A stretch of DNA of 51,689 nucleotides from assembly GCA_903877125.1 (NCBI GenBank), contig CAIRCM010000062.1, forward strand, positions 1-51,689, given 5' to 3'. The translations under genes and the position numbers were made by a program. Below the pieces are notes generated by a model, which was given only the letters and a program-made list of their open reading frames with translations, did no database searches and was not told where the DNA came from. The stretch comes from an uncultured Acetobacteraceae bacterium (GTDB taxonomy: Bacteria; Pseudomonadota; Alphaproteobacteria; Acetobacterales; Acetobacteraceae). Shown piece by piece: positions 1 through 51,689 of this stretch (its first letter is position 1; the number at the start of each line of letters is the position of its first letter).

Positions 1-155
1 ACCAAACCCGCGTCACCGTCCTGTTTCCAACGCTGAACCACACGTTTGACCTGCCGGATACCAATCCCCAAACGCTCGGACGCCTCTTGCTGAGAAAGCC
101 GACCTTCAACGCTATCGCGGATGATCTGCGACCGCTCCCGCCCCTTCAAACTCAT
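1..155 (-). CDS. ISNCY-like transposase, N-terminal part (runs off the window)
   Basis: This is the first 51 or so codons of a transposase that continues beyond the left edge. The protein begins MSLKGRERSQIIRD and has a helix-turn-helix (roughly residues 20-45, including LSQQEASERLGIGIRQVKR). That is the characteristic start of ISNCY-type transposases, where this domain binds the element ends. The ATG at 155 is preceded by GGGGA. The terminal repeats of the element follow just outside the start (205-249), as expected for the 5' end of an insertion sequence. Family assignment rests on the N-terminus only, so whether the transposase is intact cannot be seen. Confidence 0.8.
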   Translation of the reverse strand, partial: MSLKGRERSQIIRDSVEGRLSQQEASERLGIGIRQVKRVVQRWKQDGDAGL

Positions 156-204
156 GCTTAAAATCCCCGGACACATAACGCCCCCCGTTCCGCTCAAGCG
201 CGGT

Positions 205-249
205 AGGGGACATTTTAACTTTGCCAGAAGGGGACATTCCTACTTTGCT
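205..249. repeat. Likely IS terminal repeat, two tandem copies of a GGGGACATT-N3-ACTTTGC motif
   Basis: Two copies of a 20-base motif lie 4 bases apart, at 206-225 (GGGGACATTTTAACTTTGCC) and 230-249 (GGGGACATTCCTACTTTGCT). Motifs built on GGGACATTT followed by ACTTTG are typical ends of ISNCY-like elements, and these sit directly upstream of the transposase start. The element probably ends near 249-255. The other end and the target duplication are outside the window. Confidence 0.65.
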
Positions 250-332
250 CTAACAGCCCGGCCGACCTCCCTTGCGGAACAAGGCGGGAAACGCGAAACT
301 CGGCTCACCTCACGGAGGCATGGTACGCGGTT

Positions 333-1892
333 ATGTCGAATGACTCGAAGCATCCGGGACCCAGGGGCCATGATATCCTAAAAGCCGGCGCCGCAGCTGT
401 GGTGGGCCAAGCCGTGGCGCGCCCCATTCTGCATCGACTTTGGCACACCGGACGCGAATACCTCACCCATTGGGCGGTGGCTGGCCTGATTGTCACGGCA
501 ACCGGCGTCGCGCCGGACCACTGGGTCGCACATCTGGTCGACACGCTGCACGTCCCCGCGGACGCTCTGCATCTCTGGGCTGCCGGCATCGACATCCGCT
601 GGTTCGCGGTTGGCGCCGGTTTGCTTCTGGTGGTCGGCGACATCGCCTGGCGCCGGACCCGAACCGCCAAAGCCGCCGAGGCGCCGGAGTTGCCCGACAA
701 ACCGTCCATCGCCGTTCTGCCGTTTACCAACCTCAGCGGCGATCCGGCGCAGGACTATTTTTCCGACGGTCTGACCGAGGATATCATAACTTAATTGTCA
801 CGATTTCACGCACTGTTCGTGATTTCCCGCAACAGCGTCTTTACTTACAAGGGCAAACCCGCCGACGTCAGGGAGATCGCGCGCGAATTGGGCGTGCATT
901 ACGTGGTGGAAGGCAGCACCCGCAAATCCGGCAACCGAGCCCGCGTGAGCGCGCAACTGGTGGACGCGGCGACCGGCCGCCACCTTTGGGCCGAACACTA
1001 CGACCGCACGCTGGAGGACGTGTTCGCCCTGCAGGAGGACGTCACCCACGGCATCGTCGCCGCCGTCGCGCCCGAGGTCGAGCTGGCGGAAATGGCGCAT
1101 GCCCGCACCGCCCTGCCGAACGAAACGGCGCAGCACCTGACCTGGCGCGCCCAGGCGCTGATGCATGACGGCGTCCGCCAGGGGCAACCCGCGCCGGTGC
1201 TGGAAGCCATGGCGCTGGCACAACAGGCGGTCGAGGCCGATCCCGCCGCGCTGGCCGCGTTCAACGTGCTCGCCTGGTGCAACTGGTCCTGCCATCTGTA
1301 CCGCTGGGGCGCAGAACCGGAGAAAGCACTGGACCGCATGATCGATGCGGTGTCGCACATGTCCACGCTGAACGCGCTGGACTACCGCACACTGACCGCC
1401 TCCGGCATCGCCCGCACCATTCGAGGGGAGCCCGAGCGTGGCCTCGCCGACCTCCGCCGAGCCGTCGACGTCAACCCGAACGCCGCTTTATCCCTGATGT
1501 GGCTGGCGATGTGCGAGGCGATGGCGGGGCAAGGCGACGCCGCCCGCACCCACGCCACGCTGTCGCTACGCCTGAACCCCCGCGACACCTGGATCGGCGT
1601 CGCGCACGTGGCCCTCGCGCTGGTGAGTTTCGCTGCCCGCGATTACAGGGAGGCAGCGCGTCAGGCGGAACTGGCCATCCAATCCGAACCCGCCGTACCG
1701 CTAAGGCGCGCCATCATGATCGCCTGCTGCGCCCAGCTCGGCGACAAGCCACGCGCCGCGCGGGAATTGGCGGCACTGAATGGGTTCGCACCGGATTTCA
1801 TTCCGCTCTTGTATCGCGGAGATTTTCAGGTGTTCCGCCGACCCGAGGATATGGAGCATCTGCTGGACAGTTTGCGCCTGGCGGAAACCTGA
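333..1892 (+). pseudogene. Membrane-anchored TolB-like/TPR protein, interrupted by an in-frame TAA
   Basis: The reading frame runs from ATG 333 to TGA 1890-1892 with one stop, TAA at 792-794. The first 153 residues hold two hydrophobic segments (about 45-62 and 90-107) and then PSIAVLPFTNLSGDPAQDYF, the start of the periplasmic TolB-like domain found in rhizobial CyaA-type proteins. After the stop the same frame continues exactly where the domain should (VISRNSVFTYKGKPADV, then VEGSTRKSGNRARVSAQLVD), followed by TPR-like helices to the end. Family members often carry a class III cyclase domain at the N-terminus, but here there are only membrane segments. The stop replaces what is normally a small residue between IIT and LSRF, so a point change such as TCA to TAA explains it. 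Translation restarting after the stop is possible but I see no good start. The downstream SulP gene begins 3 bases later. Confidence 0.75.
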
Positions 1893-1894
1893 CA

Positions 1895-4015
1895 GTGCGA
1901 GACAACGTCGCTGGCAACCTCACCGCCGGTGTCGGCGCCGGCCTCACTTACCTCCCGCTGATGGTTATCGTCGCGATCATCGCGTTCGGCCCGTTGGGGC
2001 CAGACACCGCCGCCACGCTGACCAGCGCCGTGTTCGCGGCCAACATCGCCGCCGGGATCATGTTTTTCCTGTTGGCGCGCTGCCCTGTCCTTGTAGGAAC
2101 CCCAAGCGCGTCGTCGGCTCTGGTGATCGCCGCTTTGTTCGCGCGCTTGATCGCCCAGGGAACCATTCCCGGGGTGGCCGAGGCGATGGCGATCACCATT
2201 TCGGTCGGGGTCGTCGCAGCCATCGTGCAGCTCGCTTTGGTCAATGCCGGTGCGGCCGCGTTGGGGCCGCTGGCGCCGTACCCGATTGTGTCCGGCCTGG
2301 TGAACGGCACCGCCGTGCTGATCCTGATGTCGCAGCTTCCACCGTTACGCGTCCACCCGTTTGAGATGGCCATCGCCGCCGTCGCCTGCGCGACGATGCT
2401 GCTGTTCCCGGTGCGCTGGAAAGTGCCGCCGGTTTTGCCGGCGGTGGCCGCCGGAATGGCCGTCGCGGCCGTGCTGCACCGGCTGGGCCTGGAACCGGGT
2501 CCCTATCTGACCGCCATGCCGTCCCCAGCGGCCTATCCCGCCGTTGCGGCTCACGGTTTTACCGCCTGGGCCACAAACGCTGCGAAACTCCCATGGGCGG
2601 ACATCGCCATTGCCGGGGTGACCATCGCTTTGCTGGGCGTGCTGGAGACCCTCGGGACCATCAGCGCCCTGACCGATCTGGGCATCGTCACTGGGGCGCG
2701 TCGTGATCTGGCGACCGTCGGTTACGCCAATCTCGCGGTTGCCGCCGTTGGTGGCGGTCCGCCGGTTGGGGCGCCGCTGTCCGGTCCCATGACCCCGTTG
2801 AAAACCGGCGGCTCCGGCCGCCTCGCACCGCTGAGCAGGGTCGCCCCGATCGCCGTGGGCGGGGTGTTTCTGGGTGGCTATCTGCCGCTGGTCCCGCAGG
2901 GCGCCATGGTGGGGCTGGTGCTGGCCATCGGCTACCGGCTACTGGACCCTGAACCGGTGCGGCTGCTGTGGCGGGCCGTGCGTCATGACGCGCCGATCCG
3001 CATGGAGATCGGCGGCAGCGCCTTCATCTCCCTGGCCGTGGTCGGTGTCGCCGTGGTCGCGGGCCTCGCCGTCGCGGTCGCCGTGGGTGCGGCCGCCTGT
3101 CTGCTGGTGTTCACCGCCGCGATGGCCGGCAGCGCCATCCACCGGGTCTACGACGGCGCTGCCGCTTTGTCCCGGATGCGCCGCAGCGTGGAGGAAACCG
3201 CCGTCCTGCTGCGGGATCGCAAGCTGGTGTCGGTCATCGAGCTCGGCGGGCCGTTGTTCTTCGGTAATATCAGCCCATTGGGCGACGCGCTTGACCGCGC
3301 CCAGGCCGCCGGTGCCAGGCACATCGTGGTAGACTTGAGCCGTGTGACCCGCGTCGACCTATCCGGGGCGCGCCGATTGATCTCCTACGTGCGGCAACGC
3401 CGGCAGAAGGGGCTGACCATCGTCCTCGCCCCGTTCCATCCCGGCCATCCGGTCGCCGATTATTTCGCTGCATTGGCGATCGATCCCGGCGAGCATTATC
3501 CCGAGGTCACCGAAGCCCTGGCCGCCGCGGAAAATGCGGTGCTGGCGGAGGCCGGCCTGCCTGCTCCGTCCTTCGCGACCAGCGAAGCAGCGTTGGAAGC
3601 CCTCGGCATCGCACCCGACCACGCTCGGGTGTTGGCGACGCATGCGGAAGCCCGGGAATTCGCGGCCAACGAGATGCTGTGCCGAGCGGGGGAGCCGGCG
3701 GACGCTCTGTTCGTGGTGATGCATGGGCGGGTGGATGTCCTGCTGCCCGCCCAACGCGTCGTGCTGGCGCATCTGGCGGCCGGCGCGGTGATCGGGGAGC
3801 GGGTGCTGTTCGAAGCCGGCACCCGCACCGCCGACGTGGTCTGCGCCGCGCCGTCCCGCGTGCTGATCCTGTCCGGTTCCGCGCTGACAGGTTTGATGCG
3901 GGATGCCTCGCCCGCTGCTTTGGCCCTGGTCGTGGCCGTCGCCCACAACACCTCCATGAGTTTGCAACTGGCGAACGCGGCGATCTCCCGACTGGAAACC
4001 CACGCGGATCATTAG
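1895..4015 (+). CDS. SulP-family anion transporter with STAS and cyclic-nucleotide-binding domains
   Basis: This 706-residue inner-membrane protein has a SulP permease of about 10-12 helices (residues about 8-420), a STAS domain (about 440-550, with the DLSRVTRVDLSGARRL turn) and a C-terminal cNMP-binding domain (about 565-700). The phosphate-binding cassette of the last domain reads GERVLFEAGTRTADV, keeping the glycine-glutamate pair and the arginine that contact the cyclic phosphate. SulP proteins move sulfate, bicarbonate or dicarboxylates, and the substrate here cannot be told. The frame is open far upstream, but that part is out-of-frame noise inside the preceding gene. I chose GTG 1895, just after the upstream stop, because it begins the amphipathic lead into helix 1. 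It probably shares a transcript with its neighbours. The fused cNMP domain suggests gating by cAMP, perhaps made by the cyclase at 17685-18923. Confidence 0.88.
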   Translation: MRDNVAGNLTAGVGAGLTYLPLMVIVAIIAFGPLGPDTAATLTSAVFAANIAAGIMFFLLARCPVLVGTPSASSALVIAALFARLIAQGTIPGVAEAMAITISVGVVAAIVQLALVNAGAAALGPLAPYPIVSGLVNGTAVLILMSQLPPLRVHPFEMAIAAVACATMLLFPVRWKVPPVLPAVAAGMAVAAVLHRLGLEPGPYLTAMPSPAAYPAVAAHGFTAWATNAAKLPWADIAIAGVTIALLGVLETLGTISALTDLGIVTGARRDLATVGYANLAVAAVGGGPPVGAPLSGPMTPLKTGGSGRLAPLSRVAPIAVGGVFLGGYLPLVPQGAMVGLVLAIGYRLLDPEPVRLLWRAVRHDAPIRMEIGGSAFISLAVVGVAVVAGLAVAVAVGAAACLLVFTAAMAGSAIHRVYDGAAALSRMRRSVEETAVLLRDRKLVSVIELGGPLFFGNISPLGDALDRAQAAGARHIVVDLSRVTRVDLSGARRLISYVRQRRQKGLTIVLAPFHPGHPVADYFAALAIDPGEHYPEVTEALAAAENAVLAEAGLPAPSFATSEAALEALGIAPDHARVLATHAEAREFAANEMLCRAGEPADALFVVMHGRVDVLLPAQRVVLAHLAAGAVIGERVLFEAGTRTADVVCAAPSRVLILSGSALTGLMRDASPAALALVVAVAHNTSMSLQLANAAISRLETHADH

Positions 4016-4026
4016 AGGGGCAACTC

Positions 4027-4647
4027 ATGTGGCCGGATATTCTCGCCTACATTGCGATCGCTGTGTCGCTGTTCGCCTATGCCATGGACGGAATGATCGC
4101 GCTTCGGCTGATCGGGCTCGTATCCAGCGTCGTGTTCCTGGTGCACGGCGTCATCACCGTCAGCTATCCCACGATCGTCGAGCAGGCGCTGATCCTGCCG
4201 GTCAATGCCTACGGCCTGTTCAAGATGCTGCGGTTGGTTCGCCAGTCGCGGGAGGCCGTGGAAGGCCACCAGACCATGGAATGGTTGCGGCCATTCTCGT
4301 CGCGTCTGTCGATCCCCGCTGGCCAGATATTGTTCCGTCAGGGCGACGCGGCCGAAGACATGTACTGCATCCATTCCGGATCGTTCCGCTTGGCGGAGTC
4401 CGGATTACTGTTGGGGCCGGGTGCCGTGGTCGGGGAGTTGGGTTTTCTGTCGCCGGGCAACCGCCGCACGCAGACCTTGCAGTGCGAGGAACCCGGTGTA
4501 CTTCTTCGTATTTCCTACGACCGGCTGAAGGAACTGTACTTCCAGAACCCAAAATTCGGATTTTACTTCTTGCGCCTGATCAGCAGCCGGCTGTTCGAAA
4601 ACCACGCGGCGGCAGTGGAAGCCGCCTCAGCCCGCGCCAACGGTTAG
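4027..4647 (+). CDS. Small membrane protein with cyclic-nucleotide-binding domain
   Basis: This 206-residue protein has three short hydrophobic segments in residues 3-75 (for example YIAIAVSLFAYAMDGMIALR) followed by a Crp-type cNMP-binding beta-roll (about 90-195) and no DNA-binding helix-turn-helix. The cassette reads GELGFLSPGNRRTQTL. The key glutamate and arginine are kept, but the usual alanine after the arginine is glutamine, so nucleotide affinity may differ. The protein resembles POPDC-like small cNMP-binding membrane proteins, with no enzymatic domain. The ATG follows AGAGGGG by a few bases and lies 11 bases after the SulP stop, so the two are almost certainly co-transcribed. A role as cAMP receptor or partner of the transporter is inference. 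Confidence 0.82.
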   Translation: MWPDILAYIAIAVSLFAYAMDGMIALRLIGLVSSVVFLVHGVITVSYPTIVEQALILPVNAYGLFKMLRLVRQSREAVEGHQTMEWLRPFSSRLSIPAGQILFRQGDAAEDMYCIHSGSFRLAESGLLLGPGAVVGELGFLSPGNRRTQTLQCEEPGVLLRISYDRLKELYFQNPKFGFYFLRLISSRLFENHAAAVEAASARANG

Positions 4648-5472
4648 TATCATGCCTTCCATCGCCGCGATGGTACCGGGACGCCGAGCGGCGGCATCGC
4701 GCACGATCGTATCCATGGTGGCATCGTCGTGGTTGGGTTCGTGGTGGAACAACACCAACTGCCCCACGCCGGCCGTATCGGCGAGCGCCACAGCGGCTTG
4801 CCAAGTCGAATGACCCCAACCGACTCGGGTCACGTATTCGTCTTCGGTAAAGCTGGCATCGTAGATCAGCACATCCGTTCCGGTCACGAATTGCGCCAGC
4901 GCGGTGTCGGTTCCCTCGGCCGGATGTTCGGTATCCGTGATGTAACAGACGTTGTGCCCGCCCCACGCGATGCGTTACCCGACGGCATTGCCGGGGTGGC
5001 GCAGCAGAATCGTTCTGACAGTCAATCCGGGGTGCGGTGTCAGATCCTGTCCTGGTATGAAGTCCTGAAACGACAACACCGCCCGGAATGCTTTGTGAAT
5101 GTCCGGCATCACCGGCGCCTCCCAACTGCGCAGCAGGGCGTCGTGAATGCGATCGACATGCCCGCCCCAAAAACGCAGGCGTGCGCGTGGATCATACATC
5201 GGGCCGAAAAATGGCAGGCCGCAGACATGATCGAAATGCGTGTGGCTGAGCAGAATATCGGCATCTGCCGGACCGGCTAGCGCCGCTCCCATTTCCCGGG
5301 CGCCGCTGCCGGCGTCCAAAATCAGCAGATGCGGGCCGCAGCGCAGCTCCACGCACAGCGTGTTGCCGCCATAACGCAACGTCCCCGGCCCGGGCGTGGG
5401 CAAACTGCCGCGCGCGCCCCAAAAACGCAGGGTCATGGAATCGTCGTTCGTCACCAGATCGCGCTCTGTCAT
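4627..5472 (-). pseudogene. Metallo-beta-lactamase-fold hydrolase (PhnP/cyclic phosphodiesterase-like), interrupted by TAA
   Basis: The frame starts at ATG 5472 or, more like the family, ATG 5436 (MTLRFWGARGSLPTPGPG). It has the metal-binding HTHFDH motif, a later Asp in IYDASF and a final His in HHEPNHDD. These fit RNase Z/PhnP-like MBL enzymes that cleave cyclic or ester phosphates. A TAA at 4977-4975 stops the frame after HPGNAVG. The same frame continues with RIAWGGHNVCYITDTEHP, which is the expected next strand with tyrosine normally at the stop, so one base change (TAC or TAT to TAA) explains it. The 3' end overlaps the end of the convergent cNMP gene by 21 bases. If functional, it could be a cyclic-nucleotide phosphodiesterase balancing the nearby cyclase, which is inference only. 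The truncated product would lack later ligands and is probably inactive. Confidence 0.78.
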
Positions 5473-5579
5473 CTGACCATAGCCTAACGTGGACAGCGGC
5501 CGCGGGGCCAGAAGTTTCGTTAGGGACTTGGTGCGGCGGAGAACCGCCTGTAGCTTGTTGCCAGCCTGGGGAGGAACGC

Positions 5580-8500
5580 ATGGACACCGCACCCACAGCC
5601 GACACCGTCGCGGACCTGCGCCGGTTGCTTACCGAGCGGGAAGCGGAACGCGACGCCGCTCGCGCGCAGACCTTGGCGATGGGCGACGTGCTGCGGGCAA
5701 TCGCCGCTTCCCCCGCCGATCCACAACCGGTCTTCGAACTGATCGCGCGGAAAGTGAAGGACCTGTATGGCGCGCACGCCGTCAGCGTCGTTGAACATGA
5801 TGGCGCGTTGTTGCACCAACGCGCGCTGATCGGGCACGAGCCGGAGGCGGCGGCCCGTCTCCTCGCCGCCTTCCCCCGTCCGCCCGGTCCGGACACCGGT
5901 CCCGGGCGGGTCGTGCTGAGCGGGAAGCCGGTCTATGTCCGCGAAATCGACAAAGAAAGCGGCTTCATCGCGGCGGGACGCGCGCTGGGTGCCGGATCTT
6001 ACTTCGGCGTGCCACTGCTGCACGAGGACCGCGTCGTTGGGGTTCTGGGCCTGTGGCGCGCCGATTTCGGCGCGTTCAATGAGGCCCTGGTGGAAATCGC
6101 CAAAGCCTTCGCCCAACAGGCCGTGATCGCCATCGCGGGAGCGAAGACGCTGCGCGAGTTGCGGGAACGGGACGAAGAGAACCGTGCTTTGATCGCGCGG
6201 CAGGAAGCCAGCATCGCGGTGCTGAAGGCAATTGCCGCTTCGCCCGACGATCCCCAGCCGGTGTTCGAACTGATCGCGCGCAAGGCCCGCGAACTCTGTG
6301 GCGCAGCGCAATCGGGTGTGACTGAATACGACGGCGAGGTGGGCTACCTGCGGGCACTGGATGGCTATGATCCCGCGGTTATTGATCGAATGAGGCGTCT
6401 CTACCCCCGGCCTCCCACCCCGGGAACAATCTTCGGGCGCACCATACTGAGCGGACAGATCGTCCATATCCGCGACGTCAGCACGGACCGCGGGCTGGCG
6501 CATACCACACACGACCGGGCGCGAGACCTGGACACCAGATCACTGCTTGGTGTGCCGCTATTACGCGACGGGCGGGCGATCGGCAGCATCGTACTTCGCC
6601 GGACCCAGGTCGGTGGCTTCGACGACAATCAGATCGCACTGGTGCGATCATTCGCAGAGCAGGCGATGATTGCGATCGCCAGCGCGAACTCGCTGCGCGA
6701 ACTGCGCGAACGGACCGCAGAGCTGGCCGAACGCAACAGCGCCTATGGCGAGCGAATCGAGCAGCAGGCGGCGACCATCGACGTGTTGCAGGCGATGTCC
6801 GCTTCGCCCGGCGACGCGCAGCCGGTTCTGGTCGCCATCGCGGGACGGGCCAGGGCGTTCTGCGGGGCGGAGGCCGCGGGGGTTGTCCTGCTGGAAGACG
6901 GATATTTGCATTTACGTACCCATTCGGGCTTCTCGGACGCGGCCGCCGACACCTACGCGGCTGCGTTCCCACGGCCGGTGGACGAAACGACCGTCGCCGG
7001 GCGCGCCATCCTGGCCAGAGCCGCGATGCATGTGCCCGATATCATGGCGGACCCGCGTTATGTGTTGCGGACCATCGGGACGGTCTCGCTCTTCCGGTCT
7101 TCCGCGGCCGTGCCGTTGCTGCGGGACGGTGTGCCGATTGGCGCGATCGGGTTGGCCCGGTCCACGCCCGGTATCTGTTCCGATACCCAGATGGAGTTAC
7201 TGAAAACCTTCGCCGATCAGGCGGTCATCGCGATCACCAGCGCGGAGACTTGGCGCGCGTTGCAAGCCCGCACGGCGGACTTGCGGGAGTCTCTGGAATA
7301 TCAGACCGCCGCGAGCGACGTGCTGAGGATCATCAGCCAACTGACGACCGACATTCAGCCGGTGCTCGACGCGCTGGTTCAGATCGCGGCTCGACTCTGC
7401 GACGCCGAAATGACAGTCATCAATCGCCGCGACGCGCGCATGGCGTGGATGGCCGCCAGCCACGGCTACCCGGAGTCGCTCTGCGCGTATTGGCGGGCCA
7501 CGGGGCCGATTCCCCTGGATCCCGACAGCCCGGTGGTGGCGATGCGGACCCTCATCGAGGGTCAGATCGTGCACATCCATGATGTGTCGGCGGTTCCTGG
7601 CTATCCCACGCCAAATATTGAACTTGGCGGTCTGCGTACCGTCGTTGGCGCGCCATTGCGGCGGGGCGACGAAATCATCGGCATGATCGGCCTCGCGCGC
7701 CAACGGGTCGAACCGTTCACGGAACGGCAGATCGCATTGCTGCAGAATTTCGCGGCCCAGGCGGTGATCGCGATCGAGAACACGCGGCTGCTGACCGAAC
7801 AGCAGGAAGCGCTGGAACGGCAAACCGCGATGGCCGAGGTGTTGCAGGTCATCAACGCCTCGCCGGGGGATTTGACGCCGGTATTCGATGCGATCCTGGA
7901 AAAGGCCCTGCGAATTTGCCAGCCGGCGTTCGGCACACTCCGCGCGTTTGACGGAGAGAGGTCGCATGTTCTCGCCGAGCGCGGGGCGCATGCAGCGTTG
8001 ACCGCGTATCGCGCGCACGATTCCGCTCAAGGTCTTTCGCCGAATTTCAAAAGTATGCTGGAGACACGGCGTCCGTTCCATATGCTGGATATCCGCGAGA
8101 GCGAAGGATACCAGTCCGGGGATTCGAATACCAGGGCCGTTGCCGATCTGGGCGGTGCGCGCACGGTGCTTCTTGTGCCGCTGTTGAAAGAAGGGGTCGT
8201 TGTCGGCAACCTGCAAATCTACCGCCGGGAAGTCCGCGCCTTCACGGATAACGAAATTTCCCTGCTGGAAAACTTCGCCGCCCAGGCGGTCATCGCGATG
8301 GAAAACGCACGGCTGTTGGGAGAATTACGGCAACGCACGGGCGATCTGCAACAATCTCTGGAATATCAGACAGCAACGTCGGACGTTTTGAAAGTCATCA
8401 ACCAAGCCGCGTTCGATACTCAGCCCGTATTCGATAAGATTGTCGAGACCGTCGCGCGGCTATGCGGCGCGGAATTCGCGAATATCACCAATTATGATGG

Positions 8501-11171
8501 CGAGACAAACCGTATAGCGGCGATATTCAGCGGATTGACTGGTTATAACCCACCGCTCGGTGATATCATTCCAGTCAACCGCCAGAGTGTATCCGGCCGG
8601 GCGATCGCCTCGGGGCAAGTCATTCAGATCGAGGACGTTGCCGCCGACCCCGATTTTGCGACGCGCGCAAAGACCAACTCCACCGTCAGCGGCATCGGGA
8701 CCGTTCTGTCGGTGCCGCTGCTGCGCGATGGGGCGGTCATCGGTACAATCAATCTTGGGCGGGGCGAAATGCGCCCGTTTGCCACCGCGCAGATCGATCT
8801 AATTCGTACTTTCGCGGATCAAGCGGTCATCGCCATAGAAAACGCCCGGCTGCTGACCGAGCAACAGGAGGCGCTGGAACAGCAGACCGCAACGGCAGAG
8901 GTGCTGGGGGTCATCAACGCCAATCCCGGCGATCTGGCGCCGGTATTCGAGGCGATCCTGGACAAGGCGCATACGCTGTGTGGCGCCTCCATCGGTTCAC
9001 TGTTTACCTGGGATGGCGAGTTCATGCGCGCGGTCGCAACCCATGGCCAGCCAGCGGACTATGCGGCGCGGCTCGCTCAGGGCTTCCGTGCTTCGGCGGG
9101 AACCGTTGCCGGCGCGCTGGTTGACGGCGCGCGTTTTGTTCATGTGCCGGACATAATGGAGCTCACGCCAGATCCGCGGAGCGTGGCCGGCGCCGCCATC
9201 GCTGGAACCGGGATGCGCACAGTGCTACAGATACCGCTCCGTAAGGAGGGCAATCTGCTGGGCTATATCAGCGCCGCGCGCGCCGAAGTCCGCCCCTTCG
9301 CGGAAAAGGAAATTTCCCTGCTGGAAAATTTCGCCGCCCAGGCGGTCATCGCGATGGAAAACGCGCGGCTGTTGACGGAAACACAGGAGGCGCTGGAACA
9401 GCAGACCGCGACGGCAGAGGTGCTGGGTGTCATCAATGCAAACCCAGGCAACCTGAAGCCGGTATTCGATACGATACTGGAAAAGGCACATGCGCTATGC
9501 GGCGCCTCGATCGGGTCGTTAATTACCTATGATGGCGAGTTCATGCACACGGCGGCGACACGTGGATGGCCAGAAGACTATGTGGCCCATCTTGCTCAAC
9601 CATTCCGCCCGCAGGGGGTCACACGGCAATTGGTCGACGGCGCCCGTTTCTGTCATACACCGGATGTGGCGGCGTTGGCGGAGGACCCTGGAGGTCGTGC
9701 CGCAATCGCCATAAAACGAACCGGAATGCGCACGCTCTTGCAGGTACCGCTTCGGAGGGAGGACACTCTTCTCGGCTATATCAGCGCGGCACGTTTGGAA
9801 GCACGTCCCTTCACGGACAAGGAAATCGCTCTCCTTGAAAGCTTCGCCGCCCAGGCTGTGATAGCGCTGGAGAATGCGCGCCTTCTGAATGAAGTACGCC
9901 AGCGCCAGGAAGAACTCCGCATCACCTTCGAAAACATGGGCGATGGCGTGGCGATGTTCGACGCCGAACCGCGTTTGGTCGCCTGGAACAGCAAATTTCA
10001 GGAAATCTTCGCCGTCCCCTCCGATCTGCTGGAACAACGCAGGACCTACGCTGACTATATCCGCTTCCTCGCAGAACGCGGCGATTACGGGCCCGACACG
10101 GATGCGGAGGAGATGGTGCGCCGCGTCACCGAAAGCACCGGACAGCAGCGCGTCTACGAACGCACCCGACCGGACGGCCGCGTCGTCGAAATCCGCAACA
10201 ATCCGGTGGACGGCGGCGGTTTCGTGTTGATCTTCGCCGACATTACCGAGCGAAAACGCAACGAAGCTGCCATCGCCGCCGCTCGCGACGCGGCCGAGGA
10301 AGCGACCCGCGCCATCGAAGCCGCCTATCGCGACCTGAAAATCGCCCAGGCCAACCTCGTCCAAGCCGAGAAAATGGCTTCGCTCGGCCAACTCACCGCC
10401 GGTATCGCGCACGAAATCAAGAACCCGCTGAATTTCGTCAATAATTTCGCCAATCTGTCGGTGGAATTGTTGGAGGAATTCAAGGAGGCCGCCGCCCCCG
10501 GCCTCGAACACCTCACCGACGACCAGCGGGCCGACGTCGACGATCTCTCAACCATGCTCACCTCCAACCTGAAAAAGATCGAGGAACACGGCAAGCGCGC
10601 CGACGGCATCGTGAGGGCGATGCTGGAACATTCGCGCGGCGCATCGGGCGAACGGCGCGCGGTCGATCTGAACGCGCTGATCGATGAGGCCCTGAACCTC
10701 GCCTACCACGGTGCCCGAGCGCAGGACCAAAGCTTCAACATCACGCTTGAACGCGATTTCGCCGCCGGGATGGCGCCGATCGAGGTCAATCCACAGGACA
10801 TGACCCGCGTATTTCTGAACCTGTTCGGCAACGGCTTCTACGCCGCCAACAAGCGCGCGAAAGCCGGCACCGCATCCGGCTTCGAACCGGCACTGCGGGT
10901 CACGACGATCGACCATGGCGACAGGATCGAGGTTCAGGTCCGCGACAACGGCACCGGCATTCCCGAAGATATCCGCGACAAGTTGTTCGAGCCCTTCTTC
11001 ACCACCAAACCGACCGGCGAAGGCACCGGCCTCGGCCTGTCCATCACGTACGACATCGTCACCAAGCAGCACGGCGGCACGATCGCGGTGGAGAGCACGG
11101 TCGGCGACCACACGACATTCTCGGTCCAGCTCCCGCGCACCATGTTCGCCGACCGTGGAGGACTGGCATGA
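5580..11171 (+). CDS. Giant soluble histidine kinase: eight GAF domains, PAS, HisKA, HATPase
   Basis: The 1863-residue protein has no membrane segment. Eight GAF domains run in tandem (roughly 40-185, 211-367, 397-557, 577-737, 751-911, 931-1087, 1104-1264 and 1279-1437). Each opens with a coiled linker such as ATAEVLGVINANPGD and usually an LCGA helix. A PAS_7-type domain (about 1440-1558, ITFENMGDGVAMFDAEPRL), a dimerisation helix with phospho-acceptor His1611 (GIAHEIKNPLNFV) and a HATPase (about 1731-1858, [25 protein letters not shown]) follow. The ATG has a GGGAGGAA ribosome site. GAF ligands cannot be predicted. The likely partners are the two response regulators at 17291-18923. Eight GAFs is an unusually high number. 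The catalytic half is closely copied in the next gene. Confidence 0.93.
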   Translation: MDTAPTADTVADLRRLLTEREAERDAARAQTLAMGDVLRAIAASPADPQPVFELIARKVKDLYGAHAVSVVEHDGALLHQRALIGHEPEAAARLLAAFPRPPGPDTGPGRVVLSGKPVYVREIDKESGFIAAGRALGAGSYFGVPLLHEDRVVGVLGLWRADFGAFNEALVEIAKAFAQQAVIAIAGAKTLRELRERDEENRALIARQEASIAVLKAIAASPDDPQPVFELIARKARELCGAAQSGVTEYDGEVGYLRALDGYDPAVIDRMRRLYPRPPTPGTIFGRTILSGQIVHIRDVSTDRGLAHTTHDRARDLDTRSLLGVPLLRDGRAIGSIVLRRTQVGGFDDNQIALVRSFAEQAMIAIASANSLRELRERTAELAERNSAYGERIEQQAATIDVLQAMSASPGDAQPVLVAIAGRARAFCGAEAAGVVLLEDGYLHLRTHSGFSDAAADTYAAAFPRPVDETTVAGRAILARAAMHVPDIMADPRYVLRTIGTVSLFRSSAAVPLLRDGVPIGAIGLARSTPGICSDTQMELLKTFADQAVIAITSAETWRALQARTADLRESLEYQTAASDVLRIISQLTTDIQPVLDALVQIAARLCDAEMTVINRRDARMAWMAASHGYPESLCAYWRATGPIPLDPDSPVVAMRTLIEGQIVHIHDVSAVPGYPTPNIELGGLRTVVGAPLRRGDEIIGMIGLARQRVEPFTERQIALLQNFAAQAVIAIENTRLLTEQQEALERQTAMAEVLQVINASPGDLTPVFDAILEKALRICQPAFGTLRAFDGERSHVLAERGAHAALTAYRAHDSAQGLSPNFKSMLETRRPFHMLDIRESEGYQSGDSNTRAVADLGGARTVLLVPLLKEGVVVGNLQIYRREVRAFTDNEISLLENFAAQAVIAMENARLLGELRQRTGDLQQSLEYQTATSDVLKVINQAAFDTQPVFDKIVETVARLCGAEFANITNYDGETNRIAAIFSGLTGYNPPLGDIIPVNRQSVSGRAIASGQVIQIEDVAADPDFATRAKTNSTVSGIGTVLSVPLLRDGAVIGTINLGRGEMRPFATAQIDLIRTFADQAVIAIENARLLTEQQEALEQQTATAEVLGVINANPGDLAPVFEAILDKAHTLCGASIGSLFTWDGEFMRAVATHGQPADYAARLAQGFRASAGTVAGALVDGARFVHVPDIMELTPDPRSVAGAAIAGTGMRTVLQIPLRKEGNLLGYISAARAEVRPFAEKEISLLENFAAQAVIAMENARLLTETQEALEQQTATAEVLGVINANPGNLKPVFDTILEKAHALCGASIGSLITYDGEFMHTAATRGWPEDYVAHLAQPFRPQGVTRQLVDGARFCHTPDVAALAEDPGGRAAIAIKRTGMRTLLQVPLRREDTLLGYISAARLEARPFTDKEIALLESFAAQAVIALENARLLNEVRQRQEELRITFENMGDGVAMFDAEPRLVAWNSKFQEIFAVPSDLLEQRRTYADYIRFLAERGDYGPDTDAEEMVRRVTESTGQQRVYERTRPDGRVVEIRNNPVDGGGFVLIFADITERKRNEAAIAAARDAAEEATRAIEAAYRDLKIAQANLVQAEKMASLGQLTAGIAHEIKNPLNFVNNFANLSVELLEEFKEAAAPGLEHLTDDQRADVDDLSTMLTSNLKKIEEHGKRADGIVRAMLEHSRGASGERRAVDLNALIDEALNLAYHGARAQDQSFNITLERDFAAGMAPIEVNPQDMTRVFLNLFGNGFYAANKRAKAGTASGFEPALRVTTIDHGDRIEVQVRDNGTGIPEDIRDKLFEPFFTTKPTGEGTGLGLSITYDIVTKQHGGTIAVESTVGDHTTFSVQLPRTMFADRGGLA
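9897..11160 (+). repeat. Kinase C-terminal direct repeat, copy 1 (copy 2 at 12343-13606)
   Basis: The DNA encoding PAS, HisKA and HATPase of the giant kinase recurs 2446 bases downstream in the next kinase. Some stretches, such as 10395-10468 against 12841-12914, are base-for-base identical for more than 70 bases. Such conservation, including silent positions, indicates recent duplication or gene conversion. The third kinase (16450-17270) carries a more diverged version without PAS. Recombination between the copies would delete one kinase or swap sensor halves. Confidence 0.85.
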
Positions 11172-11223
11172 ACCGCCCCATCCGCTATCCTGCCCGCAAC
11201 ATGCGCCGGGAGGGAGCGGCCTC

Positions 11224-13617
11224 ATGAGTGACGCGGCCACTCAGCAGGAGTTGGCGGAACTCCGCCAGCAGCGCGACGCGGCCCTGGCGCGCGAGTCGGC
11301 GCTGGCCGAGGTGCTGTCTATCATCAACCGATCCCCCAGCGATCCTGGGCCGGTGTTCCAGGCGATTCTGGAGAAGGCGCACGCGCTGTGCGGGGCGGAA
11401 ATCGGGGCGCTGGCAACCTACGACGGCACGTTCATGCGCGCCGTGGCAGTTCGCGGTCTTTCGGCGGAGCACGCGGCGTTGATAACGGAGCCGTACCGTC
11501 CGAGTCCCGGGGGGATCCAGCGGCTTATTGACGGCGCGCGTTTCAATCAGATCGCCGATATCAAAGCGTCGAATGTGTCCGGTTTTGGCAGAATGTTTGC
11601 GGACCGTACCGGTCTTCAAACCTACCTTGGGGTTCCGCTTCGAAAAGACGGCGTCTTCGTGGGGCAAATCAGCGCCTACCGCACGGAAGTTCGCCCTTTC
11701 ACCGAAAAAGAAATCGCTCTGCTGGAGAGCTTCGCCGCCCAGGCGGTCATCGCGATGGAAAACGCGCGGCTGCTGACGGAATTGCGGGTCCGTGACGAGG
11801 ACAACAGCAGACTCATCGCGAGGCAGTCCGCCAGCATCGAGATTCTCAAGACAATTTCCGCCTCGCCCGACGACCCACAGCCGGTGTTCGAAATGATCGC
11901 CCGCCGGGCACGGGAACTGTGTGGCGCGGAAGCCGCGAGCGTGAGCGAGTTCGACGGCACCATGATGACCATGAGAGTCATGATCGGCCACGATGCCGCG
12001 GCGACGGCCCGGTACATGGCAAGCTTTCCCCGCCCCCCGATCGCCGAATCCTTGCATGGGAGTGTTATTCTCGCCGGGGAGGTCATTCATACCGGCGACA
12101 TCGCCAGCATACCCGCCTGGAGCGCCCTTACCGCCACCAACCTGGGCAATGCGGGCTCCGCGGTGGGGGTTCCGCTGAAGACCGACGGCAAGGTCATTGG
12201 CGCGATCGGCTTGTCCCACACCGATCGCAACGGTTTCGATCGCAACGCGGTGGCGCTTGTGGAGTCCTTCGCCGAACAGGCGGTGATCGCCATATCGAGT
12301 GCCAAGGCCCTGCGCGAACTTCGCGCCCGCACCGACGAACTCGCCCAACGCCAGAGCGAACTGCGTATCACCTTCGAAAATATGGGCGATGGCGTGGCCA
12401 TGTTCGACGCCGAACCGCGCCTGGTCGCCTGGAACGCCAAGTTCCAGGAAATCTTCGCGGTCCCCCCCGGACTTCTGGAACAACGCCAGACCTATGCCGA
12501 CTACATCCGCTTTCTCGCCCAACGCGGCGATTACGGAGCCGATACAGACATCGAGGGACAGGTTCGTCGCATCGCCGGCAACGCCGGCCAGCGTGGCGTT
12601 TATGAGCGCACCCGCCCCGACGGGAGGGTTATCGAGATCCGCAACAATCCGGTGGACGGCGGCGGTTTCGTGTTGATCTTCGGAGACATAACCGAACGAA
12701 GACGCAATGAATACGCCATCGCGGCCGCTCGCGACGCGGCCGAGGAAGCGACCCGCACCATCGAAGCCGCCTATCGCGACCTGAAAATCGCCCAGGCCAA
12801 CCTCGTCCAAGCCGAGAAAATGGCCTCGCTCGGACAGCTCACCGCCGGTATCGCGCACGAAATCAAGAACCCGCTGAATTTCGTCAATAATTTCGCCAAT
12901 CTGTCGGTGGAATTGCTGGAGGAATTCAAGGAAGCCGCCGCCCCCGGCCTCGAACACCTCACCGACGACCAGCGGGCCGATGTCGACGATCTCTCGAACA
13001 TGCTCACCTCCAACCTGAAAAAGATCGAGGAACACGGCAAGCGCGCCGACGGTATCGTCCGGGCCATGCTGGAACATTCGCGCGGCGCATCGGGCGAACG
13101 GCGCGCGATCGATCTGAACGCGCTGATCGATGAGGCCTTGAACCTCGCCTACCACGGCGCCCGCGCGCAGAACCAAAACTTCAATATCACGTTGGAACGC
13201 GATTTCGCACCCGGCCTGCCACCCATCGAGGTCAATCCGCAGGACATGACACGGGTGTTCCTGAACATGTTCACCAACGGCTTCTACGCCGCCAACAAGC
13301 GCGCGAAAGACGCCGCCCCCCCTGGCTTCGAGCCGACGTTACGCGTCGCCACCATCGATCGCGGCGATGCCGTGGAAGTCCAGGTCCGCGACAACGGAAC
13401 CGGCATCCCGCCAGCGATCAGAGACAAGCTGTTCGAACCTTTCTTCACAACGAAACCCACGGGCGAGGGTACCGGCCTCGGCCTGTCCATCACCTACGAC
13501 ATCGTCACAAAGCAGCACGGCGGCACGATCGCGGTGGAAAGCGTCGTCGACGACCACACCACCTTTTCAGTGACACTGCCCCGCCAGATGTTCGGCCCGG
13601 CGGGAGGGGTGGCATGA
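11224..13617 (+). CDS. Soluble histidine kinase: two GAF domains, PAS, HisKA, HATPase
   Basis: This 797-residue paralogue of the preceding kinase has two GAF domains (about 23-186 and 205-363), a PAS_7-type domain (about 374-493), a HisKA helix with His545 in GIAHEIKNPLNFV, and a HATPase (about 665-793) with intact N, G1 and G2 boxes. I start it at ATG 11224, preceded by GGGAGGGA. The same frame is open further upstream, but only inside the previous gene. It lies 52 bases after the giant kinase. From the PAS domain to the end it is nearly identical at DNA level to that kinase, which points to recent duplication or gene conversion. There is no membrane segment, so it should sense cytoplasmic ligands. 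Confidence 0.92.
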   Translation: MSDAATQQELAELRQQRDAALARESALAEVLSIINRSPSDPGPVFQAILEKAHALCGAEIGALATYDGTFMRAVAVRGLSAEHAALITEPYRPSPGGIQRLIDGARFNQIADIKASNVSGFGRMFADRTGLQTYLGVPLRKDGVFVGQISAYRTEVRPFTEKEIALLESFAAQAVIAMENARLLTELRVRDEDNSRLIARQSASIEILKTISASPDDPQPVFEMIARRARELCGAEAASVSEFDGTMMTMRVMIGHDAAATARYMASFPRPPIAESLHGSVILAGEVIHTGDIASIPAWSALTATNLGNAGSAVGVPLKTDGKVIGAIGLSHTDRNGFDRNAVALVESFAEQAVIAISSAKALRELRARTDELAQRQSELRITFENMGDGVAMFDAEPRLVAWNAKFQEIFAVPPGLLEQRQTYADYIRFLAQRGDYGADTDIEGQVRRIAGNAGQRGVYERTRPDGRVIEIRNNPVDGGGFVLIFGDITERRRNEYAIAAARDAAEEATRTIEAAYRDLKIAQANLVQAEKMASLGQLTAGIAHEIKNPLNFVNNFANLSVELLEEFKEAAAPGLEHLTDDQRADVDDLSNMLTSNLKKIEEHGKRADGIVRAMLEHSRGASGERRAIDLNALIDEALNLAYHGARAQNQNFNITLERDFAPGLPPIEVNPQDMTRVFLNMFTNGFYAANKRAKDAAPPGFEPTLRVATIDRGDAVEVQVRDNGTGIPPAIRDKLFEPFFTTKPTGEGTGLGLSITYDIVTKQHGGTIAVESVVDDHTTFSVTLPRQMFGPAGGVA
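12343..13606 (+). repeat. Kinase C-terminal direct repeat, copy 2
   Basis: This is the second copy of the PAS-HisKA-HATPase repeat described at 9897-11160, at a constant offset of 2446 bases. Differences are mostly silent or conservative, and the longest identical run spans the H-box. Confidence 0.85.
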
Positions 13618-13669
13618 CCCCGGCGACCGGTTATTCTACCCACCGGAAACGACCGGAAGGGGCCGCCCC

Positions 13670-16600
13670 ATGAACGCCGCGTCTGACGCCGATCCGCTGC
13701 GGGAGCTGGCCGAACTGCGCCGCCAGCGCGACGCGGCAACGGCGCAGACCGCGGCTTTGGGGGAGGTGCTGCGCGCCATCACCGCCTCCCCCGACGATCC
13801 CCAGCCCGTCTTCGAACTGATCGCCCGGCGGGCGCGGGAACTGTGCGGGGCCAACACCGTGACCATCCTGGAATACGACGGCACCCTTGTGCACGTCCGG
13901 GCCATGGTCGGCCATGTGCCGGCAGCGGCCGAGCAGGTCCGACGTACCTCTACCCGCACCCGTTTGACCCGGACGACGCCGTTGGACGCGCCATCGTCGG
14001 CAATGTCACCATCCATCAACGCGACGACCGGGATTTTGTGGCAACACAGCGCCTCCTGGGGGTGCCGTCGGCTTTGTTTGTTCCGCTGCGACGCGATGGC
14101 GGCCCGTCGGCGTTATCGGCCTGGGCCGCGCGCAAACCGGCGGGTTCAGCGACTCCGAGGTCGCGCTTATGGAATCCTTCGCGGAACAAGCCTCCCTGGC
14201 CATGGCCGGCGCCGCGCGGCACCGAGAGCTGCGCGAGTCGCTGGACCAACAAACCGCGACGGCCGAGGTGCTCGGCGTTATCAACGCCAACTCCGGCGAC
14301 CTCGCGCCGGTGTTCGATGCGATCCTGGAGAAGGCGCATGCGCTATGCGGCGTCACCATGGGGGCGCTTCTCACCTTCGACGGGGAATTGCTGGAAGCTG
14401 TGGAAACGCACGGCTACTCCCCAGAAGCTGAAGAAGTCGCGCGCCTCAGGCGACCGCTTTCGACTATCCAGCACGGTTTGTTGCGTGGGGAAGTCATTCA
14501 CATACCCGATATGCGAGAGTACCAGGGCCCATTAGGCGACCTGGGACGCGCATTCGTGGATGCCACCGGTGTCCGATCCTATCTCATGGTGCCATTGCGA
14601 AAGGACGGAACGCTGCTCGGCGCGATCTCGGCGGTTCGCACCGAGGTCCGCCCGTTCGCGGAAAATGAAATCGCGCTGCTGGAAAACTTTGCCGCCCAAG
14701 CGGTGATAGCGATGGAAAACGCCCGCCTGCTCGGCGAACTGCGCGAACGCACCGCCGAACTCGCCGAACGCAACGACGCCTTCGCGGAACGGATCGACCA
14801 TCAGGCCGCGACGATCGATGTGCTGAAGGAAATGTCGGCCTCGCCAGCCGACGCGCAGCCGGTGTTCGATTTGATATGTCGGCAGGCCCGCGATTTGTTG
14901 TTGGACGTCGCGAATGTCGCGTTGTTTGAATATGACGGCGCCCTGGTTCACCTGCGAACAAGCATCGGCCGCGAGCATTTCAACCCCGTGGGGCTCGAGC
15001 ACTATCTGACTGGATGGCCCCGGACACCCGACCGCGGCTCCATCTCGTGCCGGGCCGTTCTGGACGGCGCTATGATCCACATCCGGGACGTCCGGGACGA
15101 GCCCGGCGTCTCCCAGGCGGTGATCGACATCGGTCATCGGGCGCAGATCTCGATTCCATTGATGCGGGATGGACGGGCGATTGGCGCGCTTACCGCGGCC
15201 AGCATGCGCGTCGACGGCATCTCCGGCACCCAGATCGAGCTACTGAAAACCTTCGCGGAACAAGCCGCGATCGCGATCGGCAGCGCGGAGACGTATCGGG
15301 CGTTGCAGAAACGCACGGCCGCGCTGGCGGAACGCAACAGCGAGTTCGGCGAACGGATCGAACAGCAGGCCGCGACCATCGACGTGCTGAAGGTGATGTC
15401 CAGCACCCCGGACGACACGCAACCGGTGTTCAATCAGATCGTGCGACGCGCGAAGGAACTCTGCAACGGACAGACAGCCGCTTTGTTCGAACTGCGCGAC
15501 GGACTGGTGCATCTTCGGGCCATGCACAGTGAAACAAACATGAATGTTCCCGCGTATGCGTCTTACGTTGCGCAATTCCCGATGCAGCCTACGCGAGAAT
15601 CGATCCCGCTCCGTGCGATCCTCGATGGCCACGTCATTCATATTAAGGACATTAAGGCTGAATCGGGATTATCTCCCACGGTTCAGGCATTGATAAAAAC
15701 TCGTACCTACAGATCGCAAGTGGTCGTTCCGTTGATGCGCGATGGCGGGGCAATCGGTGCTGTATCGCTCACCGTCGATGAACCGGGTGGCTTCTCCGAC
15801 TCCCAGGTTGCGTTGCTAGCAACCTTCGCCGAGCAAGCTGTCATCGCGATCGGCAGCGTCGACACTTTCATCGCCCTGCGTGAACGCACCGCCGAACTCA
15901 CCCGTTCCTTGTCCGAGCTGCAAGCCCTGGAAGAAGTGCTGCGCGCGGTCAATTCCTCGCTCGATCTCGACACCGTCCTCGAAACCATCATCAGCCGCGC
16001 CGTCCGCCTGTCCCGCGCCGACGAAGGCATGGTCTACGAATTCGACGAAGCTGCGGGCTACTTCCTGCCCAAATCCGCCTACGGCATGACCGAGGCCCGC
16101 ATTGCCGGCCTCCGCCAACGCCGTATCCGGCTCGGCGAGACCTATCTTGGCCAGTCCGCGCTGGACCGAAAGCCCGTGCATGTCGATGACGTGCAACGAG
16201 ACACCAGCCTCCACGACACCACCGGGTTGCTCGCGGGCATCCACGCCGTGCTGGCGGTGCCATTGCTGAAGGACGACAAAGTCATCGGCGGCCTGGTCAT
16301 CCGCCGCCGCGCTGAGGGTGCATTCGAACCAACGATCGTCACGCTGATGCAAACCTTCGCCGGTCAGTGCGTGTTGGCGATTGAAAACGCCCGCCTGTTC
16401 CAGGAACTCGCCGCCCGTGGAGAGGAGGCCCGCCGAGCACGCCTCGCCGCCGAAACAGCGTTGACCGACCTGCAAAAAGCCCAGGACCGGCTGGTGCAAA
16501 CCGAGAAACTCGCGTCCCTCGGCCAACTCACCGCCGGTATAGCGCACGAAATCAAAAACCCGCTGAATTTCGTCAATAATTTCTCGGATCTGTCGGTCGA

Positions 16601-17294
16601 ACTGCTGAATGAATTGCTGGAAGCCGTGGCGCCCGGCAAACTCGACTTGGCGCCGTCACTGCGGGATGACATCGACGACCTGACCACTACGCTGAAATCC
16701 AACCTGGAGAAAATCGTCCATCACGGCAAGCGCGCCGACGGGATCGTGAAGAGCATGCTGCTTCATTCCCGCACCGGTCCCAGCGAACACCGCCCGATCG
16801 ACGTCAACAACACCATCGAGGAAGCACTGAACCTGGCCTACCACGGTGCTCGGGCGGAAAATCAGCAATTCAATATCACCATGGAAAAAGAACTCGATCC
16901 CAAAGCCGGATCGGTCGATGCCTACCCGCAGGAACTGTTGCGGGTGTTCCTGAACCTGATCGGCAACGGCTTTTACGCCGCACACAAACGGGCGCAGAAA
17001 ACGCCGGGCCTGGAGCCGGTACTGAAGATCGCGACGAAAGACCTGGGCGAACGCGTCGAACTGAAAGTGCGCGACAACGGCACCGGCATCCCGCCCGATA
17101 TGCGGGAGAAGATCTTCGAACCGTTCTTCACCACCAAACCGGCCGGCGAAGGCACCGGCCTCGGTCTGTCCTTGAGCTACGACATCATCGTCAAACAGCA
17201 CGGCGGCCAGGTCAGCGTCGACAGCGAGACCGACGCCTTCACCGAATTTACCGTCACACTGCCGCGCCAAATGGCGAAAGGAGCAACGCGATGA
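13670..17294 (+). pseudogene. Soluble histidine kinase with five GAF domains, two frameshifts in the first GAF
   Basis: ATG 13670 (after GGAAGGGG) starts a third kinase. The frame is lost twice inside GAF 1. Near 13934-13940 the homologous reading moves to YLYPHPFDPDDAVGR in the next frame, and near 14105 it moves again to VGVIGLGRAQTGGFSD, which then stays open to TGA 17292-17294. Both shifts equal the loss of one base, the second probably a G in GGCCCG(G)TCGG. The rest is well conserved: GAF 2-5 (about 14265-14745, 14815-15300, 15380-15870 and 15930-16420), H-box His codon at 16545-16547, and HATPase with DNGTGIP and [18 protein letters not shown]. There is no PAS domain. A shortened kinase could start at ATG 14169 and keep four GAFs. 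The stop overlaps the next start (ATGA), so kinase and regulator are translationally coupled. Confidence 0.82.
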
Positions 17295-17688
17295 CCGTTA
17301 CCGTTCTGATCGTCGACGACGAGCCCGACATCGAAACCATGTTTCGTCAGCATTTCCGCCGGGAAGTGAGACAAGGCCTGTACAGCCTCGATTTCGCGCT
17401 GTCCGGCAAGGAACCCTGGATAAACTCGAAGGCTGCGTCGGCGAAGATATCATTCTGCTGGTGTCCGACATCAACATGCCCGGCATGACGGGCCTGCAAC
17501 TGCTGCCGGTCGTAAAGGAACGTCGTCCCAATTTGCCGGTGTTCATGATCTCCGCCTACGGCGACAAGGACACCGTCGCCACCGCCATGGAATGCGGAGC
17601 CACCAAATTTCTGCCCAAGCCGGTGGACTTTGCCCAGCTCAAGCAGGATGTCGCCGCCGTCATCGCCGAGACCGGAGGGGGCGCATGA
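17291..17688 (+). pseudogene. Single-domain response regulator, frameshifted
   Basis: The gene starts at ATG 17291, overlapping the kinase stop, with VLIVDDEPDIETMFRQHFRR, a normal receiver start with the acidic pair. After ALSGKE the frame is lost near 17420. Reading on in the next frame gives LDKLEGCVGEDIILLVSDIN, the strand ending in the phospho-acceptor Asp, then PVFMISAYGD and the conserved Lys in LPKPVDF, ending at TGA 17686-17688. One missing base (CTGGATAAA should follow GCC or CCC) explains everything. With the base restored it would be a 132-residue receiver-only protein, likely a phosphotransfer partner of the adjacent kinases. The stop overlaps the ATG of the cyclase gene. Confidence 0.85.
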
Positions 17689-18923
17689 CCTCCCGCATTC
17701 TTGTCGTCGACGACGAACCCGATCTGGAGCAACTGATCGTCCAACGCTTCCGCCGGCAGGTCCGCGACGGGTCCTACAGTTTCGTCTTCGCGACAGATGG
17801 CGTGAATGCGCTGGCCGAACTCGATAAAGACCCGACCATCGATATGGTCGTCACCGACATCAATATGCCCCGTATGGATGGACTGACATTACTGAGTGAA
17901 ATTCAGCAACGCGAAAACGGTCTTGCCACCATCATCGTGTCCGCGTACGGCGATATCTCCAATGTCCGCACCGCGATGAACCGCGGCGCCTTCGATTTCG
18001 TCATGAAACCGATCGACTTCGCCGATCTCGATGCGACGATTTCCAAGACCTTGCACAGCCTCGAAATCAACCGAGGGTATCAGCGCAAGCAACAGGAAGC
18101 GGAACGTGCCAAGGCGCAGCTTTCGCGCTATTTCTCACCCAGTCTCGCGGACAGCCTGACGGGCGTGCAACTGGGCGCCGAAAGACGCGTGATCACGTCG
18201 ATGTTCACCGACATCGCCAGCTTCACCACGCTCGCGGAAACCCTGGAACCCAGCCTGATTGGGCCACTGTTGAACGAATATCTGACCGGGATGACCGAAA
18301 TCGTGTTCGATCATGGCGGCACCCTGGTCAAAATCATTGGCGACGCGTTGAATGTGTTGTTCGGCGCGCCGACGGAACAGGAAGACCACGCCGCGCGGTC
18401 CGTCGCCTGCGCCATGGATTTGGACACCTTTGCCGAGGCATTCCGCGGTCGCTGGGCGGAAAAAGGCGTCGCGATGGGCAAAACCCGCATTGGCGTCAAT
18501 ACCGGTTCGGCGTTGGTCGGCAGTTTCGGCGGCGGAAGGTTCTTCGACTACACCGCCTACGGCGACACAATCAACGTCGCCGCGCGTCTGGAAGCAGCCA
18601 ACAAGCAGCTCGGCACCCGCGTCCTCGTCAGCGGCAGCGTTGCGGATCGTATTCCGGACTTCCACGGACGTCCGGTTGGCAACGTCGTGCTGCGCGGACG
18701 TAGCGAGGCTTTGCCAGCGCACGAGCCACTGACCGCGGAACGCCATTCCGATCCGCTGACCGCCGCATACCGGGAGGCCTATCGCAAGGCGGAGGCCTGC
18801 GACCCGGTTGCGTTGCCCGCCTTTGCCGCCTTGTTGGGACAAGACAGCGGCGACGGATTGGTCAGCTTCCATCTGAAGCGCCTGCTGACGGGGCAAACCG
18901 GCGTATCGGTGGCGTTGGACTGA
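17685..18923 (+). CDS. Response regulator fused to class III adenylate cyclase
   Basis: This 412-residue protein has a receiver domain (about 4-120, phospho-acceptor Asp58 in VVTDINMPRMDG, Lys in MKPIDF), a helical linker (about 125-160) and a class III cyclase catalytic domain (about 165-350). Metal ligands are Asp176 (MFTDIASF) and Asp220 (KIIGDAL). Lys216 and Thr290 occupy the two adenine-specifying positions, with Thr as in class IIIb enzymes. Asn297 and Arg301 (GDTINVAARLE) are the transition-state residues. All are present, so it should make cAMP. ATG 17685 overlaps the preceding stop. Phosphorylation by the upstream kinases probably controls cyclase dimerisation. Possible receptors in the window are the cNMP domains at 1895-4647. 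A short tail after 350 shows no clear domain. Confidence 0.93.
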   Translation: MTSRILVVDDEPDLEQLIVQRFRRQVRDGSYSFVFATDGVNALAELDKDPTIDMVVTDINMPRMDGLTLLSEIQQRENGLATIIVSAYGDISNVRTAMNRGAFDFVMKPIDFADLDATISKTLHSLEINRGYQRKQQEAERAKAQLSRYFSPSLADSLTGVQLGAERRVITSMFTDIASFTTLAETLEPSLIGPLLNEYLTGMTEIVFDHGGTLVKIIGDALNVLFGAPTEQEDHAARSVACAMDLDTFAEAFRGRWAEKGVAMGKTRIGVNTGSALVGSFGGGRFFDYTAYGDTINVAARLEAANKQLGTRVLVSGSVADRIPDFHGRPVGNVVLRGRSEALPAHEPLTAERHSDPLTAAYREAYRKAEACDPVALPAFAALLGQDSGDGLVSFHLKRLLTGQTGVSVALD

Positions 18924-18989
18924 CCGGTCAGAAGCATTGTTGGTCTGCCGCACCGCTACGTTGGACGCGATCCACCGATCCGAACCCCG

Positions 18990-19469
18990 TCACAGCGCCT
19001 CGGCAATCGCGCTCGGCGTGCGGGCCAAGGCATGGACAAGGTCCGCCCGGCTGACGATGCCAACCAGTGTGCCATCCCGTAAGATCGGCAACCGTTTGAT
19101 GCGGTGATTCATCAGCATATCCGCCATGGCCGCCACCGTCGTCGCCTCGGTCGCCGAAATCGCCGGCGCGACCATCAGGTCCCGAGCACGCTGGTTCTGC
19201 ATACTGATGCACTCCAGAACGCTCGGCGCAACCTCCGTCCCATCCGCCACCAGCGTCAGCCACCATGCGCGTTTCGCCGACATCGTCTGTCCGACAGGCC
19301 GCAGCAAATCGCCCTCGCTGACGACACCAAGCACCCTGCCCTGGTCGTCGCAGACGGGAACCGCGCTTATGTTGTTGTCGCTCAGCAGCCGAGCGATTTC
19401 GGCCACCTTGGCGTCTGGCCCGACCGTCTTCACGTTCGTGGTCATGACATCGGCAGCAGTCAATGGCAT
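18990..19469 (-). CDS. CBS-pair protein
   Basis: This 159-residue soluble protein consists of two CBS motifs (about 7-62 and 95-152). The first ends ISAVPVCDDQGRVLGVVSEGDLL and the second RIKRLPILRDGTLVGIVSRADL. Such pairs bind adenosine nucleotides and act as energy or nucleotide sensors. A central stretch between the motifs (SAKRAWWLTLVADG) is usual in the stand-alone BON-less family. The ATG at 19469 has a near-perfect AAGGAGG site. It converges with the cyclase gene 66 bases away and could be the last gene of the ABC-transporter operon, but a 125-base gap and its own strong ribosome site allow independent expression. No catalytic domain is attached, so its target is unknown. Confidence 0.9.
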   Translation of the reverse strand: MPLTAADVMTTNVKTVGPDAKVAEIARLLSDNNISAVPVCDDQGRVLGVVSEGDLLRPVGQTMSAKRAWWLTLVADGTEVAPSVLECISMQNQRARDLMVAPAISATEATTVAAMADMLMNHRIKRLPILRDGTLVGIVSRADLVHALARTPSAIAEAL

Positions 19470-19594
19470 TTTTTCCTCCTTACGTCGTTCGGCGAACCGC
19501 CACGCGACATCAACCCGACGGGAGCGTCATTGATCTGTAGCAATCACCGCCACATCCGCCCGTGAAGGAAGCGGATTGCAAGCCGATGGGTCGA

Positions 19595-20476
19595 TCACGC
19601 CGCCTGTTGCAGCGGCGGCGCGGCTTCCTCGATCGTGGTGCGCCGCATATCGCGCACCGCTGTTTCCGGCCAGTGCCGGCGCGCCCGGTGCATGGTGAAG
19701 CGGTTATCCCACATCGTCAGATCGCCCACCTGCCATTGGTGCGTGTAAACGTTGTCAGGCTGCGTGGCATATTCGGTCAGCTCGTGCAGCAGATCGATCC
19801 CCTCCGGAATCGGCCACCCCTCGATGTGCCAGGCATGCGACGAGATATACAGGGATTTGCGACCCGAAGCCGGATGGACCCGTACCAGCGGATGCCGCGC
19901 CTGCGGCAGCGTGGACTGTTCCTCGGGGGAAAAGCCGCCGAAACCAACCACCTCCCGGGAGTAGAATATGCTGTGCACAACGACAAGCTTGTCGATCAGC
20001 TGCTTCATCCGTTCCGGCAGTGCGTCGTAGCCGCCGCGCATGTCGGCGAACTGGGTCTGGCCGCCGTCCGCGATCTCGGTATGACAATGCAGTAACGAAT
20101 ATTTCCCCGAAAGCGCTTTGTACGATCCATCGGTGTGCCAACGGCGGCTGCCCAGATTGTTCATCCGCCGCCGATCGCCCGCGCCCAACACCTGGTTGTC
20201 CTCGCTGAGGTTGGACGCATCCGTCATCTCCCCGCCCAGCCGCCGCTTCATCGGGTCCTTCTGGTATTCCGTGGCGCGCGAGAGGTTGCCGAAGTTCTTG
20301 CTGAAGGCGATGTGCTGGTCGTTGGTCAGCGTCGGGCCACGAAAAACCAGCACCGGATGATTGTCGACAGCATTCTGGATGATCGCGACGTCGTCCGGCG
20401 CGATGACGGTGCGCAGATCGACGTTGCCGATCTCGGCGACAAACCCTGGTCGTATAACCTGAACCGTGGCGGACAT
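19595..20476 (-). CDS. TauD/TfdA-family Fe(II)/2-oxoglutarate dioxygenase
   Basis: This 293-residue enzyme fits the TauD/TfdA family, which hydroxylates small sulfonates, herbicides and other acids using 2-oxoglutarate and O2. The iron triad is His114-x-Asp116 (RRWHTDGSY) and His263 (WDNRFTMHRAR), with arginines 12-16 residues later for the 2-oxoglutarate carboxylate. Length is normal. ATG 20476 is preceded by AGGGAG. It starts 57 bases after the ATPase gene of the ABC importer on the same strand, so co-transcription is likely and its substrate may be what the importer brings in. The exact substrate cannot be inferred. Confidence 0.9.
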   Translation of the reverse strand: MSATVQVIRPGFVAEIGNVDLRTVIAPDDVAIIQNAVDNHPVLVFRGPTLTNDQHIAFSKNFGNLSRATEYQKDPMKRRLGGEMTDASNLSEDNQVLGAGDRRRMNNLGSRRWHTDGSYKALSGKYSLLHCHTEIADGGQTQFADMRGGYDALPERMKQLIDKLVVVHSIFYSREVVGFGGFSPEEQSTLPQARHPLVRVHPASGRKSLYISSHAWHIEGWPIPEGIDLLHELTEYATQPDNVYTHQWQVGDLTMWDNRFTMHRARRHWPETAVRDMRRTTIEEAAPPLQQAA

Positions 20477-20533
20477 TGTTTGACTCCCTAGGTCCGAATT
20501 ACCCTCCAGTCTGCGGCCGGCCCACGCCCGGGG

Positions 20534-22549
20534 TCAACCCAGCCGTTCGGCGAAGTGGCATGCCACCTCATGTTTAGGTCGCAACATCCGCATCGGCGGT
20601 GCCTCCCGCGCGCACACCGGCTGGGCGATCGGACAGCGCGTGTGGAACCGGCAGCCGGACGGCGGATCGATCGCGCTCGCGGGCTCGCCGGTCAGTTTCA
20701 GCCGACCCGACCCGGCCCCCGGACCGTGGAGTGCCGGCTGCGCGGAAATCAGATACCGGGTGTAGGGATGCAGCGGCGTCGTGAACAGATCGTCGGCCGG
20801 CGCGATCTCCGCCACCTGCCCCAGATGAAGCACCATCACCCGGTCGCAGATATGCCGAACGACCGCGAGATCGTGCGCGATGAACAAATAAGTCAGGCCG
20901 AAACGTTCCCGCAAATCCATCATCAGATTGACGATCTGCGCCTGAATGTTGACGTCGAGCGCCGAAATCGGCTCATCGGCGACAATGAAATCCGGTTCCA
21001 CCGCCAGCGCTCGGGCAATCGAAATGCGCTGCCGCTGGCCGCCGGAAAATTCGTGCGGATACCGATCCCGCGCCGCCGCCCCCAGGCCGACCAGCCCCAG
21101 CAGTTCATCCACCCGCGCTCGGGTTGCGGCTGCACCCGCGGTCAATCCATGGAACCGCAACGGTTCCGCCAGGATCGACTCGACCGTCATGCGGGGATTG
21201 AGGCTGGCATAAGGGTTTTGGAACACCATCTGCAGCCGCCGGCGTAACGGTCGGATTTGCGCGGCCGAGGCATTGGCGATGTCCTGCCCGGCGAATTTGA
21301 TGCTGCCGCGATCCGGCTTGTACAGTCGCATCAGCGTCCGCCCCAGCGTCGATTTGCCGCAGCCGGATTCACCCACCACGCCCATGATCTCGCCGCGCTG
21401 GATCGTCAGATCGATGCCATCGACCGCACGCACAACCGAGGGTTTTGAAAGGAACCCGCCGCGCAGCCGGAAATGCTTGACCAGCCCTCGCACCTCCATG
21501 ATCGGTTCAGCGGCGGTGACGATCTCCTCCACCGCCGGCCGAGGCGGACGCGGCTGGCGCACGAACGGGGCATCGTTCTCCCCCGCCAGCCAGCAGCGTG
21601 CCAGACGGTCGGGTGCCACCGCCTGCAGCGTCGGATGCTCATCGCAGACCGGCTGACGGAACGGGCAACGCGGCGCGAAACGGCAGCCCGGCGGATGCGC
21701 GATCGGATCGGGCGGCGTGCCTTCCACCGTGATCAACCGACGGTCGCCGCGTTCCTGATCCAGCCCGGGACGCGCATTCAACAACGCCCAGGTATAGGGA
21801 TGCCGAGGATGCGCCAGCACCGCCTCAGTGGGGCCTTGCTCCACGATCTCCCCGGCATACATCACGATCACCCGCGTACAGATGGTCGCGATCACCCCCA
21901 GATCGTGGCTGATCAGCATGATGGCGGTGCCGAAATCGCGGTTCAGCGCCTGCAACAGATCAAGAATCTGCGCCTGGATCGTGACGTCCAGTGCGGTGGT
22001 CGGCTCATCCGCCAGCAGCAGCGCGGGCTCGTTGCTCATCCCCATCGCAAGCACCACGCGCTGGCGCATCCCGCCGGAAAACTGATGCGGGTAGCTGGTC
22101 ACCGCGCGCTCCGGCGACGTGATCCCCATGCTCCCCAGCAGGGCGATGCCACGCCGAGCGGCCACCGCCGCGCTGGGTCCGTGCACCGTCATCGCCTCGT
22201 TGAGCTGACTGCCGATGCGCAGCACCGGGTTGAGCGAGGTCATCGGGTCCTGGAACACCATCGCCAGTTCGGCACCACGCAGCGTGCGGAATTCCGCCGG
22301 CGTCATATCGACGATGTCGCGGCCGCGAAACCGGATCGATCCGCCGGCGATGCGTGCCGGCTCCTCCAGCAGCCGCATGATCGACAGCGCGGTGACGCTT
22401 TTTCCGCAGCCCGACTCCCCAACGATGCCGACGCTCTCCCCCGCGTTCACCGTGAAGCTGACCCCATCCACCGCGCGTGCGACGCCGTGATCGGTGTAAA
22501 ACCAGGTGCGCAGGTCCCGCACCTCCAGGACCGGATCGGGTTGGGTCAT
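20534..22549 (-). CDS. Peptide/opine-type ABC transporter, fused double ATP-binding protein
   Basis: This 671-residue fusion holds two complete ABC domains corresponding to DppD and DppF. Domain 1 has Walker A GESGCGKS (Lys50), signature FSGGMRQRV and Walker B LLADEPTTALD. Domain 2 (from about residue 355) has GESGCGKS, FSGGQRQRI and VADEPISALD. Each domain ends with the oligopeptide/dipeptide C-terminal region whose cysteine-rich segments (for example GCRFAPRCP and GCRFHTRCP) are typical. I start it at ATG 22549 (MTQPDPVLEVRDL) because the permease stop lies one base upstream. Further upstream open frame is inside that gene. It energises the permeases at 22551-24418. Confidence 0.94.
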   Translation of the reverse strand: MTQPDPVLEVRDLRTWFYTDHGVARAVDGVSFTVNAGESVGIVGESGCGKSVTALSIMRLLEEPARIAGGSIRFRGRDIVDMTPAEFRTLRGAELAMVFQDPMTSLNPVLRIGSQLNEAMTVHGPSAAVAARRGIALLGSMGITSPERAVTSYPHQFSGGMRQRVVLAMGMSNEPALLLADEPTTALDVTIQAQILDLLQALNRDFGTAIMLISHDLGVIATICTRVIVMYAGEIVEQGPTEAVLAHPRHPYTWALLNARPGLDQERGDRRLITVEGTPPDPIAHPPGCRFAPRCPFRQPVCDEHPTLQAVAPDRLARCWLAGENDAPFVRQPRPPRPAVEEIVTAAEPIMEVRGLVKHFRLRGGFLSKPSVVRAVDGIDLTIQRGEIMGVVGESGCGKSTLGRTLMRLYKPDRGSIKFAGQDIANASAAQIRPLRRRLQMVFQNPYASLNPRMTVESILAEPLRFHGLTAGAAATRARVDELLGLVGLGAAARDRYPHEFSGGQRQRISIARALAVEPDFIVADEPISALDVNIQAQIVNLMMDLRERFGLTYLFIAHDLAVVRHICDRVMVLHLGQVAEIAPADDLFTTPLHPYTRYLISAQPALHGPGAGSGRLKLTGEPASAIDPPSGCRFHTRCPIAQPVCAREAPPMRMLRPKHEVACHFAERLG

Positions 22550-22550
22550 T

Positions 22551-23411
22551 TCAGAAGCGCCGTGACCTGGGATCCAGCCAGTCGCGGATCCCGTCACCAA
22601 GGAAGTTAAAGCCCAACACGATCGAAAGGATCGCGAACCCAGGGAACGCCGCGACCCACCATTGCGCGACGAGTTCGCGCCCCGCCGCGATCATCGAACC
22701 CCACTCCGCGGTCGGCGGCACCACGCCCAGGCCGAGGAAGGACAGACCCGCGAAGATGATGATGGCGTTGCCGATATCGAGCGTGATCAGAACGATCAAC
22801 GGTCCGATCGAATTCGGAATGATATGGCGCAGCAGGATGCGCCCCGGTCCGAAGCCGGCGACCACCGCCGCCTCCACATACTCCAAAGACCTTTGCTGCA
22901 ACACGAGACTGCGTGCCAGCCGCGCGAATTTCGGCCACCAGACCACCAGCATGGCGATGATGGTGTTGGTGGTGCCGATCCCCAGCGCCGCCCCGATCGC
23001 CAGGGCCAGAATGATCGGCGGAAAACACAGCACCAGGTCGGTCAGGCGCATCAGCGCCTCTTCGACCAATCCGCCGGCATAGGCCGCGACACCGCCGATC
23101 AGCGTGCCGATCGCCGCACCCACCGCCACCACGACAACACCGGTGACCAACGAAATCCGAGCGCCGTAGAGCAGGCGGGAGAAGACATCGCGGCCGAGTT
23201 CGTCGGTACCCAGCCAATGCCCGGCGGACGGCGGCAGCAGCCGCGTGGAGAGTTCGACCGCGTTCGGCGCGTAGGGCGCCAGCAGCGGGGCCGCAACCGC
23301 GATCAGTATCCAAAGCATCACCAGCACGCCGCCCACCGCCGCCAGCGTGTATTGCCGGCGCCAGCGCTGCCAGCGGGTAGCGGGCGGGCGGGCAGCGACG
23401 CTCGCGCTCAT
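22551..23411 (-). CDS. ABC transporter permease, DppC-like
   Basis: This 286-residue inner-membrane protein has an N-terminal helix (about 22-45) followed by LGTDELGRDVFSRLLYGARISL, the hallmark of DppC/OppC permeases, and five further helices. The cytoplasmic coupling loop is EYVEAAVVAGFGPGRILLRHIIPN. The ATG at 23411 overlaps the stop of the upstream permease (ATGA), and its own stop lies one base before the ATPase start, showing a tight operon. It pairs with the DppB-like protein to form the translocation channel. Confidence 0.94.
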   Translation of the reverse strand: MSASVAARPPATRWQRWRRQYTLAAVGGVLVMLWILIAVAAPLLAPYAPNAVELSTRLLPPSAGHWLGTDELGRDVFSRLLYGARISLVTGVVVVAVGAAIGTLIGGVAAYAGGLVEEALMRLTDLVLCFPPIILALAIGAALGIGTTNTIIAMLVVWWPKFARLARSLVLQQRSLEYVEAAVVAGFGPGRILLRHIIPNSIGPLIVLITLDIGNAIIIFAGLSFLGLGVVPPTAEWGSMIAAGRELVAQWWVAAFPGFAILSIVLGFNFLGDGIRDWLDPRSRRF

Positions 23412-24418
23412 TGCCGCACCCGCGGGTCCAGCAGCGCGTAGCTGATATCGGTGATCAGATTGACCACCAGATAGGTAATGGCGACCAGCAGGGTGATGGC
23501 CATGATCGCCGGAAAATCCAACGCCGCGGCGCTCAGAAAAGTGTAACGGCCCAGACCCGGCCAAGAGAAAACCGTTTCCGTCAGCACCGCGCCGGTCAAC
23601 AGGTTGGCATAGGCGAGGCCGCCCAGCGTCACCACCGGCACCAGCGCATTCGGCAAAACATGCCGCATAATCACCCGGCTTTCCTTCAACCCCTTCGCTC
23701 GGCCCATCCGCACATAATCCTGCCGGATACTTTCCAGCATGCTCGCGCGCGTGGTGCGGGTGATCAGACCGATCGTCGCCGATGCCAGCACGATCGACGG
23801 CAATACCATATGCGCCGCCGCATCGCGGAACGTGTCCCAATCGCCAGCCAGCACGGAATCGATCAGATACGCCCCCGTGACGGTCGGTGGTGGCAGCCCG
23901 ATGGGATCCAGCCGACCTGGTCCGGGCGCGGCCTGCAGATACCCGTAGAACACCGCCAGCAGCATGAACGCCAGCCAGAACGTCGGCGACGAAACCCCGA
24001 GAAGCGAAACGATGCGGGCGAGATGGTCGATCCAGGTGTCGCGTTTGACAGCGGCCAGGATACCCAGCGGAATGCCGACCGCCAGCGTCAGGATGAAACT
24101 GACGGAAGCGAGTTCCAGCGTCGCCGGCCCGTATTCCGCCACATCGTCCAGCACCGGTCGTTGCGAATGGATCGACCGGCCGAGGTCGCCGTGCAGCAGC
24201 CCGACGACGAATATGCCATATCGTTCCCACAATGGCCTGTCCAAGCCGTACTCGTGCCGCCATTGCGCGACGAATACCGGGTCGGATGCCGCCTGATCCC
24301 CGAGTTGCGCCAGCACCGGATCACCCGGCACGGTATTGGCGATCAGAAAAACCACCAACGTCGCCAACAGGGTCATCGCCACGAGGGCGCCTGTACGCGC
24401 GATCAGAAAGCGAAGCAT
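23408..24418 (-). CDS. ABC transporter permease, DppB-like
   Basis: This 336-residue permease starts MLRFLIARTGALVAMTLLA, the typical first helix of DppB/GsiC proteins, followed by NTVPGDPV and a long periplasmic loop. The coupling helix is DYVRMGRAKGLKESRVIMRHVLPN. Six helices are visible. It is the first gene of the minus-strand operon, and the 165 bases between it and the divergent binding-protein gene at 24584 should hold promoters for both directions. I took the ATG at 24418. The longer open frame upstream runs antisense to the binding-protein gene and is not real. Confidence 0.94.
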   Translation of the reverse strand: MLRFLIARTGALVAMTLLATLVVFLIANTVPGDPVLAQLGDQAASDPVFVAQWRHEYGLDRPLWERYGIFVVGLLHGDLGRSIHSQRPVLDDVAEYGPATLELASVSFILTLAVGIPLGILAAVKRDTWIDHLARIVSLLGVSSPTFWLAFMLLAVFYGYLQAAPGPGRLDPIGLPPPTVTGAYLIDSVLAGDWDTFRDAAAHMVLPSIVLASATIGLITRTTRASMLESIRQDYVRMGRAKGLKESRVIMRHVLPNALVPVVTLGGLAYANLLTGAVLTETVFSWPGLGRYTFLSAAALDFPAIMAITLLVAITYLVVNLITDISYALLDPRVRQ

Positions 24419-24583
24419 CGGCGCGTGTCCTCCCCGTCGTCGAACCCCGATGGGCCGCTTTTCACGGTCGCCATTCGGCCGGACAACGACCCTTGTCCAA
24501 CGCCCAACCCCTGTCAACCGGGCCGATTTACAGCACAGGCACCGCTGCCTATAGTCCCAGCAACAAAAATCGGGAGATGAAAC

Positions 24584-26224
24584 GTGGCCCACGCACGAGA
24601 CAGAAAAACACCAGCGACATTGGTGGATCGGCGGGACGTGTTGCGGCTCCTGGGCCTCGGCGGCGCGGGCCTGGGCGCGGCCGCGCTGGGCGGGCAACCG
24701 GCTTATGCCCAAAGCCACAAAGGCACGCTGGTGCTGGCGATCGATTTCGCCGACACGTTCACATTCGATCCGGCCGTGGAATCGAACTACATGCCGCCGC
24801 TGATCATGGCCGCCTGCTACGAATGCCTGGTGACCATGACACCGGACGACTACACCAACGTGAAACCGATGTTGGCGGAATCCTTCGCCCGCACGCCGGA
24901 CGGCAAGGGCTGGCGGTTCACCCTGCGCCAGGGGGTAAAATTCCCCACCGGCAACGTCATGACCGTCGACGACGTGAAATACTCCCTGGACCGCGAACTG
25001 TATGTCGGCCAGCAGCCCTCGCAATACCTGTCCAACGTCGCCAGCTTCAACAAGGTGGACGACAAAACGCTCGATGTGATCCTGAAGGACCCGAACGAGC
25101 CGATTCTGACCATTCTCGCCGCCCCCAATTTCGTGGTTTCCGAAAAGGCGGTGCTGGAACAGCACGGCGCCGATGCCAGTCCCGACGCCAAAACAAAGGA
25201 CAAGGCACGCACCTGGCTGGACCAGAACTCGCCCGGTACAGGCCCCTACAAGCTGGTGCGCTGGGAACAGAACGCCGTCATCCAGTTGGTGGCAAATCCG
25301 CATTACTGGCGCGGCAAGCCCCCCTTCGAACGCGTCGTTTTCCGTCACCTCCCCGACAGCTCGGTGCAGATGCTGTCGTTGCAGCGCGGCGACGTGGATG
25401 CGGCGTTCAATCTCATTCCGGAACAGGTTGCCGTTCTGAAGGACAACAAGGATATCTGGATCAACCGCCTGTTCAGCACCGACTTCGTCTACATGGCACT
25501 GACGTCGGAAGCCGCGTTCAACAAGGCACTCAGCGTCAAGGCCGCACGCCAGGCGATCGGCTATGCCATCGACTACGACGGCATCAAGAACAGTCTGCTG
25601 GCCGGCAACGCGGTGCGGGCGGCCAGCTTCCTGCCGATCGGCACAGTCGGATCGACCGAGGAGCTGACCCGGGAAATCGGTTTCCGCGAGGACCTGGAAA
25701 AGTCCAAAAAACTGCTGGCCGAGGCCGGAATGCCCGACGGTTTCGAATTCGATCTGCAATACGGCACCAGCTCGATCACCGGCACCACCTTCCAGGTGCT
25801 GGCGCAGAAGCTGCAATCCGATCTGGCGCGCGTCGGTATCAAAGCGAAGCTGGCACCGCTGGATACCGTTACGTTCCGGACCCAATACACAACCTTTAAG
25901 GCCACATCGGCCCTGACCTTCTGGAATCCGCCCGCCATCGAAAGCGAGCTGTGGGCGGCGGCCACGGTGGAACGCGTCGCCAAGCGCGTGCATTGGGATG
26001 TGCCCGGGGATGTGGTGAAACTCGTCCACCGCGCCGCCGCCGAACAGGACAAGCAGAAACAGATCGAACTGTGGAAACAGTATCAGCAGATCATGGTCGA
26101 TCAGGCCAATCTGATCGTTCTGTTCCAGCCCATCTACCAGATCGGTGTGCGGCGTTCGATCAAGACCTTCCCGCTGACCGCCGCCGGCTGGCAGGTGGAA
26201 ATGTTCGGCGTCCATCCGGCCTGA
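24584..26224 (+). CDS. ABC transporter substrate-binding protein (family 5), Tat-exported
   Basis: This 546-residue solute-binding protein belongs to the dipeptide/nickel/opine family (SBP_bac_5). A twin-arginine signal (Arg16-Arg17, RRDVLRLLGLGGAG) is followed by cleavage near AYAQ at about residue 42. Family signatures include the WRFTLRQGVKFPTGNVMTVDD segment near residue 107. The start is GTG 24584, seven bases after GGGAG. An ATG at 24577 is in another frame. It is divergent from the permease operon and surely its partner. Export by Tat means folding in the cytoplasm, perhaps with ligand or cofactor. Confidence 0.93.
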   Translation: MAHARDRKTPATLVDRRDVLRLLGLGGAGLGAAALGGQPAYAQSHKGTLVLAIDFADTFTFDPAVESNYMPPLIMAACYECLVTMTPDDYTNVKPMLAESFARTPDGKGWRFTLRQGVKFPTGNVMTVDDVKYSLDRELYVGQQPSQYLSNVASFNKVDDKTLDVILKDPNEPILTILAAPNFVVSEKAVLEQHGADASPDAKTKDKARTWLDQNSPGTGPYKLVRWEQNAVIQLVANPHYWRGKPPFERVVFRHLPDSSVQMLSLQRGDVDAAFNLIPEQVAVLKDNKDIWINRLFSTDFVYMALTSEAAFNKALSVKAARQAIGYAIDYDGIKNSLLAGNAVRAASFLPIGTVGSTEELTREIGFREDLEKSKKLLAEAGMPDGFEFDLQYGTSSITGTTFQVLAQKLQSDLARVGIKAKLAPLDTVTFRTQYTTFKATSALTFWNPPAIESELWAAATVERVAKRVHWDVPGDVVKLVHRAAAEQDKQKQIELWKQYQQIMVDQANLIVLFQPIYQIGVRRSIKTFPLTAAGWQVEMFGVHPA

Positions 26225-26243
26225 CAACGTGGGAGAACTCACC

Positions 26244-27806
26244 ATGCGACGCCGCGACCTGCTGAAGGCAGCCCCTATACTGATGGCGCCATCCTTGGCC
26301 CGAGCGGCGGCACGGCCGCTGCGTTACATTCCGAATTCGGGCCTTTCCACCATCGACCCCATTTGGACCACCGCCCTGATCGCGGGAATCCACGGCTACA
26401 TGGTGTTCGACACGCTCTACGGCCTCGACGACAAAAGCCAGCCGCACCCCCAGATGTGCGCCGGGCAGGAGATATCCGCCGATGGCCTGACCTGGACCTT
26501 CACCTTGCGCGACGGGTTGACTTTCCATGACGGCGAACCCGTCCTGGCCAAGGACTGCGCGATGTCCATCCGCCGCTGGTGCTCCCGCGATTCGTTCGGC
26601 CAGGTGTTGATCGCCGTTGCGAACGAGATCGCTGCCATCGACGACCGGCGGTTTCGTATCCAACTGAAGCGCCCGTTCAACCAGATGCTCTACGGCCTGG
26701 CCGCACGCGGCTGTTTCATCATGCCCGAGCGGATGGCGAAAACACCTGGCACAGAGCAGATCAAGGAGGCAATCGGGTCGGGTCCATTCCGTTTTCTGCC
26801 GGACCAGTGGGTATCCGGCGTCAGCGCAGCCTATGCCCGCTTCGACAAATACGTGCCACGGCAGGAAGCGCCGAACTTCCTCTCAGGTGGCAAGGCGGTG
26901 AATATCGAACGGGTCGAATGGGTGGTGCAGCCGGACTCGGCCACCGCGGCAGCCGCCCTGCAGAAGGCCGAGGTCGATTGGCTCGAAGTCCCCCTGATCG
27001 ATCTCTGCCCGATGCTGCGCAAATCGCCAGGTGTGACAGTCGCGGTCAACGACCCCTTCGGGTGGCCGCTCGTCCTCGCGCTCAATCATTCCCAGCCGCC
27101 TTTCAACAACCCGAAGCTGCGGCGCGCCTTGCTGCCGGCCATCGACCAGTCCCAGTTCATGGCCGCGGTGGTTGGGGACCAGACCGAACTCACCCGCACC
27201 CCGGCGGGCTATTTCATCGAGGGCCAACCGATGGCCAGCCACGCCGGACTCGAGGTCCTGTCCAGCCCGCGCGACGAGGCGCTGGCGAAGCGACTGGTCC
27301 GGGAGTCCGGTTACGCCGGAGAAAAGGTCGTGATGCTGGCCGCAACCGACCGGCCCGTTTATAACCAGTTGATGCAGGTCGCCCGCGACCTGTTCGTCAA
27401 GATCGGCCTGAACGTCGATTTCCAGCCGATGGACTGGGGGTCGGTCGTCACAAGACGCACCAGCCGCGAACCGGTGGACAAGGGAGGCTGGGGCTGCTTC
27501 GTCACCCAGATCGAGGGTGTGGCCGCCTGCACACCCGGCGGAAGTTTCGAACTGCGCGGCAATGGCCCCAAAGCCTGGTTCGGCTGGCCCGACGACCCGG
27601 AACTGGAACGTCTGCGCACCGCCTGGTTCGACGCCCCCGATCTGGCGTCCCAGAACTCCGTCGCCGCGCAACTTCAACTCCGTGCGTTCGACACCCTGCC
27701 CTGCGTTCCGCTTGGACAATTATTCCAGCCGACCGCGTTCCGGTCGGATCTCACGGACATCGTGAAGGCGGCGTTTCCGCTGTTCTGGGGGGTGCGGCGG
27801 GTGTAG
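26244..27806 (+). CDS. Second ABC substrate-binding protein (family 5), Tat-exported
   Basis: This 520-residue family 5 binding protein begins MRRRDLLKAAPILMAPSLARA, a short Tat signal. It retains the family segment WTFTLRDGLTFHDGEPVLAKD. The ATG at 26244 follows GGGAG; a GTG at 26229 in frame would include that site and is less likely. It starts 19 bases after the first binding protein and is only distantly similar to it, so this importer probably has two receptors of different specificity. It ends in a convergent region with the GMC dehydrogenase, where a palindrome is found. Confidence 0.92.
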   Translation: MRRRDLLKAAPILMAPSLARAAARPLRYIPNSGLSTIDPIWTTALIAGIHGYMVFDTLYGLDDKSQPHPQMCAGQEISADGLTWTFTLRDGLTFHDGEPVLAKDCAMSIRRWCSRDSFGQVLIAVANEIAAIDDRRFRIQLKRPFNQMLYGLAARGCFIMPERMAKTPGTEQIKEAIGSGPFRFLPDQWVSGVSAAYARFDKYVPRQEAPNFLSGGKAVNIERVEWVVQPDSATAAAALQKAEVDWLEVPLIDLCPMLRKSPGVTVAVNDPFGWPLVLALNHSQPPFNNPKLRRALLPAIDQSQFMAAVVGDQTELTRTPAGYFIEGQPMASHAGLEVLSSPRDEALAKRLVRESGYAGEKVVMLAATDRPVYNQLMQVARDLFVKIGLNVDFQPMDWGSVVTRRTSREPVDKGGWGCFVTQIEGVAACTPGGSFELRGNGPKAWFGWPDDPELERLRTAWFDAPDLASQNSVAAQLQLRAFDTLPCVPLGQLFQPTAFRSDLTDIVKAAFPLFWGVRRV

Positions 27807-27820
27807 GGGCCCAGCCGTCC

Positions 27821-27892
27821 GGCGGCGTGAATCGCGCGATCCAACAAAGATTTATAGAGCACGATGGGGTCAACTTGACCCTGTCGTGCTCT
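27821..27892. repeat. Dispersed palindromic element, copy 1, possible bidirectional terminator
   Basis: A conserved lead (GGCGGCGTGAATCGCGCGAT, 27821-27840) is followed by an 18-base inverted repeat: arm 27856-27873 (AGAGCACGATGGGGTCAA) and arm 27875-27892, with two G-U-compatible mismatches. It lies between the convergent ends of a binding-protein gene and a dehydrogenase gene, so it could end transcripts from both sides. There is no long T-run. A second copy is at 34712-34779, also between converging genes. Confidence 0.75.
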
Positions 27893-27905
27893 GACACAGC
27901 GCCCC

Positions 27906-29669
27906 TTAAACCAACGCGCCCGGCCGCTTCACATAATTCTCCTTGATCGCATCTGCCGCCCAGCAAGCCAGCATTCCGATCGTCTCTGTCGGCCCGTTCG
28001 CCGGGTTCTGCGGGAAAGCGCTCCCCCCCACCACGAACAGATTCGGAACGTCCCAGGACTGCATATACTTGTTCACAGCGCTCGTCGAAGGATCGGTCCC
28101 CATCACCGCGCCGCCGACGTTGTGCGTGCTCTGATACCCGACCAGACCGAAATGCGTCCCCTTGCTCTTCCCGCCGAACCGCGCCCCACCCAGCGCACGC
28201 CCGATCTCCGAAGCCCGTTCGGTCATATACTCCATCATCCGCAGCTCGTTCTGATGCCAATCAAACGTCATCCGCAACAGTGGCTGCCCGAACGCGTCCT
28301 TGTAGGTCGGGTCCAGATCGAGGTAGTTCTGTTTATAGCTCAAGCACGTCCCGTGCATCGCGATGGACATCGTCCGGCGATAATTGTGCGCCACCGCCTT
28401 CTTCCATTCCGCCCCCCAACGCGGCGTCCCCGGTGGCACCGGCTTGCCCTTGATCGGCGCCGCACCACGCGCCACCGCGTCGAAATACGCCCCGCCGATA
28501 AAGCCCAGCGGCCCGCGATCGATCACATCGCCGTTGAACTCGTCGATCGACGTATTCACCATGCCGCCGCCGATGAACGGGTTGAACTCCCGATCGTCGA
28601 AAAACACATCGACCGACCCGCCCTGCTGGTATGAATAGTTACGCCCAACGACACCTTTGCCGGTCGCCGGATCGTATGGCGTCCCAATCCCTGAAAGCAG
28701 CATCAGCCGAACGTTACTGAAACAATACGCACCGAGCACGACGATGCTCGCTTCTTGCACGATTTCGTTGCCGCGTGCGTCGATATACGTGACGCCCGTT
28801 GCCTTTTTCCCGGTGCTGTCCTTGTTGACCCGCAACACATGGCACAGCGGCCGCAGTTCGAACGTCGGCTGACGCATCAGCGCCGGCATCACCGCGGTCA
28901 GCGGGTTGGCCTTCGCCCCCTGCGAGCACACATGACTCGAGCAGAAACCGCCATGCGCACACTGCAACATCTGCACCCGGTACAGATTGCGGTAATCCTG
29001 AGTCATCGCCGCGCTCGGCCCCTGGAACGGCACGTAACCCAATGACCTCGCTGCCTTGGCGAACAGTCCGCCCTGATACGTCTGCCGCGTCGGCGGGTTC
29101 GGATACTCGCGGGACCGGGGTCCCTCATGCGGATTACCGCCCTCCTGGATTACCCCGTCCAGATTACCGGCCTTGCCGCCGACACCGAAAATGTTCTCGA
29201 ACTGATCGTAGTACGGTTCGATCTCATCCCATTCCAGCCCCCAATCCTGCAGATTGCAATCCTCGGGGATGAACGACCTGCCGTACCGTGCTTCGATCTG
29301 GGACCGCATCGCGAAATCGTGCGGCAGAAACCGCCGCGCATTCGCCCCCCAATGGGCGGATGTGCCGCCGACCATCTCGCCCGGCTTGAACGCGCCCATC
29401 TCCCGCATCGGCAGAGCGGTCTGCCCGCCATTGTTACGGAACGTCAGCGTGTCGCGCGACAGGTTTTGGAAAATGTCGCTGTGCCTGTCGAACTTCAACT
29501 CATCGAACACGTTGGGCGCATGGAAATCGGTGCCGATATCGAACTGCTTGCCGCGTTCCAGGCACACCACGCTCATGCCCGCGCTGGCCAGTTCCATCGA
29601 CATGATGGAACCAACGACGCCGCTGCCCACCACAACCACATCGACGGGTTTCATTTTCGTTACCGACAT
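27906..29669 (-). CDS. GMC-family dehydrogenase, large subunit
   Basis: This 587-residue flavoprotein has an FAD-binding Rossmann start (VVVVGSGVVGS, residues about 9-20), a later GEMVGGTSAHWG flavin loop and the C-terminal active-site block STHNVGGAVMGTDP ... GGSAFPQNPANGPTETIG, with the expected catalytic His and Asn. Similar proteins are the large subunits of gluconate, sorbitol and fructose dehydrogenases, which oxidise sugars or polyols and pass electrons to the quinone pool. A cysteine cluster (CAHGGFCSSHVC) resembles the iron-sulfur-binding site of FAD-dependent glucose and fructose dehydrogenases. ATG 29669 with AAGGA lies 4 bases after the small-subunit stop. No cytochrome c subunit is adjacent. 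The substrate is unknown. Confidence 0.92.
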   Translation of the reverse strand: MSVTKMKPVDVVVVGSGVVGSIMSMELASAGMSVVCLERGKQFDIGTDFHAPNVFDELKFDRHSDIFQNLSRDTLTFRNNGGQTALPMREMGAFKPGEMVGGTSAHWGANARRFLPHDFAMRSQIEARYGRSFIPEDCNLQDWGLEWDEIEPYYDQFENIFGVGGKAGNLDGVIQEGGNPHEGPRSREYPNPPTRQTYQGGLFAKAARSLGYVPFQGPSAAMTQDYRNLYRVQMLQCAHGGFCSSHVCSQGAKANPLTAVMPALMRQPTFELRPLCHVLRVNKDSTGKKATGVTYIDARGNEIVQEASIVVLGAYCFSNVRLMLLSGIGTPYDPATGKGVVGRNYSYQQGGSVDVFFDDREFNPFIGGGMVNTSIDEFNGDVIDRGPLGFIGGAYFDAVARGAAPIKGKPVPPGTPRWGAEWKKAVAHNYRRTMSIAMHGTCLSYKQNYLDLDPTYKDAFGQPLLRMTFDWHQNELRMMEYMTERASEIGRALGGARFGGKSKGTHFGLVGYQSTHNVGGAVMGTDPSTSAVNKYMQSWDVPNLFVVGGSAFPQNPANGPTETIGMLACWAADAIKENYVKRPGALV

Positions 29670-29673
29670 CGTC

Positions 29674-30342
29674 TTATTCCTTCCCGCCCTTGATCACCTT
29701 GTGCCTCGGAAACCCTTGCGCATCGACCGCGACCCGTCCGGTCTGCACATCCAGCACGCTGACCGGTTCGGCATGGTACGGTTCGCTGCTGGTGATCAGA
29801 TCGCGGTAATCGCTCGTCGGCAGCCCCGGGAAACCCAGCAGCTTCCAACCCACCATGTCCCGGTTGCCGCCATACAGCGGATCGGAGAAATACCCCTCCT
29901 CGGTATTCCGCCACAGCAGATCGAAGAAGAATTTCGACGACATCGACGCCAGCTCGACCTCGTCCTTCTCCAGTTGCTGGAGGAGCTGCGTTTGCGCGTC
30001 AGCCGAAAGCTGCGCGAACGGCCGGCCGAAGGCGGTGCGGCAATGCTGGTCGATCTCGCGTATCGCGATGCGGTAGACCTCCTGTGGCGTGAACCGGGAC
30101 TGGTAGCCCTGCTGCGGCGTGCCCTGCAGCCATGGGCCGCTCCGATACTGGCGCCCGTGCGTGCCCCAGCTCCCCGCGAGCTGCCGGTCTATATAGACAA
30201 CCACCCCGGCATCGCGCGCCCCCGGGCTCAGCTCGTCGGTCGGAATCAGTTGCTCAACGGCCGCCTCCAGGAAGCGAACCTCCGGTTCCTGTAGATAGAT
30301 GTAGGAACCACCGATCGGATTGTCGCTCAAGACCGTCTCCAT
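29674..30342 (-). CDS. Gluconate 2-dehydrogenase subunit 3-like protein
   Basis: This 222-residue protein matches the small subunit of GMC dehydrogenases (Gluconate_2-dh3 family), which serves as a maturation and export partner for the flavin subunit. Family features include FLEAAVEQLIPTDELSPGARDAGVVVYID and a C-terminal WKLLGFPGLP-TSDYRD region. Many members carry a Tat signal that pulls the complex across the membrane, but this one begins METVLSDNPIGGSYIYL with no twin arginine or hydrophobic stretch. The complex may therefore stay cytoplasmic or use another partner. ATG 30342 follows AGGGA. It is directly upstream of the large subunit. Confidence 0.9.
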   Translation of the reverse strand: METVLSDNPIGGSYIYLQEPEVRFLEAAVEQLIPTDELSPGARDAGVVVYIDRQLAGSWGTHGRQYRSGPWLQGTPQQGYQSRFTPQEVYRIAIREIDQHCRTAFGRPFAQLSADAQTQLLQQLEKDEVELASMSSKFFFDLLWRNTEEGYFSDPLYGGNRDMVGWKLLGFPGLPTSDYRDLITSSEPYHAEPVSVLDVQTGRVAVDAQGFPRHKVIKGGKE

Positions 30343-30419
30343 TATTCCCTGTCACGACCTCTAAACCTTGACCATGCCTTGTCAAGCCGGACGGAGATGG
30401 GAACCCTGGACGCGACCCG

Positions 30420-30854
30420 TTATCGGCTTCGCGTCCAAGCCGCGCTTTTGCACAAAATCCCGAACAGGAAACAGCCCTCGGTCCGCATGTCCGCGGGCCC
30501 GATCGATATCCGCATCGAATAGGTCATCGCTCGCCGCTCGTCATAGGCTTGACCGGCCAGCACCGTCGCCGAACGGGGACTGAGCGTCAGCACCAACGTG
30601 TCACCCGGTTTTTCGCCGGCCTCGGGATCGCGAACCCAGGTGTTGACGGCGCATGGATCGCTGCCGCACGGCCTGATGCGGATCCGGGTGCCGCCGTCCT
30701 GGCGCATCCAATCGCCGATCGGGGTCGCATCGGGCGAACCGGCCCAGGCCCACGCGGCAAGGCAGAGCGTGCCCAGCCCCAGGCCGCCAGCCCCTATGGG
30801 CCACCACCGCCCACCTCGATGTTCGGCTTCTCGCTTTGGAACGGAATGCACCAC
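30420..30854 (-). CDS. Exported DUF2147-like protein
   Basis: This 144-residue protein has a hydrophobic segment at about 20-40 (GAGGLGLGTLCLAAWAWAG), probably a signal peptide or anchor. The rest starts GDWMRQDGGTRIRIRPCG and ends GCFLFGILCKSAAWTR, a pattern of the DUF2147 family (periplasmic, beta-rich, paired cysteines). Function is unknown. The GTG at 30854 is the furthest reasonable start and is uncertain. It is on the same strand as the dehydrogenase pair, 77 bases upstream of it, so a loose operon is possible. Confidence 0.65.
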   Translation of the reverse strand: MVHSVPKREAEHRGGRWWPIGAGGLGLGTLCLAAWAWAGSPDATPIGDWMRQDGGTRIRIRPCGSDPCAVNTWVRDPEAGEKPGDTLVLTLSPRSATVLAGQAYDERRAMTYSMRISIGPADMRTEGCFLFGILCKSAAWTRSR

Positions 30855-30971
30855 TTGCCCCCGTTGGCTGTGCGGTTGTCGTGCCAGTAGAACCTACGGT
30901 TCGCCCGCCCCCTTGGATCACCGGTATCGCGCGCCAGTGACCCAAAAACGCGCGGCGTTCGTAACCGGGTT

Positions 30972-31562
30972 ATGACCGTCTTCCCCGACCCTCGCCCGCC
31001 CCCAACCGCGCAGCGGATTTGGCGCCGGATTCATCGCTACATGGCGCATGACGACCCGGCCACCGCGACCGCCAATTTCGTCTCCATGATGATCGGCTGG
31101 AACACGCCGTTCTATCCGGCCTACGTGATCGTCTTCGCCGGTTGGGGCGCCATGCCGACGGCCCTGCTGACCGCGCTCGCCGCGCCGTTGTTTCTCGCCA
31201 TCCCCGCGATTGGCCGAACCTGCCCGAGCGCCGGACGCTTCGCACTCCCCCTTATCGGTACCGCCAACACACTGTGGTGCACCAAGGTGCTCGGCCCATC
31301 CTGCGGGCTCGAACTGTTTCTCCTGCCCTGCGTCCTGCTGGCGGCCCTGCTCTACCGCCGAACCGAAAAACCATGGCTGATCGTCGCCGCATCCTTCCCG
31401 TTCGCGGCGAATTTCGTCCCCGCCAGCATGTTCGGTGCACCCATCGTGGCTTTGCCTGCCGAAGCCGCCCACCGTCTCGCTGCCCTCAACGAAGCCAGCG
31501 CCCTGACCCTGGTCCTGGTCATCGCCTGGCAGATCGCCATCTTGCTTCGCACGCGGGAATAG
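30972..31562 (+). CDS. Multi-pass membrane protein of unknown function
   Basis: This 196-residue protein has about five to six hydrophobic helices between residues 35 and 192 (for example PAYVIVFAGWGAMPTALLTA and LELFLLPCVLLAALLY) after a short proline/arginine-rich N-terminus. Several polar motifs are embedded (FVSMMIGWNTPFYP, TANTLWCTKVLG, CGLELFLLPC), suggesting a folded sensory or transport unit, but I do not recognise a named family. It resembles membrane sensor modules found in front of cyclases in general layout only. ATG 30972 is divergent from the DUF2147-like gene. The downstream GST begins 42 bases later on the same strand. Confidence 0.75.
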   Translation: MTVFPDPRPPPTAQRIWRRIHRYMAHDDPATATANFVSMMIGWNTPFYPAYVIVFAGWGAMPTALLTALAAPLFLAIPAIGRTCPSAGRFALPLIGTANTLWCTKVLGPSCGLELFLLPCVLLAALLYRRTEKPWLIVAASFPFAANFVPASMFGAPIVALPAEAAHRLAALNEASALTLVLVIAWQIAILLRTRE

Positions 31563-31604
31563 GCCGAAATCGTCCCAGACCGAGCGCCACCGAAGGACCG
31601 CCCC

Positions 31605-32206
31605 ATGAAACTCCATATAACCCCCGGATCCCCCTACGCTCGGATTGCACGGATCGTCGTGATCGAAAAGCAGCTCGAAGACCGGGTCGAGATCGTGTTC
31701 CCGCTCACCCGAACCAAAGACAGCCCCTACTACCGTATCAACCCGTCCGGCCGGGTCCCGTATCTCGAACGCGACGACGGCCCGGGCCTGGAAGATTCCG
31801 CCGTGATCTGCCGCTACCTCGATCACCTCGACGGCAACCCCAGCTTCGATCTCCCGACCGGCGCGCCGTTGTGGGAGGCGCTGCGCCTCGGCGCGCGGGC
31901 AATCAGTTTTCTGGACGGCCTGTCGGTCTGGCTTCGCGAGGAGCGCGCCCCCAATCCGAACAATCGCCCACGACCATCGATCACGAAACCGATCGCGCCC
32001 GCCGCCTGACCGATGTCTGGGAGGCGGACATCGATCACCCCTGGATGCGAGGTCCACTCAACCTCACCCAGATCGCACTCACCTGTGCCCTTGGCCTGGA
32101 GGCGCGCATTTCGAACTTTCGCTGGCGTGACAACCATCCGAAACTGCGCGCCTGGTTCGACGCCATGACCCAGCGCCCATCGGTGGCGCGCACCGTGCCG
32201 GCGTGA
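31605..32206 (+). pseudogene. Glutathione S-transferase-like protein, frameshifted
   Basis: The gene starts at ATG 31605 (after AAGGA) with a thioredoxin-fold GST N-domain: MKLHITPGSPYARIARIVV, then PSGRVPYLER and EDSAVICRYLDHL. The frame is lost near 31962, where AATCCGAAC should read AATCCGGAAC. In the next frame it continues EQSPTTIDHETDRARRLTDV through an all-helical C-domain (FRWRDNHPKLRAWFDAMTQRPSV) to TGA 32204-32206. One lost G explains it. If the break is real, the product ends at TAG-like codons near 32009 and lacks the C-domain. Restored length is about 200 residues, normal for bacterial GSTs. Confidence 0.82.
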
Positions 32207-32333
32207 GCACCGTCAATCCCGAGGCAGCGGCATCATTCTGATTTCGGCAAAGAAACACCCGGATCGTTTCCAACGAACGACACACTTACAGCTGGACTAC
32301 CACAGCGGCGGGCGCACATGCGTCCGCCGCCCC

Positions 32334-32978
32334 TCACGAACTGCCAATCGCCTGCTCGATCTCGCGCAGCGCTTTCGCCGTATCCCCCGCGTCCAGCGAC
32401 CGCAGCGCGCGGCTCGCCCAGGTCGCCGGCCAATTCGTGCCCTCCGGTTCGGGGTTGTCGGCGCCGATGGGCCGAAACGCCATCCGATGCTGCGCCGCGG
32501 TCAGCATCTGCCGAGCCTCGGCCTCCCGTCCGGCCATGAGCGTCTGGTAGGCCGCCATCAGTTGCTGCTTCGCTGATGCCCCTTGCGGCGGCCCAACAGG
32601 TGCGGCTGGAACCACAACCGGATCCGGCACCGCGATCCGCTGCTGGCCCTGAAGTCGCGTCACCGCAGCCTGTTCCGCCTCCCGCTGCCGGCGCAACGCC
32701 TCCAAATCCTGCTGGGCATGCACCCGCTCGGCCGTCACCAACGCCAGTTCCGCCTTTGCCTGACCGATCTGCCCTTGGATCTCCGCCAGTTCCCGCCGCG
32801 CGGCCAGGATGTCCGCCGTATCGATCGGCACAGCCGGCGGCGCTGCCGCCTCCTGATGCACCAACCGCCCCATCCAATCCCCGACCGACGGAAGCGAACC
32901 AAGATCGCCGCTCGCCCAGGCCAGCAGCAGGATCGCTGCCGACACCGTCAGAAAACCGGCGATCGCGAAACGTCCCAC
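32334..32978 (-). CDS. Membrane-anchored coiled-coil protein of unknown function
   Basis: This protein has one N-terminal membrane helix (about residues 3-22, FAIAGFLTVSAAILLLAWAS), a coiled coil (about 55-110, RRELAEIQGQIGQAKAELAL ... LEALRRQREAEQAAVTRLQG), a proline/valine linker and a C-terminal helical region that looks TPR-like (MAAYQTLMAGREAEARQML ... DTAKALREIEQAIGSS). GTG 32978 has GGAGGG close upstream; a longer GTG start at 33068 is possible. It is divergent from rlmH. Function unknown; it is probably an envelope or assembly factor. Confidence 0.65.
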   Translation of the reverse strand: MGRFAIAGFLTVSAAILLLAWASGDLGSLPSVGDWMGRLVHQEAAAPPAVPIDTADILAARRELAEIQGQIGQAKAELALVTAERVHAQQDLEALRRQREAEQAAVTRLQGQQRIAVPDPVVVPAAPVGPPQGASAKQQLMAAYQTLMAGREAEARQMLTAAQHRMAFRPIGADNPEPEGTNWPATWASRALRSLDAGDTAKALREIEQAIGSS

Positions 32979-33088
32979 CGAACCCTCCGTCCTGAAAGGT
33001 CTGCGACTACCCTCCAATTCCGAAGAAATTATGTCCTTCCCACCCCCGCCGTGATACCGCTCCGCCACACCGCGAGCCGAAATATCCC

Positions 33089-33544
33089 ATGCACCTGATC
33101 GCCATCGGCCGCCTGCGCGACGGCCCCGACGCCGAACTCTTCGCCCGCTACAACGCGCGCCTGCGCCCGGCCCTCACGGTGACCGAAATCCCCGAAGCCA
33201 GCGGCGCCCCGGCCGAGGTCAAACGCCGCGAATCCGCCGCCCTCCTGGCCGCGCTCCCCGCCGACGCTTTCGTCATCGCCCTCGACCAGGGCGGCGAAAT
33301 GCCGGACAGTCTCCGCTTCAGCAAATTGCTGGAACGATGGCTGACCAACACCCGCCGAATCTGCTTCCTGATCGGCGGCGCCGAGGGTCTCGACGCCCCC
33401 GTCCTGCAACGTGCCAACGCCGCTTTGTCCCTCGGCCCCATGACCTGGCCGCATTTCATGGTCCGAGCCATGCTCGCCGAACAAATCTACCGCGCCCGGT
33501 CCATCGCGACCGGCCACCCCTATCATCGGGCCGGACGTCCGTAG
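33089..33544 (+). CDS. rlmH: 23S rRNA (pseudouridine1915-N3)-methyltransferase RlmH
   Basis: This 151-residue SPOUT methyltransferase uses S-adenosylmethionine to methylate pseudouridine 1915 of 23S rRNA in assembled ribosomes. Conserved segments are FVIALDQGGE, RICFLIGGAEGLD and the C-terminal knot LSLGPMTWPHFMVRAMLAEQIYRA ending in GHPYHR. Length is normal. ATG 33089 starts at the first conserved strand (MHLIAIGRLRDGPD). In many alphaproteobacteria it sits next to rsfS. Here the neighbours are unrelated, with a tRNA-Lys gene 97 bases downstream. Confidence 0.95.
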   Translation: MHLIAIGRLRDGPDAELFARYNARLRPALTVTEIPEASGAPAEVKRRESAALLAALPADAFVIALDQGGEMPDSLRFSKLLERWLTNTRRICFLIGGAEGLDAPVLQRANAALSLGPMTWPHFMVRAMLAEQIYRARSIATGHPYHRAGRP

Positions 33545-33641
33545 ATCGCTTTCCCGCATTTCAGGGGTTTGCAAGCCCGCCCAAGCTTGCTACAGAGCGC
33601 TCCCCGTTGGTGGCCGGCCGCCTCAAAAGCGGTCGGTTGGG

Positions 33642-33717
<76 letters not shown>

Positions 33718-33956
33718 AACCCTCCGGGTCACCCAATCTGTCGGCGCGTCGCCGGCAACGAAACCTGGCAGAGCAGTCTCGTTACCATCCGGCAGTCTAT
33801 CCGTCGCCAAACGGTGCGGTTCAATAGGCCGATCTTCACAAGAACAAGGGAAAAACCGCTTCGACCGCTATGAATCGCTCCGGTGTCATGCTATAGCACC
33901 AGCGTAAATTTGTGAGCCGAACTGCCCGCCGGCACGGTTTTTTGGAGGATTCGAGG

Positions 33957-34373
33957 ATGCAATCAGTATCTTTCCTCGCACAGCTGCTTGGTCCGTGCAT
34001 GCTCGTGGTGTCGATCGCCATGCTGGCCAGACGCGAGTCGATGATCCCGCTGGTCGAAAACCTCATGCAAAACCCCCCGTTGCTGTTCGTCCTCGGCGTG
34101 ATCCAACTGCTCGGCGGCCTCGCGATCGTCCTGACCCAGGATGTCTCCGGCGGTGACACACTGCCGCTGGTCCTGACGATGATCGGTTGGTGGCTGATGG
34201 TTCGGGCCGTGCTGCTGATGTTCCTGTCCCAGGACGCGCTGTGGGCCTTGTTCGACGCCATGGAGTTGGAGAAATATTACTACGCGTCGAATGTGATCGG
34301 CCTCGTTCTGGGGGTTTACCTGACCTATGTCGGGTTCGGCACCATCCTCGGCCTGCCTGCCCTTGTCAGTTAG
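33957..34373 (+). CDS. Small four-helix membrane protein of unknown function
   Basis: This 138-residue protein has four hydrophobic helices (about 5-22, 38-55, 66-86 and 110-133). The ATG at 33957 follows TTGGAGGA by a good distance; a GTG at 33912 in frame is less likely. It has no recognised motif apart from the helices and a polar loop (FDAMELEKYYYASN). It lies 240 bases after tRNA-Lys and probably has its own promoter. Its stop overlaps by 4 bases the stop of a degraded antisense frame at 34370-34660. Confidence 0.7.
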   Translation: MQSVSFLAQLLGPCMLVVSIAMLARRESMIPLVENLMQNPPLLFVLGVIQLLGGLAIVLTQDVSGGDTLPLVLTMIGWWLMVRAVLLMFLSQDALWALFDAMELEKYYYASNVIGLVLGVYLTYVGFGTILGLPALVS

Positions 34374-34660
34374 AACGTGTTCGGGCCAAGTCGTTCAACG
34401 CGCACCCGCCCCAGCGGCGCGTCGTAATCTCCCAAACAGAACAGGGCCAAGTGCGACACGTCCACCCCATCGGAACCACCCATGGGATTCCCGCCGGCAC
34501 CAGGCTTTGATCCAAGCCTGCCCAACGACAACTGCAACAACGATACACCGCTGACAGTCCCCGCGACGGGCTTTATTTGCGCTGCGCCCCAACAACGATC
34601 GCCCCCACGGACGGGATCGCCGATCATGGCCTTGCGATAAAATCCCAGCCCTTGATCCTA
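34370..34660 (-). pseudogene. Possible remnant C-terminus of a secreted beta-rich protein
   Basis: On the minus strand an open frame from about 34660 (after TAG) to TAA 34372-34370 reads GFYRKAMIGDPVRGGDRCWG and ends VSHLALFCLGDYDAPLGRVR then VERLGPNTF. It looks like the last strands of a beta-sandwich or jelly-roll domain. It has no ribosome site and no upstream domain, and the dispersed palindrome at 34712-34779 lies just upstream. It may be the tail of a gene whose front was lost. Coding status is uncertain and the family is not recognised. Confidence 0.3.
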
Positions 34661-34940
34661 ACCGATCGGCACCATTCCTGGAGCGTGTCGCCGGAGGTGG
34701 AACCACACGGCGGCGTGAATCACGCGGTCACAGAACAACTTATAGAGCACGACAGGGTAAACTTAACCCTATCGTGCTCCGACAGAACTGAGCGCCACCA
34801 CCGCCAAACCGGTCATCCAGGGTACGGTGCGCTGCCCGCGTCGACAGCCATCCGGACCCCACCACCAATCCCACCGACCGAGGTGAGATCGGCGGCTGAC
34901 CGGCAAACTCCCCGGCCAGCCCCAAATCCGTCAGCGCCCC
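34374..34940. other. 567-base convergent intergenic region
   Basis: No convincing intact gene is visible between the small membrane protein and the MFS gene, whose 3' ends face each other. The stretch holds the possible remnant at 34370-34660 and the palindromic element at 34712-34779. The remaining bases show no other hairpin or repeat that I can support. Confidence 0.6.
34712..34779. repeat. Dispersed palindromic element, copy 2
   Basis: The lead GGCGTGAAT(C)ACGCGGT is followed by the same kind of inverted repeat as at 27821-27892: arm 34745-34758 (GAGCACGACAGGGT) and arm 34766-34779, with one mismatch. Shared bases include TTATAGAGCACGA and TCGTGCTC. Covarying changes in the arms (GGGTCAA/TTGACCC in copy 1, GGGTAA/TTAACCC-like in copy 2) keep the hairpin. 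Like copy 1 it lies where two genes converge. Confidence 0.75.
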
Positions 34941-36350
34941 TCACTCCCGGGGCGCAACCCGGCTGGGCCGCACCCGACGCGGCAGGGCGGTCACGATCGC
35001 ACCAGGACCGGTAATTTCCTCCAGGCTCCGCCGCGCCGGCTCGACCCCGAAGATAACCAGCACGAGCGCGAGAATTGCCAGCAGCCCCTCCATGACCATC
35101 GTAACCCCCGCGACGCCTTGGGTATCGAACAGGTAGATAACGACGAACGGTGTTGCGATGGTCGTACCGCGACCGAACATATTACAGATTCCCGCAGCAC
35201 GAAGCCGCAGCTCGGTCGGGAACAGTTCCGGGATGTAGATGCCGAACAGCATGGCCATCAGCGCGAAGATCGGCGCCGTCAGCCCCAAACCAACGAACGG
35301 CAACAGCATGGGATCGCGCACATCCGGGTAGATGTAAGCAACACCCATCGCAATAACGCAGGCGATGGCGACAGTCGCCTTACGCCCGATCGTATCGGCG
35401 ACGATCGCCGCGATTCCCGCACCCAGTGGCGCGCCCAACGACATGACGAGCGCGAAGCGGAACGCATCGGTCATCGTCATGCCCTGGAGAATGAAGAACG
35501 TCGGCAGCCAGATCACGAACCCATGCACGACCGCGTTGATGATCACCAGAACGATACTGCCGACCACGACGCGTCCCAAATATGGGGCCTTCAGCAAGGC
35601 GGAAAACTGGTTCGACGGCCGCGGGCCGGGGGGCCGTTCGGCAATGGGCGCCAATTCGGCTTGCAAGCCGCGACGGCATTCCTCCTCGACGTCTGACAGG
35701 ATCGCCTCGGCTTCCGCATCGCGCCCCACCGATTCCAGCCACCGGGGGCTTTCGGTCAGCGTCTTCCGCATCCACCAAACCAATAACGCGGCGCCGCCGC
35801 CGATAAAGAACATCGTTCGCCAGCCCTGCGACGGGTGCGAGGGGATCAAATAGGTGCTGAGCAAAATCGCGGCCGGAAGGCCCGCGCTGAAGATCATCGC
35901 CAGAATGCCGAGCCAGCGACCGCGCAGCCGGGCGGGAATGAATTCGGTGACGGCGGTGTACCCGACCACGTTCTCCGCCCCAAGGCCCAGGCCCATCAGG
36001 AAGCGCATCACGATCAGCATCGTGATGTTGACCGAGAAGCCGGCGGCGATGGATGCGACGCCGAAGATCAACAGATTAAGCTGATAGGTGAAACTGCGGC
36101 CGTAGCGGTCACCCAGAAAACCAGCCCCCAGGCTGCCCAGCATCATGCCGACGAAGGTCGCCGAAATGAACAGCGCGGTTTGCTCCATCGTCGCGAAACC
36201 GGTCTTCAGCACCGTTCCGATCACGGTACTGGCGAGATAAATGTCGAACCCGTCGAGAAACATCCCAATCCCGACCAGCGCGAAAATACGACGGTGAAAC
36301 CGGGAAATGGGCAGCCGGTCGAGACGGGCACCCGCGTTGACGCTCGACAT
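34941..36350 (-). CDS. MFS transporter, metabolite:H+ symporter type
   Basis: This 469-residue, 12-helix major-facilitator protein carries the family motifs GFLGDRYGRSFTYQ after helix 2 and its repeat VADTIGRKATVA after helix 8, plus the helix 1 motif FLDGFDIYLAS typical of the aromatic-acid/sialate/sugar porter group. The likely substrate is an organic acid or sugar, taken up with protons. I prefer ATG 36350 because AAAGGGG lies 9 bases upstream of it and directly against the ATG at 36359. No enzyme or regulator next to it reveals the substrate. Confidence 0.9.
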   Translation of the reverse strand: MSSVNAGARLDRLPISRFHRRIFALVGIGMFLDGFDIYLASTVIGTVLKTGFATMEQTALFISATFVGMMLGSLGAGFLGDRYGRSFTYQLNLLIFGVASIAAGFSVNITMLIVMRFLMGLGLGAENVVGYTAVTEFIPARLRGRWLGILAMIFSAGLPAAILLSTYLIPSHPSQGWRTMFFIGGGAALLVWWMRKTLTESPRWLESVGRDAEAEAILSDVEEECRRGLQAELAPIAERPPGPRPSNQFSALLKAPYLGRVVVGSIVLVIINAVVHGFVIWLPTFFILQGMTMTDAFRFALVMSLGAPLGAGIAAIVADTIGRKATVAIACVIAMGVAYIYPDVRDPMLLPFVGLGLTAPIFALMAMLFGIYIPELFPTELRLRAAGICNMFGRGTTIATPFVVIYLFDTQGVAGVTMVMEGLLAILALVLVIFGVEPARRSLEEITGPGAIVTALPRRVRPSRVAPRE

Positions 36351-36457
36351 AAATGACATCCCCTTTTGTATGACCGATCCAGAAGCGCAATTGCATATCC
36401 CGGAGCGACGTTAGCATCCGCAATGGTCTACCTCAAGCTGCCAGTCACCGGGTCGGG

Positions 36458-37960
36458 TCACCCGGCCTTGCGCAACCACACCTCTACCCGCTGGTTCAAC
36501 ATGCCCCTCACGGGGTCCAGATTGCATACCACCGCCGCCCCGGGACCGATCCCAACGGCACTGACATTCGCCACCCCCGCATCGGTCAAGCGCTCGCGCA
36601 ACGCCTGTGCCCGGTCCCGGGCAAGTTGACGATTATCGGCATAGTCGCCAGTCGCGCTGCTGAATCCAATCATGACCACGGACGTCCGAGCGTAGCTCGG
36701 CTGCCGCAGCAGATCGATCAGACGCGACATATCCGCTTCGCCACGGCTGTCCAGCGCATTTGTGCCCGCCTGAAAACGAAACGTGATGGACAAACGGTCC
36801 GCCCCGGTGACCGCCTGCTCAAACGCACGTACATCGGGCGGCCGCACACGGGTCTGCCCCCCGTCCATCGGATCGTTCGCCGTTGCGATCCGCCCCTCGG
36901 CATAGCGAGGGTCCGACAGGCTGGGCAACTGATCGGCGAGCCCGGAGGATCCCACCGCCGCCTGCCCGGCCGGCCCCAACGCGAACTGAAGGAATGCCTG
37001 CGCCGCCGGCGACAAGGGGCGCCCAGGCGCCGTGTAAAGATAAAGACGTTGCACCAACGGATATTCTTCCGTCTTCAGCCTGAAAAGGCTTGGCGCGATA
37101 CCGCTGCCGCATGCCGTCCCCAGCGGCAACGCCTTGGCACCACGCCGGGAACTATAAGAAACAAAGCCGATACCGGCCGGATTGCCGGCGACATCGTCCG
37201 CCAGATCCTCCTGTTCCATGCCCGCGCTCGGGACCGCCAGCCGAGCAAACGAGTCAACGCATTTCCGTGTATCGGGAATGCCCAGAATCGTGGTGCAGAA
37301 CGAATCCGTAGCGGTGTCCGCAACATCCAGACTGTAAAGGCCGATCGGCAGGTTCGACGGACCGCCGACCTGCGCCCAACTGGTCACGCGGCCAGCGTAA
37401 ATATCGCGCAACTGCTGAGGATTGACCATTTTGACTGTATTGCGCTGATGCACAATGATCGTCAGCCCGGTCAACCCGATGACGTTTTCGACACCGGGCT
37501 GTTGGAATTGCGCCAGCGTCGGCACGTTCGGTACATTGCGTGCCCGCATCGCATCGAGGTCGGACTGCCGCACCTGACGGGCAGCCATCCAAAGGTCCGC
37601 CTGGCCCCGCAACAACGGCTCGATACCAGCCAAAGTGCCATGCGAGCGCGACTGCACCGTCATGCGCCCGCTACCCTCCGCCCCCTCGGCAACCACGTCG
37701 TACTCGTTCGGATCCATACCCGCATCAACCCGAACACCTGTCAGTTTCAGCGCCTGCGCCCAGGCGGTCGCGAGTTCCTGCACCGGACGGGCACCGATCA
37801 CCGGTGAGCCCGAAAGGCGAACCAGATAGTTGTTGCTCGTTTGGGCCATCGCCCCGCCGGAACCGACACAGATGCCGAATGCCAAGACGAACGCTGTTAA
37901 CCACACGAACCCGCCCTCACGGCGCGAAGCCCCGAAAATGGCGTAACGATCAGCCTCCAC
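36458..37960 (-). CDS. PstS-like periplasmic binding domain fused to OmpA-like peptidoglycan-binding domain
   Basis: This 500-residue exported protein has a signal peptide (about 18-40, WLTAFVLAFGICVGSGGAMA), a phosphate-binding-type periplasmic domain (about 45-340, SGSPVIGARPVQELATAW, then GLTGLTIIVHQRN and GNPAGIGFVSYSSRRGAK) and a C-terminal OmpA domain (about 390-498, ITFRFQAGTNALDSRGEADM ... NRQLARDRAQALRERL ... NQRVEVWLR). The OmpA domain should hold it to peptidoglycan, so it is a cell-wall-tethered binding protein rather than a free ABC receptor; no PstC/A/B genes are nearby. GTG 37960 has AAGGAG ten bases upstream. The ligand could be phosphate or another oxyanion. Confidence 0.88.
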   Translation of the reverse strand: MEADRYAIFGASRREGGFVWLTAFVLAFGICVGSGGAMAQTSNNYLVRLSGSPVIGARPVQELATAWAQALKLTGVRVDAGMDPNEYDVVAEGAEGSGRMTVQSRSHGTLAGIEPLLRGQADLWMAARQVRQSDLDAMRARNVPNVPTLAQFQQPGVENVIGLTGLTIIVHQRNTVKMVNPQQLRDIYAGRVTSWAQVGGPSNLPIGLYSLDVADTATDSFCTTILGIPDTRKCVDSFARLAVPSAGMEQEDLADDVAGNPAGIGFVSYSSRRGAKALPLGTACGSGIAPSLFRLKTEEYPLVQRLYLYTAPGRPLSPAAQAFLQFALGPAGQAAVGSSGLADQLPSLSDPRYAEGRIATANDPMDGGQTRVRPPDVRAFEQAVTGADRLSITFRFQAGTNALDSRGEADMSRLIDLLRQPSYARTSVVMIGFSSATGDYADNRQLARDRAQALRERLTDAGVANVSAVGIGPGAAVVCNLDPVRGMLNQRVEVWLRKAG

Positions 37961-38003
37961 GGTCCGGTGACTCCTTGGGTTGCGGTTGCCGTTGCCTGAT
38001 CCG

Positions 38004-38840
38004 CTATTGGCGGATCATCATCAATCGCAGCCGGTCCGGTATCCTGTCGCCGCAATGGGCACGCGGCAGTGTCTGCTTTATGACCGTTACCTTACCATTC
38101 GCGATGGTAATGAAGTCAATGCGCGGGGCGGCCAGCGCACCATTGTCGCAGTACGGCGGCTGGGCCTGCGAACCGCGCGTCACGAAATCGACCTTGAACC
38201 CGAACACGCCGTCCGGAGGAATCGCGGCGGCATCGGTGACATACGACATCTCGCCCGTGGCGTCCTCGGCCGGAATCCCGCCGATCACGTCCATTTTGCC
38301 AATCCCTTGGTCAAGGCCGGTGTTCGGGTTGCCGCCGCTGACATTGCCGGATTCTCCCATGCGGCCGCCGGGTTCAAGGACGTTCAGATCGAGTTGCACA
38401 GGATCGTGCCAACGTAGAATCGCCCGGTAAATCCGCCCGAAATCCGGCACCTGAAGCTTGCACTTCACCGGCGCGGTCTCGGTCATGGTCAATGTGAATT
38501 CGTTGCTCGCCGCCGTCAGCGCAAAGCCCAGCCGGATGGCGCCGCTGGCCCCGAACTTCTGAACATAGAGCTCGTCGCCATACTCGATCTGCAGCGTGCG
38601 CCCCGCGGCGTGCGGCTTGACCAGTTCGACCAGCGCGCGACCCATTTGCCCCGTCAGGCGCAACTTTGCGTCAGGCCCGAAATTCTCCGGCTTATCGCAT
38701 GTCCCAATCTGCTCCGCCGTCGCCGCCAGCGCCACCGGGGCAAAGCCTCCAAGGCCCGAAACGAACGTTATCGCCGCCAAGCCAGCGATGGCCTTGACGA
38801 CACGGTCGCGCCAGAATGGCGCCGTTCGGCGTACGTCCAT
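38004..38840 (-). CDS. Exported protein of unknown function
   Basis: This 278-residue protein has a signal peptide (about 12-39, IAGLAAITFVSGLGGFAPVALAA) followed by a beta-rich body. A central segment (PVQLDLNVLEPGGRMGESGN ... GKMDVIGG) resembles the DUF2135/YfaP-like beta-sandwich found in bacterial surface proteins, but the match is weak. Four cysteines (CDKPEN, CKLQ, CDNG, HCGD) could pair in the periplasm. ATG 38840 follows GGGGGT. It is upstream of the PstS-OmpA gene on the same strand (43-base gap), so the two may be expressed together as envelope proteins. Confidence 0.7.
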   Translation of the reverse strand: MDVRRTAPFWRDRVVKAIAGLAAITFVSGLGGFAPVALAATAEQIGTCDKPENFGPDAKLRLTGQMGRALVELVKPHAAGRTLQIEYGDELYVQKFGASGAIRLGFALTAASNEFTLTMTETAPVKCKLQVPDFGRIYRAILRWHDPVQLDLNVLEPGGRMGESGNVSGGNPNTGLDQGIGKMDVIGGIPAEDATGEMSYVTDAAAIPPDGVFGFKVDFVTRGSQAQPPYCDNGALAAPRIDFITIANGKVTVIKQTLPRAHCGDRIPDRLRLMMIRQ

Positions 38841-39048
38841 GCTACCCCCGTCCCATTCCGCCAACACAGGCGCCCTGCCGGTTCTCAGGCCGGGGCCACG
38901 AACGCTGCTGCCCCACACGACCGGTCTGCCCGTGCATTCACCCGCTCAATCCGCTTGGATCGCGTCTCCCCTGATCGCAAAGCAATTTCCGACTGTTAGC
39001 CCCGAATTGGGCACGGATCGCATTGTCTTGCAAGAGGAGAATCATCGC

Positions 39049-39708
39049 TCACGGACCGCGCGCGAAACCGAGGTCCCGCATGACCTTCGAACCCAATCCC
39101 CAGAGGTCCAGACCAGGATGGGCCGGCAGCGTTTCCCCGCTCGCGCCCGCCGCCCGCAACCTGCCAAGCGCCTCCGCGGTGTTGCTCAGCCGCAGTGTCA
39201 CCGCGCGCGGCAGTGCCACCGAACCGGTGGGCAAGCTCAGGGAAACCTCGACCGCCGCCGTCTGCGCGGTGGGCAAAGCCGCGGAAATCGCGGACAACAC
39301 CGCCGCATCGGGGCCGCACGCCAGAAACCCGCCGGTCATGCCGCACCGCAGGACGAACGCGCCGCCGCCATCGAAGCCGAGCGTCACGGTCGGCTTCACC
39401 GCCGCGATCCCGCCAACCATCATCGCCGAAGAAAGCCCCCGCACCGCGATCACCGGCACCAGCTCGGCGCCCCGCCGCTGCACCTCCAGCGCCGCGCTCA
39501 GCCCACCGGCCTCAACCGGCCAGATCCAGTCGCTGGCGCGCAACGTACAGGGTTCCGATTGGCTGGCCGGGCATGACAATGTCCATGAGCCGATCGTCTC
39601 GTTCGCCGGGCGCACCGGCGTCTGCCCCAGAACCACGCCAGGCCACAGCAATGCGACCAGCGCCCATACCAGGCGCCCCCCTCCCGAGCGGCCGTTATAC
39701 CTTCGCAT
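39049..39708 (-). CDS. Exported protein, weakly IalB-like
   Basis: This 219-residue protein has a signal peptide (RLVWALVALLWPGVVLGQ, about residues 12-29) and a body beginning IGSWTLSCPASQSEPCTLRA, with pairs of cysteines and a GFLACGPDAAVLSAI segment that recalls the invasion-associated locus B family (SWxxxC...C layout). The match is partial. ATG 39708 has GAAGGA upstream; an in-frame ATG at 39738 is less likely. A 208-base gap separates it from the exported protein gene downstream. Role unknown, periplasmic. Confidence 0.6.
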   Translation of the reverse strand: MRRYNGRSGGGRLVWALVALLWPGVVLGQTPVRPANETIGSWTLSCPASQSEPCTLRASDWIWPVEAGGLSAALEVQRRGAELVPVIAVRGLSSAMMVGGIAAVKPTVTLGFDGGGAFVLRCGMTGGFLACGPDAAVLSAISAALPTAQTAAVEVSLSLPTGSVALPRAVTLRLSNTAEALGRLRAAGASGETLPAHPGLDLWGLGSKVMRDLGFARGP

Positions 39709-39791
39709 GTGGCGGCTTTTCCTTCTTTGCAGGTCCATATCTAGAAACCCGCCCCTTCCGTGTCACGCGGTTATCTGCGACCGTGCGAGCC

Positions 39792-40820
39792 ATGAACGAT
39801 GCTCTTTCCCCGGACGCCCAAGCCCTCCACCAAAGTCTGGTGACCTTGGATACACATATCGATATCCCCTGGCCGCCCGGCCCCGATCCCTTCGCCGACG
39901 GCCCCCGCAAGGTCGATTTCCCGAAAATGGTCCGCGGCGGCCTCGGCGCCGGATGCTTCGTCGCCTACATTCCCCAGGCCTCCCGCACCGTCGCCAATGA
40001 GGACGCGGCCTACGCCCGAGCGATCGCGATGCTCGACCACATCAACGCGATGGGCCGGACCGAAGCCGGGATCACCGCGCGCGTCACCCCGACCGTCGAT
40101 GAAATCCTCGCCGCCAAACGCGACGGGGTGTGCGCGATCGTGCCCTGCGTCGAAAACGGCTTCGCGGTCGGCGCCGATCTCGGCCGCATCGCCGAATTCC
40201 GCGCCCGCGGCGCCCGCTACCTGACCCTGACCCAGAACGGCCACAACGCCCTCGCCGACTCCTGCAATCCACGCCGCGACCTCGGCGACCGGGAATCCGA
40301 ACACGGCGGGCTGTCGGCCCTCGGGCGCGCCGCCGTCGCGGAGCTGAACCGCGTCGGCATGATCGTCGACGTCGCCCACACCTCCCGCGACACCATGCAG
40401 CAGGCCGCCGAGGTCTCCCGCACCCCGATCGTGTCCACCCATTCCTGCGTCTCGGCGCTCTGCGACCATCCCCGCAACATGGCCGACTGGCAGTTGGACA
40501 TCGTCAAGGCGGTGCGCGGCGTCATCCAGATCACCGCCGTCTCGGCCTTCCTCCGCCCCAACGCCCGGCCGGCCGACATCACCGTCGCCGACTTCGCCGA
40601 CCATGTGGACTACGCCGTCAAACGCATCGGCATCGACCATGTCGGCATCTCCTCCGATTTCGATGGCGGCGGCTGGTTCTCCGACTGGAAGGATGCCGCC
40701 GACAGCGCCAACGTCACCGCCGAACTGCTGCGCCGGGGCTACGACCGCGGCGCGCTCGAAAAACTCTGGGGCGGCAATTTCCTGCGCGTGATGCGCGAGG
40801 TCGAGGAGGCAGCGGCCTGA
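39792..40820 (+). CDS. Renal-dipeptidase-type membrane dipeptidase (peptidase M19)
   Basis: This 342-residue amidohydrolase-fold zinc enzyme cleaves dipeptides, including D-amino-acid ones. Metal ligands are visible: His22 and Asp24 (LDTHIDIPW), Glu in VPCVENGFA, His in VDVAHTSRDTM and His in VSTHSC, plus the C-terminal GIDHVGISSDFDGGG. There is no signal peptide, so it is cytoplasmic. ATG 39792 is chosen because family members begin just before the HxD strand. Its stop overlaps the start of the next gene by one base, so both are co-translated. Confidence 0.93.
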   Translation: MNDALSPDAQALHQSLVTLDTHIDIPWPPGPDPFADGPRKVDFPKMVRGGLGAGCFVAYIPQASRTVANEDAAYARAIAMLDHINAMGRTEAGITARVTPTVDEILAAKRDGVCAIVPCVENGFAVGADLGRIAEFRARGARYLTLTQNGHNALADSCNPRRDLGDRESEHGGLSALGRAAVAELNRVGMIVDVAHTSRDTMQQAAEVSRTPIVSTHSCVSALCDHPRNMADWQLDIVKAVRGVIQITAVSAFLRPNARPADITVADFADHVDYAVKRIGIDHVGISSDFDGGGWFSDWKDAADSANVTAELLRRGYDRGALEKLWGGNFLRVMREVEEAAA

Positions 40821-41647
40821 TGCGCACCGTCCCACTGCTCGGCGGCGAAACCGTCCCCTGCCTTGGCCAGGGCACCTGGTACATGGGCGACAAGCGTGCC
40901 AGCGCAAAGGCCGAGGCCGATGCGCTGCGCCTGGGCATCGATCTCGGCATGACCCTGATCGACACCGCCGAGATGTACGCCGACGGCGGCGCCGAGGAGG
41001 TCGTGGCCATGGCCGCCGCCGGTCAACGGGAAAAACTGTTCATCGTCAGCAAGGTCTATCCGCACAACGCCTCCCGCACCGGCGTCCCGGCCGCCTGCGC
41101 CCGTAGCCTCAAACGCCTGAACACCGACCGTATCGACCTCTATCTGCTGCACTGGCGCGGCGGCCATCCGCTGGCCGAAACCGTCGCTGCCTTCGAAAAG
41201 CTGCGCGAGGAAGGCAAAATCCGTCATTGGGGCGTGTCGAATTTCGATACCGACGATATGGCGGAACTCACTGGCACCGCCTGCGCCGCCAACCAGGTGC
41301 TGTACCATCCGGACAGCCGAGGGATCGAATTCGATCTCCTGCCCTGGTGTGCCCAACAGGGCGTCGCCGTCATGGCCTACTCCCCCCTGAGCCATACCAC
41401 CACGCGTCTGCTCCGCTCCCCCGCGCTGACCGCCGTCGCCCAACGCCACGGCGTCACCCCCGCACAGGTCGCGCTCGCCTGGGGCCTGCGCCACAAGCAC
41501 GTGATCTCGGTCCCCAAAGCCGCCACCCCCGCCCATGTGCGGGAAAACGCCGCCGCCGCCGCGATCGCGCTGACCGAGGCCGACCTCGCGGCCATCGACG
41601 CCGCGCACAAACCGCCCCGCCGCAAAGTGCCGCTGGACCTTCTGTAA
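40820..41647 (+). CDS. Aldo/keto reductase
   Basis: This 275-residue NADPH-dependent oxidoreductase has a TIM barrel with the complete catalytic tetrad Asp48, Tyr53 (LIDTAEMYADGG), Lys78 (FIVSKVYP) and His111 (DLYLLHWRG). The coenzyme-binding end reads HVISVPKAATPAHVREN. ATG 40820 overlaps the dipeptidase stop by one base. The substrate is unknown; enzymes of this subgroup (2,5-diketogluconate reductase-like) reduce carbonyls of sugars and small aldehydes. The pairing with a dipeptidase gives no clear pathway. Confidence 0.93.
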   Translation: MRTVPLLGGETVPCLGQGTWYMGDKRASAKAEADALRLGIDLGMTLIDTAEMYADGGAEEVVAMAAAGQREKLFIVSKVYPHNASRTGVPAACARSLKRLNTDRIDLYLLHWRGGHPLAETVAAFEKLREEGKIRHWGVSNFDTDDMAELTGTACAANQVLYHPDSRGIEFDLLPWCAQQGVAVMAYSPLSHTTTRLLRSPALTAVAQRHGVTPAQVALAWGLRHKHVISVPKAATPAHVRENAAAAAIALTEADLAAIDAAHKPPRRKVPLDLL

Positions 41648-41819
41648 GCGCGCCGGCGTGTTTTAGTTTTTGTATTAATAACGAAACCCTGATCGGCCAT
41701 CCGGATTTTGCGTAATCTGTGCCCTTGATCAGTGAGATCTGTGGTCGATACCTCCCACCCGCACGAAATACCCAGCCAAAAACAATAAAACCCAGTAACC
41801 ATCAACATAAGCCGCCATA

Positions 41820-42428
41820 TCAAACAATCGTCGCCCCCAGCTCCCGCACCAGCTTCCGCCGCATCGCATCCTGAAAATCCGGATAGTCCCGGCAAACCAC
41901 CGCGAAAGCCCCAGGCCCGCCGATCACCTCCTTCTCATACGATGCCAGCAAATCCGCCTCCTCATGCAGAATGCACAGCCCGTTGATGGTGATGCTCGCC
42001 GCCGCCATCATGTCCCGGATCGGCCCCGGCGCAACCCCGGCGTTCGACCGCCCGTCCCCGATCACGTTGACAATGCTCCGCTTCGGCGTCGCCGGCACAT
42101 GCGCCAGCAAAGTGATCGAGGCCAACAGAGCCTCCCCGATCGCCGTCTCTCCCGCCTTCACCAGCCGGGGCATATCGTCCACACCCTGCGCGAACGCCTC
42201 CAGCTCCGTCGCCGTCCCCACCCGCGTCCAGCCGGTAATGACCTCTTGCGCCCCAGGCCCTGACCAAAGCAGCAGCGACAAAATGGACGGCGCCTTCGTC
42301 AGCGCCGCCACCACCGCGGGATCGCGCAATGCCGACGCCATCCCCCCGGCGATCAGCCCGAACTCCTCATAGGTGACGCTGGCGGAACCATCCACCGCGA
42401 GCACCATCGCCAAATCGACGTGATCCAT
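41820..42428 (-). CDS. DUF1194 von Willebrand factor A-like protein
   Basis: This 202-residue protein begins DLAMVLAVDGSASVTYEEF, a von Willebrand A-type MIDAS motif (DGSAS), and continues with GEALLASITLLAH, SIVNVIGDGRSNAG and INGLCILHEEADLLASYEKEV, the pattern of DUF1194. Members are usually exported, but no signal peptide is visible here, so the start may lack an N-terminal part or the protein may be cytoplasmic. ATG 42428 is divergent from the CoA-transferase gene, 62 bases away. Function unknown, likely metal-dependent protein binding. Confidence 0.85.
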   Translation of the reverse strand: MDHVDLAMVLAVDGSASVTYEEFGLIAGGMASALRDPAVVAALTKAPSILSLLLWSGPGAQEVITGWTRVGTATELEAFAQGVDDMPRLVKAGETAIGEALLASITLLAHVPATPKRSIVNVIGDGRSNAGVAPGPIRDMMAAASITINGLCILHEEADLLASYEKEVIGGPGAFAVVCRDYPDFQDAMRRKLVRELGATIV

Positions 42429-42490
42429 GGGGGTCTTGAGTGATCCACGAATGCGGCGGAATATCGGCGCAACGCCAAGGAGTTCAAACC

Positions 42491-43708
42491 ATGCCCGAAA
42501 GTCCCGCCGACAAGGCCGCTATGGCCGATGCCTCCACCCGCCTGCCGCTGAACGGCATCACCGTTCTCGACCTCACGCTCGCCCGAGCGGGGCCGACCGC
42601 GGTGCGGCATTTCGCCGATTGGGGCGCGAACGTGATCCGGATCGAACCGCCGACCGAAGAAGCGGAAGGCGTCACCGGCCGCCGCCACGGGTCCGACTTT
42701 CAGAACCTGCACCGCAACAAGCGCTGCATCACGCTGAACCTGAAAACCCCCGAAGGCCACGCCGCCTTCATGAAACTCGCGAAAACCGCTGACGTCGTCC
42801 TGGAAAACATGCGCGCCGCGGTGAAACACCGTCTGAAAGTGTCCTACGAGGACGTCAAGGCGGTGAACCCCCGCATCGTCTACGGCTCGATCTCCGGTTT
42901 CGGTCAGGATGGCCCCTACGGCCCGCGCGCCGGTGTCGACCAGATCGCGCAGGGCATGGGCGGGCTGATGTCCATCACCGGCGAACCCGGCCGTGGCCCG
43001 ATGCGCGTCGGCATCCCCATCGACGATCTCACCGCCGGCAACCTCCTGGCACTCGGCTGCATGATGGCCGTGTTCGATCGCGAGCGCACCGGCGTCGGCC
43101 GTTGGGTCACCACCTCCCTGCTCGAAGCGCAGATCTTCATGCTCGATTTCCAGGGCAGCCGCTGGCTGATGGACAAGGAAGTCGCGGGGCAGGCCGGCAA
43201 CGACCACCCCACCGGCATTCCCACCGGCGTCTTCCCCACCTCCGACGGCCACATCAACATCGCCGCCAGCTCGTCGCGCGTCTTCACCCGCTTCTGCGAA
43301 GCCATCGGCCGGCCGGACTGGCTGACCAAACCCGGCTGGACCAGCCAGGGCGAGCGCAGCAAGAACCGCAAGGAAATCAACGCCGCGATTTCCGAGATCA
43401 CCGCGACCAGACCCGCCAATCATTGGATCGAGCTGTTCGAAACCAACGGCATCCCCTGCGGCCCGATCTACTCGATCGATCAGGTCTTCGCCGATCCCCA
43501 GGTGAAACATCTAGGCATGGCAACGAAGATGCAAAGCCCCTTCGTCGGCGAAACCGAAGTCGTGGCCTCCGCGATCAACATCTCCGGCTTCGACAAATCC
43601 ATCCGCCGCTACACCCCCGATGCCGGCGAACATCAGCATGAGATCATGAAATCGGTCGGCTACACCGACGCCGAAATCGCCGATATGAAAGCGAAAGGGA
43701 TCATCTGA
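42491..43708 (+). CDS. CaiB/BaiF-family CoA transferase (family III)
   Basis: This 405-residue enzyme transfers CoA between carboxylic acids through an aspartyl-CoA intermediate. The catalytic Asp150 is seen in GPRAGVDQIAQGMGG, preceded by SISGFGQDGPYG. Other family segments are RIEPPTEEAEGVTGRRHGSD, NKRCITLNLKTPEG and VVLENMRAAVKHRL. ATG 42491 is chosen over an in-frame ATG at 42440 because the family starts just before the conserved LNGITVLDLT. It is one base from the crotonase gene downstream, so the pair likely activates and converts one acyl-CoA. Confidence 0.93.
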   Translation: MPESPADKAAMADASTRLPLNGITVLDLTLARAGPTAVRHFADWGANVIRIEPPTEEAEGVTGRRHGSDFQNLHRNKRCITLNLKTPEGHAAFMKLAKTADVVLENMRAAVKHRLKVSYEDVKAVNPRIVYGSISGFGQDGPYGPRAGVDQIAQGMGGLMSITGEPGRGPMRVGIPIDDLTAGNLLALGCMMAVFDRERTGVGRWVTTSLLEAQIFMLDFQGSRWLMDKEVAGQAGNDHPTGIPTGVFPTSDGHINIAASSSRVFTRFCEAIGRPDWLTKPGWTSQGERSKNRKEINAAISEITATRPANHWIELFETNGIPCGPIYSIDQVFADPQVKHLGMATKMQSPFVGETEVVASAINISGFDKSIRRYTPDAGEHQHEIMKSVGYTDAEIADMKAKGII

Positions 43709-43709
43709 G

Positions 43710-44525
43710 ATGTTGGAAACCACCGGAACAACCGCCTACGCGAACGGCCAGATCCTGGCCGCGCGCGACGGCGGAATCGGTCTGATCACCTTCAATCAGC
43801 CCGAAAAACGCAACGCCATGTCCATGGAAATGTGGCTCGGACTCGGCGAAATCCTCACCGAATACGAAGCTGACGATACCCTCAGCGTCGTCGTGCTCAG
43901 CGGCGCCGGGGAAAAGGCATTCGTTTCTGGTGCCGATATCAGCCAGTTCGCGAAACACCGTAACAATGCGGACGCGCAAAAGGAATACGACCGGATCACC
44001 GGGATCGGCCGCCAGAAACTGCATGGTTTCACCAAGCCGATCATCGCCAAGATCCGCGGCTTCTGCATGGGCGGAGGACTCGCCGTCGCCATGGCGACCG
44101 ACTTGCGTATCGCCACCCCCGACAGCCAGTTCGGCATCCCCGCCGCCCGGCTTTCGATCGCTTACGCACCGGACTCGGTGAAAAAACTGATCGACCTCGT
44201 CGGACCCGCCCACGCCCGCATGATCCTCTACACCGCGCGCCGCATCGACGGCCATGAAGCCGAACGGATCGGCCTGATAAACCAGTGCGTGCCGGTCGAG
44301 GCGCTGGACGAAACCGTCATGGGCATCGCCCGTAACATCGCCGAAAACGCGCCACTGTCGGTTCGCGCGTCCAAACTCACCATCGGCGAAATGCTGAAGG
44401 ACGAAAGCCAGCGCGATACCGCGGCAATCAAGGCGATGATGACCACCTGCTTCGACAGCGCCGACTTCAAGGAAGGCCGCACGGCGTTCATGGAAAAGCG
44501 GAAGCCGGTGTTCACCGGGCGATAG
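43710..44525 (+). CDS. Enoyl-CoA hydratase/isomerase-family protein lacking both catalytic glutamates
   Basis: This 271-residue crotonase-fold protein has the oxyanion-hole glycines (VSGADISQF and GFCMGGGLAVAMATD) and a normal length. In hydratases the segment GGGCELAM supplies one catalytic Glu and FGQPEI another. Here they read GGGLAVAM and FGIPAARL, so both glutamates are replaced by alanine-type residues. It therefore probably does a different crotonase reaction (isomerisation, decarboxylation or thioester hydrolysis are possible). ATG 43710 follows the CoA-transferase stop by one base. The substrate is presumably the acyl-CoA made there. Confidence 0.88.
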   Translation: MLETTGTTAYANGQILAARDGGIGLITFNQPEKRNAMSMEMWLGLGEILTEYEADDTLSVVVLSGAGEKAFVSGADISQFAKHRNNADAQKEYDRITGIGRQKLHGFTKPIIAKIRGFCMGGGLAVAMATDLRIATPDSQFGIPAARLSIAYAPDSVKKLIDLVGPAHARMILYTARRIDGHEAERIGLINQCVPVEALDETVMGIARNIAENAPLSVRASKLTIGEMLKDESQRDTAAIKAMMTTCFDSADFKEGRTAFMEKRKPVFTGR

Positions 44526-44532
44526 GATTTGG

Positions 44533-44580
44533 TTGACACGGGGTGGGCGCAGTTCGCATTGTTTGACCAACATTGGTCAA
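44533..44580 (+). promoter_or_regulatory. Promoter and palindromic operator of the toxin-antitoxin gene pair
   Basis: A TTGACA hexamer at 44533-44538 is followed 18-19 bases later by a weak -10 (CATTGT, 44557-44562). Directly after comes a perfect 8-base inverted repeat, TTGACCAA (44563-44570) and TTGGTCAA (44573-44580), with a two-base spacer. It ends 8 bases before the antitoxin ATG, the usual place for autorepression by Phd/YefM antitoxins. There is no strong ribosome site, since the operator occupies its place. Confidence 0.6.
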
Positions 44581-44588
44581 GCCCCACC

Positions 44589-44831
44589 ATGAATGCCATC
44601 AACCTCTACGAAGCCAAGACGAACCTGTCCTCGCTGGTAGACCGCGCGGCGGCCGGCGAGGAAATCGTGATCGCAAAAGGGGGCCGCCCGCTGGTGCGCT
44701 TGGTGCCGCTGCATCGGCGTACGGCGCCCCGTCCGCTCGGCCTGCTCGCCGGACAGGTCAGGGTCGGTGCGGATTTCGACGATCCTTTGCCGGACAATGT
44801 GATGCGGGCGTTCGAGGGTTTTGAACCCTGA
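44589..44831 (+). CDS. Phd/YefM-family antitoxin
   Basis: This 80-residue protein starts MNAINLYEAKTNLSSLVDRA and continues AAGEEIVIAKGGRPLVRLVP, the Phd/YefM DNA-binding fold in which the N-terminal domain dimerises on an operator and the C-terminal tail (PLPDNVMRAFEGFEP) neutralises the toxin. The palindrome just upstream is its likely binding site. The stop overlaps the presumed toxin start. The toxin is broken by an insertion, so the antitoxin is an orphan unless the toxin is restored elsewhere. Confidence 0.9.
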   Translation: MNAINLYEAKTNLSSLVDRAAAGEEIVIAKGGRPLVRLVPLHRRTAPRPLGLLAGQVRVGADFDDPLPDNVMRAFEGFEP

Positions 44832-45340
44832 GACTGTTGCTCGATACCCACATTCTGATCTGGGCGGTTTCGGACCCGGCGCGGCTAGACTAAGGCAGCG
44901 TCGGCAAATAAGTGCGCCAGCGTGCCGACAAAGCTGCCGGTCAAAACAAAAACTTAGGGCCTGTTCGAACCGCTGCATCGATTCGATTATCTTCGAACAG
45001 GCCCTAAGTCACGCGCCAGGCGATCGTCGATCCCGAGAATCAGGTCCTGGTCAGCAGCGCAAATGCGTGGGAGATCGCCATCAAGCAGGCGCAAGGGCGG
45101 CTGGATTTTCCCATGGACCGGTTCGAGGCAACCATGCGCGCCATGGGCTTCGATATCCTGCCCATTCTCCCGGCCCATGCCATCGCCGCCGGCGCGTTGC
45201 CCCGGCACCATGCCGATCCATTCGACCGGATGTTGGTCGCCCAGGCGCGTGTCGAGAATTTGATTTTTGCGACGCGGGACAACGCAATCACGCGCTATGA
45301 CGTGCAGATGCTTGCGCCCGCGCCGGGGCAGGGACCGTGA
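44828..45340 (+). pseudogene. VapC-like PIN toxin split by a 120-base insertion
   Basis: The first part (from CTG 44828, no ATG available) reads LRLLLDTHILIWAVSDPARLD with the first PIN aspartate, then meets a TAA. From 45014 the same frame resumes RQAIVDPENQVLVSSANAWE, including the conserved Glu, and later HHADPFDRMLVAQA and TRDNAIT, ending TGA 45338-45340. These complete a normal PIN ribonuclease toxin of about 130 residues. Removing 44889-45008 restores one open frame across the junction. The toxin is thus inactivated by a MITE-like insertion. The CTG in place of a usual ATG start is also odd. Confidence 0.85.
44889..45008. mobile_element. MITE-like insertion in the toxin gene
   Basis: About 120 bases with no coding capacity. 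It contains GTCGGCA/TGCCGAC inverted arms (44900-44906 and 44923-44929) and a perfect 17-base inverted repeat, CTTAGGGCCTGTTCGAA at 44953-44969 and its complement at 44992-45008, around a 22-base loop. A related element, rearranged, is present at 51332-51519. The exact ends and target duplication are unclear; outer ends CTAAGG... and ...CCCTAAG suggest partial terminal repeats of an IS-derived element. Confidence 0.7.
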
Positions 45341-45394
45341 TTCGGGAGTACCGGTCTGAAATTTAAGGCGGACGGCTTTCCGGCCGCCCGAACC

Positions 45395-45685
45395 CTACCG
45401 CCCCAGCAATTCCATCGCCAAACTCTCCCACTCGGCAGCCGTAGGCCCGCTCGCCGGCGTCCGCCCCGCCCGGTTGTACCAATAACCCGCGTTGGAAAGA
45501 TCGCCCTCCACCCGGTGCAGATACGCATGCACCCGGGCCCCGGTGGCGGACTTGTCGTCCTGCGCGCACGAATGCGCCTTCGCCCAGTCGCCCTTCGCAT
45601 CCCACCACAACGCCTGAAGCACCAGGTCCAACCCCGCCGGCGGTTCGGCCGCGGCCAGCGACGCCTTGAAAGCCGCGAGATCCAT
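45395..45685 (-). CDS. Small conserved protein of unknown function
   Basis: This 96-residue soluble protein has segments LWWDAKGDWAKAHSCAQDD and GARVHAYLHRVEGDLSNAGYWYNRAG, which look like a single-helical-repeat protein that I believe recurs as a small conserved hypothetical in many bacteria. No catalytic motif is seen. ATG 45685 lies four bases after the racemase-like stop, so it is the last gene of the minus-strand operon 48009-45395. The operon partners do not give it a function. Confidence 0.75.
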   Translation of the reverse strand: MDLAAFKASLAAAEPPAGLDLVLQALWWDAKGDWAKAHSCAQDDKSATGARVHAYLHRVEGDLSNAGYWYNRAGRTPASGPTAAEWESLAMELLGR

Positions 45686-45688
45686 CCC

Positions 45689-46333
45689 CTACGCCCCCAA
45701 CAACCGCCGCAGCTTCCGCACCGCGCTGTCCGGCGTGATCAACACCGTCTTCCCCGTCGCCGCCGCCACCGCCCCCGCCGCTCGGGACAGGCTGAACTGC
45801 GCCAGCGCGATCACATCGCAATCCTTCAACGCCAGCGCCGCCGAGGCAGCATCCCGATCGTGCCCCGCCCCGTCGCCCTTGTTCAACGCCGGCAAAGCCC
45901 CCGTCGCCAGACATGGCACCACCGTCATCCCCGCTGGAAACTCCGGCGGCATGGAATCCAATGTCGGCGCGAACGACGCCAGCAACCCGACCTTACCGGC
46001 CGGCCCGGCCAGCGCCAGCGCATCCTCGATCATCGCCTCGTTCGGCTTCAGCACCGGGATATGCGGGAATGCCGCCGCGCACGCATCGATACAAGGCCCG
46101 AATGCCGAACAGGTGAACAGGATCGCATCCGCACCGGTCCCGACCGCATACCGGGCCAGCGTCAGAAACCGCTGCGTCATCCCCGGGGTCAGCGAACCCT
46201 CCGCCGCCAGATCCGCCGACAGTGAATCATCCAGCAGGTTCATCAGCGTCGCTTCCGGCCACAACCGCCCGAAAGCCTCCTCGATCGCGGGGATCGAGGG
46301 CTTCAACGCATGGATCAGCGCAATCCGGCTCAA
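45689..46333 (-). CDS. Aspartate/glutamate racemase-superfamily protein
   Basis: This 214-residue protein belongs to the Asp/Glu racemase and arylmalonate decarboxylase superfamily. The first catalytic-cysteine region is ILFTCSAFGPCI (about residues 80-92), and the second domain ends LAQFSLSRAAGAVAA with Ser where many racemases have the second cysteine, so a two-cysteine racemase reaction is doubtful and a decarboxylase or isomerase reaction is possible. The likely start is TTG 46333, which overlaps the TPP-enzyme stop as TTGA, so the genes are coupled. Other starts upstream lie inside that gene. Confidence 0.82.
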   Translation of the reverse strand: MSRIALIHALKPSIPAIEEAFGRLWPEATLMNLLDDSLSADLAAEGSLTPGMTQRFLTLARYAVGTGADAILFTCSAFGPCIDACAAAFPHIPVLKPNEAMIEDALALAGPAGKVGLLASFAPTLDSMPPEFPAGMTVVPCLATGALPALNKGDGAGHDRDAASAALALKDCDVIALAQFSLSRAAGAVAAATGKTVLITPDSAVRKLRRLLGA

Positions 46334-48009
46334 CGCATTTCCTCCCCGGCATAACGCCGCCACGCGCTCATTTGTATAGCCGAGGTCAGGCAGTGCACCA
46401 CCACCGGCTTCGACCGCACCGCGAACGCCGCTTTGATCCCATCCGCGACTTCGGATTCATCGCGGATCGTGATCGCCTCGCAACCGAACGCCCGCCCCCA
46501 CGCCGCGAAATCCGGATTGGTCAACCGCATCGCGTCCATGAATTTCCGTTCCGGATAGCGCACGTAGGAGTGCATGCCGATCGTCCCGTACATCGAATTG
46601 TCCGAGATGATCATGATCGGATTGCCGCCATACTGGCACGCCGTCGCCAGCTCGTTGCCCATCATCAACGCGCCGCCGTCGCCGATGAAGCACACCACCT
46701 GCCGGCCCGGATGCCGCAGCGTCCCTGCCACCGCCATCGGCATCCCCGACCCCATCGCGCCCACGATCGAAGACAGGAAAATCTGGCTCGATTTGAAGCC
46801 GATGTAACGATGAATATACGATCCGAAATTGCCGGCGTCGGACGTGATGATCGCGTCATCCGCCAGATGCTTGTCCACCTCGCAGACGATGGCGGCAAAA
46901 TTCACCCCGTCCGTCGTCGGCTCCCACTTCTTGGCCAGCAGCCCGAGGTGAATGTTGTGCAGCCCCTCCACCCAGCCCTTCCGCTTCGCCGCATCCGGCG
47001 GCGCGCCTTTCGCCAGCAGGGCTTTGATCACCTCGTACGGGTCCGACGCGATGCCCAAGGCCGGCCGGAACACCCGCCCGATCTCGTTGGAATCCGGCCA
47101 GATATGCACCAGCGGCAATTGCGGCTGCGGCGCCGCGGGGAACGTGTAGGACTGGCTGACGCTGTCGGTGATCCGCTCCCCGATCGAAACCATCAGATCG
47201 GCCTTTTTCATCTCCCCGATCAGTGCCGGCGGCACCCGGATGCCCATATACCCGCCGTAATTGGGATGCCTGGCATCGAACAGTTGCGGCCGGCGGTGCG
47301 TCGGGTTGATCGGCAGCATCCAGGTTTCCGCCAGCTTGCGCAGATCCGATGCCACATTCGCATCGTACACCGTATCCGCCAGCAACGCCCCGCCCACGAC
47401 CGTCAGCGGCCGTTCGGACGCCGCCAGCATCTCGGCGAGCCGATCCAGATCCTCCTTGCGCGGCCCGGACAACGCCCGCGGCCGAGGCAGACACACCTCC
47501 GCATCGGTTTCCTCGTCGAAAATATCCTCCGGCAGGATGACCGCGACCGGCCCCTGCGTTCCGGATTCCGCCACATGGAACGCCCGAGCAATGGCTTCGG
47601 ACGCGGTCTCCGGCTCATTCACCTCGATCACCAGCTTGGTGATGTCGCTCAACAGCCTGGAGTAATTCTGCTCCTGCAGCGCCCCGCGCCCGAAATCCTT
47701 CCGCTCCACCTGGCCGACCAGCATCACCAGCGGCGTCGCGTCATGGAACGCCGAGTGGATCGCGACCATCGCATTCGAAAGCCCCGGCCCGCGTGAGACC
47801 ATGCAGACCCCCGCCCGCGGCCGCAGCCGGCCATCCGCCACCGCGGAGAACGCGGCCCCACCCTCATGGCGGCAGACGATGGTCTTGATGGAGTTGCGCG
47901 CGCTCAGCACGCTCGTGAGACCGACATAGGACTCGCCGGGGACGCAGAAAATCTGGTCGACATCATGCGCTTCCAGCGTGTCGGCCAGCAGATGGGCAAC
48001 GGTGGTCAT
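46330..48009 (-). CDS. Thiamine-diphosphate-dependent enzyme, acetolactate-synthase-like
   Basis: This 559-residue enzyme has all three domains of the pyruvate-oxidase/acetolactate-synthase group. The N-terminal pyrimidine-binding domain holds Glu26 (FCVPGESYVGL), the central domain follows, and the C-terminal pyrophosphate domain has GDGGALMMGNELATACQYGG ... IISDNSM as the Mg/ThDP motif. It likely decarboxylates a 2-oxo acid. No acetolactate-synthase small subunit is near, and the racemase-like partner suggests malonate- or 2-oxo-acid catabolism rather than branched-chain synthesis. ATG 48009 is the first in-frame ATG and fits the MTTVAHLLADTL start. Confidence 0.92.
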   Translation of the reverse strand: MTTVAHLLADTLEAHDVDQIFCVPGESYVGLTSVLSARNSIKTIVCRHEGGAAFSAVADGRLRPRAGVCMVSRGPGLSNAMVAIHSAFHDATPLVMLVGQVERKDFGRGALQEQNYSRLLSDITKLVIEVNEPETASEAIARAFHVAESGTQGPVAVILPEDIFDEETDAEVCLPRPRALSGPRKEDLDRLAEMLAASERPLTVVGGALLADTVYDANVASDLRKLAETWMLPINPTHRRPQLFDARHPNYGGYMGIRVPPALIGEMKKADLMVSIGERITDSVSQSYTFPAAPQPQLPLVHIWPDSNEIGRVFRPALGIASDPYEVIKALLAKGAPPDAAKRKGWVEGLHNIHLGLLAKKWEPTTDGVNFAAIVCEVDKHLADDAIITSDAGNFGSYIHRYIGFKSSQIFLSSIVGAMGSGMPMAVAGTLRHPGRQVVCFIGDGGALMMGNELATACQYGGNPIMIISDNSMYGTIGMHSYVRYPERKFMDAMRLTNPDFAAWGRAFGCEAITIRDESEVADGIKAAFAVRSKPVVVHCLTSAIQMSAWRRYAGEEMR

Positions 48010-48091
48010 GGTGGGGTCGTCTCCTCGGCGAATATTGCCCCCAGGATAGGGGGGTGGCGCGCCCCTGGCCAGACCGGCTAAACGCGCGCCC

Positions 48092-48670
48092 ATGCTGAAG
48101 CGATTTTACGACCGCACCCTGGCCCTGGCCTCATCCCCCCGAGCAGCGTGGTGGCTGGCGATTATCGCCTTCGCCGAGGCCAGCTTTTTCCCCATTCCCC
48201 CCGATACGCTCCTGGTCCCGATGGCCCTCGCCCGCCCCGACCGAGCCTGGCGGTTCGCCCTGGTCTGCACGGTCGCGAGCGTGATCGGCGGCGCCCTCGG
48301 CTACTTCATCGGCTACGAGCTCTTCGACCAACTCGCTCGGCCGCTGATCGCCTTCTACGGCTACGGCGCCCGCTTCGACGCATTCCAGGCGACGTACGCG
48401 CAGTACGGCCTGTGGATCATCCTGATCAAAGGCGTGACCCCGATCCCCTACAAGATCGTGACCATCGCATCCGGCGCCGCGCATTTCGACTTCGCACTGT
48501 TCATGGCCGCGAGCGTCGTGACCCGGGGGGCCCGGTTCTTCCTGGTGGCGACGCTGCTGCACTATTTCGGCGATTCCGTCCGGACCTTCGTCGAACGCCG
48601 GCTGACGCTGGTCACCACCGGCATTGCGGTCGGCATTATCGGTGGTTTTCTGGTGCTGCGGTTGATGTAA
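48092..48670 (+). CDS. YqaA/DedA-family membrane protein
   Basis: This 192-residue inner-membrane protein of the DedA/SNARE-associated superfamily shows FAEASFFPIPPDTLLVPMAL, the re-entrant GYFIGYELFDQLARP and IKGVTPIPYKIVTIASGA, the hallmarks of the YqaA subgroup. Family members act in lipid translocation and membrane maintenance. ATG 48092 is divergent from the ThDP-enzyme gene, 82 bases away. Length is normal. Confidence 0.92.
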   Translation: MLKRFYDRTLALASSPRAAWWLAIIAFAEASFFPIPPDTLLVPMALARPDRAWRFALVCTVASVIGGALGYFIGYELFDQLARPLIAFYGYGARFDAFQATYAQYGLWIILIKGVTPIPYKIVTIASGAAHFDFALFMAASVVTRGARFFLVATLLHYFGDSVRTFVERRLTLVTTGIAVGIIGGFLVLRLM

Positions 48671-48801
48671 CTCGCCGCACGGCATGCGATAAAATTTGCC
48701 CTACCCGCACCGCATCCGGATGACAAGGTCGCGCGGCGGGGCTAATTAAAACGCTCGTTGAGGGGGCCGCGGACCGGTCTACCGAATTTCCGGGGGCTCC
48801 A

Positions 48802-51306
48802 GTGTCGACCCTTAGCTCGAAAATCACGCACGGTATCACCCTTGGGTCCGGGGGCTATACGTCGCCGCTGATCATCACCAATACCGGGGGTGTCGCCAGC
48901 GCCGGGGTCGATATCTACAGCGCCAGCGGCGGGACGATCACCAACAGCGGGACGGTCTCCTCCACCGGCACTTTCGCGATCCAGGGCGGTGTCGGCCTGG
49001 TGATGACCAACGCCGCCGGCGGCATCGTGAACGGATACAGCGCCGGCGTTTGGGCCGCGTCGGCGACCGTCGTCAACCGCGGCACCATCAAGGAAACCGG
49101 CGCCACGGGATCCGGGGTCTACCTCGCCAATACCGGCGCCGATGGCATCGTCACCAACTACGGTCTGGTCTCGGCGGTCTACCAGGGCATGGTGTTCCGC
49201 GGCGCCGGCTCGCTCGATAATGCGGGCACGATCGCCAGTTCGGGCCGGTATGGGGTCGCTTTCGTCAGTAGTCCCAACAGCGCGGACATCGTGACAAACA
49301 GCGGCTTGATCGCTGCCAACAACACCGCCCTGGCGTTCGACAACGAAGGCACCGTGAACAACTCGGGGCAGATCCTCGCTGGGGACGCCCTGCGCGTGAG
49401 CGGGACCGGGACGATCGTCAACAGCGGCACCATCAACGGAACCTACGGCACCGGCATCGTGCTGGGCAGCGGCGCGATCACCAACACCGGCACCGGACTG
49501 ATCACCTCCGCCGGCTACTCCAACCCCGGCATCGGCTACGCCGCCATCTCCATCACCACCGGCGCCGCGACCATCGTCAACGCGGCAACACTCTCATCCA
49601 CGACCGACATCGTCATCGACGCCGCCGACGTCGCCAGCCAGACCGTGATCGACACCGGCACGATCATCGGCACCGACGGCACGGCGATCGCCTTCGGCAG
49701 TGCCAACGACCTGATGCGCTTCGATGCATCCACCAGCATCGACATCCAAGGCACGATAAACGGCGGCGGCGGCACCAACACGCTGCTGTTCACATCGGCC
49801 GCCAGCGCCGGCACCCTGACGGGGCAAGCCGCGTATTTCACCAACTTCAGTCAGGGGTCGGTGGCGACGGGCGCGCAATGGACCATCGCCGGCAACGTGA
49901 CGCTGGGCACCGGCGTCAGCCTGACCGCCTTGGGCACGCTGACGGTTGCCGGTACCCTGGTGAACGTCGGCACCATGTCGTCCGGCAACGACGGCATCCG
50001 GCTTGTCGGCGGCACGATCGTCGATTCAGGGACCATCGCCGGCACCGCGCCGATCGCCTTCGGAACCGGCACCAATCTGCTGACCGTCGGAACAGCGGCC
50101 GCCGCCATTACCGGCACGATCGCGGGCTTCACCGGCATCCACGACACGATCGACCTGAAGGGACTGAGCGACTCCGGCAACAACGCCACCGCCACCCTCA
50201 ACACGCTCACCAACGTCCTGACCGTCACCGGCAGCAGCGGTTCGGTGCAGTTGCACCTGGGCAGCGGGAGCTACGCCGGCACCATCTGGAAGGCGACGAA
50301 CGACGGCAGCAACGGCACCCTGATCACTCCGATCTGCTTCCTGCCCGGCACCGCCATTGCCACGCCGGATGGGGAGATCCCGGTCGAGCGGTTGAAAGCC
50401 GGCGATCTCGTCCTGACCGCCAGCAGCAAAGCCCGCCCGGTCGTCTGGATCGGCACCGGCCGGGTCCTGGCAACCCGAGGCCAGCGCGGCGTCGCAACCC
50501 CGGTGATCGTCCGCAAAGGCGCCCTCGCCCCCAATGTGCCCAATCGGGACCTGCACGTGACCAAGGCGCACGCCCTCTATATCGACGATGTGCTCATCCC
50601 CGTGGAGTTCCTGGTCAACCACCGCACGATCGAATGGGACGACCGCGCGCAGGAGGTCGAGATCTATCACGTCGAGTTGGAAACCCACGACGTGCTGATC
50701 GCCAATGGCGCCCCGGCCGAGAGCTACCGCGACGACGGCAACCGCTGGATGTTCCGCAACGCCCGCACCGGCGCCGGTCTGCCGCCGCACGAACCCTGTG
50801 CACCGGTCCTGACCGGCGGTCCGGTCGTCGACGCGGTGTGGCAGCGGTTGCTCGACCGCGCCGGCACCTCCGCCATGCCGCCCTTGACCGACGATCCGGA
50901 CCTCCATTTGATCGTCGATGGCGTCAGGATCGACGCACACCGGCAGCAGGACAAGACATACGTCTTCCGCGTCCCGCCGCACCCGCACAGCGTGATCCTC
51001 GCCTCCCGAGCGGCTGTTCCGTCCGAACTCGGCATCGCCCGCGACCCCCGAGCGCTGGGCGTGGCGTTACGGCTGATAGAGATGAGTCACAGTTGGAAAC
51101 TGAAGGTGCTCGACGCCGCGGACGAACGGCTGATCTCGGGCTTCCATGGTTACGAACCGTCCGGCCGCCTGCGCTGGACGAATGGCCATGCGGCACTGCC
51201 GATCGAAGCTTTCGACCGGTTCGATAATGGCGCCGAGATGAAACTCCACTTGGGCGGGGCAACGCGCTACCGCGCGGACGACCGGTCGGCGCGCAGTGCG
51301 GCGTAG
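48802..51306 (+). CDS. Hint-domain protein with beta-helix repeats
   Basis: This 834-residue protein has about 500 residues of short imperfect repeats rich in G, T, N and S (GGTITNSGTVSSTG, TIVNSGTINGTYG, TIAGTAPIAFGTG), typical of autotransporter-like or adhesin beta-helices. A Hint (Hedgehog/intein) domain follows. Its first residue is Cys512 (CFLPGTAIATPDGE), the nucleophile for the N-S acyl shift, and the TxxH motif is Thr587-His590 (VTKAHALYI). No signal peptide is present, so export by a type I or similar route is possible. It should self-cleave after residue 511, releasing the repeat part. GTG 48802 follows GGGGG at a good distance. Confidence 0.88.
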   Translation: MSTLSSKITHGITLGSGGYTSPLIITNTGGVASAGVDIYSASGGTITNSGTVSSTGTFAIQGGVGLVMTNAAGGIVNGYSAGVWAASATVVNRGTIKETGATGSGVYLANTGADGIVTNYGLVSAVYQGMVFRGAGSLDNAGTIASSGRYGVAFVSSPNSADIVTNSGLIAANNTALAFDNEGTVNNSGQILAGDALRVSGTGTIVNSGTINGTYGTGIVLGSGAITNTGTGLITSAGYSNPGIGYAAISITTGAATIVNAATLSSTTDIVIDAADVASQTVIDTGTIIGTDGTAIAFGSANDLMRFDASTSIDIQGTINGGGGTNTLLFTSAASAGTLTGQAAYFTNFSQGSVATGAQWTIAGNVTLGTGVSLTALGTLTVAGTLVNVGTMSSGNDGIRLVGGTIVDSGTIAGTAPIAFGTGTNLLTVGTAAAAITGTIAGFTGIHDTIDLKGLSDSGNNATATLNTLTNVLTVTGSSGSVQLHLGSGSYAGTIWKATNDGSNGTLITPICFLPGTAIATPDGEIPVERLKAGDLVLTASSKARPVVWIGTGRVLATRGQRGVATPVIVRKGALAPNVPNRDLHVTKAHALYIDDVLIPVEFLVNHRTIEWDDRAQEVEIYHVELETHDVLIANGAPAESYRDDGNRWMFRNARTGAGLPPHEPCAPVLTGGPVVDAVWQRLLDRAGTSAMPPLTDDPDLHLIVDGVRIDAHRQQDKTYVFRVPPHPHSVILASRAAVPSELGIARDPRALGVALRLIEMSHSWKLKVLDAADERLISGFHGYEPSGRLRWTNGHAALPIEAFDRFDNGAEMKLHLGGATRYRADDRSARSAA

Positions 51307-51331
51307 ATCGGAGTGAGGTTTTAGCAGCCTG

Positions 51332-51519
51332 CTAAGGCAGCGTCGGCAAATAATATCAGCCCGTATAAACTTTGACGTACCGGCCGACCGAATCACGTCA
51401 TGCCGGCACGACGGGTGGGCAGCCGCCACGAGTCAATCATTGCGCGGACTGGTATAAGTGCGCCAGCGTGCCGATTCGAACCGTTACATCGATTCGATTA
51501 TCTTCGAACAGGCCTTAAG
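51332..51519. mobile_element. MITE-like element copy 2, interrupted by another repeat
   Basis: Bases 51332-51351 repeat the left end of the element in the toxin gene (CTAAGGCAGCGTCGGCAAAT), and 51454-51519 repeat its right part (AAGTGCGCCAGCGTGCCGA, then TTCGAACCG...TTCGAACAGGCC). About 100 bases between them are a separate insertion containing the first REP-like block. The segment between TGCCGA and TTCGAACC present in copy 1 is missing here, so this copy is both interrupted and internally deleted. Confidence 0.7.
51360..51407. repeat. REP-like repeat block 1
   Basis: This 48-base block (from CCCGTATAAACTTTGACGT to CACGTCATGCCGGC) recurs with a handful of mismatches at 51610-51657. Blocks built around CACGTCATGCCGGC are typical dispersed extragenic repeats. 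This copy lacks the second half of the palindrome. Confidence 0.7.
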
Positions 51520-51609
51520 TAGATTCCGATGGTGTCGCGCGTGAGCCTTTTACGGCATTGATCGAGAATAGGAAGGCGATCGCGTCGGAGAATTCGCATG
51601 TTATACCAC

Positions 51610-51675
51610 CCTGTATAAGCTTTGACGTCCCAGCCGACCGAATCACGTCATGCCGGCGAATGCCGGTATCCACGC
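51610..51675. repeat. REP-like repeat block 2 with palindrome
   Basis: The same block as 51360-51407, followed by GAATGCCGGTATCCACG. ATGCCGGC and GCCGGTAT form an 8-base hairpin around a GAAT-type loop (with one G-T pair). The element runs to or beyond the window edge. Confidence 0.7.
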
Positions 51676-51689
51676 TTTGCAAGGCTGGG

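Follow-up and report, generated by a model that had tools for sequence, protein, structure and literature searches.

A two-component cyclase cluster that may steer a cNMP-tailed SulP transporter through local cAMP in some Acetobacteraceae

In a window of 51,689 nucleotides (the whole stretch of DNA that was analyzed) from an uncultured Acetobacteraceae bacterium, sensor kinases and a receiver-linked adenylyl cyclase are encoded near membrane proteins with cyclic-nucleotide-binding (cNMP) domains. This cluster of kinase, cyclase, phosphodiesterase-like and cNMP-membrane genes recurs in rearranged form in relatives, which suggests that some members of the family steer an anion transporter through local cAMP. 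Our preferred reading, to which we give a probability of roughly 55%, is that a two-component system relays its signal as cAMP to a membrane effector encoded at the same locus, running from kinase to receiver-cyclase to cAMP to a SulP transporter, with swappable sensors. An earlier note on this DNA had listed the gene set and proposed its wiring; our analysis partly confirmed the former and partly supported the latter.

The first gene of the cluster (1895..4015, + strand, GTG start) encodes a 706-aa protein composed of a SulP membrane domain, a STAS domain and a cNMP-binding domain. The window protein matched the TIGR00815 sulP model (5.1e-16). Its membrane part alone gave no match to Pfam Sulfate_transp and, by phmmer, nothing in the PDB at E 10, while a profile of the 15-member SulP family matched 6ki1 (1.5e-36) and 5iof (1.2e-33), presumably BicA and SLC26Dg. 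A homologous membrane domain followed by STAS places the protein in SulP/SLC26. The cNMP domain matched PF00027 (4.1e-16), and the phosphate-binding (PBC) residues G, E, L, R, A and D were invariant in 15/15 family members. The earlier call of a SulP transporter with a cNMP domain was therefore correct. The window protein shares its membrane and STAS domains with BicA and SLC26Dg but has an additional C-terminal cNMP domain and a Glu where BicA has its Na+-site Asp. This residue does not support a BicA-type bicarbonate transporter: at the TM8 Asp of the Na+ site, whose residue roles are described in PMC13249358, the SulP family has a nearly invariant Glu (E252 of the protein A1). A structure prediction of the window SulP made with one other sequence reached a mean pLDDT of 36.7 and was set aside.

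Only 11 nt 3' of the SulP stop lies the ATG of a small membrane protein (4027..4647, + strand), in which the C-terminal half of an Imp-YgjV domain is joined to a cNMP domain (PF00027, 5.1e-16). As in SulP, the phosphate-binding Gly-Glu and Arg are present, visible here as GE and R, which upholds the membrane cNMP protein of the earlier note. The expectation that it would be conserved alongside SulP failed, as the two occur in one common genome only (P 0.33). In two other genomes (G293 and G076) the YgjV-cNMP gene is directly beside a class III cyclase gene.

On the - strand, an MBL-fold hydrolase gene (4624..5436, ends approximate) separates two gene runs, and SulP and the receiver-cyclase are 13.7 kb apart. 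The window piece contains SHTHFDH, which fits the [T/S]HxHxDH motif that, together with PF12706, marks atypical class-II phosphodiesterases (PMC9293780). PF12706 was detected at 3.2e-5, under the model cut-off, and also in two intact relatives. The best PDB match was 6kns (YhfI, 6.7e-6), and 7u2s matched at 0.0036. Like YhfI, Rv1339, CpdA of Corynebacterium and Apyc1, the protein has the MBL fold, PF12706 and the motif. What sets it apart is its score with the NCBI cyclic-nucleotide phosphodiesterase model, which at 42 of 400 bits is far under the curated cut-off; RNase Z models did better on this protein. A class III cyclase was found in the same fetched stretch as the MBL relative in 9/13 genomes. 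Judged from its sequence, the enzyme looks like an atypical class-II cNMP phosphodiesterase and would probably destroy cAMP. As sequenced, the gene is not intact: a TAA near 4975 interrupts the frame at a point where 12/12 other aligned relatives read through.

The second run, on the + strand, begins with three multi-GAF kinase genes. Kinase 1 (5580..11171, 1863 aa; eight GAF, PAS, HisKA and HATPase domains) and kinase 2 (11224..13617, start corrected to 11224, 797 aa; two GAF, PAS, HisKA and HATPase) are intact. Kinase 3 (13670..17294), a GAF array with HisKA and HATPase, has its reading frame broken somewhere in the stretch from about 13.93 to 14.10 kb, and the 1041-aa open piece (14169-17294) retains four GAF domains, HisKA and HATPase. 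A stand-alone receiver follows (17291..17688, + strand), interrupted by a frame change near 17.41 kb. All three kinases and the receiver named by the earlier note thus possess the expected domains, although kinase 3 and the receiver are broken as genes. The run ends with a receiver-class IIIb adenylyl cyclase (17685..18923, + strand; Response_reg plus Guanylate_cyc), for which a start at 17685 was preferred over 17592. The kinase 3 stop and receiver start overlap as ATGA, as do the receiver stop and receiver-cyclase start, which bears out the proposed coupling of kinase, regulator and cyclase genes. HisKA paired with HATPase, receivers and overlapping genes identify a two-component system. The earlier note had supposed cytosolic inputs, but this does not hold for every linked operon: three SulP-linked operons encode periplasmic binding proteins and dCache-HAMP kinases. 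The sensors that the relay reading treats as interchangeable are cytosolic multi-GAF kinases or, elsewhere, four to six periplasmic binding proteins with a dCache-HAMP kinase.

In class IIIb cyclases the second substrate Asp is replaced by Thr, beside the metal Asp pair, the substrate Lys, and the transition-state Asn and Arg. The window cyclase has both metal Asp residues, Lys, Thr, Asn and Arg, so it belongs to this class by sequence and, as the note had stated, has all catalytic residues. Among 101 distinct cyclase domains the counts were D 101, K 96, D 101, T 85 (S 9), N 100 and R 101. The best PDB matches were 1wc0/1wc1, which we take to be Spirulina CyaC, with Lys and Thr aligned. In CyaC, kinase, two receivers and cyclase form one chain. 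The window resembles CyaC of Spirulina and Anabaena in having a receiver-linked class IIIb cyclase under kinase drive; it differs in that the kinase, the receiver and the receiver-cyclase each have a gene of their own, overlapping with the next, and are joined in some genomes by a cNMP transporter. CyaC is activated by a kinase and stimulated by bicarbonate, according to PMC4284465.

To compare genomes, we scored the best few candidates per genome in 249 Acetobacteraceae genomes, with thresholds that we set at 1e-40 for SulP-cNMP and 1e-60 for the receiver-cyclase, and also at 1e-12 and 1e-30. SulP-cNMP was found in 12/249 genomes and the receiver-cyclase in 19/249. Both occurred in 10, with a hypergeometric probability of 2.7e-11 for the 12 SulP genomes of the 1e-40 search, relatedness ignored. 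Counted by genus, again ignoring relatedness, SulP-cNMP occurred in 7, the receiver-cyclase in 11 and both in 6 of 102 (2.3e-6). With the family profile the close SulP-cNMP set comprised 13 genomes, 11 of which also had the receiver-cyclase. The two genes lie in one cluster in six Acetobacteraceae genomes (G000, G261, G225, G296, G230 and G106), together with kinase and receiver, so the conserved co-occurrence that the earlier note predicted was found. This comparison with other genomes indicates that the grouping in the window is not due to chance. Neighboring-gene domains were assigned with HMMs built from these same sequences, with a Pfam check on part of them.

The linkage is not universal. 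A further 32 genomes from the genus of the window were examined, and none had the receiver-cyclase at 1e-60. No class III cyclase was present in the fetched stretch at 8/15 close SulP loci (some on short contigs), among them all five g40 loci, from four genomes. The control consisted of 14 loci whose STAS-cNMP proteins are more distant, scoring 210 bits or less. A receiver-cyclase adjoined none of them, several contigs ending within a few kb; another class III cyclase was in the fetched stretch in 4/14 (L231, L233, L235 and L242), adjacent in L233, and two control loci (L230 and L242) had no SulP-domain match. One class-level protein (G318, 303 bits) was kept in the alignment and outside the control, and its fetched stretch gave no cyclase match. 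The kinase-receiver-cyclase core is itself widespread, being found at 68/80 general loci. It could be argued that this core feeds a general cAMP pool acting mainly on CRP-type regulators, and that SulP-cNMP genes drift in, SulP being one client. In agreement with this, SulP-cNMP is absent from the core in 79/80 general loci, the four g40 genomes hold both genes on separate contigs or far apart, and at one general locus (L082) a CRP-like cNMP gene lies beside the core. On the other hand, four genomes (G225, G296, G106 and G230) show an overlap between the stop of the receiver-cyclase gene and the start of SulP, and the linked SulPs are spread over three clades of a 15-protein tree; both observations exceed what a common pool would lead one to expect, and we consider this explanation unlikely. 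In G261 the SulP start overlaps the stop of a multi-GAF kinase.

A stronger challenge concerns the window genome itself, where the cluster may be decaying and the circuit no longer working, the conserved system living on in relatives. Kinase 3 and the stand-alone receiver have frame changes and the MBL gene an in-frame stop, as does a TolB/TPR gene upstream (333..1892, + strand, in-frame stop at 792-794), whose product is related to TPR-type class III cyclases over their C-terminal part; a cyclase domain was looked for in it and none was found. Since 8/10 tested ORFs at 20-48 kb gave complete or nearly complete Pfam domains, the damage looks concentrated in the signaling cluster. In a same-genus genome (G010), all that is left of the cyclase is a remnant of 79 residues next to transposase-like ORFs. 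However, kinases 1 and 2, SulP, YgjV-cNMP and the receiver-cyclase are open over about 5,000 codons with key residues kept, and a 231-contig draft can hold local errors. We regard decay as a serious possibility, a little short of an even chance. With kinase 3, receiver and MBL interrupted, a relay in this genome would need kinases 1 and 2 and the receiver-cyclase.

The grouping of a class III cyclase with cNMP membrane proteins also recalls the Pycsar antiphage systems, in which the cyclase would signal to such proteins. PADLOC models for Pycsar matched the cyclase domain at 4.4e-21 and, more weakly, both cNMP domains (YgjV-cNMP, 2e-10 or weaker; SulP, 6.2e-13), and cyclase and YgjV-cNMP are paired in G293 and G076. 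The matches are, however, limited to the shared cyclase and cNMP stretches, with neither a whole-protein cyclase match nor a dedicated effector, and we rejected membership. Unlike Pycsar, the window cyclase is receiver-linked with adenylyl-type Lys/Thr, and a SulP homologue would act as its principal effector. A Pycsar-like role is very improbable.

For the two-component relay, we infer phosphotransfer, messenger, binding, gating and its direction, substrate and phosphodiesterase activity from the computed domains, key residues, recurrent linkage and gene overlaps. A sensor kinase, multi-GAF in the window, would phosphorylate the receiver of the receiver-cyclase, and the paired stand-alone receiver may be a second phosphate target, a buffer or a sink. 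The phosphorylated class IIIb cyclase would produce cAMP; its binding to the cNMP domain at the C terminus of the SulP-STAS transporter, and to that of the YgjV-type protein, would change anion flux, and the MBL enzyme would hydrolyze the messenger. More tentatively, it could be speculated that some Acetobacteraceae have operon-encoded, self-contained cAMP relays with interchangeable sensors, a SulP gated by its own cNMP tail, an MBL off-switch in some genera, and a cyclase that may read bicarbonate in an anion feedback loop; this fuller version is doubtful.

Bacterial cAMP is best known for its action on transcription. The proposal resembles the control of bicarbonate uptake by cyanobacterial SbtA/SbtB, where cAMP affects how an anion transporter is regulated (PMC13249358). 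In that system cAMP is bound by a separate PII-like protein and SbtA is the transporter, whereas here SulP carries its own cNMP domain. Our literature search (full text; titles and abstract starts; most subscription journals outside it) yielded no description of this combination. Small operons in relatives (L079 and L125) would make the relay testable with few purified proteins. If the reading is true, a cAMP-making response regulator and an overlapping gene for a cNMP-tailed transporter would couple sensing to anion transport by a short path that bypasses transcription.

The signalling cluster occupies about 0.3-18.9 kb of the window. It starts on the + strand with a TolB/TPR gene (333-1892); directly against this lies the gene encoding a SulP-STAS-cNMP transporter (1895-4015; cNMP, cyclic-nucleotide-binding-type domain), and 11 nt past the latter, again on the + strand, is a gene for a small protein that joins the C-terminal half of Imp-YgjV to a cNMP domain (4027-4647). 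A metallo-beta-lactamase-fold (MBL) gene on the - strand (about 5436-4624) is divergent from a run of five + strand genes: kinase 1 (5580-11171; eight GAF, PAS, HisKA and HATPase domains), kinase 2 (11224-13617; two GAF), kinase 3 (13670-17294), a stand-alone receiver (17291-17688) and a receiver-cyclase (17685-18923). Kinase 3 and the stand-alone receiver share an ATGA overlap, as do that receiver and the receiver-cyclase. Because equal 52-nt spacers follow kinases 1 and 2 and their C-terminal parts appear near-identical to the eye, the sequences suggest a tandem duplication. Adjoining the receiver-cyclase is a - strand ORF (18990-19469) that looks CBS-domain-like by eye. At 20534-27806 lie ordinary genes for ABC transport of the oligopeptide type, among them a double ATPase and an OppC-type permease; two family-5 binding proteins are encoded there on the opposite strand.

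The earlier note had counted a third multi-GAF kinase, a receiver and an MBL hydrolase among the parts of a circuit leading from kinases through cAMP to the transporter. All three genes are present, but as sequenced none is intact: kinase 3 changes frame within its first GAF domain (between about 13.93 and 14.10 kb), the stand-alone receiver does so near 17.41 kb, and the MBL gene has an in-frame TAA near 4975, a position read through in 12 of 12 other relatives aligned. The TolB-TPR gene, too, has an in-frame stop as sequenced (792-794). Either the cluster is decaying in the window genome or local errors in this draft assembly of 231 contigs explain the interrupted genes. At 20-48 kb of the window, eight of ten ORFs tested hold complete or nearly complete Pfam domains, while none was found in the other two, which may be spurious frames.

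Co-occurrence in related genomes, by which the proposed circuit could be checked, was found. Among 249 genomes sampled evenly across the Acetobacteraceae (102 genera), SulP relatives (1e-40) occur in 12 genomes and 7 genera, receiver-cyclase relatives (1e-60) in 19 genomes and 11 genera, and both together in ten genomes. A STAS-cNMP profile (1e-30) matched 20 family genomes, with a gap in score between a close set of at least 310 bits (13 genomes, 15 loci) and the remainder, none of which exceeds 210 bits. A receiver-cyclase also occurs in 11 of these 13 genomes. Beyond the family the transporter is rare: at class level, 2 of 385 genomes have it at 1e-40 and 5 of 289 by the STAS-cNMP profile, the window's own genome included in both counts.

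In six genomes the SulP-cNMP and receiver-cyclase genes lie within one cluster. In four of these (G225, G296, G106 and G230), kinase, receiver and receiver-cyclase are followed, in that order, by SulP-STAS-cNMP, whose start overlaps the receiver-cyclase stop. G261 has nearly the window's gene set, rearranged: a 12-GAF kinase (L120 10329-17999 in the coordinates of that fetched stretch; a 2557-residue ORF still open at the stretch end), a receiver, a 7-GAF kinase, SulP-STAS-cNMP with its start overlapping that kinase's stop, MBL on the other strand, a receiver and the receiver-cyclase. In a tree of 15 SulP proteins the linked members fall in three clades, while a fourth, from genus g40, is unlinked. 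Of the two G028 copies, one groups with the window and the other with G261; the third clade joins G225, G296, G230 and G106 with G300, where the gene after SulP encodes a protein with two cyclase-like stretches. At 7 of the 15 close loci SulP adjoins, or shares a cluster with, a gene for a class III cyclase or a cyclase-like protein; none was found at the other 8, where some contigs are short.

The core of kinase, receiver and receiver-cyclase is common, whereas the effector is not. In the best 80 of 547 relatives fetched by receiver-cyclase, a kinase is present at 76 loci, the receiver-cyclase fusion at 76, kinase, separate receiver and fusion together at 68, and a GAF domain at 50. SulP occurs at only 2 of these 80 (L079, the G106 operon, with a cNMP domain; L086 without), a cNMP gene at only 3 (L079, L082, L095) and MBL at only 1 (L095). 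L086 (7217-12938, Mesorhizobium sp. LHD-90) has five GAF domains fused directly to a cyclase and then a SulP-STAS gene; L095 (9806-18515, a Bacteroidetes record) holds receiver-cyclase, kinase, cNMP gene and MBL inside 9 kb. At 1e-60 the receiver-cyclase was absent from all 32 other genomes examined in the window's genus. One of them, G010, has a 79-residue remnant of the cyclase 3' end at 75% identity (L127 1-3846), beside ORFs that we take, by their look, to be IS21 transposase-like genes, with a GAF gene on the far side.

The operons of G106, G225 and G230 open with 4, 6 and 6 ORFs matching the ABC_sub_bind profile (4, 6 and 4 confirmed by Pfam; the outermost in G225 and G230 are cut by the stretch end), followed by a dCache-HAMP kinase, receiver, receiver-cyclase and SulP-cNMP. 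These arrays of four to six periplasmic binding protein ORFs (L079 199-4053; L122 14456-19984; L125 3-5585) run straight into the kinase gene, with 4-nt overlaps at those joints that were viewed. By eye, the arrays showed no ABC permease or ATPase. ABC_sub_bind-type ORFs also occur at 24 of the best 80 of 547 core loci. The sensors appear swappable between operons, and the cytosolic ligands proposed as input therefore fit only the GAF versions.

Among 101 distinct cyclase domains, both metal Asp positions are invariant (101/101 each), as is Arg (101/101), with Asn in 100 and Lys in 96; the Thr position holds Thr in 85, Ser in 9, Ala in 5 and Gly in 2. The window cyclase best matches PDB entries 1wc0 and 1wc1, presumably Spirulina CyaC, with Lys and Thr aligned. 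A cyanobacterial CyaC is reportedly stimulated by bicarbonate (PMC4284465); by analogy, the receiver-cyclase here may be as well. All 15 SulP-cNMP proteins compared keep the G, E, L, R, A and D of the cNMP phosphate-binding stretch. The SulP membrane profile matches 6ki1 (1.5e-36) and 5iof (1.2e-33), and the family has Glu where 6ki1 has an Asp that we take to be Asp258 of the BicA Na+ site; we therefore assign no particular anion to SulP. The site itself is described in PMC13249358.

Matches to the intact MBL relative from G261 include 6kns (B. subtilis YhfI, 6.7e-6) and 7u2s (Apyc1, 0.0036). YhfI reportedly prefers cAMP/cGMP over cCMP/cUMP (PMC9117128), and atypical class-II phosphodiesterases are recognised by a [T/S]HxHxDH motif together with PF12706 (PMC9293780). 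RNase Z models score the MBL higher, so its phosphodiesterase activity is uncertain. Genomic context nevertheless favours a predicted role in cNMP turnover: MBL occurs in 13 of 249 family genomes (1e-40), and in 9 of the 13 a class III cyclase lies in the same stretch or cluster (window, G261, G219, G071, G161, G257, G215, G158, G061). SulP-cNMP is beside it in G028, and neither gene was seen in the MBL stretches of G001, G060 and G010. Four g40 loci (L185 4877-8147, L186 1-2470, L187 6909-10839, L190 4052-9197) carry class III cyclase and MBL together, three of them with a small cNMP protein alongside; the L185 cyclase is of CHASE2 type (Pfam). This grouping is another compact locus for making, sensing and destroying cNMP. 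YgjV-cNMP, found in 8 of 249 family genomes, does not track SulP there. In two genomes of genus g45, G293 and G076 (L192 6922-9666; L193 4027-6874), its immediate neighbour is a class III cyclase of the TPR type, and no class III cyclase was seen at the five other non-window loci (G221, G184, G134, G070, G273).

From these parts, residues and linkages we infer a relay. Ligand would trigger autophosphorylation of a sensor kinase, and the phosphate would pass to the receiver-cyclase; a second target would be the stand-alone receiver. The cyclase would then make cAMP, whose binding by the SulP and YgjV cNMP domains would alter flux, and hydrolysis by the MBL would end the signal. In its front half this relay would resemble CyaC. 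For the rear half, SbtA/SbtB offers a precedent in which cAMP sets an anion transporter (PMC13249358), as it might for SulP-cNMP here. The arrangement is real and recurrent and combines known parts in a new way; the window's own copy, as sequenced, is damaged.
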